Below, one piece after another: positions 1 through 64,000 of a stretch of 64,000 nucleotides of DNA. The notes beneath the pieces were generated by a model that was not told the origin of the DNA, did no database searches, and was given only the letters and a program-made list of their open reading frames with translations. The first letter of the stretch is position 1. Every line of letters begins with the position of its first letter. The stretch is from Gracilariopsis chorda. Lineage: Eukaryota > Rhodophyta > Florideophyceae > Gracilariales > Gracilariaceae. The stretch is taken from assembly GCA_003194525.1 (NCBI GenBank), contig NBIV01000080.1, positions 62,001 through 126,000 on the forward strand, written 5' to 3'. Made by a program: the position numbers and the translations under genes.

Positions 1-593
1 GTACTTCCCCTGCCGGACCGTTATTCCGTGCTCGCTCCGGTTGATTTCTAGTCCTATGAAGGACTTTGCTTCACCCAAAAGCTTCACTTGGAAAAGCTTT
101 TTCATTTCCTCATTGAAGTCTTCCAGGAGGCTCTTGGAGTCCGACGACATCATGACGTCGTCAACGACTACCAGGATAACATAACCACTGCTAGACTTGT
201 ATATGTACCAGCGGCTGTCTGTTGTGGACTGCCGGAATCGGAGACGGGTCAGTTCCTTGTGAAACAGCGCTCCCCATATATTTCCTGCCTACTTTGCCCC
301 ATAGATTGACTTTTGAAGCAAGCAAACCTTTCCAGGAACATATCCCGATCCCATAGAGTTCTGTGGCTGTTCCATGATTAGAGGTTCGTCCAGGTCCCCG
401 TACAGGTACGCATTGCTAATATCCAGCGTTTCCAGTAGGAGTCCTTGTGCCGCAGCCTTCGCAAGTAGGAGGCGAATGGTTTCCTGCCTTGCAACTGGAG
501 CGTATAGTCCGTCCGGGTCAAAGTCGATGTATGGGCGTTGGAGGTCGCCCCGTGCACCACATCGTGCTTTGGGTAAGATATGGTGAGGTTCTG
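1..593 (-). pseudogene. Copia-1 reverse transcriptase, C-terminal part, cut by the window edge
   Basis: This is the RVT_2-type reverse transcriptase of a Ty1/copia element, read leftward and continuing beyond base 1. Recognisable pieces in order are ARGDLQ, YAPVARQETIRLLLA, a DISNAYLYGDLDEP stretch, KSIYGAK, and then VVVDD near 150-165, which stands where copia elements have YVDD. The frame is broken by a TAG at 289-291 just after KSIYGAK, where the family normally has Q. The upstream part of the same polyprotein continues at 1398-3992 on the other side of an inserted LTR. The element is therefore inactive. The RNase H part must lie to the left of the window. Confidence 0.88.
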
Positions 594-1397
594 TGAAGTG
601 CAACGCCCTCAGGCAGGGATTCTGGGTACTTGAACGCTTTCCCGATATTATCGGTTTTGTAGTGTGTATATGAACTACGCCCCACTATGGTGGATATGGA
701 CACGTGGGACACGGTTTTGGGTCAATTGGCGGTTGGCCACAGTAGTGGATGTTGCCACGAAATGTGGAGTATTTTAGTTAATATTATTTATTATTTTCAC
801 ACCCATTTCTGGGAAGCTAGTACTTAGTGCGACGGCGCACTGCCGTCGCACCAGTAAAACTTCCCCAACAAGGGACCCCAACCTGGGGAATTGGCTCTAG
901 TTGTTGCCGCTTGCGCGCGTACTCTACTCCTCCTTGGAGGGAAACGCCGTAAACCACGGGACATCTAACCCCCTTGCACATCTAAAGGGACCCATCACTG
1001 GGAGTATAATTGTTCCAATTGCATTGGTGTTTCGCCCTGTATAGGGATATTGTTACCGGCATCGCCGTTCGTCCCCGTCGCTCTCGCGACTCACTTCGCC
1101 CTTCTTTTTCTCCTTTGTAGGGTAGCACCTCCCGCTATCCGCGGCCCTCGTGTGCGCATCCGCTCACACACCCCCACTTACGTGGAAACATACCTCTACT
1201 GAGGATCACACCCCGCTCACGCGGATACCGATTCTTCGCCTTCACCTCCCTGCGCGAGTCGCGACAGGTGTCCCTGGTCTTACAAACCGGCTTCGCCGTG
1301 ACACCTCTGGGAGGGCTCTACCCAACTGGGTTCACCTCGTGAGAGGAAGATCCCGAACGTCTTTCGGTGTTTTTCCCCTTTGGGGCATTACACCACA
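594..1397 (+). repeat. Solo LTR of the Gypsy-1 family inserted in Copia-1
   Basis: The 804-bp sequence starts TGAAGTGCAACGCCC and ends CACCACA. It is collinear with the two LTRs of the full element at 10257-11081 and 21013-21837. No internal sequence accompanies it, so it is a solo LTR left by recombination. The bases before it (TTCTG, 589-593) and after it (GTCTG, 1398-1402) share TCTG, the likely target duplication with one mutated base. Removing it brings the two halves of the Copia-1 RT together. Confidence 0.92.
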
Positions 1398-3992
1398 GTC
1401 TGGGCCAAGAATCTTGGCGATGAATGTCTAGAGAAAGGGGAGTGGTCACATTCCTGGTTCTTTATTCACCAGTACCCAAGTCTTCCTATCGACAAGTACG
1501 TTATATTCCCGGTCGACTGCATCCTTCCACAATGGTATTCTCCGCGCTTCATCAAAGTTTCTAGGGATGCTGCCATCATCCCTGAGGTACTCGGAGCGCG
1601 TGTGAGAAACCATGCATAGAGCCAGTGCTGCATCGAAGTGTTCCTCGACAGTTTCTTGTCCGGCCATTTCTGCTTCGGAGCTTCTCCACGACGAGACGTC
1701 GATGAGGTCATGGATCGAAGGAAGCTGTTCCCTGGTGACCTTGAAGTCCCGTGCGCGTATAATGATGACCTTGCGCTCGGTGGGGACATAGATCCTATAA
1801 AGGGTGCGGTGACTCTGCATGCCGACGAAGTGTCCCGGTACTGCACGCGGGAGCAACTTCTTGTTTTTCGCAGTCTCCGGGCGATATATGAAAGCATGCC
1901 CGTGTTGTCCGAACTTGAGTAAGTTCGAGAAGTCCAGCTTCCTACCGAGCCATATGGTGTAAGGCACTTCCATCCCAACTCTGGAGCTGGGTAGGCGATT
2001 GCGCAGATAGTTTGCGTGGGATATCGCCTCTTCCCATAGCTCGGGTGGTAGTTTTGCGGCATGTAGGAATATTCGCGTCATCCTCCACAGATCTTGTATG
2101 ATCTTTTCCGCGGCTCCATTCGATTGATGCGCGTAGGGGGGTGCATACTCTAGGATCAATCTGTTTTCCTTCGAAAACGTTACGAAGTCGTCCGATCGAT
2201 TCTCACCCGCCCCGTCAAGGCGAACGCGAAAGAGCCGCAGTGGGGCTTGTTCATTTTCCGCGCGAGCCTTGTACCATCGGACCGATTCAAAGAATTGCGA
2301 CTTTGAACTTAGGAAGTAAAGTGCGCATGCCCTGCTATTATCGTCGAGCAGGACGTGTAGATGTGTCGAACCCTGTAACGACGGGGAACTTATTGGTCCG
2401 GTTAAGTCCGTATGGGTTAGCTCCAGAGGACGGCGTGCTACTTCGGTTGATTGCGTAAGTGGCGCGCGTTTGGCACCTCCTTCGCTGCATGGAGAGCAGT
2501 GAATGTTTCGGAGTTCATCTGGGGATAGCTTTGTGATGCCCTCGGACCTTTCTATGCTTTGCAGCAGTCGGTCCGACCCTGGGTGGCCTAGCTTGTTGTG
2601 CCAATCTTTTGCTGTGTCCCCGGGTTGGCGCATGGCGGCATGTGCGCGTTCTGGTTGAGCGGGGTTTGGTAGTATATACAATCCGTCCCTTGGTGGGACT
2701 TGGTATACCATTCGACCAGAGAAGCGATCTTTAATTTCGAAGCCGTTTTTGGAGGAGTACATCACATCAATGTAGTCCGAAAGGACTTTGAGTGAAACTA
2801 AGTTAGAGTCGAAGGACGGAGTGTACTTGGCCGGCAGTGCAACGCCGTCGCCAATTGGTAGTAGTATTGTTCCTTTGCCTTTAATGTCATTGTGTTGGTC
2901 ACATGTTCGCACAACTTCGTCGTTGGTTTCGACAAAATCCGTAATGAGGTGCTTGTCGTTTATGAAAACATGAGTAGCACCAGAATCTAGAAATGTCCCA
3001 GTTTCCTTTGCGCTGAGACAACTGGACTGAGCGCGTGCAACGAAACCACGAGCTGTGTGGCTGTTGTTATTGTTGTTGTTGTTGATTTGTTGGCGATTGT
3101 AGTTGTGACCGGAGTTGCATTCCGTCTCCAAGGGGCGATAGTCTCTATCGGAGGACTGATTGTTACCTCTCCGAGAGATGCCACTATTGTTCCCGTTGTT
3201 GTTGTTATTGGACTTGGAACCGTTGTTCTGTCGGCATTCAGAACGAGTGTGTCCAATGCGGCCACATTTCCAGCACTGAACACCCTTCTTATTGTTCCCC
3301 TTTCCGCGGGTCTTCTTGTTCGTTGAAGACTTCTTTGCTGATGGGTACGGGTGCTTCGTGCTTCCTTGGGTCTCGGAGCCTTTTGTCGTTGCATTCGATT
3401 TCCGATGTTTTCGACGGTCCATCTCCGATCGAACAAGTGATACGACTTGATCGTATTCCATGTTGTTCGCATCAGCCAGCAGCGTAATTGCCATTAAAGA
3501 GTCAGGCAACGTACGCAATAGGGTGACTGTGCATTCCCTATCTGAGGTCGGGTCCCCGAGGCGAGCCAATTCGATGAATATCGTTTCCAGTTCCAGCAAG
3601 TGCTTCTGGACATCATCGTTGTCGTTGAACGAAAGGCAGTTCAACTTTTGCCGGAGGTTGAGTCTCGACTGGATGTTGTCCTATTTGAATGTAGACTCCA
3701 GTTTTCTCCATACCTCGAGTGCGGAACATGTTTCCTGTTCCAGCAACTCGGAAACGGCAACGATGGGTTGAGTGCCGAGTTTTTGCACGATGGCAGATCG
3801 TGCTTTCCTGTCCACGTCGTCCCATCTTCTGCGAGCCTGGGCAGTTCCATCATCAAGCCGCGGGACGGTCAGGACAAAGAGTGTGTCCTGCGAATGCATG
3901 AGGTCGCGAACGTAGATACGCCATGTATAATAGTCGGCGTTACCCTTGAGACGAGGAATGCGTTTTGACTCAGGGTCCCTGTCCACTTCCAT
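1398..3992 (-). pseudogene. Copia-1 gag, protease, integrase and start of RT
   Basis: One minus-strand frame encodes the N-terminal half of a Ty1/copia polyprotein from an ATG at 3992. Gag is followed by a CCHC zinc knuckle (CWKCGRIGHTRSEC, about 3235-3280). The aspartic protease site FLDSGATHVF is near 2970-3000. Then come the pre-integrase motif DWHNKLGHPG and an integrase core with HTDLTGPI, LDGAGEN and QSNGAAEK (the E near 2120). The order gag-PR-INT-RT is diagnostic of copia. A TAG at 3681-3683 interrupts gag, and the frame stops near 1446 just before the RT, where a frameshift is needed to continue. Asn-rich runs lie beside the zinc knuckle. The element is inactive but well preserved. 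Confidence 0.9.
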
Positions 3993-4500
3993 TGCGGAGC
4001 TTACTCGACGCTAGAGCGGAGGTTGAAGTCTTCTTAGTTGATCTTCGCCAGTCCCCTACCGGGCGAGGGATCCTTCTACTACTCAGTGAGTAGCCGGGGC
4101 CACTGACACGGGTTTTTCACCGGTCCCCTAGAGGAGAGTCCTCTGGCTCCGGGTTAGACTCTCCCGGTGAGATGTGTTTCCTGCAGCCTACCCTGTTCTG
4201 CACAAACCAAAACAAGGCGCCACAGTGCCTACGGAACGTCCAGGGAAGGTTACTAACAGCAAGATATGCTTTCACCAGTATGTTCCCTCTAGTCCCTTGC
4301 GACAGATTGCGCGGCCTTCAGCTACCCAGGAGCCTACTTCAAAAAATGTGTGAAGATATGGGCGAAGTGTTCCTGGTGCCCAGCGTACTTCTCGTCCACC
4401 CCAATGGCACAGCCACTAGAGCTTTCAATTCGCACAACCGAGGGATTCGCACTAACTTTAATCCTAACCAGGTAGCCAAAGATGTCCCCAGCACCTTACG
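3993..4500 (-). repeat. Copia-1 leader and probable 5' LTR, ends unresolved
   Basis: This stretch is upstream of the Copia-1 gag ATG and should hold the leader, primer-binding site and 5' LTR. On the minus strand a possible LTR end (..GTGTCA) is followed by TGGCCCCGGCTACTC around 4090-4105, which could be a primer-binding site. The matching LTR lies outside the window, so neither LTR edge can be fixed. ORFs here look accidental. Confidence 0.35.
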
Positions 4501-5274
4501 GTGCAGCCTGAGACAGTAGTTGAATATACCGACGGGCCACGGCGCCCAATGTGCGAAGTGTCTTTGTATAGCCCAAGGAGGCACGCCTCTCCAGCGAAAG
4601 GAGCGTATAAGATCGCGGTGCTGATTGTTGGCGAACGGCAGCGCAGCAGCAACAGAAGCGGTAGTAGTGCGGCAGGTGTTGCGGCAAACAGTGTTGCAGA
4701 TGCCGCTCAGATGAGTTGCGGAGACAGCGCCGCAGTACCGGGTGTGGGTTCTTCAACGCCGTGCGGCTGGTGGCGACGCGCAGATGGTGCGCTAGTGTGG
4801 GTGGCCGCGTGCAGAAAGCGCGGCGGGCCGTCTTGTGCCCGGTGGTGCACTGTGGCAGGAAAGGTTGCGGAGGCAGCGTGGGTGTGCGGTGTTCTGGTTT
4901 CGGCTGCAAGACGGAGAGCTGAGGCGCAGAAGCTGTGTAGAGTAAACCACGGAAGCCGCAGGTGAGTGGGTTGCAGCGGCGCCGCGGTTGCAGGAGTGTG
5001 TTGCAGAGGATACGCGGGGCCGCTTGTTGCAGCCGCTGAAGCGTCTGGTCGTAGGTGTCGCAGTGCGCAGTTTGACGTTGAAGGGCGCAGGGCACTTTGT
5101 GCTGCTCAAAGAGGGCGGTTGAGGGGGGGAGGAGAGTCGGCGGAGGAGAAAGAAGGTGCTTCGTCAGAGGGTGCCGCGGTCGGGATGTGACCGCGATGCT
5201 ACCATGACAAGATGGTCCCCCCCCTCTTTTCCGGTCCCCCTCTCCCCACAGTGGCGGGCACCGCCGGCAGAGAG
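4500..5274. other. GC-rich, G-skewed stretch without a convincing gene
   Basis: Both strands are open for long distances (about 200 codons on minus, 155 on plus), but the translations are Arg/Cys/Ala/Pro-rich with no domain, as expected from GC-rich sequence lacking stops. A purine-rich block lies at 5110-5180 and a pyrimidine-rich one at 5215-5260. It resembles the GC-rich stretch before the gene at 62695. It could be a promoter or 5' exon of a gene now interrupted by Helitron-1, but this is only an inference. Confidence 0.3.
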
Positions 5275-5326
5275 CTAGTATTTAATTATCGTCACGGTAC
5301 AGTGAGCTCCGTGGGGAGCTCACTGT
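5275..5326 (-). repeat. Perfect 12-bp hairpin followed by CTAG: candidate 3' end of Helitron-1
   Basis: Arms 5299-5310 and 5315-5326 pair perfectly (ACAGTGAGCTCC with GGAGCTCACTGT, loop GTGG). Read on the minus strand, which is the Helitron-1 orientation, the hairpin is followed 20 bases later by CTAG (5275-5278). This fits the hairpin-plus-CTRR end typical of Helitrons. The base after CTAG is C, not the usual T, so the assignment is tentative. Confidence 0.5.
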
Positions 5327-6602
5327 CAAGCGAGCTCCTGCGCTCCACGCAACCGAAATAAAATCTAATTCTCAGCGATAAGCACTTTATATCGATGGGT
5401 TCATACAAAAATGCTTTCCACCAATTGTAGCCGTGGACAAGGTTCTGCTCCCAAGGTTGTGTAGGAGCATCATGATCTAGACGGCCGCGATTATGGCGGC
5501 TATTGTAGCTGCTTATTGGGCAGCGGTACAAGAGCGCAAGACCTGTGCGTTGTTGAAAACTGACCATTCAATTTGCAAAGCGCGCCAAGTGGCTGTGGCT
5601 TACCCTTATTTGAAGACAAGTTGTTCACATTATCGCTTGCTTGCGCTCTGGAGTGTTTGTAAGAGCGCAACAAGAACAAATTTTTCGAGTGGTACAGGTG
5701 GTAGTTGGGCCAACTTGGAGACACACGCGCCTTCTGGCACGTCGCAGCCCGTCGCAGTTTGTGCGTGGAAGTTCACTCCATGAACTATGCATTACAGTCG
5801 CGTTACTACAAACTTTGCATTGGCAAACAGCCGCCCGGAAATAGAAACGCCATGACGCTGAAGCGGCGTCACGTTGCAGTTGCCTGTTTGTGTAACTTTG
5901 TTTGTTACCGCTGGTTTCCAGCAACAGAAAGTGCGACGTTAACTTGTGCACTGTGCAGTTCCACAACTGCCGCGTGCACAATGCGGAGACGAAGCGATTG
6001 CCAACGCTTGCAGTTGCCACCCTGGTGCATGTCCACGTCTCACTCTTTGCCCGCACTCCTCTGCGGCCCGTACCATAAAAGTTTTTTCGCAATTGATTCA
6101 GCGCGAGGGGCTGGAACACGATGAACGAACGCACCCTAGCGAAGAGCGCGCTCTCACTCGATAAGTCGCGGAGCACGCGCTCACTCGCCACAAGTACACG
6201 CCTATCTCGAGCCGGTTGAGCACCTTTCACCGAGGCCGGCGCTCATCTTGATGCCATAGAACAGCACTTGCGCCCTGGCTTACTGTTCAGCTTTGAGGTT
6301 GCTCTATCCGGACAAAGTGCGCGATGCAAGACGAAGAGTTTTTGCGCAGCACAGTTGTGTAGCTTGTCATTTCTAACGCATGCACCTCGTGCGGGACCGT
6401 TGGTAGCAATGCCAACGGTACAGCTGTACACATTCAATGGCGACTGCAGCCGCTCACCCAAAGAGTAACAAGAAGAAACACATACTTCCAGGAGCCTTTG
6501 TACGACGGTAACCCTTACCCTTGTAGACAAGGAAAAGCGGCCTTCGCGCCGCGGCCGAAAGTTTGCATAAGATATCTGCACAAATTTTGGTTTATGCATA
6601 AA
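5327..6602 (-). other. Non-coding 3' region of Helitron-1 (tentative)
   Basis: This stretch lies between the helicase stop codon and the candidate Helitron end. A 201-codon minus-strand ORF (5625-6230) is rich in Arg, Ser, Thr and Cys, shows no recognisable domain and overlaps open frames on the other strand, so I do not call it a gene. An inverted repeat ACCGTTGG..CCAACGGT lies near 6395-6420. Helitron-2 has only about 145 bases in the equivalent place, so some of this may be another insertion or captured host DNA. Confidence 0.35.
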
Positions 6603-9600
6603 CTAAACTACGTCAAATTTCTGGCGCCCCTCTACAAAGTCTACAGCTTCTTGTAGAACATGGTTTTTGATTCTTACCGACATTGGATGGAAATCGTGCG
6701 CATTGTAGGGCGTATCGTCTTCAATATGAAGCAGTTACACATCATCAGATGTTCGTGCACGTGTAAGTCTAACATAGACCTGCCCCGGCGAGAAAACCAT
6801 TGTTCGAAAGTCAATTATGATTTCCTTCAGGGTTTTTCGTTTCGCTTTATGCAGAGTTGCTGCAAATGCCAATCTGATGGGAACCTGTCGACGTTTGATG
6901 TTGACATGCGGAACCTCAAAGACGAAGTCAATGCAGTGCGGTGAAACGCTTTTCAAATTTCTCGATGTTTATCATTGTCCGAAAGTTGAATCACTCTGCT
7001 CGAAATGCTGGTAACCATAAACATCTTTCTATTCAGTGAATGTCGATGAAGTACAATTCGAATCACCATAACAAGAACACCCAACTTTAGTTTCAAATGA
7101 TGGTGCAGGACTCTAGTTGGAGCGCAGTTATACGTCTTTTCAGATCCAATGATACTATTTTTGTGACTTTTTACACTTGTAGCGATCAATTGGGAACGAA
7201 AGTCTTTGCAGATTTCAAGTCAAACATCTTTCCTTGTAAATACTCCAATGCATTCTGGTTATATTCCTCCACTAATTGATTTGCTGGGGCAACAATCAAT
7301 CGGTTGGGCTTGACATCTTCTTTTTTCCGTCTTCCAAACCGCTTTTACAGAAACTTGTATGCTTCTTGTACCTCTGATGTAGAAATGAGTGGAAGCCTTG
7401 TAGATTCCGGAAACGTCCCACGACCAAGACTGAGCAAACCTTTCGCAAAAACTGCATCATCTTGTTGAAGAAACTGTGGTGTAAGGCGACGAACTTTGAA
7501 TTTTCTGTCCCGAAGCTTGTAAGAGTACCATGTAAGCTCCCGTAGCGGATTCACTGGAATAACACGAATTTTTCCATCCCCTTAGGGTACTGTTCTCTTT
7601 CTTGGAACCACTGGAAGCAGTTGCATATAGTCGCCTGCCATAACTACCACCATGCCCCCATATTCTTTCGTAGAGTTTCTTAAGACCTTCAGTACGGTGT
7701 TCACAATCTCGAGGAGCATTGTCCGGCACATTGAAGCTTCATCAATTACCAACAAAACAGTTTTTGGTATTAGTTATGCTCTCTGTGATCGTGGTCCGTA
7801 CTTGGAAAGTATCAGACGCTCTTTACTTTGCGAATCTTTGTTTTTATCAACTCCCAATCCAAGCAAACTATGCAAAGTTTTTCCGCATCCATATAGTGCA
7901 GCAGCAATAACTTTCATGGCTGTCATCTGCACTAATAAAGCTTCGTGCTTAACAATATCGCTCAGCAAATATAGGAGATAGGTCTTCCCTGTCCCTGCCG
8001 GTCCTTGTAAGATGAGAACGCTTCCGTGTGTATTGCGGCTTTCAGACTCTCCCATTCTCTCTAGGTATTGTATTTCTCTCTTTATGTTGTCAAAAACTTG
8101 CTTCTGGCCTTCTTTCAGATCATCATCTCGCTCTTTTAACCTTCGCCTGGACCTTGAAGAAGAGCTACGACGTAATTCAGCTCGTTCTTCCGCTAGTTGC
8201 AGTTCGTTTTCTCTGAGATGAAGTTGTGATACAGTATGATGAAAGAAGGGAATATTTCTGATAAGCCAATCGCCATGTCTGTCCGAAATCTCAATTATTC
8301 TTCGAATTAGTTCTTCTCTTCTTTGTGCTCTGCTTCCCTCGGCTATATCTTCAGTTAGAGCTCGTTCGTGCTTTTCAATCACAGTTTTAGGATTTACCCA
8401 TTGTTGAAAGGAAGTGACGACCAAGTAACGCAGCTCAGCAGGACTAGAATAGTATCTTACTGCCTCATCAAAAGCCGTTTCGTACTCGTCACCATGGATA
8501 TATAGTCCACGGGCTACTGCCGCTTCTCTATAAGTTGAGTAGGATTCGCTCCCAACATGTTTCGGATCATCAAAGGAGCTGAGTGCAGAGTTAATGAGCA
8601 ATATTTGAAGAGCGAAGAGTTCGGGATTTGCGGGAGAAGCAAATCTAATTCGAGTCACATTCCGATCATTTTCGGATTGCTGCACGACGTACATTCGTGG
8701 ACTTCCTCCATCCTGAATAGAGTCAGACTCTAGTACAGAGCGGGGTAGCTTATCGTATACACGTACAGTCTCGTAGTACGTCATGTAGTTCAATCCATGT
8801 ACCGGGAGGGTCGTTTGAAATATCTTTCCAGCAGGGAAGACTTCAGACGTGTAGGCAGTCTTACGTTTCGAATCAAAACTTGTCGCTTTCCACGGAGATG
8901 TACGTCAAGTTTCTGTACAGTTGGATTGATGCGAACATGCCTGAACTCAAAGAGGTTCTATGCAGCTTCAACCGCGCCCATCACTCTCGTTCTCATGTAC
9001 GACCTGATCTCATTTTGAAGCATGTCGCTCTGTGCACCTGATTGGCTTTCCATTCGACTTGATACAACCAAATCCTGTTCTTTGGCACTCTCGAAATCAT
9101 ACTTCATCAGGCGTGCTACAGCGCTGTTTTGTATAACTGAACACGGTCAGAGACCAAATGGGTAGTTCGTGTGGACCTCGGCTGTAGGGAGCCCCGGTTG
9201 GGCTCGACCTAGAAGGGAAAAAGAGGGCTACCGGTAGGTTCGGTGGCCGCACCAACCACTAAAGGTGCAAGATAGTTGGCTAGTTCTACTTATCAGCATG
9301 GTAGTCGCTAGCTATCGTGACTGACGGACTGCTATTACCTCATAGGATCTTGGAGAACCAAAAAGGTTGACTGTAAAAACCAGTTGGTATCAAAATTATC
9401 CAAGAGGTGCGTACCGGTTACCTTGAAGTGGGAGGAGGCTGGCGCTCACCTTAAGGGTGAGCGAGCTCGACTTTCCGTGGACATGGCACGCTACGTGTGC
9501 CAAGTCTGAGGTACACCCTACTGGTGCACCTCAGTACTGTAGTTAACAGTTAGAACTATTTCTAAAAATTAAAGTTAAATATTAGGACATAACGCCCTGG

Positions 9601-9782
9601 TCCAATCACCCAATTGGCACACCAAATTGGTATCTTGCACACCACTTTGGTACTAAAATTCCCTATATGACACGCTGCCACCTTGGGTTCTTTCAACAGC
9701 CTTGTACTTCATTGTGAGATCTGGATTGTACGGAACCACTTTCAAATATTCTGTCATTCTTCTTCGGTAGGTCACTCGGTTT
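6603..9782 (-). pseudogene. Helitron-1 PIF1-like helicase region (interrupted at 9127-9672)
   Basis: Read leftward from 9782, the fragment begins with the inter-domain motif VVPYNPDL and VERTQGG, then is interrupted by a 546-bp insertion. It continues with LMKYDFESAKEQD, a RYFKRP motif near 8820, Walker A GPAGTGKTYLLYLL near 7970-8010, Walker B VIDEAS near 7735-7755, GDYMQLLPVVP near 7600-7630, APANQLVEEYNQ near 7260-7290, and the C-terminal motifs LTRAR and FSPGQVYV near 6770-6800. It ends at TAG 6603-6605. These are helicase superfamily 1 (PIF1) motifs, used to unwind DNA during rolling-circle transposition. The stretch 6960-7250 is badly frameshifted and many stops are present, so it is a pseudogene. 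Confidence 0.88.
9127..9672. repeat. 546-bp LTR-like insertion in the Helitron-1 ORF, duplication CGCTG
   Basis: The sequence is flanked by CGCTG at 9122-9126 and 9673-9677. Removing it and one CGCTG restores the Helitron frame (..ERTQGGS then AVARLMKYDF), matching the undisturbed order in Helitron-2 (ERTQGGGAVDYLMKYAF). No coding capacity is seen. On the minus strand it starts TGTCATATAGGG. It holds several short hairpins such as CGCTCACC/GGTGAGCG near 9450 and GGCAC/GTGCC near 9488. It is most likely a solo LTR or a non-autonomous element; its family is not identified. Confidence 0.75.
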
Positions 9783-10256
9783 TGTATAGCAATTTCTCAA
9801 GTCAGGTCATCCTCCCAGTGTGTTCGAAGCCTTGCTCTCTTGTGAGGTAGGCCCAGCGACACTGCCCTCCGTACCAGACGGTGTTCGGGTGTAAAACCAA
9901 TGTGGCTTCCGGCTATACCGACGGAGGTGATACCCAGAATCGGGTTACCAGCTATTCAACGTAGTGCACAGGTCCGTTTGAGCGGTGTTCCGGTCCACGG
10001 AGAGTTCAGAAAAGGGAAAGGGAAAAAGGGGAGAAACTGAAAGGGAAGGTACAACCCGGCGGGTCATGCGGAAAGCAGAAAGAGAACTGGTGATGAGGGG
10101 TGTTGCTTGTTCAGCCAGCACGGCAAAAATCGATACTGAGTCAAACGCCTATCTGTTCCCACAATGGAAAGTAGCCAAAACGGAAAAAAAGTGAACACTG
10201 GACAAAACCACGGGGTAAGACAGATCAGCGGTTTTTGGTAGTACCGTGCCGGTGAG
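9783..10256 (-). repeat. Gypsy-2 3' LTR, left piece
   Basis: It matches the left half of the intact LTR at 46765-47709, with many substitutions near the outer end and better matching from about 9809. It begins TGTATAGCAAT next to the GGTTT duplication and stops at GTGAG (10252-10256), the target of Gypsy-1. The rest of this LTR resumes at 21838. Confidence 0.88.
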
Positions 10257-11081
10257 TGAAGTGCAACGCCCTCAGAGAGGGATTCCTTGTACATGATCGT
10301 TTTCCCGATATTATTGGCTGTGTAGTGTGTATATGAACTACGGCTCACAATGGTGGGTATGGACACGTGGGACACGGTTGTGGGTCAATTGGCGGTTGGC
10401 AACAGTAGTGGATGTTGCCACGAAATGTGGAGTATTTTAGTTGATTTTATTTATTATTTTCACACCCATTTCTGGGAAGCTAGTACTTAGTGCGACGGCG
10501 CACCGCTGTCGCACCAGTAAAACTTCCCCAACAAGGGACCCTAACCTGGGGAATTGGCTCTAGTTGTTACCGCTTGCGCGCGTGCTCTACTCCTCCTTGG
10601 AGGGAAGCGCCGTGAACCACGGGACATCTAACCCCCTTGCACATCTAAAGGGACCCATCACTGGGATTCATATTGTTCCAATTGCATTGGTGTTTCGCCC
10701 TGTATAGGGATATTGTTACCGGAATCGCCGTTCGCCCCCGTCGCTCTAGCGACTCACTTCGTCCTCTCTTCCTCCTCTTCGCTCTTCCTTTTTCCCCTTT
10801 TTAGGGTAGCACCTCCCACTATCCGCGGCCCTCGTTTCCGAATCCGCTCACACACCCCCACTTACGTGGAAACCTACCTCTGGCGAGGACGCAATCCCGC
10901 TCTCGCGGATACCGATTCTTGTCCTAAGCCCTCTTGCGCTAGTCGCGAAGGGTGGCCTCGGTCTTACAAACCGGCTCCGCCGTGCCACCCTTAGAGGGGC
11001 TCTACCCAACTGGGTTCACCTCCACGGAGGAAAGATCCCGAACGTCTTTCGGTGTTTCTCCTCTTGGGGCGTTGCACCACA
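10257..11081 (+). repeat. Gypsy-1 5' LTR
   Basis: It is 825 bp, starts TGAAGTGCAACG and ends GCACCACA. A TATA-like TGTATATGAA lies near 10325-10337, at a reasonable place for an LTR promoter. The LTR is crowded with small hairpins, for example CCTCC/GGAGG, CCCT/AGGG and CCCA/TGGG. In one hairpin a substitution relative to the other copies keeps a G-U pair. Confidence 0.95.
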
Positions 11082-11084
11082 AAG

Positions 11085-11106
11085 TGGTCTCCTGACTTAG
11101 AATCGG
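11085..11106 (+). promoter_or_regulatory. Gypsy-1 primer-binding site
   Basis: It starts TGGTCTCCTGACTTAG three bases after the 5' LTR. Its complement ends in CCA and has the spacing of a tRNA acceptor arm followed by a T-arm, as expected for a tRNA primer of minus-strand synthesis. The same motif, with changes, occurs at the equivalent site of Gypsy-2 and probably Gypsy-3. The tRNA is not identified. Confidence 0.75.
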
Positions 11107-11186
11107 TTTTTGTTTTCCCTCTTACGAGGTTTGTTTTCATTCACCGGAAGTTCCGTGATCGTTTCCCATCGTAACGGTATTTTGTC

Positions 11187-13361
11187 ATGTCGAGAAATCC
11201 CTCCGACGCGGAGCCAGTGGTTACGCGTAGTCGCTCCCGCGACAACGCGGACACTTCCGAAGTTCGGTTCATACCCCGTATCCTCATACGGACAAGTTCC
11301 AGCCGTGCTGGCGCCGCTTCATCGCGGAATGATACCCCCAACCGGGAACCCTGGAACCTCCTTTTGCCCTCGTTATCACCCCCGCAGGGGAATGCAGCAT
11401 CGACTCCGGCTGTTGCCGCAGTGCCCCAGGCACCCCGGCCTGCTCCCGCTGTCGCGGCTTCAAGCCCCCGTGGAACGGGCGATAACACCCCCCAGGGGAC
11501 TTCCCTGGAATCCCAGGTCCGCGCTCTGTGGACCGCCCATGACACCCTTGTAGGGGAACTAAAATCCCTCCAAGAGGTGGTCTCGGCAACACCCGTAAAG
11601 GAGGTCGCCGAGGAACTCCGTATTTCACGGTCTGACGTGAACTCCATGTTGGAGAGTTTGGGACAACCCGCCACCTTCATCGAAGGAGTTGAAGCCCGAT
11701 TTGATCGGATTGGTGCCCGCCTGGAGACGCTGGAGCAGTTCGTCCTCATGAAAAAACCATCCCCGGATGATCCAGTAAACGAGGCATCGCACAACGACTA
11801 GCTTGCTGGGAAGAAGAAACGCCGTCATCGACGGGAACAACACCGAAAATATTCGGACTCTGATTCTTCGACATCGTCGGATTCATCCCGAAACCATTCG
11901 GTTAGCTCGAGCTCCTCAGACTCCGACTCGGAGGACGAGAAGCGAGGCTACTCCTCCCGCTCGAAGCGGTCATCGGCCACTGAAGGTGTGATCCGAACCA
12001 GCCAGAAGGGGAGAAGACACCCCGGTCTCCGGAAATTGAAACCGACAAACCCGGATTACCGGAAGCTTTTATCATACCGGTACTACCAGCTCGAAGATTC
12101 GTCACTTGGACATACGCCCCGTGGTACGGGAAAGGTGCGAGAATGCATTAAGCGAATGCAGCTCTCGCTCCGCAACCAGTATTTTACTGGAGAGGACCCG
12201 GTCCTGGTACTGGATTTCCTATCCCGCTTTGTAGCGGAGGCCGGTATCCTCGGTATGAATGAGGGACACGCCTATTTGGCTTTACCGTATTTCCTACGGG
12301 GAGTGGCGGAGGACCAATACGACTCTGTCAGAGGATCTTCTCGTGCCTCCGAGGGAGGGGTTACTTGCTGGCCGGAGGCTGTGCAGTATCTTCTGTGCTT
12401 CTACGCCACAAACACCGCTATTCAGCAGGCTATCCTCGCTTTGCGAGATACACGCCAGCGTGCTGGAGAGACCGAGACCGATTAATCGGTGCGCCTTAAC
12501 AAGGCTTTCCACAGATGTGTTAACGTATACCCCACTGGGGAGCGCAGTACAATGTTCATCGATGGTCTTGACCCGGCAATCCGGAGTTTAGTTACCTTTT
12601 ATCGGGAAGCCAAGCGGAGGATCACCTATCTCTAGCTGGTCCAACACGCTCGAGCGGAAGGGGATGCACATCATGCAAGGACTCCGAACAATCGGTCTAA
12701 ATTCGCCAAGGCGTTGTTGCTGGAAAGCGAAGCTTCCTCGCTCCCGCTCACTGCTGATGGGATCCCTGGACAGGGATTTGATACCGTGCATTTAGTGCAG
12801 AGGGATGAGGTTTCGATACCCACCAGTGATTTGCCGTCGACGACGAAGATGACCCGTGATACGGGAACAGAAGATCCCGTCCTATACGGTTGTAACGGTC
12901 GGGTCCAACCCCAACGACTCCCGTTTTCAAACGGTCATTCCCGTTATCAACGGCCTGGATGGGCTGACACCTGCCCTGCGGTTCGCTTCTCCGATACTCG
13001 CAACAATAATCTGCGTGTCAAGGTGTTGGCTCTCATTTGCCACCTTTGTTATGCCCATGGCCATACCTCGCCTCACTGTATCTGCTCACTGAAGGATATG
13101 GCCAAGGTGGTGGCAAATTATGAGGCCCTCACTCCAGAGGAGAAACGTTCCGTCCCGACGGCTTCCCACCTCCGTGCTAAAACGGACTTTTGCCATGCCC
13201 TACCACAGACCCCCCGTGCGCGGCAAGCTTCATACACCCCGATTTGGGAGATCGTGCAACCATCCGTTGCAACGCCCGCTTATGCGGATAGAGCCCCCCA
13301 TCAACGGGATGAAGCACTCATTGTCGAGGAAATTAACCCACCGCCGAATGCGGAAAACTAA
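11187..13361 (+). pseudogene. Gypsy-1 gag
   Basis: A single frame from ATG 11187 to TAA 13361 encodes the capsid-nucleocapsid precursor, about 724 codons. The N-terminal region is Ser/Arg/Ala-rich and ends with a likely coiled coil. A Ser/Asp-rich acidic patch follows, then a conserved capsid stretch (SYRYYQLEDS, TGKVRECIKRM, TGEDPVLVLDFLSRFV, GVAEDQYDSVRG) and a CCHC zinc knuckle CHLCYAHGHTSPHC near 13040-13080. Three in-frame stops interrupt it: TAG 11799, TAA about 12483 and TAG about 12634. The Gypsy-2 gag reads through these sites (for example E in place of the third), so they are mutations of this copy. Confidence 0.85.
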
Positions 13362-13489
13362 ATGAGGGAGTCTCCCCTTTGGGAGAGGCGTCCTCAGACA
13401 AGAGGGTGTTGGCGCCCGAGGCTTCCTCGCCTCGCTCCCCGGTGAAAGTGCTCTCGAGGAAAGACACCGCTGACGCGGACTCTGCGCAC

Positions 13490-16400
13490 CTCGGTGTGTT
13501 GCGTCGCCCGTAGATACGGAGTAAAAATCCCCGGATTCCCGGTAGAGTCTTGGTCTTGGCCGAGCGCAACTATAAGGTCTATGCCGACCTTGGCCTTGAT
13601 CCCCAGTTTATGGTGAGGTTTGTCACCGTCCTGGATACAGGTGCAGGCCCCAACTTTGTTGTGGAATCATTGTTTCCCCCGCTTGTGCGGTCTCGTATCC
13701 GCTCTGACGCGGTCCCTGACATTTCGGACGCGAACAACAATCCGTTACAAAACGGTGGGCACAGTGGACCTCGTCGTGAGACTTGGTACCTCTGTGGTGA
13801 AGTTGGACTTCATCGTTTGCCGTTCATTGGCAGCACCAGTCATACTGGGATGTGATTACTGCGACAGATTTGTCGACGCAATCAGGCCCCGCCTCAGGCG
13901 TGTAGAACTTGACGACGGATCGTCGGTTCCGATTGTTCGCCGCCCGCTAAAGCGGTCCTCTCGGAAATACATTCCGCTCCCTGCTGCGCAGGAACCACCG
14001 CCCGCGTCCCGCGAGTCCACCAAGCTCCGCGTCGCTGCCGCGGTTTCTATACCGCCTGACTCCCAAGTCTGGGTGCAAGTAATCTCCCGTCAACATGGTC
14101 TTCGGGTTATACAACCCCTCGCCTCGTTGTACGAGAAATCCCAGCTGGCGCTGGCTAGTGGAATTGTCTCCATTTCCCCGGATGTTCCTTTCCAGATATT
14201 GGTTGCCAACCTTCAAACACCCCCAGTATCTGGTAAAACACCAAGTAATTGGGAGTGTAACCCCCCATCCTATGGGAATTCTGCCAACGAAGATCACAGC
14301 CGCCGATTTACTCGGAGTTACCACCTCTTCTGAGGAGTTCACCCCGCCGTCCGAAGACGTAAAGTCTAAGGAGGGGGAGGAAACCGCTACTTCAGCGTCG
14401 AACATACCGAGTAACTCGGAATTGCGAACCACACCTGTTCCACAGGACAATGCTCCATCGACCAACGACCGGATTGATCCGGAAAAGGCACTTGAAGCGC
14501 TGGACTTCAGCCACGTGCCAGAGTCGCACCGCGACAAACTCCGTACAATTTTACAGGAATTCACCAAAATGTGGGATAGCTCGCTTGGCGAGATTAATGC
14601 AACGGAACATCGGATCGATTTAATCCCCGGTGCGCGACCGGTTGCACAACCCCCTTACAGGGCAGGTCCGAAAGCTCTGGAAGAGGAGTAGTCCCAAGTG
14701 GACAAGATGCTCCACGCAGGTGTGATTGAGCCCGCTCAATCACCCCGGGCATCCCCAGTTGTACTGACTTTGAAGCCCGACGGAACCTGGAGGTTCTGTG
14801 TCGACTACCGCCGGCTCAATGCCGTGACTGTTAGGGACACGTAACCTATCCCTCGTATGGACGAGTTTATTGACTCCCTCGGAGACGCCACCGTTTTCAC
14901 GGCTCTCGATGCCAATTGGGGATATTGGCAAGTACCTGTCAGACAGGAGGATCGCGACAAAACTGCATTCACCTGCCACGCAGGAACGTACCGCTTCAAG
15001 CGGATGCCATTTGGGTTAACCAACGCCCCCGCCACCCTTTCAGCGTGCAGTAGATATTCTACCCAACCGCTTTAAGTGGCGGAGTTGTCTGGTCTACCTT
15101 GATGATATTATCATCTTCTCCAACTCGTTGGACGACCATCTCACTCACGTCCGAGAAGTGCTGACCGTACTCCGCGATGCGGGAATTACCCTCAAGTTGA
15201 GAAAATGCGAGTTTTTCACAGATACTGTGAAGTATCTGGGTCACATTATCCGTCCTGGACGGTTAGCGATCGAGAAAGCTCGAGTCAAATCCCTCGTTGA
15301 GGCGAAAGAGCCCCGTACTCAAACGGAACTGCGCTCCTTTTTGGGGCTGTTCAACGTCTATCGACAGTTTATCCCGAACTTTTCGGATACCGCGGCGTCC
15401 CTGAACGCGTTGTTGCGAAAGGGAAACCCCCCAAAACTGGGAACATTTACGCCCGAGCAATCGGAAGCCTTTAAATCCTTGAAGGAGGCTGTCACATTAG
15501 CACCAATCCTACGTCTCCCAAAACGTGGGTTGCCATACTCCGTAGATACGGACTCGAGCGACTACCAAGTCGGATGTGCTCTTTTTCAAACCACCCCCGA
15601 GGGGGAATGATACCCAATTGGTTATTGGCACGCTCGCTCAATGTTCATGAGCGGAACTACTCCGTATCGGAGAAAGAGTGCCTCGCCGTCGTATGGGCGA
15701 TGACAACTCTGCGCCCCTACCTTATGGGAGTTCACTTCGCCGTGTACACGGATCATTCCTCATTGAGGTGGTTAATGAATATCTCCGACCCGTCGGGACG
15801 CCTCATGCGCTGGAGACTCCGCCTCGTGGAATATGACTTTCAAGTCATTTATAAAAAGGGCGCGCAGAACACCCAAGCCGACGCCCTGTCACTTTTACCC
15901 ACAAGTGGGGAAGCACTCCCAAGGGAGGATGATGAAGTCCCATGTTTCATGGCCATAGACCCGGATGATCCGGAATATGCCGTCGAGGCTGGGCCAGAAA
16001 ACTGGGACGAGGATGCTGATTTTGACGAACTACTCGCATCGCGAGATGAATCTGAGAACCCGTTACCGGGAAACTTTGTACCGGTATCACCGGAAGAAAT
16101 GATCCGAGAACAATTTGGCGACCCATTCTGTACGAGGGTGCGTGCCCGTATCAACGGTGGTGAAGATCTCCCTTTCGGGGTAAACGAGAAAGGCTACCTC
16201 GTAAGAAAGGTCGAAGCCCGCCCACAGATTGTGGTACCACATTCCCTGCAATCGCGGGTGTTACATCTATCACACTACGCCCCCATTGGAGGTCACCCAG
16301 GTGGAAGGAAACTCTACCTAGCCCTGCGAAGGGATTTCTACTGGCCCGCCATGGCGGTGGATTGCTACGCAACCGTGTGGTTTTGTAGCGAATGCGCGAA

Positions 16401-17460
16401 GAATCGCGTGAAACTCCTCAAAAAGGCGAAGAAGATGAAACTATTCCCCGCAAGGGCGCCGCTCGAGTTTATCGCGATCGATATTCTCGGACCACTACTC
16501 ACCACGAAACGAGGAAACAAGTTTCTACTTGTCATTACCGACCGCTTTTCTAAGCTGGTACGGACTGTCCCTCTTCGGAGGATAACCGCTCTCACGGTGG
16601 CCCAGGCTCTGGTGACGCACCGGATTTTCGTGTACGGTCCCCCTGTGGAGGTGCTCTCCGATAACGGGAAACAATTCGCGAGCAAGTTCTTCCAGGATGT
16701 TTGTCGCATCCTGGATGTCAAGAACTTGTTCACGACTACCGACCACCCCCAATTTAATGGGCAAGTTGAACGGTTTAACCGGACGTTACTCGCGGTGTTA
16801 CGTTCCGACGTCGCAGACCACCCAAAGAACTGGGACATGTACGCTGATGCGTTAACCTACGCGTACAACATGCAGGTACACCGGACTACCGGAGTTTCGC
16901 CAATCGGGTTGGTTCTATCTAGAACACCCCCGCCTGTGGCGCTGGAACCCCAAGCTACCTTGGACAATTGCCCATCATTGGGTATCTACCGGCAGCAATG
17001 GAAGGAATGGCTTTCCAAGCTGGTCCCCGCTGCGCGGAAGTCTATGGCCCGGGCCCAAGCCGCTTACAAGCGGGATTTTGATGCTCGCTTGCGAGGGAAA
17101 CCGTCCCCGATTCGGGCGAATAACTACGTCTTCATCAGGAAGGAGTACTACAACCCGGAACAGGAGAAGCGCCATAAACTCTCGCCTCTGGCGGATGGAC
17201 CATTCAAGGTCATCTCTGTAAACACCGACACTGTCGTAGTAGAGATGGGCGACACGCACGAACGGATTTCGCGTGATCGTGTTGTCCTTGCCCCTCCTCC
17301 CTCGACAGAGGTAGTCCTGGATCCATGCACCCCCTTTCTACGGACTCTGCAACACCCGAATCATCCGGGAGTAATAAGCTTACGGTACTACCCTACCACA
17401 CCCCAGCCGGGGACTCTCAAATCTACCGCCCATGTCGGACTCACCGGCTCAGCCGGGTAA
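13490..17460 (+). pseudogene. Gypsy-1 pol: protease, RT, RNase H, integrase
   Basis: The aspartic protease site VLDTGAGPNFV is near 13629. RT motifs include [13 protein letters not shown] (about 14790-14830), FTALDANWGYWQ, MPFGLTNAPATF and YLDD at 15094-15105. RNase H follows with YTDHSSLRWL near 15735. The integrase has an HHCC zinc finger (HYAPIGGHPGGRK, then CSECAKN), the core AIDILGPL, SDNGKQF and the E in NGQVERFNRTL. The frame shifts near 13750, 14215, 15040 and 15630, and stops occur at 14689-14691, about 14841 and 15608. From 15630 to 17460 the RNase H-integrase part is one uninterrupted frame. The enzymes would copy the RNA and insert the DNA; this copy cannot make the RT. Confidence 0.93.
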
Positions 17461-18895
17461 TTCGTGCCTCTCAGCGCCTGCCCCTACCACGCCCGCCCCC
17501 CTGGCGCGAATTTATACCCGCCAGGCAGGGAATGTTATCCCTTATCCCGCCGCTCCGTCTAAGGAGGGGGAGGAGAACACTCGTTTTCGAGGAACGATAT
17601 CGCCATCGCAACGGGAAACATGGAACATACGGAACACTGACCGTGGAGCACGGAGTATGTCACACGACACTAATCCCCCGTTCTCGGGCAGTGCTGGGCA
17701 AAAACAACCAGACGCGCAGGCCCCGCCAAAGCGGCAATTATACCGTGCTACACGGGAGGTTGAAGCGCAACTACCGCACACCCCTGTCAGGGAAGGATCC
17801 CCAATACGGGAGTATGGTGACGATCGCCGCCAATCCCCTGAGCAGAGCGATGCATCAAAGCCGCCATTGCCGGACGCCCCCGCAGAAGCGGTCCAATTGG
17901 GTCCAGCAGACCCGCGTCCTGCGGAGAAGAGGCGCCCAGAGACGCCAGCGCCACTGGGAAATACCCACACTTCTCTTGGGGAAAAAGGCGGCCAAGCCGC
18001 AGTCGAAACTTCTGGCCCTGGCGCAAAAGCGCCGGAAACGCCTCCCGTCGTCGACGGAATCGAAGCCCCCGCTCCGGGGAATAATTTGCGCCGACTTCCG
18101 CAACGGTGCGGCGAAGAACCGAGAAACTCGGGAAAAACGCGCGCCATCGCACGCTCGAAACCGGTCGTACCGGACGCTGCCCCTCCTCATGGAGACGGTG
18201 CACCGCACTTAGCGGCAAGGCCTTTGAAAAGGGTGTCATCGGCAACTGCCCGGCACCCCCCAAAGGGGAGTTTTAACCACAATGCCAGTGTACCAGAGTT
18301 AGCCTTAGGCAACCCCCCAGTAGTCGGGGACACCACGGCACAGCCGGAACGTATGGCAGAGAACACTCGTGACCCCCCAGGGGAGGCGGAACGCTTACCA
18401 ATCACCGTGTCGCACGGGACCCCGCAGGGGATGTCGCAACCGCCGTTCCCGCATATGCGGAAAAGACCCCGCAAGCTCTTGGTTCGCGAAGAAGACTGCA
18501 CTCACGGAGTTCAAGTCCCCCGCTGACTGGCGGTTCGCCCTGCCTACCGTGATGACGGGAAAAATGACGCCCCTCTGGAGAATAACTTGGCGTTTAAAAC
18601 CATGACGCCAAACACCCTCTTGAGGGATATCCTCCCGCACGAGCAGCGGCCGCTACCACAGCGTATGGCAACGCCGGAGTTATCGCCGAACAGCCTGCTA
18701 AGGGACATTATACCGCACCGCGGGCAACTCTCACAAGGGAACACAACCACCACCCGGCACGGCCGGCAGGTCTACGAACGAGAGTTCGTAGTAGACCGAC
18801 TTGTAGGACACACCTGGGACCAGGATGGTATTCTACAATACCACGTCCACTGGTACGGGTATGACCCCAGTGGGGATACGTGGGAGCCAATTTAA
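17432..18895 (+). pseudogene. Gypsy-1 Pro-rich linker and C-terminal chromodomain
   Basis: In a frame one step from the integrase there is a Pro/Ala/Gly/Arg-rich linker of about 400 codons, interrupted by TGA 18524-18526. It ends in a chromodomain: YEREFVVDRL then YHVHWYGYDPSGDTWEPI, stopping at TAA 18893-18895. The aromatic residues and the W-x-G/E-Y-x-x-x-x-x-T-W-E-P pattern are those of chromoviral integrase tails, which direct insertion to particular chromatin. In Gypsy-2 the linker is continuous with the integrase, so the frame change here is probably a mutation. A phrase LLRDI(L/I)PH is repeated twice in the linker. Confidence 0.82.
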
Positions 18896-19168
18896 CACCT
18901 CCCACGATCGCAGGTCGTGCGATAACACCGTCAAACGGGAACTGCAGCCCCAGCCACGCTGATTAATGCCCAAGTCGGGTAACGTTATCGCGCGAGCGGA
19001 GGGCAGTAAGAAAGGATAGCAGGGAAAGTCCGTCCAAGACGGGGAATTCTAATTGGAAATCACCGTCCGAGACGGGAAAGCTTACCTAGTGGAGCAGCAA
19101 GCTCCATACTACACTACAATAACTGGCATAGCCAGGGAAAGAAGAACCAGGAAACTGGACTAGAGGTT

Positions 19169-20956
19169 TCACTCACCCCCATCGTCCGGGGCGTAACCCC
19201 CAGCAAGGCGGTAGGCCAACGTGTCCGCCATAGTGGTGACATCCCCCGATACCTCGGCAGTGCTCAGACCGGCACCCCGGAGAAAACGTGCGATGATCTC
19301 GTTTTCATCCGCCGTCACCCCGCTGGGGATAGAAGGTCCGGCACTTGCCGTCGAAGGGTCAGCAGCCGGCTCTGCCGGAGATACCCCCTCTGGGAAAGCT
19401 TCTGCGCTAGCGCCGGTTTCCTCTACGTCCATCTCCCCGGGTTCTTCCGGTTCGTTATCGACCATTGGGTCATCCCCGCCGTATGCGCGGTAGAAGTCGT
19501 CAGAATGGACGTACCCCACCGGGGTGTCTTCCGGCACATGCCGGGGCGCATCGCGAAGCTCGTGCGCCTCCTCGGAGGAAATTTCCCAGAACTCCCAGGG
19601 GTCGAAGTAGATAAAATCCCCCGCAAAGGCGGTGTTTCTACCGATTCCCGGAACACCGGTGTTACTGCTGCCGCCATCCAGACGATCGCTTTGCTCCAGT
19701 GGGACCTCACTCCAGCTAACGCTGTCAATTTACCCAAGTAATTGGAGGACTTCTTCATTGTTGGCCTGGCCCCCAAGGGGGATGCGAAAAGCCAATTTGT
19801 GGATCGCTGCCCGCACACGCGGTGAGAGGAACCAGAGACGAAACTGGTCGTACGCCTCGTTGAGGATATAAGCCGTAGCGCGGGCCGCCCACTCCGTAAC
19901 CACTACGGACCACAACCCCGACCGGGGATCCTGCATGAGCAGCGAACTGAGGTACGTAAGTACCAGTGGGAGTTCTATGTAGCACCCTCGGCAGGCCTCA
20001 TGGAAGCGCCACCACTCGGGGAGTGCTACATACCGACCTAGTTGGTGAGGCGGCGCAATCTGCTCTATCTCCACGTTCTGATACGGGATGAAATACCCGA
20101 ATCGGGATTGCCAACGCCGCTCATAGCGAATGAAGTTCTGGAGAAAGGTTGAGCGGTATTGCCGGGAAAGATAGCGGAACTCCGCCCGAATAATCGGTCG
20201 CTCCCAACAAAGGGCTTCTTGCGGCGCTGCGGGGAAATTCCTCCAAGCGAAGGTCTCGAGGCGGAACAGGTTTTCGCCGTACCCAATCTCCCGGCGAGTG
20301 CGGAAGTGGCTAACGTCGAAGCCAAACTCCGGTGGGAGCGGTATATCGAATGGAGCCCGGCTCTGCCGTTGGTATGCCATGTGCGTCAACGCGGTCTGCG
20401 CCGCAGCGACGGTCTCGCCCGAATTCCTTCGGAGGTGGTTACGCGGAATCGCAATCCGGTGACGCCAATCCCACGATGTGGTGACTGCTCTGGGCAGATC
20501 CCCCGGAAGGGTGTCTGAGCCATCCGCATAAGTGGTGATCAATCCCTCATTGAGGACCGCGACCGGGTGGAACTACGGGGCAAGGCGCAGGCGCGACGCG
20601 TGATTCCGATTAATTGGGTTGAGCCCTACCAGGGTGTTGTAGGTTGGCCAGTTGGACACCGGAGTGGTTCCGGAGGACACCACCGAAGGTGGTAGTGCGA
20701 AGGGATGGTCGGCTGCAGCAGCCATATTCCCCGGTTGAACCGGATGTCGATCGCCCTGAGGCAAAGGAACTGACCGGAAACCGGTGGTGTATCGCCCGAG
20801 AAGCCTCGGAGGTGGGCTGTGGTTGTTGATGTTGTTGTCGTCGTTCATTTTTCTCTTGTCGAGGGTGGCTGTTGTTGTCGTTTGTGCGCTTGGTGACTCT
20901 GATGCAGAGGGATTTACCGGAGAACCGGAGACGGAGCACGCGCTTTTATCACCCAT
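19169..20956 (-). pseudogene. Gypsy-1 antisense gene: unknown protein of about 595 codons
   Basis: On the strand opposite gag-pol, one frame runs from ATG 20956, only 56 bp inside the 3' LTR, to a stop at 19169. Two in-frame stops interrupt it: TAG near 20573 (a Trp in Gypsy-2) and TAA near 19730. The protein has a Ser/Thr/Asn-rich head, a conserved middle (DWRHRI, FDVSHFRTRREIGYGENL, PIIRAEFRYLS, ALPEWWR, TEWAARA) and an acidic Pro/Ser-rich tail. No signal peptide, membrane segment or known domain is seen. Gypsy-2 encodes the same protein at the same place, so it is a real component of the elements. Function is unknown; transcription would have to start in or near the 3' LTR. Confidence 0.82.
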
Positions 20957-21000
20957 TTTCGTCTGGGAATCCTCCGCGTCCGCGGTCGTTTTCCCGTCTT

Positions 21001-21012
21001 AGGGGGGGGATA
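21001..21012 (+). promoter_or_regulatory. Gypsy-1 polypurine tract
   Basis: AGGGGGGGATA directly precedes the 3' LTR at 21013. This is the position and composition of the polypurine tract that primes plus-strand DNA synthesis. Confidence 0.85.
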
Positions 21013-21837
21013 TGAAGTGCAACGCCCTCAGGGAGGGATTCCTGGTACTTGATCGTTTTCCCGATATTATCGGTTGTGTAGTGTGTATATGAACTACGCC
21101 CCACAATGGTGGGTATGGACACGTGGGACACGGTTTTGGGTCAATTGGCGGTTGGCAACAGTAGTGGATGTTGCCACGAAATGTGGAGTATTTTAGTTGA
21201 TTTTATTTATTATTTTCACACCCACTTCTGGGAAGCTAGTACTTATTGCGACGGCGCACTGCCGTCGCACCAGTAAACCTTCCCCAACGATGGACCCCAA
21301 CCTGGGGAATGGGCTCTAGTTGTTACCGCTTGCGCGCGTGCTCTACTCCTCCTTGGAGGGAAACGCCGTGAACCACGGGACACCTAACCCCCTTGCACAT
21401 CTAAAGGGACCGAGCACTGGGAGTCATATTTTTCCATTTGCATTGGTGTTTCGCCCTGTATAGGGATATTGCTACCGGCATCGCCGTTCGCTCCCGTCGC
21501 TCTCGCGACTCACTTCGTCCTCTCTTCCTCCTCTTCGCCCTTCCTTCTTCCCCTTTTAGGGTAGCACCTCCCGCTATCCGCGGCTCTCGTGTGCGTATCC
21601 GCTCACACACCCCCATTTACGTGGAAACCTACCTCTGGCGAAGACGCATTCCCGCTCTCGCGGATACCGATTCTTGTCCTAAACCCTCTTGCGCTAGTCG
21701 CGAAGGGTGGCCTCGGTCTTACAAACCGGCTCCGCCGTGCCACCCCTAGAGGGGCTCTACCCAGCTGGATTCACCTCCACGGAGGAAAGATCCCGAACGT
21801 CTCTCGGTGTTTCTCCCCTTTGGTGCGTTGCACCACA
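21013..21837 (+). repeat. Gypsy-1 3' LTR
   Basis: It is 825 bp, the same length and ends as the 5' LTR and followed by GTGAG. A stem GCGACGG/CCGTCGC is perfect here and in the solo LTR at 829-849, while the 5' LTR copy carries a substitution that still allows pairing in RNA. Confidence 0.95.
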
Positions 21838-22314
21838 GTGAGTACAACGAGACCGAGTGTAATGAAACCCCAGCAAGAGTTGGTCACTTCGCGCAGGCGA
21901 TAAAATCAGAGCCGAGTCACAGCTTAGCTTTAGTTCAGGGTGAAACGGCAAGGCCGTTCTCCCTTAAGTACTATTAGGTCACAATAAACTAATAATACTA
22001 CTAATGTAGTGTGCCACACTTGTGGCCCACACTCTTGTGTCACTTGGCGGCACTGCCAGCCACGGCGCAACACGACACGTGTGAATCATGCCAACCATGA
22101 ATAATATCCATGCGCTTGCCACGCGTCCATCTGTTCCAGATACCACAGAAATCACCCACGAAGGTTCCCAAAATACTAATTAAGATTCAAATCAAATTTT
22201 ATCCAATACTTTCGAGTGTAAACTCATACCTGAGTTGAACCGATGCCACTTCGGTATTGAATCATTCATGATCGACCTCGCTAGAGGGTATGCGCCCACA
22301 CATTGCTATAGACA
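21838..22314 (-). repeat. Gypsy-2 3' LTR, right piece
   Basis: After the GTGAG duplication the sequence matches the second half of the LTR at 46765-47709 and ends CATTGCTATAGACA, the counterpart of CATTGCTTTACA. Together with 9783-10251 it makes one LTR of about 946 bp, against 945 bp for the intact one. Confidence 0.88.
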
Positions 22315-22326
22315 TCCCCCTCCTTA
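22315..22326 (-). promoter_or_regulatory. Gypsy-2 polypurine tract
   Basis: On the minus strand AAGGAGGGGGA abuts the 3' LTR, which begins (minus strand) at 22314. It is the expected primer site for plus-strand synthesis. Confidence 0.8.
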
Positions 22327-22481
22327 GACCGGAATCATCCCACCGAAAGCGAGTGACCCGCAGACGAAAACGGGTATAAAGGATCCAACTTTTCATTAGT
22401 GATAGCGACATTCCTCCATTTCAACGCATAGCGCGACGAACGAATACTAATAAAATCGAACCCGATTGTTCATCTCCGTTA

Positions 22482-23263
22482 ATGAACTCAGAGAATCCCA
22501 ACCAACCCAACCCTGGAGCGGGTACTTCCCATTCTGGTAGTATAACTCCTTCATCCTCCGGACTGAGCTGGTTTCCTATGGCTCCATTGCCTCATGGTAA
22601 GTCTCAAATAACCGTCCCGGTACACTCCCGCGCACGGCAGTCCTCTCAGGGTACTCTGGTTGTCATAAACCAACTCGGCTGGATCCACATGGTAACCTTG
22701 GAAACACGGGATCCGTTACAGAATCCTTCGATTTATACCCGTGCTCCTTGGTTTCAACCGTCCGAGTTTTTCAACCTGCCACTGATCCAGTCCTATGCAC
22801 ACGACGGCGTTCTCGCTTCTGGACTTCTACTTTCCGTTGTCACTTCACTCGATTGGCGGGAACGCATTGTGTTGGATCCTAACCTTTTAAAGATAGACCT
22901 CCGCCGTGCAGAGAACCTGGATAGGGGCCGAGAAGAAATGACGCGAGTCGCGTATAAATGGCTCATGCGTACTCCAAGTCAATATCTGATTCCCAGTGAA
23001 TACGAATTCGACGTATCAAGGTATCGCACCTATGGTGAAGTATCCAATGGGGATAATCTGGCCCAGTTTGATACGGCACAATTCGAAATCGCAACGCAGG
23101 TAACCGTCGAGTCCGATATGTTGTTGGGCGAGTCCCATCATCCCTGCGGATTTGCGGTTCCTCCGACGTTCTGAAATGCAAGCGGCTTTTTCCGAAAAGA
23201 TTCGGTTTGATCGCAAGGCGCGTTCCCGAGATCTGTATTGGATTCCATATGTGGCACAGCCAG
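22482..23263 (+). pseudogene. Gypsy-2 antisense gene, N-terminal half
   Basis: The ATG at 22482 opens a 230-codon frame homologous to the first half of the Gypsy-1 antisense protein. Shared pieces are APWFQP, TSLDWRERIVL, MTRVAYKW, FDVSRYRTYGEVSNGDNL and, after a frameshift near 23130, PIIPADLRFLRR and an IPY motif. The head is Pro/Ser-rich. The gene is cut at 23263 by Gypsy-3 and resumes at 37348. It is read on the plus strand, antisense to its own gag-pol, with its start 167 bp from the 3' LTR. Confidence 0.85.
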
Positions 23264-23816
23264 TGGTGAGCACAACATCCCTAAAAGAAGACTTTTAGAT
23301 TCTTCCTAACAGATGGGTTCCAATATATGGTGGTCTCCATAATATAGAAGTGGCAACCGGGGGAATCCTGAAAGAAGTTCGGCAAGCACCAAGCGGAGAG
23401 CGGGTTCACTGTGTGGACGAGAATCCTACAGGTGCCACTATGGGACGCGCTGGGTATCGGTGGCTTAGAACGCACACCTAGAGGATGATGTAATAGTGTA
23501 CCTGAAGGTGAGTATCGCGAGGTTGAACCAGACGAACTAGAACAAGCCTTGAGGGTGCTTGGTATACTTTCCCGGAGGTGGAGCTTCCAGCGGCGCACTA
23601 TATACAGTGCTGTGAGCTGACTTCAAGGGAAACTATGTACTGCATCCTATAAAAATCTAAGCTAGGCTATCCTACCTAATTCAATTACAATCCGCTGGAA
23701 AAATTCCTGTAGAGTCGTGTGCCCACGTGGCAACAGTTAGAAACTACTAGTACTCTATTCCGAATCTTCTGCAATAGCCCATCCTTAGGATCATGCACAG
23801 TACCCACTGCACTACA
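23264..23816 (-). repeat. Gypsy-3 3' LTR
   Basis: It begins TGGTGAGCACAAC and ends GCACTACA, and is collinear with 36792-37343. Scattered differences show the insertion is old. Confidence 0.88.
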
Positions 23817-23829
23817 TACCCCCTTTCTT
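23817..23829 (-). promoter_or_regulatory. Gypsy-3 polypurine tract
   Basis: Minus-strand AAGAAAGGGGGTA immediately precedes the 3' LTR, the expected place for the plus-strand primer. Confidence 0.75.
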
Positions 23830-24155
23830 GGATTGCAGCACGTCCTCGAGGTGCATCAAGCCTAGGTGCTCATCTCCCTCAATTATTCTGCGGGTCTGCT
23901 TCGGGGCGTGCATTGCAGCATTGAATGTTGTTACCTCCATCCCAGGTGCTGTTCTCGAATACGCTTTCCTTCCGTTCACCGTCCTTTTGTAACCTTCAAG
24001 GCACAAAATCGGCCCTAACCTCACGTGTATTTACCCCCGTCCGCTCATACCTCATGTGTAACTCTTACTGCAGATCGGGTGCGTTTCAGCCCCATTTCTC
24101 CACTCCTTCGTGCGTGCGACTTTCATATCCTGAAGGAACGCCTGCACGCAGAACT

Positions 24156-24587
24156 ATGAATCGGTTCCCCATAATGAAGCGGCCTGCGTCTCCTGCATCT
24201 TCCGAGTCATCATCTGCCCGAACTTCTCGACGGCGTTGCGATTTTCCCGCGATTCCTGAAGGACATACAAGCGGCGGCACTCCTCTGCAGGTATCTCCCT
24301 CCATTTTTGGTGTCAACACACAAATTTCTCCAGCTCTTCCTGCTTTCTGCTTCCCCTTTGGAATGTCTCAAGCTTATGACGATCAATCTTCGACTCTCGT
24401 GGATCCTTGGGTGTACCATACCTCTACTGGTGCGCCCCTCCGGGCTGTCGAGCATCTCTATCATCGCGCCAGTCGGGTTTTCGTGCCTTTCCACAATCGG
24501 TGGGTCAGCCTAGCGTGCTCCGTCGGTGAATACATCCATCATTTCGTACGATTCCTTCAGGCGACCCGTTGTGGCGGGAACCCTTAG
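24156..24587 (+). CDS. Gypsy-3 antisense ORF, unknown protein
   Basis: From ATG 24156 (the frame is open from about 23925) an uninterrupted 143-residue ORF runs on the plus strand, antisense to gag-pol and between the chromodomain and the 3' LTR. This is exactly where Gypsy-1 and Gypsy-2 have their antisense gene. It starts with a Ser/Arg-rich stretch (SSESSSARTSRRR) and ends RFLQATRCGGNP. I see no clear similarity to the other antisense protein and no domain. That it stays open while every pol ORF of this element is broken may be chance at this length, or may mean it decayed late. Confidence 0.5.
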   Translation: MNRFPIMKRPASPASSESSSARTSRRRCDFPAIPEGHTSGGTPLQVSPSIFGVNTQISPALPAFCFPFGMSQAYDDQSSTLVDPWVYHTSTGAPLRAVEHLYHRASRVFVPFHNRWVSLACSVGEYIHHFVRFLQATRCGGNP

Positions 24588-24688
24588 GCGGTTGACATAG
24601 CCTGTACGGATCCATTTATTAAATTCAATAAAGTTAGCGCTTAGTTGGTACAGCAGTTCCATCTAAGGTTAGTGTTAAATTGGGTTCA

Positions 24689-26315
24689 TTAGTCCCTACG
24701 TGTGCGAAAAGAAACGACAAAAACCTGTAGGGTAGTGTGAAAAGGTGTGTCTCTTGTAGGTGAGGAAAGCAGAGATATACCATTTTTGGCCCCTCTAATT
24801 TTCTTAAACGAAAACGCCTCTAAGAACTTGCTTTTTTGCTCCAGTGTGGCGTGGTATCGCCTTAGGAACTTCTCCGGAATGTATTCCAGAGGTGATTCCA
24901 TGTCATCCGCTGAGTTGTAGCCATACCATCTGACGTGGTACTTGATTATTGGAGGGGATTGACGGTGCGACACAATGTGGTCCACCACATATACGGTCCC
25001 ACCCTGTGGTGTCGAGGGTACGTCCGGGGTACCCTGAGGAGCGTTGCGTAAAGAGGGGGCATCTCCAATCATGGACGAGCTATTGGGGTCCGCCGACACT
25101 ACCTTAAGTGAACGGGGCATGCCCGGTCTTGTCGCTGGTTTTGCCTGGGGTGGAGGATGAGCGATTGGGTGCTGCTGACGTCGCTTCCGTGGGAAAGGCT
25201 CTGCGACTTTTGTCACCGGTTCTCGTGAGATGATGTAGCGGAGCCCGCCTATCTCGATGGCCATCGTATGTTTATAGGTGGCCAGGACCTTGTAGGGCCC
25301 TCAGGTGTTTGACGCCAATTTGTCGGTGACGTCTGGCGGTTCTTCTGACATCTCCTGGGGTTTGTCGAGGAAAAAGTCATCCCCCTTCTTCAGGTGGGGG
25401 CCTTCTTTAATCTTCAGGTCAAAATCCTGTTTGTATCTTCTTTGAGAGGCAGTCAGTCTATCTTTCGCAAGCGCTAGTGCGTTCTCACACTGCCTGACGG
25501 TTGCCCTTTTTGATTGGGCTGCCGTGGCTGCCTGAAGACCGTCCGAAGTGTGCGCCGTGGAGAGCGTGGGAATTATGGCGCTTGGTGAGAGCAGTGACAG
25601 CACTAGATTGAACGGGAGCGTCTCCGATGAGCGGGGCACCTGAAGGTTATAGGAATACGTGAGCGGGCCCACCTATGCGTCCCAGTCCTTCTGGTGGTCC
25701 GCAATATAGTGTCTTAACCTCGAAGCGGTGGTCTTGTTGAACCTCTCCGCTTGGCCACTCGCCTGAGGATGATAGGCGGTGGTAAACCGCTGTTTCATCC
25801 CCAGCATTTCTGAGATGGTGCGCAGGAGTTTCACCACAAATGGCGGACCATTATCCGTGATTGGGTAGAGTGGAATTCCGTATAGATACACCCAATTCTC
25901 CAGAAAGGCGTCGGTAATAACTTCAGCCGTGGTGGTCTTCATGGGAATGGCGCGGGTGCGCTTCTTGGTGATAACCAGGACATAACGTTACCCTGTCTCC
26001 GAGTTCAGTAGAGTGTCCAATATATCCATGGCCACACACTCCAAAGGGCCTAAGGGAAGAAACAAGCTTAAGGGAGTGCTATGCTTCCTTATGGTACCCC
26101 TAGTCGGCGCATGAACGGCAGTCCGCCACTGTTTGGAAAGCATCGTTGGCCATATGTTGCCAATAGAACTCTCTCTTCACGGTGGAATCCATGCGGGAGC
26201 CACCGGGGTGTCCTGCGAAGCGCAGATATTGCGAACGATACAGAAACCTAGCCCGCAGGGTGGCTGGGACCACCTCTTGGAATGCGCCGTCGAAGGGTGC
26301 CTGCCGCACCAACAC
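24689..26315 (-). pseudogene. Gypsy-3 integrase and chromodomain
   Basis: Read leftward: the HHCC zinc-finger region (YLRFAGHPGGSR then CRSC, 26100-26315); after a frameshift, the integrase core with ITDNGPPF and the E in SGQAERFNK (25673-25942); the C-terminal region (25301-25672); and a chromodomain near 24830-24990 (YVVDHIV then YHVRWYGYNSADDMESP). TAG at 25673 and TGA at 25301 interrupt the otherwise continuous frame. The first catalytic Asp region, around 25950-26090, is too disturbed to read. Confidence 0.88.
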
Positions 26316-26405
26316 GCCATCGGGGTCTACATTGAAGAAGGATGTGCAAACTGTGGCGAAGCTCTCTCTACAGAAAGTGTCCGTGCTCTGCTCCTTCAGG
26401 AATTC

Positions 26406-27433
26406 CTACATGTTTATGAGGAGTACTTCCTTCTGCTTCTCAACTACGGCCAGCAACTCAGGAATGCCGGCATACTTTCCACTGGGTTTATTACATTCCA
26501 CAGAATCTCCTGCAGGTTCGCTTCCTTCCTCCGTTCCACCTAGGGTGAGGGACGAAATGATGTCCTCCAAGGGGGTTTTATCTTCTCCATCGCTGGATAT
26601 ACGGGACAGAGCGTCCCCTGCCTGTTGTTTCACGCCTGGACGGAGGACGATATAAAACTCATACTCCAGCATGCGCAACTTCCAACGTTCTAGGTGTCCG
26701 GAGGCGTCCATCAAGGACAATATCCACTTCGGTGGAGCATGATCATTGGTAAAGGTAAAGCGAGTACCCTCCAAGTACAGTCGCAGTATTAGCACTGCCC
26801 ACACAATAGCGAGACATTCCAGTTCGGAGGTGGAGTAGTTCCGTTCCGCCTGGGAGAGGCTACGACTCCAGTAACCTATTGGCTGCAGTCCACCTTCCGG
26901 TTGTTCCTGTAGGAGAGTGCATCCCACCTGGTAGTGGCAGGCGTACGTATCCAAGACCATGCTTCCGTGTCCTTTCGGTAGAAGCAATATGGAAGGTTCA
27001 ATCAGCTTCCTCTTCAGGATTTCGGAAGCTCCATACTCCTCGTCCCTCAAGGTGCCAATCTGCGTTGGTTTCTCTTTCTCCAAAAAGCGGTTCAATGGGG
27101 ACGCCACTCGAGAGAAATTAGGGAAAACCCAGCGGAAGACGTTGCAAAAACCTATAAAGAAACGTAGTTCCGTCTGGTCCGTGGGCGGTTTGGCTTCGTT
27201 GGTGGCGTCTTGAGTCTTGCTTGATACCTGTAGGCGACCGGGGAGCACTAATTGCCCCAGTTAATCCACAGAAGACTTGAAAAGGAAGCACTTCTCTAGC
27301 ATCAGGGTTAGGCCAGCATCCTTCAGGAGTTGGAGGACGTGTCTCACATGCGTGAAGTGCTCCTCCACGGTAGGCGGGTAGAAAATGACGTCTTCAATGT
27401 ATAACAAGGCCTACAAGAGGAAGCGGTCTTCAG
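26406..27433 (-). pseudogene. Gypsy-3 RT C-terminal part and RNase H
   Basis: It begins at the Helitron-2 junction with RFLL, a TAG near 27412, then ALLYIEDVIFY. YIED stands where YLDD or YIDD is expected, so a catalytic Asp is replaced by Glu. Next come LKDAGLTLMLEKC, a stop near 27260, the thumb region (TELRFFIGFCNVFRWVFPNFS) and RNase H (LDTYACHYQVGCTLLQEQPEG, ERNYSTSELECLAIVWA, TNDHAPPKWIL, QQAGDALSR). The frame ends at 26406. Confidence 0.88.
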
Positions 27434-27578
27434 CCACCCACGGCGCTGCGCGCTGTGTTGAAGGAGTGATAAACAGCGCTGAGAAGAAAAAAGGGTGGAG
27501 AAAGCAAAAGAACAAAAGCAAGTAGTTTAATTCAATGAATGAAGAACGCAAGAATTATGATCATGGTTGTGGAGGGAT

Positions 27579-29515
27579 TCATAACGGCATAGCTTCAAGC
27601 AGCACTGGGTTCGCGATGTCTATAGGCATGGGATGAGTTGTATGCGCATTCGCGGATGTAAGCTGCAGGTCATGCATGAGCAGCAAATGGTGGTTCCTTC
27701 GAACGCGCGACAATAGAACATACAACTGACTGACGCAGAAGAAATTGGATCGCACATCTACAACCAAGCCATCCAAGGTCGTTCCCTGTCCTTTCTGAAC
27801 GGTATGAAAAACTGCCTTCGAATCATGAAAATGTTTTTGAAAGAAAACTCGAAATCGATACGATGCAGGAGCTGTCGTTCTAGCACCTGTCCGTTCTCGT
27901 CGAATCGAGCTACTTGCATTGCAAACTGATTGACAAGAACGACTACGAACAGCTTTCCATTGACCACAGCATGATGTTGGATGTTCCGAATGACCGTAAC
28001 TGGCACACATATCTTCAAGTCCAAGTTATGAGGTGTTACTCCGGTAGTAGCACACCGATATGCGAACTCGGGAACCACATTCTTGGTGGGGTCGGGCTCT
28101 GATTTCTGTCCACCGTCAGGTTGTACTGCCGTTGCGGACGGAATAGTGAAGGGTTCACCTGGAAACGGATCCAGCACAGCCGCATTATGTTCGTCGAACA
28201 ACTGGTTTGTGGATGCGAAGAGCATTTTGCTGAGATCCACATCCTCTTTGCCTCTTGTTGTGAGCCACTTCCACAACAAATGGTGTGCGGTTTGTATCCC
28301 GCCGGTGGACCTGAGCGGTAGTGCAGCGTTGTTAGACATGTTGCTGCGTGTAATGAATGTAACTGTGACGCGAATGCCGGATCATCGGCTTGGCGTATTT
28401 GTTCGGTGAGATAAAACAATTTAACCGAACAAAATGTCCACATATCACTCTTCCACGGGAACTCGTTGAGAATTGTTGTGTACACTCTTCTCACATTTCC
28501 GCTCGGCTCAGCCTCCATGTACAACTGCGGCACAACGGGAAGCAGCTGTGAGTAGTCGCCGGATAGAACGATGATCAAGCCCCCAAACGGAGGCGGGTTT
28601 TCCATTCCACGGCAACAAAGGTCCTTGAGCACCGCATCCATGAGTTTAAAGAGCTTTTGTGAGAGTATGAACCCGTCATCCAAGACTAGCAGTTGCATCT
28701 CACGTAACGTTCCCGCAAGTTGACATTGGGGACCGTACTTTGCCAAAGTGGCTGTAGTGCTGCTCGTGCTGTCTCTATCAGCTACACCCAGTCCAAGCAG
28801 GCTAAGTAAATTGCGGCCAACTTCTTTCAACAAAGCTGCAATTCCTGTTCTATCAGCCATTTCGGCAAGCATTCCTTCCGACTCAGCGATATCGCGAAGG
28901 AGGCTGAGTACGTTTGTCTCTCCAGTACGTGCGGATCACCGCGCAAAGAAAACCTTTCCTGGAGTGCTTGTTTGCTCTTGCAGCGCTTATCGTTGTTGCA
29001 ATGCGGCAATGACGGTGTCAATGACTTTTCTTTGGGGAGGTTTTAAGATGGCGTACTTTGACTGCAACGTTGACACATTTCGCACCACTCGCGCATCTCG
29101 AGTTGTTGTAGCTGGAGTTGTCTCAGTCATTGCTGCCTTATCCAGCTGTAAGTGTTATTAGAAGAAGTTGTGATTGCGTAGCAGTCATCCACCATGCCAG
29201 TTTGAGATCTTCGCCACGCGTTGATACTTTTCTTGATTCCGTTGCTGCTTATCGCCTGTATGTATGTCGCAGCAAGCGCAGAGCAACGAGCTCAATGTCG
29301 GACGGTGAAAAACCTCTGATACTAGCGATGTACTGCTCATCTTCCGTGCGCTCTACCACGTACATGGGCTGGTCTTGGTTCTCTATGGGCATCTGAGTGC
29401 TGTCTCCGTCGTTTTGATGCTTAGTCACGTGCAGAGAGCGTGCTATAAAAACGCACCTTTTCAAGAAAGGTAGTCGGGTTTGCATATGCTTCAGGCCTGG
29501 CAAAGTACCTCTCAA
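27579..29515 (-). pseudogene. Helitron-2 PIF1-like helicase
   Basis: Helicase motifs read leftward: a linker like that of Helitron-1 (29249-29515); a degenerate Walker A around 28905-28945, where G-x-x-G-x-G-K-T has become unrecognisable apart from the following QTYS; Walker B LLVLDDGF near 28680-28700; LSGDYSQLLPVVP near 28525-28565; and the C-terminal VQKGQGTTLDG, VDVRSNFF and QLYVLLSRVR near 27710-27800. It ends at the stop near 27579. The region is broken into three frames. Loss of Walker A residues would abolish ATP hydrolysis. Confidence 0.85.
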
Positions 29516-29543
29516 GTTTAGACGGCTGCGATGCAGAAAAGAG

Positions 29544-31813
29544 CTAGTTTGGACCTCTCAGCAGAAATGTCCGCTCTTTTTCCAATTGAATGGCCAGTCG
29601 CTCTAATTTTGGTACGATGCGCACATGTCGAATGTCAAAAATTCTCCAAGCTGGGTTGACGGCGCCCACCACAGGCGCTCGCATGTAGGCAGGAATGTCG
29701 TTCTGCACCTGCGGCTCTTGTGGCTGCTCGTTGTGTGTGCCTGTCTCATTAGCACCACTCACATTGAGCACCACCTCCTGAGCTTTGGGCTGCTTAAACG
29801 CGTACTTCATCAGATAATCCACTGCGCCCCCTCCTTGCGTGCGCTCTACGTTGATATGAGAGGGGTACTTCTTGGTCAGAGTTGGGTTCTACGGCACTAT
29901 GTTGAGGTCATGTTGCCTTCTTCCGCGGTAGACCACGCGATTCGTGCCTTCTTCAATATACGTATCCGGCACAATCATGTTGCTGTCGTATCCGAACTTG
30001 CACCACCCAGCACGATTCGGGCAATAGGGGGAGTGGCGGTGCCTGTGCATGGAACGAATGAGGTCACGCTATGCATCTTCCTTGTTTGGAAGGGGAAGTT
30101 CTGCACGAATCAGCTCGTCGATCACATCAACTTCTTCACTCACGACTCCTTAGAGCCCCACGAGCATGTGGTGATGAGACTCATTGCGTTCTTGAAACTC
30201 AAGCTTTGATGCAAGCCCCAGGCACTTCATTCCAAAGATGTACTCCGAGTTCTTCTCCAAGTCCTTCATGTAGTCGTTTGCGTAATGGTTGTACGCCTTT
30301 GCAAACAGATCGGGCCGGTCAAACGGTGGAGGGCAGTTACTCTCTGCCGTGAATGCGCTGCGATTGATGGTGTCCATAACAAGGAGCTGGATGTCCTTTT
30401 GCCAGATGTTCATGGTGATTGTAATGGAAAGAGAAGGAGGTTCTCTCCACGCTACGATCGCCTGTACATCCATGCGCTTGTTCTTCAAGTACGCTGCTGA
30501 TTGGACCGAGTGATCGGGCAGAAACATACGTCCCATTTCTTTGAGCTGTGATGGTGACACATGACCTGTTTTCTGTTGTGCTTTCTGGATCTCTTGCGAT
30601 TGTAAAATACTTGCATTTTTTTCTCTCTCCAGGAAACGTCGTCGCATTTCCTCATTGTTTGTGTGCGTGCGTAGCATCCACATCTGCATCAATGGTCCAC
30701 TGTTTAGAAGGATGCTGCCTGAGCATAGAAGTCGCTTCGCGTTTTCAGCACAGGTGAGCTCTCAGAGCTTCTACTCGTTGACGCTGAGAGACGAGCTGTG
30801 CCGTGACGAGTTATTTGCATCCACAAACAGTCCGATGTGAAACGGTTCGCGCTGCTCACCGTACGGGTAGAGAGGAAGGAAAGTGCCCTTTTCTGCAAGT
30901 TTGGATGCCGGATTTAGAAGTCTTTACTGCACCGGCGCATTGTTTGCGGCATTCACAGTCGCTCCTGCTCCAGCAGCAGGAGCAGTCCTCACATTGGCGT
31001 GCTCTACGGTTACGGTTCCTTCTACCAAGCGCGGTACTTGAGACTGCACTCGGTACAGGCCAGTCGGATCCCCAACGAGCGTTCTCGTCATGGTTGGCCC
31101 GCCCGCCTAGAAGCATCTCCAGGGAGAGGGCCAGCACGTGCATGAGGAGCACTGACTGTGAAACCTCGGGTTCCTTCGTATCCACGTACGACTACTCTCT
31201 CTCTTGCTGCCTGAATACTGATATAGAAGGCGGTCTCTGCATTTTGTTGTTGTTATTGCGTGCTAAGCATGGATCGGTACAGCTTGCGAACCACATCTGG
31301 CGTGGACTGGATCACATTGTACAACCTGGGCACGATGTCTCTTAATTTGATTTCCTGAATGAACGCATGCGGTTTGGAACGCGCAAAGTGAGATTGATCC
31401 AAGGAAGGCGGACCGGTACCTCATAGAGAGCTGTAGCCCGTCTTGGTCTAGTTCTGCGTGGGGAGAGCAAGAGCTGTGCTGCCCTCAAGTCTGAGAAAGG
31501 AAAGACCGCCTTCCGTCACATACGAAATTTCCATAAACACTTGCGTCGTCGCAAAGAGTGTATTCAAGTTGAGGAAATGAGATAGAAATGCTCTCAGGCT
31601 ATAAAGACTTCGAACCAAATTGTTGCTATGCCTTCTGCGGAAAGTGACGCCCCTTCCGGCCTTCTTCGCATTCCACAGCACACTCCGGTGGTCTCTTTGC
31701 CAGGCAAAACGCATCGGCAGTACTTGGAGCTACGTATGCTCAATGTCCAGTCCGGGTACGGCCAGGAGGAGAGGATGTGGGGTTGCTCCACGGATCTTCC
31801 GCATCCCCTTTGA
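29544..31813 (-). pseudogene. Helitron-2 N-terminal zinc finger and Rep endonuclease
   Basis: The N-terminal Cys motif is near 31690-31740 (SSKYCRCVLPGKETTGVCC), followed by NLNTLFATTQVFMEISYVTEGG, like Helitron-1. The Rep domain is in 30150-30692: the first motif (MNIWQKDI) and the metal-binding HHH in NESHHHMLVGL near 30160-30180. The part at 29544-29822 carries DYLMKYAFKQPKAQEV. Stops and frameshifts separate the pieces. Rep nicks and joins DNA in rolling-circle transposition. The catalytic Tyr region beyond the HHH is in a disturbed stretch. Confidence 0.8.
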
Positions 31814-32781
31814 CCATCAGTGGAAAGCGTCTCAAACTCTAAAACGCTTGCACGGATGGCTGGATCATTCCAAACGTCAGCTGCAACGGGATCCTACTCG
31901 TAGCACCCGCGATACAGTCCTCGGTCCGCAGTCGTGCGTAGCACAGGAACTCTCCACACACTCTTGTTGGATTTTAACGGGCGGAGTGTGCCCAGCCGGT
32001 TTTCAAGCCGTTTGATGTGTAACCTGCGTCTGGTTGAAAGTAATGGTCTGCCTTTACTCACACACTGAATTTTGCTTTCCAGTCCCAAGAGGGACGACAC
32101 GGCAGCCACCCCGGACCCTGCACAGCAAGCTGGTACTACGTCCGGGAAACCCTTAGACTTCCTGATCGCCGTCAAACGACTATTATACCACAGAGCAGGA
32201 CCTGAACTTTGCAAAATCAGTGGTACTTAGTAGGTTACTCTTGTGGGGATCTGCACACGAGCTCGGGCTTACCTAGGTCCCAGGGCAGCAACAGTGCCCA
32301 AAGTAGTAAAAGGTTACAACACTGGGCTATTGGCCAAGCTTGAATGGGATGCAAAATAGTGGTTAGGGTCAGCAAGGGAGATGATTTTGCACTGCGCCAG
32401 TGCTGTATATATACTCCTGTGCATTGTTTTGCACTGGCGCAGTGCAACATGCCAACCACGTGTCGCGCAAGCCAGCTGCTGCTGCTGAGTGGTTACCACT
32501 GCAGTCATTTACAGTAGTGCCAGCCACTCAGCATCAGAAGCAGTCAACATACAGCAGCATGCAGCAGCAGCCAATGAGCCGTACGCTTTGCTGCTGCGGC
32601 TGCTGAGTTTGGTGAATGGAAGGCAGGCGCTGCGCCAAGAGAGGTTTTTTCTCACGCGCGTACGGGGCGTGCGCGCGTGTTTATTGGCGTAACGCCTCCC
32701 GTCAATCAACAACGCCCCCTTCATGCATGAACAAATCATTACAATACGTGGGGTGTTGAGGTTGCCACGTCACCTTTGAGA
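31814..32781 (-). other. Helitron-2 5' non-coding region
   Basis: No credible ORF is found. It holds a pair of inverted palindromic arms around a TATA-like sequence (listed separately), a stretch of CTG/CAG-like triplets at 32470-32600, and a GC-rich CG-rich piece near 32650-32700. It probably contains the promoter for the Rep-helicase transcript. Confidence 0.45.
32389..32445. promoter_or_regulatory. Inverted palindromic arms around a TATA-like box
   Basis: GCACTGCGCCAGTGC (32389-32403) and its exact reverse complement GCACTGGCGCAGTGC (32431-32445) flank TGTATATATACTCC. Each 15-base arm is itself a near-palindrome, and each is preceded by TTTT. The arrangement looks like paired protein-binding sites on both sides of a core promoter, or a cruciform. 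Its position upstream of the Helitron-2 genes suggests a role in their expression. Confidence 0.5.
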
Positions 32782-34280
32782 GGTTTATGTCAACTGCCCG
32801 CTAGAATGTGGCGGGGGCGTTTTTCAGTCCTAAAGGCATCATTAGGAATCTGAATATGCCAAAGTGGGTGGTGAAGGTTGTCTTGTACTTATCGACGTCG
32901 TTCATCTCGATTTGGCAGTATCCACTATTGGAGTCCAGAGTAGAGAACAACAACGTATGGCCTAAGGACTCGATACATTCATCCATTTGGGGTATCGGGT
33001 AGGAATCCCGCTCTGTTACCTCATTCAGGCGCCTGTAATCGATACAAAATCTCAGCGATCCATCTTCCTTCTTGGCGAACACCACCGGGAAGGCCCATTT
33101 GGAGGTGGATGGCTCAATCACGCCCTTTTCTAACATGCGTTGGATGCCCTCACGCTCGAAATCGCGTGCATGGGTCCGGCTCTCCCTGGGAGTTGATGTA
33201 CCGGTTTTGCCTCAGGTGTTAACTGTATCCGGTGCTTGGTCAAGTTCACTTGGCCCAAACGGTCGGATCAAATATCCTCAAATGCAGATAACATTCTTAT
33301 TATTCTTTGGCGATACTTTACGAATTCTTCGCCAACTTGGAGCTTCTCCTGCCATGGGGCAGGGTGTCTCCTTAGGAGGCGATGGTGAAGAATCAGTTTC
33401 CATTGCGGTGACAGTGTCCTGTACGGAGAGGTATTCTTTTGGCGGGATCTGGGCCAGTCCTGTAGGAGCGGGTAGAGCTATCCCCCCTACGGTGCCCTTA
33501 TGGAGCCTTAAAGGAGATTCTTTAACGTTGGAAACGACAACCCTGAAGGGGGTGGTTGACACTATTTCCATGACACCATTCTCCATCATGGATTTTAGCT
33601 TCATAGGAAGGTGAGGGCTCCCCTGCAAGAGTGATAAGCCTGAGTTGAATCATTACACTCAGACTTCGGCCTGGCTCCTCGTGGGTATCTGAACACTTTT
33701 CACAACGCGGAGATTGTTCGACTGCGTTTCTTTTTGAAGTCTAGCCACTTGACGCGCATTAGCGTCGGGTCCGGAGATGCGGACCCGATATCTACAGTGG
33801 TGGTATTATGAAATGTCACCTTCCGCAGGCGTAGGTAGATGGCACACCTATACCAGTCCACAAAAGAAGTCCCCAGTACGCAGAGTGCGGCCAAGTTTGT
33901 CGCCAACAGGAACCACATTCTTACCTTTAATGAACCGACACGGAGATATAAAGGCAGAGGCCCGAGTATGTTTAACGTTCGCCGCGAGGCATCGCACCGT
34001 TGGTAGTTTGTCCGTCTTTAGGGAGTTCAGGGCCGACCTGGGGATCATGCCGACATGTACCAAGTTCGGACCGGTGCCTGTGTCCAAGATGGCACGTGCG
34101 TTGGTTGATGCGAGTGGAGAGCATCGTAAGCAAACCAATACTTTATATTTCTCACGTCGGAGCAGGTATACTGATTCCTCAAAGGGGGTGGATGGGTCTG
34201 CTGAAAATAGGGGATCCGGTGATTTTGTTGCATTTTGGCGTGGGGGGTCCACCAATTCCATTGCACCGGGTTCCCCCCCT
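32782..34280 (-). pseudogene. Gypsy-3 protease and RT N-terminal part
   Basis: The aspartic protease is at 33848-34261 with AILDTGTGPNLV near 34060-34095. A linker follows (33278-33628). The RT begins at 33136: GVIEPSTSKWAFPVVFAKK, LRFCIDYRRLNEV, PIPQMDECIESLG, MMPLGLKNAPATF. It is followed by a TAG (Q expected) and RAVDI, then is cut by Helitron-2. Several frame changes separate protease, linker and RT. Confidence 0.88.
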
Positions 34281-34284
34281 TTCC

Positions 34285-36681
34285 TAGAGGCGAATTCCGT
34301 TGGACTGGAGCTCGACAGAAGGGAGCCACGCGAAGCTTCTACGCGTGGTCCTGAGGGTTTTCCTGAGTGGAGGGTGTCGGAGGTCCAAGCGCTGCGTTCG
34401 GTTGCAGTGGTGCAACCGGGTTCGCAGTGTTCCCTCGCAAGTTGATAGGGGCTGCAGCTGGAACAGCCTGTCCCGGCATAGGTGGTGCCGGGACTGGCTG
34501 AGCGGCTTTCTCCAATTGGGTGCGGTATACATAACGACCTTGAGGGTAACGGAAATCGCCGTAAGCGGTATGATAACTATCATTCTCTGAACAGGTGTCT
34601 TTCGCCGCCAGGAAATTCTTCTCCCTCTCCCGGAGTATGGCGGCCCTCATTGCAGGGTTGAGAGTGGTGCAGTGCACCGGTTCTCGGGACAAACAAATCC
34701 TACAAGATGGTGTGTAACTTCGATGATTTGCGAAAGGGACATTACTAAAGTATCCCGCTGAGGTGTATGAGGTGGGTGACGACGGTGTCCATGAACGGGA
34801 CGGTGCCCCTTGGGGTGACGCAAAGCTGAGAGAAAGGGCATCCTGCTCCTATTCGATCGTTAGATGGTCCGTGTCTCCTGAAGTGCTGGTGTCCAACGTA
34901 AAGGGCGTAGCCGTGCGATTCCTTGAGGTGGAGAGTTTGTCCGAAAGTGGAGCGTGGCTTCGCCGTGCAGTGCGGTGGATGTCCCCGTAGGATTCCACGA
35001 AGCGCGCTAACTCCGTATAGGTGGTCCGAGGGTGCGTGGTCAAATGGTGGCGCACCCTCGCGCGTATCGAAGGGAAGAGTCCCTCGAAGAAAAGTGACTT
35101 TAACTGCCGCTCAGAATTCACGTTTCTGCACCTTAATGCCTTGCTCCAGAGTTTCTGGGAGAACTATGCTTCGGTCATTCCCATGCTCTGCCGGTAGGAG
35201 GTGACGTCAGCGTCGGCATCTGCAATCAAGTTGTCTGTGGCGTACCGTTTGAGGAGTAAGTTGACCACCTCGGGGTACGTCGTCAGTACGTCTCTTCCAG
35301 GACCATCCACAATGGCACTTTCTCCTGTGAGGCGGGGTTGCACGAGGGAGTGCGCCTGCCCAGTGAGGTAGAACTGAAAGCACCAAATGGCGGCACCTTC
35401 ATGCACGCCGTTGGTTTTATACGCCGAACGGAAGCGTGTAAGATCTTTCATCACTGAAATAGGGTCTTCGCCTCAAAACATGTATTTCTTCATTTGAATA
35501 TCCATTTGGCGCTGAATCTCTGTAGGTCGTTTAGCGACCAACGTTTCGTAAAGAGTGGAGCAATCATTCAATCTGTAGGTTTCATAATCCATCATCTTGC
35601 CGAATAGATCGTTTAACCGGACGATTTTCCTCACCTTTGGTCGTTTCTCCTTCAGAAGTTCGTCGTTCTCTGATTCGGAGCTGTTCTCGGAATTGGCGCC
35701 CGTAATACTCTCGGAATAGGGATGTATTCTATTTCTTGTTCTGTCCCTCCTTTTTCGGCTTCTTCTTTCCTGAGTGGTGTCGGGGGTCTGACGTGGTCCC
35801 CATTATCGCGATTCACCACCATAGTATCCTGTTCCCCTCTCCGAAGGTGAATTTTGTCGCGACCGGTATCCTGTCCTCCTCCGTGGGGTGTCAGGTCCAA
35901 ATGGTTCATAGCTGTATTCCTAGGGCGTCTCCGTTTCTTTGGGGGTATCCTGTCCTTCTCCGGCAGGAATAGTGGCAGTATTCGGTCTTCCTCTCCCCGG
36001 CGCTACCTTAGGTGTTGATAGAGGGAACCTCTCCTGCACGGAAGATGCACTTTGAAACGCGGCTACCCGTTGTAGCTGCGTGGGTTGGGAGCGAACCTCC
36101 CCTCGGATAACACCATAAATCACCTCTACGAAGGCATCCGAGTCCAGTAGTGCGTCTGCCCCGCGGTGTGCACTTGCGATCGCAATCTGCTCCACTAGAG
36201 CGTGTTGGCGGGATCCAAGATGCGCCTTGACACCTGCAGGAATCCGTTCAGCGAGCTCTTGCGAGAGCCAATCGGTGAGGCGTGGAGCCATAGACTCGAT
36301 ACATGTATCAGGTTCTATCGTGCCCTGGGCATGGATCTCCTGAGGCAGCGGCGGTTGTGACGCCGTCTGGGTTTCTTCAACTTCCACTCAGGCACTCTCC
36401 GGAGGCATGGTGGAGGTATCCGCTATCATTGGGTCATTTGGTATCCTTAGGCGTTGTCCGAACCATTCGACATTGGAGCAAGCACTCCGTAGGAGAGGTT
36501 CAGGATCATCTAGCATGGCGGTTAGTCCTTGGGAGGCGCTGCGCGTGCTGCATCCATCCTGGGAGCCCGGCGCCTGAGGAGCATGAGAGGGGGTTTCCGG
36601 GGTAGGCTCCTGGTGGTCCATAGAGAAGTAGGTCAGATTGATTTGCTTCCACTTCCGAATCAGTTTAAGGAAGGATTCCAC
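34285..36681 (-). pseudogene. Gypsy-3 gag
   Basis: The likely start is the ATG near 36621 (MDHQEPTPETP). An early TGA at 36388-36390 and frameshifts near 35910 and 35460 break it. A recognisable capsid region (VMKDLTRFRSAYKTNGVHEG, WCFQFYLTGQAHSL, YPEVVNLLLKRY, ELARFVESYGD) spans 34985-35455. A degenerate zinc knuckle CRICLSREPVHC is near 34675-34712. The C-terminal part is Pro/Ala/Gln-rich. It is not close in sequence to the Gypsy-1 and Gypsy-2 gag. Confidence 0.75.
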
Positions 36682-36755
36682 TACGAGGAGGATTCAGTCG
36701 GTGCGATTGTAGCGCTTTTCTGTCGCCCTCCGTTACATGCACCATAAGGAACGAA

Positions 36756-36775
36756 TTTTCTAGTTCGGGAGACCA
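36756..36775 (-). promoter_or_regulatory. Gypsy-3 primer-binding site candidate
   Basis: Minus-strand TGGTCTCCCGAACTAG resembles the Gypsy-1 site TGGTCTCCTGACTTAG. It is 16 bases from the LTR, farther than usual, so the call rests on the similarity. Confidence 0.5.
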
Positions 36776-36791
36776 GTCGTGGTCCAGTCAT

Positions 36792-37343
36792 TGGTGAGCA
36801 CAACGTGTGTAAAATAGGACTTTTAGATTCGGCCTTACAAATGGGTTCCAATAGATGGTGGTCTCCCTAACATAGGAGTGGCGACCGGGGCAATCTTGAA
36901 AGGAGTTCCGCAAGCACCAAGCAAAGAGTGGGTTCGCTGGGATGACTATAATCCTACAGATGCTGCTATGGGACGCGCTGGGTATCGGTGGTTTAGAATC
37001 ACACCTAGAGGATGACGTAATAGTGTACTTGAAGATGAGTATCACGAGGTTGAACCAGACGATCTAGGAAAAGCCTCGAGAGTGCTTGGTTTACTTCCCC
37101 GGAGGTGGTGCTTCCAGCGCGCGCACTATATACAGTGTGGCGAGCTGACCTCCACGGAAACTATCAACTGCATCCTATAAAAAACTAAGCTAGGTTATAC
37201 TACCAAATTGAATTACATCCGCTAGAACAATTTCTCTGGAGTGGTGTGCCCACGTGGCACCAGTTAGAAAATACGAGTACTCCATTACGAATCTTGCGTA
37301 ACAGTCCATCCTCAGGATTATGCACTCTACCCATTGTACTACA
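36792..37343 (-). repeat. Gypsy-3 5' LTR
   Basis: It is 552 bp, begins TGGTGAGCACAAC and ends TGTACTACA (plus-strand reading), and is collinear with 23264-23816. Confidence 0.88.
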
Positions 37344-37347
37344 CCAA

Positions 37348-38276
37348 ACACTAATATTGAAACCGAACCGTATCACCTGCAAACGTTCAGGGGTCATTTC
37401 GCAGCGTTGCCACCGTGGTGGCGTCAGGTTGAGGTACCAAAGGGGTGTTTCCCGGAACTTCGTCCCTGTTTAACTTATAGAAGTTTCCACATCATTGACG
37501 ATCCGAAATCCGGTTATTTGTTGCTTATTGCCGCAGAATGGGCTGCCTGCGTAGGGGTTTTCCTTCTCTGAGAAGAGTATGACAACTACTCCCTTCGGTT
37601 TATACCGCTGATGGTAAGGAACATCATCAGAAAGCTCGAACTGTTAATCCCATTGGAATGCCAAGGCAACATGGACGAAGTCTTATACATCGTGGATGTG
37701 ATCTACCACGTCAACTGTGATACCGTTCCGTGGGATAAGCGTGGTCAGGGTCCAAGAAATCTTCGTGAGAAATCTCCGGGTCGCCGGCATCCAACTGCTG
37801 GAGACTTCGTCTATTACGACCCGCATGTGGGTGCGACGGTGTCCCGTGCTCATGCAATTGAACAACGCAGTCGTCCGCGGTCCATATCAGCGGGTCATCC
37901 GACAGGATTCGTATTTCATGACTATTACGAGCCGTTGGTCGACTTCGATCCGATGATGGATGACGAGGCCAGAGAGACTGGCGGCCTTTACCATGGACCG
38001 TTCATGGATTCGGTTGTTCCGAGCAACGCTGGTGCGCCCAGCAAATCGGATGCTTCCGAGGGGTAGGGATTCGTACCTCAGATGAGTGAGCCGCAAACTC
38101 TAGCGGACGAGCCACGTACGGTTGCAACGGACCCTTATGTCATCGCATTGCGCGACAACCCCCAAAAGTTTGGAATCCCAGTACTTTCGAACATGGTTGA
38201 TGTTGGACAGCTTCTGGCTCTCGCTGCGGCGAACTATCTTCAGTCAATCAGTCAATCTGGTGCGGGCACTTCGTAG
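37348..38276 (+). pseudogene. Gypsy-2 antisense gene, C-terminal half
   Basis: This continues the gene cut at 23263. The frame resumes right after the Gypsy-3 flank and matches the second half of the Gypsy-1 antisense protein: ALPPWWR for ALPEWWR, AEWAA for TEWAA, EEYDNYSLRFI for EAYDQFRLWFL, AGDFVYYDP for AGDFIYFDP, FDPMMDDE for DDPMVDNE. Stops at TGA 37569-37571 and TAG 38064-38066 interrupt it, and TAG 38274-38276 ends it. Both differ from the stops in Gypsy-1. The whole gene would encode about 570 residues. Confidence 0.85.
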
Positions 38277-38563
38277 GGATAACTTGTACTCAGTATTCTT
38301 ACCTTCACGTATCGGTGATTAATCTTGCGATAGATTCTGGATTAAACCAAACTTGTGGTTCTTCGTACTTCTCTCTTCATGCTTCTTCTGCATTCTCCAC
38401 TTCATAGTGCTTTTCATCATCGTGAAGTTTGTTCTTTAAACCGTTAATCCGGTATAACCGTTAATTGGGTAGCATTCTATTTGCTACAGCTAATCAACTT
38501 CTTGTTCCATCTGTGAGGGTATTATTCTTCATCTTCTCTTCTTTGAGCTTCTCCGCTTGGCGG

Positions 38564-38821
38564 TCACTTCATACCCTTCGGGGACTGGGTACGGTTCTGC
38601 CCTACTTGGGCTATATCCATCGTTGCTGGTATGGATTTCCGAGTCCTTCGGCGATATTGTAGGGCTTTAGACCTAGGTTGGTGTTCGATGGGTTCCATCG
38701 TGTTCTCTTCTGGAGGGTATTCATACCAACAGATTTGGTACTCAAACAACCTTTGTGGGTCATATTCGTGACGTACGCTGCGTTCAATAGCGAATTCTCT
38801 GGGATAAGTGTCAGATGACAC
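38564..38821 (-). pseudogene. Gypsy-2 chromodomain
   Basis: REFAIERSVRHEYDPQRLF followed by EYQICWYEYPPEENTMEPIEH aligns with the Gypsy-1 chromodomain (REFVVDRL.., YHVHWYGYDPSGDTWEPI). The final Trp of the T-W-E-P motif is Met here. The tail of the ORF beyond this is short and unremarkable. Confidence 0.8.
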
Positions 38822-39671
38822 GTCTCCTATGACGGATTATTGATAGGATGAACCCTTCAGGGGTACCATGGGACTCCTTTCCAACCTTGATCTAGGGTAT
38901 TGCGGTGTTTGGAGACCAGGTACTTGGAACTTGCTTTCCGTAGGTCCGTCGAGTCGGCAGAACGGTAACTTCCGTGATACGCGTCGTAGCGCAAATCTGA
39001 AAATGTAATGTGCCCAGATAGAACTCGCGTTCCAGAGTTATACATGTTCACGTAAGCTCCCAAGAATCTTTAACCGGCGAACAGTAGCGTCTGAGATTCG
39101 GTTAGCGCCTCACAGGGTCGGGATTGCCGTTTGACGAAAATACTCGTGTGCCGCACTGCCTGCGCATGGAGGCAGATCGACCGGCTACGGTGCTTGCAAA
39201 CTGGATACTGGTTCGATGAACGTCGCCCCTAGACGTCCACAAAATGTCAGTGCCATTTTAGGTAAACCCGTGCTTATGGGTGCCACAGGTTGTCGTGTAC
39301 GGTGTGGTTTCCGTCACTTCTGCACCTTAGTGCTCCGTGACGCTGTAAGCGTGCTACGTCCAAGTGCGTATACTGGCTTTGTGCCGTGTGACGCACGTTG
39401 TGCGTGAACGTCCCAAATGATGTGGCGCACGTCTCAACGTTCTACCTCTTCAAGAGTTCCAAGAAAGCCTCGTTCTTCCCAGCCCTCAGGGACTACAAGC
39501 ACCAAAACGTGGTGTACACCCGATCGGGATGGTCGTCCTCGTCGAGGTAACCCAAGTCAGGGTCCGCCATCACCGTGCACGGTTCGCGAATAGTCCGAGG
39601 AGCAACGCCTTGTGCGCTATCGCTATTGCGAAGTCCTGATTTCAGCATGGGAGCCACGGGGGTGGGCGCTG
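38822..39671 (-). other. Gypsy-2 linker region, decayed
   Basis: By position this corresponds to the long Pro-rich linker of Gypsy-1 between integrase and chromodomain. No long frame remains and I see no other feature in it. Confidence 0.4.
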
Positions 39672-41260
39672 CTACAGAGGTGTCTTCCCTTTTAGGCCTT
39701 GTATAGTGGGATTCCCATTAACTTTGTAGGGTCCCATGTCCACGTCTCGCACTGTGCGATTTACCCTTTGGTGCTTAGGAATAATGTTCCCTGGCAACGC
39801 CGGTAAATCCACAGCGATTGCACCTCCCTCCCCCTCTTTAGGTGGAGCCTGGGGGTTGAGTAGGGTGGATAGCGGGTTCAATCGAGTAGAGTGAGCCAAG
39901 ATATCCGGGGACTTCTTCTGAAGACGGAGATCCATTTCCTACGGTAAATCCGATAAACCACGATCCGGATGGGGTAGAATCGCTGGCGGCGATGGAGAGT
40001 GAACCGCAAGTGGCTCGTCTGAGTCTAGACTACCGTTGAAGATATGCCCGGTATCAGGGGCTAGGTGAGGCTGAGGAGATACAGTAACGCAGTTGCGCGA
40101 AACCGGTTCGTGTTTGTCGTTAATATCCAAGGCGGATGTGTCGTTGGCAGTAGAAACCACGCCATAGGGTCGGTACACGATTGGAGAAAGATTATGATGC
40201 GTTTCCTTTTCAGGATTCCAGTACTCATTACGAAGGAAGACAAAGTCATTTGTGTTAACCTGCGGTAGCGGTTGACGGTGCTTGCCATCGAAATTACGCT
40301 TGTACGCAAATTGAGCTTTGTCTATAGCTTTCCGGGCAACCGGTATCATCTTATTTAACCATTCTCTCCAGTTACCCCTGTATAACCGCGGCCAAACGTA
40401 AGCCGACAAAGTCGGTTCAGCCTCAATTGCCACCGAAGGTAGGGTTCGCGACAGCACCAACTCAAAAGGTGAAAGCGACGTAACCAGATGTACCTGGGTA
40501 TTGTAAGCATAGGTTACCGCATCTTTATACAGGTCCCAATTCTCAGGATCATCCGCAACATAAAATCGTAATGCGTTAAGCATCGTAGGATTAAATGGTT
40601 CCACTTGTCCATTACCCTGCGGTTGATATGTTGTGACGAACTTTTGTTGAACATCGAGAGTACGACAAACGTCTTGAAAGAACTTTGGCCTACCCTGGGG
40701 GCCATTTTCAGATTAAAAATCGACGGGTGGACCGTTAACAAATACCCAGTGTGTGACAATGGCTTGTGCCACAGTAGCAGCGGTAATTTGTTTAGGCGGC
40801 AAGGTCCGGACCAGTTTAGAAAACCCATCGGTTATTACCAGCAGCTAGCGGTTTCCTCGGGGTGGCCGAATCAACTTGCCGAGTATATCAATGGTCACTA
40901 ATTCCAGCGGAGCGCAAGCAAGAAACAGCGTTAGCTTCTTAGAGTATTTCCCTAGCTTCAAGTTGTTCTTCGCGCTTTCTTTACAAGCGTGGCGAACTTC
41001 ATAACAGTCAAACGCCATACAGGGTCCGTAGAAATCTCTGCAGAGAGTTAGATATGACTTCCTACCCCCTGGGTATGATCCAAGTTTTACAAAATGAGAA
41101 CGATGGAGAACCCGTTTCTGTAATTAATGGGGTACCAAAATCTGTGGAGAACAATTATCCAACCTGACAAGGTATCCTTGATCATTCGTCGAAGAAGGTA
41201 AGTCGTATCCTCCACTGAGGCGAGCGCAAATCTGCGTACATAACGGGTAGCACTGTTGCT
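39672..41260 (-). pseudogene. Gypsy-2 integrase and start of linker
   Basis: The zinc-finger and core parts are in broken frames between 40600 and 41260. The C-terminal part is a clean frame at 39939-40604 (WDLYKDAVTYAYNTQVH, PFELVLSRTLPSVAIE, FLRNEYWNPEKETHH), co-linear with Gypsy-1 (WDMYADALTYAYNMQVH and so on). A TAG at 39939 separates it from a linker piece (39672-39935) that shares a PPKEGE-type motif with Gypsy-1. Confidence 0.87.
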
Positions 41261-41266
41261 CTTGAA

Positions 41267-42600
41267 TCAACTTTTCTGAAGTAATAGGCGTAAAGGAGCC
41301 TTCTTTCGGGGGCTCCAAGGTTGAAAAGATAAAATATCATCAAAAATGTCTTCTATCCAATCCTTGGTATTCTGTTCAGCCTTCTCAACCACAAAACACG
41401 GTATCTCAAGATCATCGACTGCTTCTGCTTCTGCAGTTGTCCCTAGACGGCATACCGCGTTGGTTTGCTGGTTAAGGGTTTCATTTTTGTAGAGTACTTC
41501 GAAATCGATTTGCGAGAGTCGGAGGCGCCACCGCATGAGGCGTCCCGATGGTTCGGCAATCTCCATGAGCCATCGGAGGCAGAAGTGACCCATATTTACC
41601 CTAAACTGGGTTCCCATAGGATATGGTCGAAGAGTGGCGAGCACCCAAACCACGCCGAGACACTCTTTTTCAGAAACCGAGCAGTTACGTTCGTGCAAGT
41701 TCAATGTCCGAGACTAATGTCCGATTGGGGATCGTTCAATGTCTTCAGTCACTTGAAATAGCGCACAGCCGACCTGGTTATCACTAGCATCAGTATCCCT
41801 TTCATAGAGTAAGCCAAGACTTGGCAGCTTCAATATTAACCGATACGTCATGGCGTTGCTGAGAGTTGTGAAAGCAGACGCTTCTGCGTTGCCAAAAGTT
41901 TCCAGTTTAACTGGTTGCCCTTTCTTTAGGAGAGCATTCAGAGGTGTCGCAAGCCCCGCGAAGTTCGGGACAAACCGATGATATACTTTACAAAGTGCGA
42001 AAAATGATTGGAGTTCCATTTGCGTAGTCGGATGTTTCGCGTTCTTCAGCGACTTAACTCTTATCTCGTCTATCGAGAGCTGCCTGGGGCGGATTATATC
42101 TCCAAGATACTTCACCGACTTGGCATAGAATTTGCACTTCTTGAGTTTCAGAGTAATCCCTGCATCTCGCAGCACACGTATGACGTTCCTCACATGGGTT
42201 ATGTGATCATCCAAGTTGTTGCAGAACCCGATTATATCATCGAGATACACCAAGCAGGTTGTCCATTTGAACCTGGCCAATAGAATATCTATGGCACGTT
42301 GAAACATGGCAGGTTCATTTGGTAACCTGAAGGGAACTCGTTTAAAACGATATAGTCCTTGGTGACACACAAACGCAGTATTCTCGTGCTCCTCCTTGCG
42401 GATAGGCACTTGCCCATCACCCCAATTGGCACCAAGGGCGGTGAACACCGTAGGACTCCCAAGTGAGTCGATGTACTCGTCCATCCGACGGATCTAGTAA
42501 ACGTCTTTGACGGTAACTGCGTTGAGACGTCGGTAATCATACAAAATCTCCAAGATCCATCCGATTTCGGAACGAGAACTACTGGCAAAGCCCAAGGTGA
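41267..42600 (-). pseudogene. Gypsy-2 RT and RNase H
   Basis: The RT palm frame (41714-42484) has FTALGANWGDGQVPI, RFKRVPFRLPNEPAMFQRAIDILLARFKW and an intact CLVYLDDII near 42230-42255, then LRDAGITLKLKKCKF and KYLGDIIRP. RNase H follows at 41267-41704 (MNLHERNCSVSEKECLGVVW, HFCLRWLMEIAEPSGRLMRWRLRL). The RT N-terminus (42289-42588) is frameshifted after PVVLVPKSDGSWRFC. Similarity to Gypsy-1 is high throughout. Confidence 0.9.
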
Positions 42601-42689
42601 TGAGCGGGTTCAATGGCACCAGCGCGTAGCATCTTCTCGACTTGAGATTATTCATCTTCACGGGCTGTCAGTCCAACCCTATAAAGATG

Positions 42690-43955
42690 CTATGCAATTG
42701 GCCGAGTGTTCAATAACAAATCAATACGATGCTCTGTTATTCCTATTGTTCCAATGGAAGCGTCCCGCATAGGCGTACACTCAAGAAACATATCCCGTAG
42801 TTTCTTACGATGAGAGTCAGGGACATGGTTCAGACCGAGCTTCTGGAGTTCCTCCATATGATTCGCCTGTTCTGAACCAGGTGGTAGCGCACGGGTTTTC
42901 GTAGTTCGTTCACTTTCGAGGTCGGGATCGGAATCACGCTCAGCATTCTTAGAGTTGTCGTCCCCCTCTTTAGAGTCTTCCACTCACAGGACGCCAGCCA
43001 ATTGAATTTTCGTTGGCAAGATTTCCCGCGGGTGTAGGAGAACTGAACCCAGGACTTGGTTTTTGACTAACCACTGAGTGGTTTTGCCACAGTTGGCAAC
43101 CAGGACCTTAAAAAGAACATCAGGGTTGATAGACACGACTATCGTTCGTAAGTGCAAGTTGACGCTGGTAGTATAATGACGAAAGCGGTTGAACCACATG
43201 GTATCCACTTTGCTTGGAATCAACTGTGACCTAGTCTTGGGACTTCGATGTTACGGCAATTGAATGAGCGATATGAAGCTTTGTGAAACGGGGTCCGTGT
43301 TCTGCATTTCCTGGGAAGCCGGTATTGGTACCCACTTCTGCGTAACGTGCTTGAGCGATTTCCAGACAATAGGTAAGTTAGACCCATTTGCCATTTTCCC
43401 GGTTTTCGCACGGGGACGAATTGCTTCGACAAAGAAATCAAAAAAGTCACAACCAGGAATCACTGGTGCTGCGAGTTTATTGCAAACAACGAAGTACAGT
43501 TGAGCCATACAGGTACCCAATCTCACGACGAGAGGAACGTATCCCACGGTATTCAGGGGCGTTTTATTCGCGTCGGCAATATCCAGGCCTGGTCCATAAC
43601 AAATGTGAGCCTGAAGAGCCGAGTGTACTAGTGCAGAGTTGATAAAGTTGGGCGCAGCCCCTACATCTAAAACAAATAACTGGCGAACCATATATTGGTT
43701 AGACAGGCCAAGATCCGCATAAAATTTGTAGTTTCTCTTGTCCATTACCAGAGCTCTATCCGGATTACGAAAATTACGAGAACGCATCCACGGACGACGT
43801 AGAACCGAGATTGTTTCTGACCTCACGTCGGTTGCAGCCATTTTCCTAGTAAGGATCTTGAAAGTGGGGGAGCGAAGTTGTACCGCCTCAAGCGTCAACC
43901 TCGGCCCAGAAGACGCAATTCACATAGGGGAGACTCCCAAATCTAGTTTTTCGAG
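42690..43955 (-). pseudogene. Gypsy-2 protease and protease-RT linker
   Basis: Protease frame 43251-43898: RNYKFYADLGL then LFVLDVGAAPNFI, where Gypsy-1 has VLDTGAGPNFV. The T-G after the catalytic Asp is V-G here, which may impair activity. It continues with LVVRLGT and LAAPVIPGCDFFD. The linker (42690-43223) carries INPDVLFKVLVANCGK and NHVPDSHRKKLRDMF, both matching Gypsy-1. Several frame changes are present. Confidence 0.85.
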
Positions 43956-43957
43956 GA

Positions 43958-44560
43958 GGGTGTTAGAATTAGTTATTATTTACCTTTCTTTGAATATAAT
44001 TGGCTCTAGCATCAGTTTTAACATGCACAAAACAGCTAGTGTTATTTTACTCGATCTCTTGAAGAGATCAGCTACCCATTCCCCATGCCAAACTGGCCTC
44101 AAAGCCGAGTTGAAATCTTTGTGACACCCTGTCAATATGACATGACAAGATGTTCATGTCAGAGAAGTCTTGGTTGACCACGTGGACATATCGGCTCTAA
44201 AGTACACGTTCCATACTACTCATAACGTTGACAGACACTTCACACGGTACAGCAGGGATCGAACGGTCATAGAAGATTTCTGAGGGAGTCGTGCCAAGTC
44301 ATCACTGGCACCCTGGGTCCATGCCAGATCATCAAAAACCTTGTCTGATGAAAATTCATCAGCATTGATGGAATTTGCCAAGTCATCAAACAACTAGATC
44401 CGGCACTGAACCCGGTAAACCAGTCGTGTACGGAGGCCAGCACGAATACCAAGCATCATACCGTTTAATTCGGACGAATTCTCATCGACTAGTGGCACTG
44501 ATAGAACTAGACTAGAAACTCTATATAAACCCCGATGGATGTTCCGAACTTCTAACTCGG
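43958..44560 (+). repeat. LTR-like insertion between gag and protease of Gypsy-2
   Basis: This 600-bp block has no counterpart in Gypsy-1, whose gag-protease junction aligns on both sides of it. It starts TGTTAGAATTAG and has a strong TATA box CTCTATATAAACC near 44520. Shortly after comes TTCTAAC, the inverted counterpart of GTTAGAA, which suggests a solo copia-type LTR read on the plus strand. I could not find its target duplication, so the right edge is approximate. A cluster of TGATGA/TCATCA motifs lies at 44280-44390. Confidence 0.5.
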
Positions 44561-46488
44561 ATCATCACCATCGACTTCCAACCAATTCAACCATTGCACC
44601 TCTGTTCCTAACAGAGGGATGCACCGAACTCGGTGTCACCATTGCATGGTGGGAATCAAAATTAATCCCATTCGTGGGTACGACCGCGTCCATTGGTGGA
44701 TCAGGGCCGAGTTCAACCACAGGAATATCCGTTCGTGCCAGTGCTGCGTTAGCTAGTAATGCTTTCACCTCTTCATATGAAGTACATGACACTCGGGCGC
44801 GATCAGCTGGGCTCAGCGTTTCGTAGTTCACGATATCCTTGGGCACCTCCCGGAATGTCAAGTCTCATTTCGGGGCGATATGACCATGATGGTAACGTCT
44901 ATGACAGATAGCCGGTACCGCTTTATCGTATTGACGATGGCTATACATTTGCCGTTGCGGTTTTGGTACGACCCATCCAAGGCGGGTAGAACGGGATCTG
45001 TTTGAAGCATGAGCAAGCGGAGTGGCCTGCATCCATGCCGCATCGGCATTGAAAGCGGGGTCTTCTTCCGAAATCGGGGCCGATGTTGACGGCAAGTCCG
45101 TAATCCCAAACGAATCAGTGCGACTTCCGGTGTACTGGACGTTGTCCATATCTGCTTTCGTGGTTCTGCCCTGGGGCAAAGACATCGATGGTGACGATTC
45201 CTCCATTAAGAGAGCTCTAGCGGACTGGCGTTTTGGTTGACTCCGTGTACGGAGAGTTTCTCCCTCAGCCTGGGCATACTGGATCAGTTCAAGGTATGAA
45301 ATCTTCCGTTTATCCTCATGGTGTCGCGCGACAAGCGCTCGTATTTCGGGATCCAATCCGTCAACGAACATCGTACACCGCTCCTGTGCGGAATAAGCAT
45401 TACCGCAACGGTGAAACGCTTTATTCAAGCAGGTTGAATAGACTGTTTCGGTTTCACCTGGCTTCTGTTTCGTATCTCGTAGCGCGAGTATCGCAATGTG
45501 GAGGGCGTTTCCCGTAGCGAATGACATGAGAAGGTAATGAACTGCTTCCGGCCAGCACGTTACTTCTCCTTCCGAGGCTCTCGAGGTTCCTCGAACGGAA
45601 TTGAACTGATCTTCAGCCATACCAGTTAGGAAATACGGTAATGCAAGATACTCCTAGGCTTCACTCATGCAGATTATGTCAGCCTCCTAAACCAATCTAG
45701 CGAGAAATTCAAGCACCATAATTGGATCTTCTCCTGAGAAACGACTCGATTGAAGAGTAATATTCATGCGTTTGATGCAACCCTTAACCTTGCCGGTACC
45801 TCGTGCAGCCCGAGTAGATCGGGAATCACCCAATTGATAATAACGATACGATAACAATTCTCGGTAAAGCGGATTCGAAGGCCTTAACTCCTTGAGTCCC
45901 AGGTGACGTCTACCTTTCTCGTGAGAGGAAATGACTCCTTTAGTCAGAATCTGACGAAACCGTATCAAGGTAGTGAACATCCTTTTCGGGTTCACGAACC
46001 TGTCGTTTGTTCGAGCGGCGAATTGAATCAATAGAGACAATCTCGTTTTCCGCTTCCGCTGGCGGTTCTATATCCATACGGATGGTCGCTTCCATCATAC
46101 CCAAACGAACGTGCACACGTTCCATCGCCATCTGAACGTCATTGACAAACTTGTTGTAGTCCTTAACAAAGGTACCTGGCGCACCTAGAAATTCCTAAAT
46201 GGAGTTCAAATCTTGGCGTAAGAGTCGGATATCTCCCGAGACATCCAGAACTTGGGCAATTTCAATCTGTTGACGAATTTCGTTTATCTCTTGGAGGAGA
46301 GACACATGAGCCACCTTAGAGATGTGGATCATCGACTCCAGTCGAGCGAACTCAGCTGAGTCCATACGATGGTAAGCCGCAGACGGCGTATCAACCACTG
46401 GGCGTGGTACCGCCTGGGTTATAGCCTGTGGAGCAGGCACAAACGAGGGCGTTCTTTGGGCATTCCAACCAACTTCATTGTTCTCCAA
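44561..46488 (-). pseudogene. Gypsy-2 gag
   Basis: Homologous to Gypsy-1 gag along its length: a coiled-coil N-terminus (46195-46488), SSHEKGRRHLGLKELRPSNP, SYRYYQLGDS, TGKVKGCIKRM, GEDPIMVLEFLARLV, MAEDQFNSVRGTSRASEG (45600). The nucleocapsid region at 44870-44910 (CHRRYHHGHIAPK, then TGA) shows that the zinc-knuckle cysteines are lost. Stops at 46195, 45940, 45687 and about 44862 and a frameshift near 45940-46040 lie at places different from those in Gypsy-1. Confidence 0.82.
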
Positions 46489-46740
46489 ACGTTCTGGAAC
46501 GGATGTCTGCGTGTGCGGTGCACCCTAGGGAGGTATAGCAACTGCATCGGTAGAACCATTCCAACAATTGGGGGCCAATGGCGGCGTACTGCATGCCAGT
46601 CAACGGAGTGTTCAGAACTTCAATGAACTCGAATTAGAGGTTTCCAAAGAACTGGGGCAACAAAAAGATCTTCATAGATTCTTGCAAAGAACTGGAACAG
46701 CACAGATAGGCACAAAGGGATCAAACCAATTATAGGTGAC

Positions 46741-46762
46741 CCGATTATAATTCCGGGGACTA
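46741..46762 (-). promoter_or_regulatory. Gypsy-2 primer-binding site
   Basis: Minus-strand TAGTCCCCGGAATTATAATC, two bases from the 5' LTR, matches the Gypsy-1 site with a few substitutions and the same final AATCGG. The TGG start has mutated to TAG. Confidence 0.65.
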
Positions 46763-46764
46763 CT

Positions 46765-47709
46765 TGTGGAGCAATGTACCTCGGCGTGAAATCCTCCCGA
46801 GGTATTCGCAGCTTTCCTCTCTTGTGAGGTAGGCGCAGCGACAGGGCCCTCCATACCACACAGTGTTCGGGTGTAAAACTGAGGTGGCTTCGGCTATACT
46901 GACGGAGGTGATACGGAGAATCGGGTTACCAGCTCGTCATCGTAGTGTACAGGTCCGTGTGAGCGGTTTTCCGGTCCACGGAGAATCCAGAAAGGGAAAA
47001 GGGAAAAAGGGGAGAAACCAAAAGGGAGAGTACAACCCAGCGGGTCGTGCAGAAAGCCAAAAGACACCCGGCAGTGGGGAGCGTTGCTTGTTCAGCCAGC
47101 ACGGCAAAACTCAAGACTGAGTCGAACGGCTATCTGCTCCCACAATAGAAACTAACCAAAACGGTAAAAACAGTGAAAACTGGGCGAACCCACGGAGTAA
47201 GACAGATCAGCGGTTCTTGGTGATACTGTGCAGGTGAGCATAACGAGACCGAACGCGGTGAAACCCTAGCAGGAGTTGCTCACTTCGCGCAGGCGATATT
47301 CTCAGAGCCGAGTAACAGCTTGTCTTTATTTCAGGGTGAAACGGCAAGGGCGTCCTCCCTTAGGTACTATTGGGTCACAATAAACTAAGAATACTACTAC
47401 TGTAGTGTCCCAAACTTATGGTCCACAGACTTGTGCCACTTGGCGGCACTGCCGGCCACGGCACTACACGACAGGTGTGAATCATGCCAACCATGAATAA
47501 TATCCGTACGCTTGCCACGCGTCCATCTGAGTCAGACACCACAGAAATCACCCACGAAGGTTCTAAAGAAACCAATCAAAATTCATATCGAATTTCACCC
47601 AATATTTCCGAGGGTCCGATCATACCTGAGTTGACCCGACGCCACGTCAGTATTGAATCATTCATGATCCACCTCACCTAGAGGGTATGCGCGCACGCAT
47701 TGCTTTACA
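46765..47709 (-). repeat. Gypsy-2 5' LTR, intact, with the unoccupied Gypsy-1 target
   Basis: It is 945 bp, with ends TGTGGAGCAAT and ATTGCTTTACA, followed by GGTTT (47710-47714). At 47234-47238 it carries a single GTGAG where the other LTR has the 11.6-kb Gypsy-1 insertion, so this copy shows the pre-insertion state. Confidence 0.9.
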
Positions 47710-49505
47710 GGTTTGTGTACTCATTTATCGTTGTTTCAGCCACAATGTCTTGTCGATCATACCCAAATCGGCTCAATCCATCAGAGGTACGACCACGTCA
47801 ATATGGAGAGTGTCTGGGCATGTCGATTTTCTTCATCAATTTTCGGAGTTCCTGGACTTCAGGCCAGTCACCTCGAGGCAGTTTGGCTTTGATCAAAGTG
47901 TCAATGATCTCAGGATCTTCAATTACGCCCCCCTCCAACCAAAGAAGAATGTGATGATGTGGAGTATTTCTCTCCTGGAACTCAAGTTTCGCGGCAATCC
48001 CAATGTATTTCAAGCCAAAGAGCTGTTCTGAATTATTCTGTGGATCATTCATGATTGAACTTGCATAATGGTTGTACACTATTGCAATAAGATCTTGCCT
48101 ATCAAAAGGACGGCTTCTGTCTCCCTGTAGAGAAAACGCTCCTGTGTTTTCATTGTCCATACTAAGCCTTTTCATCACTTTCCGTCATACGTTCATTTTG
48201 AATGTGACGAAAAGCGTCGGAGAGCCCAGCCGAGCGACCATTGCTTGCACATCCAGTGGCTTTTGTCTCCAGTACGCCGGAGAGTTTTTGTGATTACATG
48301 GAAGGAAGAGTTTACCGGGAGGGCCAAGTTCATCTGTTCCGGTACGGGTCCTAGCCCCCAGCTCACGCTCTTCAACCATTTTAATCTGTTCTGTTTCCAA
48401 GTAAAGAAGTCTCAAGTCTTCAATTTTTGTGTTAGTACGAAGCAACCATTGCTGAAGAAGAGTACCAGAGTTCAGAAGCACGTTATCGGTGTACAATCAT
48501 CGCTCAAAGTGTTCTGCTCATGTTGGGTTGCTTCCGTCTCGGATGTTCGCATCCTTTGATGAAATATATGTGCTGTATCATACGGGGCATGAATATCACC
48601 GTAAGTGTAGGGCAGTGGAAAAGCCACTTTCTCAGCGTCCATTGAACCATGATTCAAACGTTTGTGCTTGACCATTCGACGTCGAAGATTTCCGGTTGAC
48701 ATGTGATGAGATTCTCGTCCCCCTACCAGCTGGGCAACTAGTTATTCCGGCCTGAAGAGTCCACTTGGCTCTACGACGGAAGCCCGCATTGCAAGAGGTT
48801 TGCCTCGACTGTCTTCTGGTAAAGGTCCTGCACTGGAGCTTACCTCGATTCGGGCTTCATGGCCACCTTGATAATTCCGGACAACTATTCATTCCTGAAA
48901 AGCGTCCGCAGAGACGTGCAGAGTAGACTCGTTCACGTTTCATCTCCTGCGAGCATTTTCGTCTGTTGTGAACAAAATTTTATATCTCTGTCGGACAATA
49001 TCTGATCTTGGTTCCAAGAGATCGTATAACTTTAGAACCAAGTATCGAATATTCGGGTTAGACCCCATTCTTCTCTTCGAAGAAGAAGAATAATCCCGTG
49101 AATGAAGACTGGGAGGACCTTCCGACCACAAATATGTGTAGTGCACGTCCTGGCCTGGAACAGAAAGAGACACATTGCCTTGAAGTGGAATAATGACGGG
49201 CCTCCACCCCGAACGTACTTCATACCCATGAATGTGACAACGGTTGCAAATAAGACATTTAAGTGTGTTGATAGCGTTTGAAAAGAACGAAAGTGATATA
49301 TGTCTTCAAGTTGCGAACTGATATGAACTCGTCTGAAAGAAACTCCAAGCAATATGGAGCTTTTATATACACAGCATGTTCTTCCGGTCTCTGTACCAAG
49401 CAGAACTGCGCCACAATATTTGCACATACGAATACAAAGCACCCACCCTGAATCTTTGAGAGGAAATCAAGTTGGTAGATGGCCGTTTCCACTGCGCGTC
49501 CCACA
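47710..49505 (-). pseudogene. Helitron-1 N-terminal zinc finger and Rep endonuclease
   Basis: From the right: the Cys motif CKYCGAVLLGTETGRTCC near 49370-49440; NVLFATVVTFMGMKYVRGGG; PGQDVHYTYLWSEGP (48940-49173). The Rep region is at 47798-48496 with first motif TFKMNV (stop) RKVMK, where TGA replaces the Trp seen in Helitron-2. Then come PFDRQDLIAIVYNHYA and the metal-binding HHH of NTPHHHILLWLEGG near 47940-47975. The reading ends at the Gypsy-2 insertion and continues at 9782. Several frameshifts are present. Confidence 0.85.
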
Positions 49506-49573
49506 ACACTCTGGAAGTGTGCCAGTGATTGGTTGGTACTGTTGATATGAAGAGATCGGACGTGCGAGGCCTT

Positions 49574-50340
49574 GAAGTATATTTTCTGCCCTTACATCCC
49601 AGACATTTTTTGGTCGTGCGACTTTTGTCGTTGCCAAGACTGGTACCCTTGGTACAGCTGTTGGTCACTTGAACGAATCTTCGAATGCGAATAACGCAAT
49701 GAATGTGCCTTTGTTTTCGAGGCCGTCGGTGGTGAATACAGTTGGTTCGCAACCACTTGGGATCATACCAAACGCTTCTGAGTCCTTCATGACTGCAGCG
49801 AAACAGACATTGCCGCAGCAACAGCAGAACCCTCTGCACCAAGTGCTAAGACCACCACAACAAGGGTTTTATAATGTGGGTGCTTCTGCTTCTAATCCGA
49901 TTACGTTTCAAGGAAACAACCAACACACAATGTTTAACTCGGGAAATATCAACTATCAGAATGCAAACGTTTCCCACCAAGGCTTTATACTGGAGGGTGG
50001 TATGGGCGTACAATTCCCAAAAGTACCTGATCCAAATAGCCAAGTGTTGTTGGGCCAACGAATGACAGATCTCTGTACATCTAACAGCGAGATGCCAGGG
50101 GCTGAAAGCATGTACGAGAATGGAGGGACGACAGGGGATGGCTTGGGAAACGCTTCATTTTTGGGGTTCGCGAATCAACAAGGAAACGCGGGAATAAGCC
50201 ATGTATCTTCAATAGGGGACATGCGACGGTCCCAGCTGGCAACTATACCTGGGAATGAAACACCTGATCAGATGATGGAAAACCTTCTATTTGGAATGGG
50301 AGGAATTGCTTCATCCCCGTCAGGTGCACCCGAGTTTTAG
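49574..50340 (+). CDS. Asn/Gln/Gly-rich protein, C-terminal part; 5' end missing or spliced
   Basis: The frame is open from about 49574 to TAG 50338-50340. There is no ATG at the start; the first internal ATG is near 49699. The product is low-complexity, rich in Asn, Gln, Gly, Ser and Met (LPQQQQNPLHQVLRPPQQ, then N/G-rich blocks), with a tail DQMMENLLFGMGG. This is the kind of disordered tail found in transcription regulators or RNA-binding proteins; no domain is recognised. Near 49590-49611 a pyrimidine-rich run ends in CAG, a possible splice acceptor, so the first exon may lie upstream, beyond Helitron-1. The stop is 43 bp from the stop of the convergent gene at 50384. Confidence 0.6.
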
Positions 50341-50383
50341 TTTTAGAGCACGGGGGCGCTGTTTAGTGTTGTAGATGTCTGTA

Positions 50384-51172
50384 TCATGGAGCGTTCCAAA
50401 TGTGATGGACAGCAGCCTTTCGTTCCAGGCTTAGTCTGAAGAATGCTCTTGTCTTGACTACCAGCTGGCGGCATACTTGGACTGTGGCTGCAAATAGTTC
50501 TTCCCCTCCGCAGTCTCCCATTGCATACACTGACATAAAGCCGTCATCATTTTCTAACGCTGTATCGAATACGATACACACAACTGCATCAGCTTCTCTC
50601 TCTTCCACCACGACGGGGTCGACAATGATCGCATTATTGTGAATAGATACCGATGCTGCGAGCGGTAGTGCTCGCAGAGGAAGCCCTGCATCTATAAGAG
50701 CAATAGTTGTTGAGTTGATTGCAGCACATATGACGCCGCCGCTGTCCGCAAGGACTTGAACCGCAACAACGACCGCCTTCCGTGGATGAAGCGTTGCCAG
50801 TACAAGATACGAAACGAGCGCTTCCAAATCTCTTGTTATCACCGATTCTGTTCCAGCTCCCGTCTCAGCTCCTGCCACATTGCTCATTGCCTCACGACGT
50901 CCGAAAGCTACATGCACATGTACAGCCTCCGCATCCTGTTTGTTGTGTGGAAATTCAATAGGACCATAGATAGCCACCAGTACATCTGTAGTGCCCAGTC
51001 GCACTCTTGCTGAACCGTCTGCTCGTGTTAACTCACCGTATGAAACTGACATTGCACGCATCTCGCCATGGGATCGCCCATCCCTTCGGCCCGCAGTGCT
51101 TTCAGTCCTCATTCCAAGCATTGAATCTACTCCACTCCACTCTCCACGGAAAGAGAGAGAATCGGAATCCAT
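50384..51172 (-). CDS. RRP46: Exosome RNase PH-like subunit, RRP46/EXOSC5-like
   Basis: The ORF gives 262 residues from ATG 51172 to TGA 50384. Upstream there is only a TTG in frame, so this is the first possible ATG. The RNase PH fold is clear: GRSHGEMRAMSVSYGELTRA, then DGSARVRLGTTDVLVAIYGP, AVVVAVQVLADSGGVICAAI and a C-terminal IIVDPVVVEEREADAVV. The R-x-D-G-S-A-x-x-x-x-G-x-T-x-V-L-x-x-x-Y-G-P pattern fits RRP46/EXOSC5 better than RRP41. In eukaryotes this subunit is part of the catalytically inert ring of the RNA exosome, which processes and degrades RNA in the nucleus and cytoplasm. It is longer than human EXOSC5 (235 residues), mainly at the N-terminus. The ORF is uninterrupted and contrasts with the decayed elements around it. 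Confidence 0.85.
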   Translation of the reverse strand: MDSDSLSFRGEWSGVDSMLGMRTESTAGRRDGRSHGEMRAMSVSYGELTRADGSARVRLGTTDVLVAIYGPIEFPHNKQDAEAVHVHVAFGRREAMSNVAGAETGAGTESVITRDLEALVSYLVLATLHPRKAVVVAVQVLADSGGVICAAINSTTIALIDAGLPLRALPLAASVSIHNNAIIVDPVVVEEREADAVVCIVFDTALENDDGFMSVYAMGDCGGEELFAATVQVCRQLVVKTRAFFRLSLERKAAVHHIWNAP

Positions 51173-51721
51173 TATTTTATCCTCAGTCTTTAGTGCACGC
51201 AAGACAGAGAATTAACTTCAGTAATGAGCAAGACTGACGCGCCGAAGAAGAGATTACAAAATTCTTCGATGTCGTCGTTTCTTTTTGATCTTCCGTCGCC
51301 TGGCCTGGTGAAAAAGTGAAAACTTATGAATTGTGGCAACACGTAGGTCCTGATGGCGGTGTAACGGCTTAAGCTGCGATTGCCGAGAATGAATCTTGAC
51401 ATTCAAAAGCGAGAAAGGTCTTTGAGTTATTGTATGATGGGATCATGGTGCAAGAAACTTGAGCACTGACACTTAGAGCGGGTACTGTTGCGCATGGAAT
51501 AAGAAAGAACCTACAACGGAACGATTTCGATTTTTTGTTGCTACAGTCCACGAAACCCGAATAAAGCCACCCCCCACTTCCACCATTGTTCTTGAACGAC
51601 TCTTTCCTTTCTGTAGCACGGCCATTCGGACGGATGGAGCTGACAAACGTAACCTTTGTGTCAAGTCAGATTACGTTCCAACCCTGTTGGATGCCTCTAG
51701 TTAACCAATAACAATTCATAC
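51173..51721. other. Intergenic region upstream of the RRP46-like gene
   Basis: It must contain the promoter of the minus-strand gene. Only short ORFs are found. I see no repeat or clear element here. Confidence 0.5.
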
Positions 51722-52905
51722 CAGCGTAATTCAATTAAAATCTACTTACCTTATTTCTACCTCATTCAAAAGCGCGCGCACTACGTATTAGTCTAAAAAC
51801 CATAACAATTCCACCTGCATCTTCCTCAGTTTCCCCAAGTCCAACAAAGGTCAAGATAGGACGCGGTGAGCCCCTGTCCGACAAAGGAAAAGGCATGATT
51901 CTTGCAGCTTCAGCTCACTGTTGCTCGCAGAAAGAAATAGCTCAGACTTTGAATCGCTCTCGAACTGTTTTGCAGAACTTTTTACGGAATCCCCAAAAGT
52001 ACAATACTCAGTTTATAGGATCTACCATAAAAAAACTGACCCCTACTGACAAAAGAGCGTTACTTCGCACCGCTTCAAACACAAATTTATCTGCAAGAGA
52101 GCTCCGTAAAGCTCTTTCACTACTGATATCTGTCAGAAGAGCTCAAAAGATTTTGAAGGACGATCCCAATTTAATTTATAAGAGGGTGAAGAAGGTACTA
52201 ATGATGAAAAAACGCTATAAAAAAGAACGAGCAATTTGGGTTCGTTATAAAATGACCATGTCTATGCAACAATGGAAGAAAACTATTTTTTCCGATGAGA
52301 AACAGTTTAAAGTTGATGGTCCGGATGGGTTCGCATACTATACTGCTGCCATGATCTTCATAAGAAAGAAGTGGTCTTTTCAAAGAGTCAAAATGGTGGA
52401 GATCCGGTCATATTATGGAGTATATGTTCCTTTTATGGTTTGAGTAATTTAGTAGTTTGCAAAGGTAATATGGATTCTAAGAAGTACTGAAAATTACTAG
52501 AGAAGGAATTGCTACCGTTTGCAGCCGAAAAATTGGGAGAAGTTAATGCTTTTCAAGAACATGGGGCTCTTATATATTTGTATGTTTATACTACGCAGTT
52601 GTTAAAGGACCGCAATGTTGGTGTTCTTCCCTGGCCGGCTAAGTCTCCCGACCTAAACATTATGGAAAACATCTGGGTACTGTTGACACTTCGAGTGTAT
52701 GCTAATCAGCGCCATTTGCGGATGTTGGAACGCTTTTGGAAATTGTTGGGGACTGCTGGAACGAGTTGACCAATGAGTACTTGGAAACTCTGTACATGTC
52801 TTCACAAAAGCGTTGCGTAAAAGTGGTGGAAAAGAAGGGAGAAATGACGAAGTATTGAGTCATATAAAGGTGTTTGTTGTTTTGGATTTTAATTAGGTTT
52901 CGTAG
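51722..52905 (+). mobile_element. Decayed Tc1/mariner-like transposon
   Basis: The transposase starts near 51855 (GEPLSDKGKG, then ATG 51895). It has an N-terminal helix-turn-helix (QKEIAQTLNRSRTVLQNFL), the first catalytic block IFSDEKQFKVDGPDG (52290-52330), a degenerate second block (FQEHGALIYLYV, where FQ-DNA-H is usual, so the second Asp is lost), and WPAKSPDLNIMENIW near 52630-52675. A stop at 52441 and a frameshift split it. AATTAAAATC appears near both ends in opposite orientation (about 51735 and 52890) and is probably part of the terminal repeats. Exact ends are not certain. Confidence 0.8.
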
Positions 52906-52980
52906 TCTTGTTCAAGCTATCTACCCTTTTACGTTGACCTGCGAGGCCTTCCGCTCTACAAGGCTGCCTAACTGCGCTCG

Positions 52981-53640
52981 TTACTGGGTTGAAGAAGCGC
53001 AGTGTGCTACCCTGCCTCCCTTCCTTTCACGTAATGTCACAGGAAGGAAGAGGCCGGTGGCTTTATTCAGCTTTCGCGAAGTGTACAGTAGCGGTACTGC
53101 TAACCGTTTACCCTTGGTATTGGTAGCAATGTAACCCTTTACCTGGCCATCGTCGAAGGTCATCCTGTGGTTTGGCGAAGACCACCGTGGAACGTGATAT
53201 TCCGCGCAGTTACGAAAACGTATCCCGTCTTCTTCTACAACGGAAAAGGGCAACCCCTGTGTCACCAGTATAGAGTGAAGTTTGAACACCGGACCCCGCC
53301 ATTGCATTAAGACGAACCACAACATGAATGGTGTCCCGACAAAGGAGCACAGTCGCGACGTCATGATTCCTTGCGCTTGATAAACGGATGTTGAACGGAT
53401 CAAGCCACTCCTTTTGCAAAGCTATGAATATTGCCATCGAAATAGAATGAAACCAAGTAGTGTTGAGTGTTGTTCAAGCCCATGGGTTCTTGTCTTGCAG
53501 TTGTGGAAACAGTGAAGAGGACAGGAATGGTATTGTTGACCATCACTTGACAGCGAAGACTTCTTCGCCTAAGAAAGCCTACTGATTTTTTAGAACTAAG
53601 GACGAGATCGAATGTTTGTCCATCCACACATTCCTATTCT
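52981..53640 (-). pseudogene. Frameshifted ORF of unknown function
   Basis: Three overlapping minus-strand frames look like parts of one reading: 53403-53627 (SLRCQVMVNNTIPVLFTV.., TQHYLVSFYFDGN), a middle piece around 53210-53400, and 52981-53250 (VVEEDGIRFRNCAEYHVPRW.., DDGQVKGYIATNTKG). There is no ATG start, and two frame changes would be needed. I recognise no family. It may be a decayed gene or a gene with small introns. Confidence 0.35.
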
Positions 53641-53881
53641 TCGGAGGCCCTTCGCTGATGCCTCGGTGAGCAGGAAATTGAACGAATCAGTACCGCTGTT
53701 TGCTATTGCCAGCAAGAGTGTACGTGATCTACAATGTGTGGTTGCCTTGGGTGCCCATGATTTTCATCGGTCCGAGTTTGATATGACTCAAAAAGACAGA
53801 CTAAGATATCTTGTGCACGTTTCTACCACAGGAGAACGAGGTACGAATGTGATACTTTACGAAATGAGTTTACAAAGTTGA

Positions 53882-54424
53882 AGATCCGCTCAGAAAGAGC
53901 ATGAATGTGCAATAGCTCTGACGTAGACGTATTGCACGGAACCTGTCATGTACATTCGTGAGAATGTACGCTTATCAAACTACGATTACACACCACGGAA
54001 ACTTCGATAATCCTGCTGCTTCTTCGTAAAGTATCGTAATCGGGATACTTCTTGCTACAGCGGCAGAAAATGTTGTCTGTGAGAAGCTCATCTTCGCCGA
54101 TCTCTGATTACGATGGACTGCGTTCTCCTATATCTCTTTCCGAGGTGTGCCTTTTCCTCAGTTAATGATAGGGAAAACCGATTGGAGCCTTGCGTTGACC
54201 CCCTACAAAGACAAGAAACATTGTGATCGTGTTACCTGGTATATCTGACACTTTCTTCATGGACGAGGCATTGTAATATCCCGCGGCTGAGATTCTAAGA
54301 CTGTGTGTTCTTGGTGGGTTGGTGCAGATCGCTACCACTGTCTCATAATGGTTAAGAATATTGGCTGTCCTGACCATTCTACTACCAAGCCACTTACTGA
54401 AAACGAAGTGCACAACATAGCAGT
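53882..54424. other. Stretch without a supported gene
   Basis: Only short ORFs with no recognisable content are present. I see no repeat structure here. Confidence 0.4.
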
Positions 54425-54545
54425 CCGCTCTCCTATGTTTGCCAGACTTGTCAAACTTGTTAGTCATGTAGTTATTCTTCGGATTTGCTTCTGCACTCTT
54501 TGAGTATATGCCCACAACGTGTTCATTACTGCCACGTTAGTCATG
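54425..54545 (-). pseudogene. Partial duplicate of the 3' end of the secreted-protein gene
   Basis: YSKSAEAN..FDKSGKHRRAD matches the C-terminus of the gene at 55242-56234 (CSKSAEAK..MDKSGKHGRED). The DNA also matches over about 120 bp, including the stretch just upstream (TGGGCA, CTC-AAGAG-GC). No ATG precedes it, and the rest of the gene is missing. It is a broken partial copy less than 1 kb from the intact gene. Confidence 0.6.
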
Positions 54546-55241
54546 CCCATTGCGAATGATACGTTAAGCAACATGGTGTTCAGAAGACTAAAGCCTTCCA
54601 GTGGGATTTTGGTGTCGAGAAATGTCGCTAGCGACTACTTTCGTTCTTTGAAACCGTAATAGAAGTTATGGTCGGACCCCATTATATGCTATCGGAGCTA
54701 TTGACAAACAGGCAACCAACACTTTATCTTCACCAACTGGCCGCAAGGCCTTCGTACATATCAGTTCACCCGGTAAAACCGGTATAGGTGCTGAGCTACC
54801 AAACAAGTCCCTCATTCACCACAACAAAGTCCCAAGAACTGTAGTTGAGCCTCGTGAACTGCGTCGTTTTTCTACCCGACGGTAAGCTAAAGGCTGCAAC
54901 AGCTATTTCCCCCTCTTCCTTGAGCCTCATTGCTCCATCAAGAAGAGAAGCCGGTGGCAAAGCTGAATGGGACTCAACTCCAGTACGTTCAAATGGTATT
55001 GATTCTTGGTTCAAAGAATACAAGACAGTTCATCAACAAACACGGCAACGATAAGCTCACGGCTCAGTAATACGATATGAAGTTCTCATCTAGCTCGATT
55101 CAGCGATCACTAGGATATTGGGATTGCATTCTTTACATGATTGCTAGGTGTGCACTATTCCGAAGGCATACCAGCGGTAGGTGAACATGGCCGCACTTCT
55201 CATCAAATAGTTACAACCAACTCCACATGCGTGTTCACACA
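54546..55241. other. Spacer downstream of the secreted-protein gene
   Basis: It holds short ORFs only and presumably includes the 3' untranslated region of the gene to its right. Nothing else is recognised. Confidence 0.4.
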
Positions 55242-56234
55242 TTAATCTTCTCTACCGTGTTTGCCAGATTTGTCCATGTTCTCAACCCTGCTCTCAATCC
55301 TCGCTTTGGCTTCGGCGCTCTTGGAGCAGTTGCCCATCACGCGTTTACGACCCTCATTGCTGTTCGATCGCCCTTCACGAGCACGCTTCGCCGCCTCTCC
55401 GGCCTTGCTGCACGATTCCTTACGAAGTTTGGTTTGTTTCTCCTCCTCTTCCTTCAGTTTGTCGCAATCCTCACATTCCTTGTGCTCCTTGTCGGCCTTT
55501 TCTTCGGCCTCCTTCAGCTTGTCCTTTGCGCGCTTGGCTTCTTTATCACGCTTGCTCGCGGTTTTCTTGAGATCGGCAACCAATCGACGTTCCTTGTTCA
55601 CCTCAGCAGCTTTTAGACTCACCTGTAGAGCTTCGCGTGCAGCCTCGGTGGCGGATTGTCTTACCACTTCAGCGTCCTTCTCGAGTTCATCGGTTTCCTC
55701 GTCAGATAGTTCATCTCTGAACGGTTCAATCGACCTGAGAGCCTCATTCACGGCGGACACGTCGGACTGGGCCTTTGCCACTAACTGATAAGACTCAGCG
55801 GTGTATGCAGAAGCGGCGTCATTGGAGTGCGAAGCCTCAACCAATGCGTTCTCGGCGGCGTCGAGCGTATCCAACATGTGATCAAAGGCGGTGCATTGTC
55901 CAGCATCCGGAGTGAGATGACACCCGAACGGTACACTCTCACTGGGAATGACGTTCTCCACAGCGGTGTACATAGCGCACTTGGTGCGTTTACACATGGT
56001 GTATCCAAGACAATCACACCGATATCCTGTGTTGCATTCGCCAAGAAGGCACATTCCTTCATTATCGGGCTTCATGCAAACGCCGGAGGGTTCCATCTGT
56101 GAACAGGGGCACGAATCGTCACTGAAAACGCATCCAACGCCCTGGGTAGCCTGGGCTTGTACAAAGTGCACGAGGTTCAGTGTGCATACCGCGAACACAG
56201 CAATGTGCAGTGAAGAGCGAGAGTAGAAGTTCAT
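55242..56234 (-). CDS. Secreted Cys-rich protein with long coiled-coil tail
   Basis: The ORF is intact, 330 residues from ATG 56234. Residues 1-27 form a signal peptide (hydrophobic IAVFAVCTLNLVHFV, cleavage about VQA-QA). Residues 33-80 are Cys-rich with an EGF-like spacing (CVFSDDSCPC, GVC, GMCLLGECNTGYRCDC, MCKRTKC), and two more Cys follow near 105-115. From about residue 120 the protein is highly charged and Ala/Glu/Lys-rich, a long coiled coil (KEAKRAKDKLKEAEEKADKE), with a small Cys pair ECEDC. The tail is basic. Export to the cell wall or outside is likely; function is unknown. Wall or matrix proteins of this design occur in algae, but the family is not one I can name. Confidence 0.75.
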   Translation of the reverse strand: MNFYSRSSLHIAVFAVCTLNLVHFVQAQATQGVGCVFSDDSCPCSQMEPSGVCMKPDNEGMCLLGECNTGYRCDCLGYTMCKRTKCAMYTAVENVIPSESVPFGCHLTPDAGQCTAFDHMLDTLDAAENALVEASHSNDAASAYTAESYQLVAKAQSDVSAVNEALRSIEPFRDELSDEETDELEKDAEVVRQSATEAAREALQVSLKAAEVNKERRLVADLKKTASKRDKEAKRAKDKLKEAEEKADKEHKECEDCDKLKEEEEKQTKLRKESCSKAGEAAKRAREGRSNSNEGRKRVMGNCSKSAEAKARIESRVENMDKSGKHGRED

Positions 56235-57512
56235 GGTGTGTTTTGGAATGGTACACGAGAGCCGGGTGTGGGCGCGGGTGTGAAAGAGTTCCGAATGACT
56301 GGAATGAAGAAGCTGATATAGTTGGAGATCAAAGAGGATACAAAAAGATCGGGTAGCTGCTGTGAATGTAGTGACGAAGAGGAATGACCGAGCTCATGAC
56401 TCCAACGTGGCTTTTATACTGGTGGAACAGGAAGGAGGAAGGTAGTCTTCTACTAGAAAGGAGCATTTTCTTCCAATTAGAAGAAGTTGGTCAACCTGGA
56501 TGGAGACGGCTTCTTTCAGTAAAGGACCCTCTCATGTTCTCGGAATTTGAAATGCGACTTACGAACACACCTGTCAAAAGAGTTAGGAAGAAAGAAACTT
56601 AACCCCAGAACTGTCACATGAAACGAAACCCCGTGACATGCAGAACACGAGCCTATGAGAAGGTATGGAGGTCAGGTCTAGCTCCAGGAATGGCCCAGCA
56701 GATGCGAGATCGGAATCTGGATGAGGATGGAATTGAAGAAAGCAGAGGGAAATTTAGGCAAGTTAGTGTTTGAATGTATGTGTTTTTCCTGACTACTGTA
56801 GAATTGATCCCGCAGTACTGTGCAATTGGTAGGGAACGAAGGAACAGCTAACCCTTTAGCCAGACCCACAGCTTGGTCACATGGGCCTACCGAACGGCAT
56901 AATCGAACTGGCTTGGTTTTCACGGGGCTTTGTAATTGATACCCTTGTACCAGAGCAGGTTCATAATGATACGGTGGGACGTGCTGGCTACAAAAACAGC
57001 TAAAACAGAGCTGTAGCAAGATCATGTGTGGCAGTGACAGATTTACCTCGGCCCCAAAGGTAAACCTTTACCCACAGTAATTAGAAGGTGGCAGTGGAGA
57101 TTGAGCTTCGTTTGCTGGCTCGGTTATCCACCACAGCAAGAATCCGCAGTGTAGCAGGTTAGCAGTGCCAAATTTGTGGTTAAGGGGTTCGAAAAGGCGA
57201 GTCGCATCAGAACGAAATGGATCCGATCTCGGGTCTTCCCGTAGAAGCTTGGTTCTAATCTTTCCATGTTCCGAGATATTAGCTAGTGAGCGCAACACGG
57301 CTGCTGCAAGGAGCAAGCAGCAGTCATCGGCTACATTCCGTGGACATGAATAGAGATTGGTACTACGGGACAGAGAAAATCTTTCTTTCCGAGGAGCTTT
57401 ATGTACATAGAGTTTAGCATGCTAGACGAAGAAAAGCTCCCCTGTAGAGTTAGATTCTACCATAATGCCGTAATCAGGGAATGTGTGCCCATAAAAAAGA
57501 AGAAGAAAGGGT
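56235..57512. other. Intergenic region, promoter side of the secreted-protein gene
   Basis: It is AT-richer than the element DNA, with short ORFs only. The promoter of the minus-strand gene should lie near 56240-56450. No TE fragment is recognised. Confidence 0.45.
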
Positions 57513-57514
57513 TA

Positions 57515-59750
57515 GCGGTCAGAAGGGTTTAATTTGAGAAAGGGATTTATTTGAGACGGTGCAACTGCAAATGACGTAATCTCCTATCCCAGCGCTTCCA
57601 CTAAACCCTGGCCCAAGATTCCTACACCGTTCAACACCGGGTTCAACTCCCTTCCCATCTACCCAAGAACATTTGCTGCACAACCATGCCACTTTCCAGG
57701 CAGCGCCAAACAGCCCGTCTGAAACGTAATTTCGAACGTAGAAGCGGGGAACAAGCAAACCGCATGCGCGCGGTAGCACTTTACACACTAGCACTCAAAC
57801 ACGGCTGTAACGGACGAAGCTTTGCATCAGGTTGTCATCTTTCACGTACTAAAACCTATCACTTGTTCCAAGCAACAAAATGCACAAACAGAACCAAGCT
57901 CCACAAGCTCATGAATCCCGTAGACTTTAAACCAGGTAGACCAACAACTCTAAGCCGAAAAGAAGAAGAAACGATTGTTAAGCGCGTCATTTATGCAGGT
58001 CAGCGCGGATTTGAATTGGATGCAAACCAAATGAAAAGTCTAATCACAGATGTAACCGCCGATGGACGGGTTGGGTACCAGCGTGGTGTACCCTCTGATG
58101 CAGCCATTCGATACTTTCGTGCACGGAACCGTTCTCTAACGTTTAGCTACGCCGAAGACATGTCTCATAAGTACTTTGCCGGTGAGAATATCGACCATGT
58201 GAAGACGCTTAGTACACTTCTAACAGAGCTCCAAAAACAGGAACCCGACCTTTTCGTAGATCCAGATCGTATCTGGATTCTAAACGAAACAGCTGTGAAT
58301 GCTTCGCATGGGCGCAGATTTAAAGTATGTTCAGCTTCCAGTAGTCATCTTTCCGGCAGACGTCATGACCTGAAAGAAAACGGCAAGCATCTCACTGCCG
58401 TTGTGATTGTTTCAAGATCTGGGAAACTTGCATCACCTTTTCTTATCGCAGAAGGGAAAAGGTGTATGCCGAAGTTGATGGAAGAAATCAAGCAAGATAC
58501 TGTTATTTTCTTGTCTCCACAATACAAGTGGCTTGGCTACAATACCTGGATTCCAACCGGTACAGTCGTCCGATGTTCACCAAAGGGAAGTATGGATCGT
58601 GCAACTTTGACCCATGCCGTGAAGCATTTTGCAGAATTCGCGCGTCAGTTCGTGTCGCCCTCAAAGTCATTATTGCTCTTGCTTGATGGGCATAGCTCTT
58701 GCAAAGGTACAGAATGGTTGGTAGAATGCGATAAGTAGAAGATATATGTCATTCAGCTTCCCGCCAATACTTTGCATTTCCTTCAGCCTTGTGATTCCCA
58801 TAAAAATAAACATTTCAAGGAAGAAACGAAGTCAGTTCGTGATGTTCTTCTGGGAAGCGGAGAGGTTTCCCATGCCAATATGTGTTTCAAAATGAAACTG
58901 ACCATTGCTGGCTATCGAACAATTACGCCTGAAGTTGGGAAGAGGAGCTTTGTTGACGTTGGGATGTGGCCGATGGATAATGTCTTCGTGGACAGAATCC
59001 GTGAGAAATTGGAAATGCGAGCTGAATCGAAGAGTCGGAAAGGTGAAACGGATGCACTTGAGGTCTGATCTTCCAATCGGCTCCGATCCAAAGACGAAAC
59101 GATTTACCGAAAAATCCGGCACGCATTATCTACTCACGTTAATCCACCTATAGCAGTCACAGAAGTAGAAAACATTATTCAGAACAACCGCTCAACAAAT
59201 CGAGTTATATGGGAAGCAGCACAATTGCGTGCTCCAGTTCGTGTGGTCCGCGGAGGAGTTGCCAGTGATGGCGGAACCCCGGCTTTACGACTCACTCAGA
59301 GCACGGGTAAGGAAAACAAGCAACCGCCAAACCCCACCATCATAAACAAAGAATGCGATACTTCACCAAGGAAAGTAAACGAGAGAATGGAGCGCTTGTA
59401 TCTGAAGTGTTTGGAAGAGAATCTGCCACCGCTGTTTGAGATGTGCGAGATGACAGTGTGACGATAAATAAGTTAGTGAGACGTCGACAAGCCAAAAAAA
59501 GACGTGGAAACTTATGGGTTGAACTAGGGGAAGGACCGCGAGTCCCGAAAGGCACGTGCAGATCACGCATGCCTCGATAAGCGTCAAAAGGAAGCGCTGG
59601 GGATGGCGGCAGCGTCGTCTCAAATAAAGCCCTTGGCCTCATTGCACCGCATTTTTGCTTTACGGGATGGGATATTTTGTGCCAAAGCAGCTTCAAAATC
59701 GCCTTTTTCTGAAGCACAGTGTGTGTCTCAAATTAAGCCCTTCTGACCGC
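57515..59750 (+). mobile_element. Pogo-like DNA transposon with 25-bp terminal repeats and TA duplication
   Basis: Terminal inverted repeats at 57515-57539 (GCGGTCAGAAGGG..) and 59726-59750 match at 24 of 25 positions. They are flanked by TA at 57513-57514 and 59751-59752, as for Tc1/mariner-pogo elements. A related second pair lies just inside (GATTTATTTGAGACG near 57543-57557 and TCTCAAATAAAGCCC near 59616-59630), so each end has two similar subterminal motifs. The element is 2236 bp and contains one transposase ORF. Confidence 0.93.
57686..59068 (+). pseudogene. Pogo-like (DDE_1) transposase with one stop and a changed catalytic residue
   Basis: A 461-codon frame from ATG 57686 to TGA 59068 is broken only by TAG 58736-58738. 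The N-terminal part is a basic DNA-binding region. The catalytic part has RIWILNETAVN, where the first acidic residue of the DDE triad (family D-E-T) is Asn; LLLLDGHSSCKG with the second Asp; and LHFLQPCDSHKNKHFK with the third. The stop lies between the second and third catalytic residues. With the Asn, strand cleavage would be abolished even if the stop were read through. A few stops in one long frame mean the copy is fairly young. Confidence 0.88.
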
Positions 59751-59752
59751 TA

Positions 59753-60209
59753 CCCCTCGTAAATACATTGCGACTACCATTCATCAAAACTGTTCTCTTT
59801 GTACGATGTTGTGGCACTGTTAGGAACAAGCTGAGCTTTTGAGGAAAGGCTGCTCCCTCTGTGCGATCGGGAACGGAAATTTTGCGCACTGCGAGATGCA
59901 TTGGAAAAACCAGCCAGATCCTCCCTCTCTTTGTAAAAAGTTGGGGAAGAACCTAACTTACAGAATTTTACGATCCAAGAACCTCTCCTCCCAATTAAAG
60001 CGTGGCAGGTAGCCAGGGCTTCCCTCTCTCTTATTTGTCTCACACCCATAGGAGCGTGACACCAAGAGCTTCATCCGGAGTGTGAGTGTGAGGCACTGCC
60101 TTGTGAATTTCATCGTCGTCGTTTCGTGGCTTAAATACTCCTATGTTTCTGTAGTGTGGTGTTTGACGTTATCAAAATGTGGTGCAGCAAGATAGGTGGT
60201 TGTTTGACA
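59753..60209 (-). repeat. Copia-2 3' LTR, probable
   Basis: Downstream of the Copia-2 stop (minus strand), the sequence AACCGGGGAC (a likely polypurine tract) is followed by TGTCAAACAACCACC starting at 60209, the expected beginning of an LTR. The other end is not resolved; the pogo element lies directly to its left. Confidence 0.5.
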
Positions 60210-60227
60210 GTCCCCGGTTGGTACGGT

Positions 60228-61835
60228 TCATTTTTGTGTGGGGCGTAGAGTGATGTTCAGGGCCATGCGGAGAAGTATGAAGCGGTCGCGGTGGAGCGGT
60301 TTGGTGAAGATGTCGGCTGTCATGTCCGCGGTGGGAATGCGCAGAATTTGAATCGTTTGGCGGTTCACATGATGTTGCAGATAATGATGTCTTAGGTCAA
60401 TATACTTCCGCTGCTTCGTAGGTGCCTGATTTAGCGCGATCAACATGGCTGAGCGATTGTCCACATTATGCGGTATTGGTGATGTAGGTGGGCTGTGAGC
60501 GTCCGTTAGAATTTGAGTAAGCCAGTTGGTGTGCCGTGTGGCGTCAGTGGCAGCTACGTACTCCGCTTGGGTTGTCGATAAGGCGACAATGTTCTGCTTA
60601 CGAGATGTCCAGGAGTCTGGTGTGGAGAAAACGCAATGAAGAGTGCCAGTGATGGACTTGCGATTTTTCTCGTTCAAGTCCGCATCGCTAAATACCGTTA
60701 AGGGCGTGGGTGTGCCATCTGCTTTGTCTCTCTCAGAATAGAGGAGTCCATGCGTGCGTGTAACTTTGAGGTACCGGAAGAGTGCTTTCGAGGCTTGGTA
60801 ATGGTGCTGTTGGGGATGCGCCATTTGTTGTGCTAGGCAATTAGTTGCATAGGCAATGTCTGGACGGGCCCTTTCGGTAATGTAACGTATCTCGCCGAGT
60901 GTCTGGCGGAATTTGGTGGCGTTGGTCCTAGTGAGTGGTTGTGTGGATTGCTGCTGATCGAGTACCGTTAGGGTGTTGTACGGTGTTAGCGTAGGATTGA
61001 AGTGTGTCATGCCGGTTTGCTCGAGGATGGCATCGATAGAGTAGGGTTGTGAGATATGGGTGCCGTGTTCTGTCTCGCTGATTGTCCAGTTCAGAAACCT
61101 GCGCGGTGTTCCAAGTCGTTTGACTTTGTACTTCTTTAGGATTTGAGTTTAAAGGTCATTGATGAGGCGTTGATGTGATGCAAGTACCAAAAATTCATCT
61201 ATGGTAGTGCTGACGACGATATAGCCGTTGTCGGTTGTCTTACGATAGAAGCATGTATCATGTTCGGAACTTTTCAATCCTATGGATGTGAGAAATTCCT
61301 TGAGGCCATGGTTGTAATAGTAAGCCGCATGTGGGGATCAATAGAGATTGCCGATGAGTTGGCCATGTTTTCCCCGGTGTTTGTGTGACCCGTCAAATCG
61401 CTGCATTTGCTTGACGTATATGGGCCGGTCATGTTGATATTTCTCGTGTAGATAGGCCGATTTTATATCAGAGTGTTCGAGCGGGAGTTTGTGCGCGGCG
61501 TGCAACGCAATGAGCATGCGTTGGGTGGTTCTACCAGCGCTGAAAGTTGTTGTGTGACTGGGGTCGTAGTGGAGTCCCGGTTGCATGAGATCTCCGCGTA
61601 AGCCACAGCGAGCTTTCCTTTCTGCTATTGGTCCTTCTGCTGACCATTTATAACGATAGAGCATCACTAGAGAGATGACTGTTTTGGGAGGGGGTATGAA
61701 ATGGGGTGGAAGCCACTTGATAGTGTTATGTTGGTCCAAATTATCAATTTCCTAATTGTGAGCGGTTTTCCACTGCAGCGCATCGGTGTAAAGGCGGGCT
61801 TGCGCGAGATTGGCTGGGGTGTGTGTCTAGGGAAG
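60228..61835 (-). pseudogene. Copia-2 reverse transcriptase and RNase H, 5' truncated
   Basis: From the right: NTIKWLPPHFIPP (61667-61740), KARCGLRGDL, LEHSDIKSAYLHEKY and then VVSTTIDEFLVLAS near 61200, where YVDD is degraded to TIDE. The RNase H frame 60228-61010 (IRYITERARPDIAYATNCLA, VFSDADLNEKNRKSITG, ALSTTQAEYVAATDA, ADIFTKPL) is clean and complete to its stop. Gag, protease and integrase are missing: the element stops near 61835, where GC-rich DNA begins. It is a truncated, inactive copy unrelated in detail to Copia-1. Confidence 0.87.
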
Positions 61836-62694
61836 GCTGAAACATCGCTGGGTTCGGAGGGTTGGATTGTCAGAGGCGAAAACGCGGGGGACCGAGAGGG
61901 ACGTAATTCCGCCGTCTTCCCTTGGCTGTCCACTCCCCACGCCAGCGTCGTGCTGGCGCTTCTTTATTTGTTTTTGGTAGCGCCCCTCAAAGGCTCCCTT
62001 GCATCTCCGCGCCGGGAGGAGCGCGGGAGATGCCGGGGTCGCGGCTTGGCAAGACATTGTACACGTGTATGTGTCACACCCTCCCTGTTCTCGTCAAACC
62101 GTAGAAGACGAGAAGTACAAATCACTGGGAGTGCGCGTTGCGCTGGGCGTGAGCGCGTGCGGCGGCGGCTCGACAGCAAAAACGGCAGCTGCATTGCGAC
62201 AAAGGCGCTACGAGCTAGTGCGGCGAAAGGTGGCCTGCAGAAGGCAGCGCAGCGCGGCGAGCGCGGGTGAGGGAGAATGTGCGGCTGTGACGCCCTGGGG
62301 GGCGTGGAGGTGGGCGAGGTCTGGGGAGTTGGACGGCGACATGTTTGTGGAGAAGGGCTGGGGTTGGGAGAGAAGGTAGGCTCCGTGCAGGAAGCGGTGG
62401 AGGCTTTGTGCAGCAGTAAAGGTTCTGCACGGGATGGTTCGGTTGTTTGACAGCTGTGGCACCGTTATGGATGGGGGTGAAAGCGACGTGGTTTTGGCAT
62501 ATTTGGGGTCGCACCGGCGGCGACAGAAGCATTTCAGCATTGCAACTCCGCTAGATCCGAGGGACCATAGTCGATAGAGCGTCCTCGCAAAGAGCGCGTC
62601 AATCTACAGATTGCTCTGGGCTCTGGAGGGCGTTCGAAGGCGCGCTTAATGCTAACCTCCTTTTTGCGCTAGGCTCCCCTTGTTTTTGATCGTG
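61836..62694 (+). promoter_or_regulatory. GC-rich region upstream of the gene at 62695
   Basis: A CG-rich stretch of about 850 bp without a supported gene; both strands are open by composition. It ends directly before the ATG at 62695. It probably holds the promoter and leader of that ORF. No TATA box is evident. Confidence 0.4.
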
Positions 62695-64000
62695 ATGCAG
62701 GTGAAGTTTTTGGTGGAGAAGAATTTCGACGCGCGTATTGATCCTGATAGAGGAAGTCCGTATCAGTTCAAGAAGAAGAAGTTAGCGACGGTCGCGCGTG
62801 GCGCAAAGGGGAGTTGTGCAGGAGTAGATGTACGAGACTTGGGGGACGTAGTACGTCGTCGTGCAGAAAAATATGTTGCTCAGAGAAGGATAAACGCCAC
62901 TTTTCTTCTTGAATCTCCGTCAACAGAAAAGGGTGGTTCTGAATGGACTGTGGCTGAAATCGTGTCAATCACTAGGGGTGACGATCGTGGGCGTGTGCGA
63001 TTCCTTTTGGAACATGTCGATGGTCGGCATCGGGTTGTGAGGCAGGCAAATCTGCTGACTACAGCAGGGAGGGCCATACTTAACTGGTGTGTGGCACGCC
63101 CAAATGCGTCCTTAGATCACGAAACGGCGTTGCGTTGGGGCTTGTACCACGATGAGGTTAGTGGGGAAGAATGGAGTGCAGACGCTGTTGTTTTTGTTCC
63201 GCATGACACTATTCTCCGATCGGCTCAAGGAGTGCGTTGCGTTCAAGGCCCTGCGTATTATGCACGCAATCACGACGAACCGCATTGGGGTTGACATGAA
63301 GTACGGCTGCACACGCTGGATGGGCCAAGTTTGTACAACGCGCTTGGTCAGGCCGGGATCTGGAAAGGTGGTACACAGTTTTCGCTGCAGTATGACTCAT
63401 TGACCGACGCAAACCAGATTGTGCCTCGAGCGGTTCCTAGGGCAATTGATGCTTTGGATGAATATTGCTTGCAGCACCCCTTTGTACCTGTGCGTGTTTC
63501 GAGTCCTGGTGCTCGCGCTGCAACTCCAGACACAGATCCATTTCTACTGAAAGAGGATCGAATGCTAATTTGCAACACAAATGTGTTGTGCTTACAAGCG
63601 TCACTTTGTAACGCGATTGCGCTTATGATTAGCGAGGAGTCTGCAACGGAAGTGATGCTCAAAGAGGCTCTACCACCGATGTTGTCTTTTGTAAGCGCTG
63701 CACAATGGACTAACACGCACGCAAAGTGGGTGATTCTAAATCGTGTCCGCTTTGGCGCTGAACATTGTGAGAGTACGCTTGAATGGTTGGTAGCCCAATC
63801 AAGTGGTGTCTTTCTTGTGAGGCTGCGCGCGCGAAACTTGGATCAGGTTGTATGCGTTGACGCGACGCGGCGCATGATTTTGGATTCTGTCGAGCAGTTT
63901 CCAATGAGCTTGAGCGTGAAAGCACTGAGATGCTGTGTTGGTAGTGCTGATCGATTTGAACGTGTGATAGAGGTCCGCAAAGTGGAAGAGCTGCGTCGAT
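62695..64000 (+). pseudogene. Long ORF of unknown function with one in-frame TGA, continues beyond the window
   Basis: From ATG 62695 one frame is open to the window end (435 codons) except for TGA 63292-63294. Codon use and composition look the same on both sides, so this is one gene. The first half is basic (FKKKKLATVARGAKG) and then mixed. In the second half LQASLCNAIALMI is followed 85 residues later by DQVVCVDATRRMILDS and SVKALRCCVG. This layout recalls papain-like or OTU-like peptidases, with C in the first block and H in the second; here Q stands where the His is expected, so it may be inactive. The family is not recognised, and a transposon origin is possible. Confidence 0.5.

Follow-up and report, generated by a model that had tools for sequence, protein, structure and literature searches.

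An antisense second gene in chromodomain Gypsy retrotransposons of the red alga Gracilariopsis chorda

The window analysed here, a stretch of 64,000 nucleotides, contains three Gypsy elements, two of which (Gypsy-1 and Gypsy-2) carry related antisense open reading frames (ORFs). An earlier note on this DNA had placed these ORFs opposite gag-pol, and this was borne out, as in both elements they are found between the chromodomain and the 3′ LTR. The two ORFs are the remnants of one gene, and both copies are broken. The features on which this description is based are the following:

10257 to 11081, plus strand: Gypsy-1 5′ LTR, 825 bp (blastn against its 3′ LTR, 94.3% identity)
14845 to 17460, plus strand: remains of Gypsy-1 pol, with RT, RNase H and integrase spread over several frames (Pfam and ORF list)
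18527 to 18895, plus strand: Gypsy-1 chromodomain, end of pol (Pfam PF00385, E 3.5e-9)
19169 to 20848, minus strand: coding part of the Gypsy-1 antisense gene, counted from its probable start (two in-frame stops; intact relatives elsewhere)
21013 to 21837, plus strand: Gypsy-1 3′ LTR (blastn against the 5′ LTR)
9782 to 10256, minus strand: Gypsy-2 3′ LTR, part split off by the Gypsy-1 insertion
21838 to 22310, minus strand: Gypsy-2 3′ LTR, part adjoining the antisense gene (85.7% identity to 47234-47707)
22482 to 23239, plus strand: N-terminal part of the Gypsy-2 antisense gene, as far as the Gypsy-3 insertion (profile HMM 8-267, two frames; junction from LTR ends)
37344 to 38276, plus strand: C-terminal part of the Gypsy-2 antisense gene, broken up by stops (profile HMM 265-561, three pieces, one frame)
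38687 to 38809, minus strand: Gypsy-2 chromodomain (tblastn, Gypsy-1 chromodomain as query, E 6e-9)
40068 to 42322, minus strand: Gypsy-2 pol remnants, RT, RNase H and integrase (tblastn with Gypsy-1 pol)
46764 to 47707, minus strand: Gypsy-2 5′ LTR (LTR comparison)

Both ends of Gypsy-1 are flanked by GTGAG (10252-10256 and 21838-21842, read by eye). Within its pol, 15020-17457 corresponds to Pfam RVT_1, RT_RNaseH, Integrase_H2C2 and rve, and 14845-15019 was added by eye from the ORF list. A region common to Gypsy-1 (11175-12482) and Gypsy-2 (45444-46464) is called gag by its position; none of the gag models in Pfam matched it. The chromodomain ORF of Gypsy-1 is on the plus strand and, therefore, the antisense ORF sits between pol and the 3′ LTR. 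On the complement of 19169-20956, translation gives 596 codons with two in-frame stops ahead of the terminal one, and the copy in the window is consequently broken. An Rfam scan of the window gave no match.

The Gypsy-2 pieces follow one another along a single profile (HMM 8-224, 223-267, 265-339, 341-497 and 519-561); the first part is damaged by one stop and a shift of frame, the second by two in-frame stops. The insert that separates them is bounded by the LTRs of the third element, Gypsy-3 (23240-23816 and 36768-37343), and these LTR ends set the junction at 23239/37344. The previously proposed junction, 23263/37348, must be corrected accordingly, and a second segment read from 37348 is out of frame with the profile match. 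Gypsy-3 has an antisense ORF of its own in the same place, apparently unrelated to the antisense gene of Gypsy-1 and Gypsy-2; the possibility that it is a diverged member of the family was rejected at the sensitivity of a profile search and of an hhalign comparison (probability 0.5%).

In a single comparison, the Gypsy-1 protein and the N-terminal Gypsy-2 piece share 36% identity over 110 amino acids (E 4e-15), and whole-genome searches place their likeness beyond chance. In the same 91-Mb genome, 114 of the 138 scored Gypsy-1 copies have no stops in a 280-residue core, and another family, about 40% identical, holds a 643-codon open antisense frame. Thus, the ORF is present and mostly intact in many genomic copies, contrary to the absence that would have spoken against the earlier proposal. 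Among the matches listed, the gene is antisense to pol in all 21 co-located pairs, with none on the same strand; 21 of the 67 listed pol matches have a listed antisense partner and 46 do not. Around the Gypsy-1 loci (the one in the window included), an LTR lies upstream of the gene in 29 of 30 and a chromodomain downstream in 30 of 30. For other families, the gene is antisense to a pol with a chromodomain in the four longer loci (4/4), all four with a boundary resembling a polypurine tract or LTR upstream of it, and tblastn gave chromodomain matches in L065-L068 and in Gypsy-2. By the chromodomain at the end of pol, these elements are classed as chromodomain Gypsy; such domains were acquired repeatedly (PMC5348765, PMC12477816). 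Between families, identity to Gypsy-1 is 36-43% for the antisense gene versus about 50-65% for pol.

The antisense frame is also under selection. Over 30 Gypsy-1 copies, pooled dN/dS in this frame is 0.354, and there are 0.1 stops per copy versus 7.5-20.8 in the other five frames. Among 154 pairs from 20 stop-free family pieces, the ratio is below 0.7 in 148 and at least 1 in one, with pairs of saturated dS entered as 0, and the 12 pairs with dS of 0.44-0.71, which compare two subfamilies, give 0.19-0.27. A selected antisense protein gene common to distinct chromodomain Gypsy families had been proposed previously, and these values, well below 1, together with the many intact copies, agree with it. 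The combination that might have explained the similarity otherwise, a dN/dS near 1 and a conserved plus-strand frame, is not found, as the ratio is 0.35 and no plus-strand frame is open across copies. By contrast, the argument that selection could be read from stop codons differing between the two copies is invalid, both copies in the window being dead. In summary, the antisense ORF is a true second gene in a clade of chromodomain Gypsy retrotransposons.

Three further features bear on how this gene may be transcribed:

20944 to 20950, minus strand: GATAAAA, TATA-like box of the antisense gene in Gypsy-1, 48 nt internal to the polypurine tract
22375 to 22380, plus strand: TATAAA, TATA box of the antisense gene in Gypsy-2, 48 nt internal to the polypurine tract
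20957 to 21012, no strand assigned: 56-nt stretch with the polypurine tract, between the formerly assumed start codon (20956) and the 3′ LTR (on average 1.1% divergent from 27 other copies)

The start codon at 20956 is upstream of the TATA-like box, in a region that resembles the Gypsy-2 leader, whereas the first ATG past the box is at 20848 in the same frame, and the Gypsy-1 antisense gene is therefore likely to start at 20848. In five of seven family-group representatives, which were chosen after their sequences had been viewed, an antisense-direction TATA box is found between +36 and +53, counted from the polypurine tract, with distances of 38-51 nt. In 20,000 shuffles, at most three of the seven had one at that place, a result that is not a count of independent origins because the groups are related. 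Among anchored copies, 26 of 27 from Gypsy-1 and 10 of 15 from the Gypsy-2 group have the box. Two groups lack it (L067, and L068 with L069, L070 and L079), and it is unevenly distributed inside two positive groups (present in L066, L076 and L077, absent from L074; present in L073 and L078, absent from L072 and L081). It is thus strongly suggested that the antisense gene has its own predicted TATA promoter in most of the groups examined. Accordingly, the position next to the 3′ LTR is retained, but a transcript start in the LTR is not required with an internal TATA box in five of the seven representatives. The 3′ LTR of Gypsy-1 differs from 27 other copies by 4.1% in its first 288 nt and by 19% in the remainder. 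The low-divergence block was considered as the only source of the antisense promoter and then dropped, as the pattern is seen in all 27 copies; since some also show mosaic similarity in the N-terminal part (L021, L022, L026 and L027), one recombination event could explain it.

The antisense protein has roughly 560-600 residues and is predicted to be soluble and to consist mostly of helices. It has a conserved core and an acidic linker, and its N-terminus is predicted to be disordered and its C-terminus to form a small pair of helices. Two intact members contain no segment of membrane-helix grade: their highest 19-residue Kyte-Doolittle means are 0.95 and 1.29, the usual cut for a membrane helix being 1.6. 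The same two members have net charges of -17 and -11 plus a local basic cluster, and in the family alignment the core carries a basic motif with the majority pattern R-x-ERKARSR. A first structure model consists of helices at low mean confidence (pLDDT 58.5, pTM 0.48), and a second was worse. No similar protein was found in the libraries searched. Pfam matched no family with 31 alignment members at E 0.1 or three members at E 10 (DUF6220, at 0.093, is at chance level), and neither PF04195 (TRP28) nor bZIP, the class of the HTLV protein HBZ, was among the matches. No relative was found with three members in NCBIfam and PHROGs (one PHROG at 0.19), by profile in the PDB or by tblastn in phage records. 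Two IMG/VR scans with single members, which reach close relatives only, and fold searches of the first model, including a viral fold library, gave no match, and no capsid was found by sequence or fold.

The explanation that we favour, with about an even chance of being right, is that the antisense gene has its own promoter and that its product is a nuclear trans-acting regulator of the element's nucleic acids. The gene would be transcribed from the strand opposite gag-pol, in most of the groups examined from a TATA box of its own some 50 nt internal to the polypurine tract. Such an internal box beside the tract would thus provide one promoter of this kind per element, separate from the LTR promoter. 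The product would be a trans-acting accessory factor entering the nucleus, where its basic region may bind the RNA or DNA of the element, and it may regulate the genomic RNA at the level of transcription, export or silencing. Nuclear action, nucleic-acid binding and a regulatory role can only be inferred, from composition and analogy, because the searches gave no relative of known function and no fold match. A more extensive proposal, possible but doubtful, is that the whole clade has a two-promoter, two-strand genome, in which the LTR drives gag-pol and the internal TATA box an essential antisense factor of new fold, acting in anti-silencing or in the nuclear carriage of RNA. This would include different proteins in the same slot, as the unrelated ORF of Gypsy-3 would mean that various antisense proteins have been taken into it.

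Other roles have been weighed. It is rather unlikely that the protein suppresses host RNA silencing, blunting the response to double-stranded RNA formed by convergent transcripts. In this model, sense and antisense transcripts overlap over the whole gene and, therefore, would pair. The host genome does hold two Piwi domains, almost complete and lying in open frames of 590 and 1039 codons, and two long, Dicer-like open frames with two RNase III domains each, and the antisense gene diverges more than pol, as would suit a suppressor. However, the double-strand argument fits any antisense gene, and the Pfam searches described above matched no family. An envelope-like or cell-to-cell movement protein is improbable: although env-like ORFs likewise sit between pol and the 3′ LTR (PMC7264820), the orientation is antisense rather than sense, both hydropathy maxima are under the membrane-helix cut, and the IMG/VR scans and viral fold library gave no viral match. 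A second structural protein, capsid- or nucleocapsid-like, has equally little probability; the predicted helices, the short C-terminal helical pair and the basic motif would suit it, but no capsid matched by sequence or fold, and Gypsy-1 and Gypsy-2 already have a gag-position region, gag by position only. It is very improbable that only the antisense RNA matters, as a regulatory non-coding transcript with an incidental open frame. Such transcripts have been published for retrotransposons (PMC7264820) and would equally need a conserved leader and TATA box, but the codon-position pattern and dN/dS show selection on the protein, and an RNA would have no need to keep several hundred codons open in families that share about 40% identity. 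Finally, a frame merely constrained by a plus-strand gene or by nucleotide composition is ruled out by stop counts and dN/dS: a 243-codon plus-strand stop-to-stop frame (19010-19741) does overlie the C-terminal part in the window, but the three opposite frames hold 7.5, 19.0 and 20.8 stops per Gypsy-1 copy, and all 101 family pairs listed show stops in the opposite frames as well.

Antisense accessory genes are already known as a kind (Grande, Retand, Boty), described in PMC7264820 from flowering plants and one fungus with no known function, and what is new here is the variant of a red-algal chromodomain lineage. This lineage, from another part of the tree, offers many intact copies in a 91-Mb genome, measurable selection and a precise promoter prediction, and what antisense proteins do for retrotransposons thereby becomes testable. 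In its location between pol and the 3′ LTR and on the strand opposite gag-pol, the gene agrees with the aORF-3R of Vicient and Casacuberta, whereas the sense orientation and membrane segments of Env-like ORFs and the TRP28 domain (PF04195) of Tat/Retand are not found.

A close layout is that of gene23 of Grande (maize, Tat lineage), an antisense gene located between pol and the 3′ LTR that has a promoter of its own upstream and codes for a nuclear protein without known relatives (PMC7264820). The placement is the same here, and the TATA box in five of seven representatives marks a candidate promoter outside the LTR; however, host and lineage are different, pol here ends in a chromodomain, and the proteins are compared by description only. 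The antisense ORF of Retand (TRP28, PF04195) is also between pol and the 3′ LTR and is kept in nearly all recent copies (PMC11963269), but Retand, from flowering plants, does not belong to the chromoviruses, and the protein described here has no PF04195 match. Outside plants, Boty, a fungal LTR retrotransposon of Botrytis cinerea, has an additional antisense gene, brtn (PMC7264820, PMC8365987), with the same layout, again compared by description only. CERV of Cer1 (C. elegans) is, similarly, a lineage-specific accessory protein of an LTR retrotransposon, with 517 residues, and is needed for nuclear export of the genomic RNA; by contrast, it comes from a spliced sense mRNA that shares gag exons, and the main text of PMC10309623 does not use the word antisense. 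Among retroviruses, HBZ of HTLV is an antisense regulatory gene with a nuclear product (PMC11963269), but its promoter is within the 3′ LTR (PMC7264820), whereas the TATA box described here is inside the internal region, and the antisense protein has no bZIP match.

The antisense ORF shared by Gypsy-1 and Gypsy-2, two LTR retrotransposons of the window, is an accessory gene that purifying selection maintains in a clade of Gypsy elements with chromodomains; their host is probably a red alga. In Gypsy-1, the antisense frame starts near the polypurine tract and ends about 270 nt past the chromodomain.

Features of Gypsy-1 and Gypsy-2 (window coordinates)
10257-11081 and 21013-21837: Gypsy-1 LTRs, 94.3% identical, GTGAG at both ends
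about 11175 to 17460, plus strand: Gypsy-1 gag-pol remnants (gag named by position only)
18527-18895, plus strand: Gypsy-1 chromodomain
46764-47707, minus strand: Gypsy-2 5' LTR
45444-46464, minus strand: Gypsy-2 gag-like region
40068-42322, minus strand: Gypsy-2 pol
38687-38809, minus strand: Gypsy-2 chromodomain
22482-23239 and 37344-38276, plus strand: Gypsy-2 antisense gene

The claim of the earlier note that this frame is under selection is borne out by substitution rates: pooled over 30 Gypsy-1 copies, dN is 0.0210 and dS 0.0593 (ratio 0.354). A plus-strand frame does not explain the likeness, as the other frames carry 7.5 to 20.8 stops per copy; one opposite frame gives a ratio of 0.443 despite 19 stops per copy, we infer because degenerate positions are shared. 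Between groups, 20 stop-free pieces yielded 154 pairs sharing 150 or more aligned codons, and the ratio was below 0.7 in 148 of them (pairs with saturated dS counted as 0) and 0.7-1 in four; the remaining two comprise one above 1, with 10 differences in all, and one whose dS of zero allows no ratio. Summed by codon position over family pairs, the differences were 14807, 11533 and 23412. The 12 most informative pairs (dS 0.44-0.71) gave ratios of 0.19-0.27 and are not independent, because all lie between the same two subfamilies. Another 12 pairs (dS 0.011-0.33) gave 0.29-0.92, as expected from the drift of dead copies.

The gene is also widespread in the genome (91.3 Mb, 1081 contigs, the window being C80:62001-126000). 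The Gypsy-1 piece gave 138 scored matches from 1456 first-look candidates, so the ORF is not missing from other copies; a 280-residue core is free of stops in 114 of the 138 (table rows counted, including the window's own copy, for which the piece used lies between the stops). Among the 29 best-scoring other copies, the open frame spans at least 524 codons in all and 609 in 17. With the Gypsy-2 piece as query, the matches listed include a decayed group reaching 74% identity, as well as further groups of roughly 37-44% in which many copies have a 643-codon open frame. For instance, the protein of locus L065 (643 codons) is 39% identical to that of Gypsy-1 over residues 109-642. The majority line of an alignment of 31 family pieces, in which many rows are fragments and no column reaches 90%, reads RAPWFHP, DWxxRI, DVxxYRTxGE, RPxxRAEFRY, RxERKARSRxGxLxPY and LPxWW, several of these being motifs previously noted as shared; an acidic segment containing DDP is visible by eye.

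An antisense-ORF match lies within 5 kb downstream of 21 of the 67 listed Gypsy-1 pol matches, always on the opposite strand and 2276-2477 nt off; among the matches listed, no partner was on the same strand or upstream, and 46 pol matches had none. The same orientation, antisense to pol and with the chromodomain between, is seen in four longer loci from other families (L065-L068); L067 also carries a second pol fragment, which lies on the opposite strand.

A dedicated promoter is predicted, and probable. In the positive groups, a TATA-type box lies 38-51 nt past the polypurine tract in the antisense direction, and the anchored sequences printed hold no further match to the pattern within 150 nt of the tract.

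TATA-type boxes of the antisense gene, by element or genomic locus
Gypsy-1: GATAAAAG
Gypsy-2: TATAAAGG
L065, L080: TATAAATAG
L066, L076, L077: TATATATAG
L073, L078: TATAAATA

The box is present in five of seven group representatives, a count that shuffling did not reach: when the letters of the seven leaders were shuffled 20,000 times, 3/7 was attained once and 4/7 never, and with the window left free the maximum was 3/7 in 5000 shuffles. Of 29 Gypsy-1 copies, 27 were anchored and 26 of these have it; in the Gypsy-2 group, copies at 15 of 29 loci were anchored and 10 have it, the five misses being one base off the pattern. It is absent from L067, from L068, L069, L070 and L079, and from L074, L072 and L081, though close relatives of these last three carry it.

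The aligned protein opens with an ATG at about +150 in Gypsy-1, +155 in Gypsy-2, +162 in L065, +174 in L073, +184 in L068 and +188 in L074 (frames checked by hand); in L066 it is also at +188 and is not in the current reading frame. Several sequences contain ATGs before this one, such as that at +69 in a large part of the Gypsy-2 group. For Gypsy-1, 20848 is a better start than the 20956 first proposed, because the ATG at 20956 precedes the TATA box, within GACGAAAATGGGTGATAAAA, a stretch similar to the Gypsy-2 leader GACGAAAACGGGTATAAAGG. Against 27 other copies, the 56 nt from 20956 to the LTR differ by a mean of 1.1%, the adjoining 156 nt by 8.4%, the first 288 nt of the LTR (21013-21300) by 4.1% and its distal remainder by 19%. 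The antisense strand carries the 11-bp word CGGGAAAACGA at positions 20986 and 21053.

The elements are nested three deep (9782-47707). Gypsy-1 is inserted within the Gypsy-2 3' LTR: its flanking segments, 9782-10256 and 21838-22310, correspond to 46764-47238 and 47234-47707, stretches that overlap by 5 bp (a 5-bp duplication). The gap inside the Gypsy-2 antisense gene is Gypsy-3 (LTRs 23240-23816 and 36768-37343, 84% identical), which itself contains Helitron and PIF1 fragments (28036-30761). Gypsy-3 has an antisense ORF of its own (220 aa, 23925-24587, plus strand) beside its 3' LTR, between LTR 23240-23816 and a chromodomain-like end (24692-25300, minus strand, under the Pfam cut-off). It is unrelated in sequence to the Gypsy-1/Gypsy-2 protein, no TATA box was seen at the equivalent place, and it has 86 genome matches, the distant ones including open frames of 708, 436 and 349 codons. 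Elsewhere in the window are a third Gypsy-1-type LTR, possibly solo (593-1397, 88% identical to the 5' LTR), a copia-type gag-integrase frame (732 codons, 1446-3644, minus strand), a PIF1-helicase match in a 339-codon frame (7774-8793, minus strand), perhaps another Helitron remnant, and light-harvesting genes. For one of the latter, 7y5e, a Porphyridium complex, was the second-best solved relative amid many red-lineage antenna proteins. A single weak match to a phycobilisome family was also obtained.

As to function, our best guess is nuclear regulation of the element. That the protein suppresses RNA silencing is a reasonable rival reading, since the host genome encodes, in open frames, two almost complete Piwi domains, along with two Dicer-like frames that each carry a pair of RNase III domains; these suggest a silencing pathway. 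Separately, Piwi-domain fragments form opposite-strand pairs about 200 nt apart in contigs C483, C648, C777 and C944 (e.g., C483:17466-17756, minus, and 17956-18156, plus), recurring about every 8.0 kb; such repeat units with inverted Argonaute pieces might yield hairpin RNA.

A search by titles and abstract starts found none that dealt with antisense genes of red-algal or chromodomain elements, which is weak evidence of novelty because most subscription papers fell outside it; one source does mention that red algae have chromoviruses (PMC3605345). In other published accounts, antisense accessory genes of retrotransposons are described as being of unknown function, and gene23 of Grande as having a promoter of its own and a product located in the nucleus (PMC7264820, PMC11963269, PMC8365987). 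Antisense accessory genes are of a known kind; the protein, host group and promoter layout described here are new to the sources searched.
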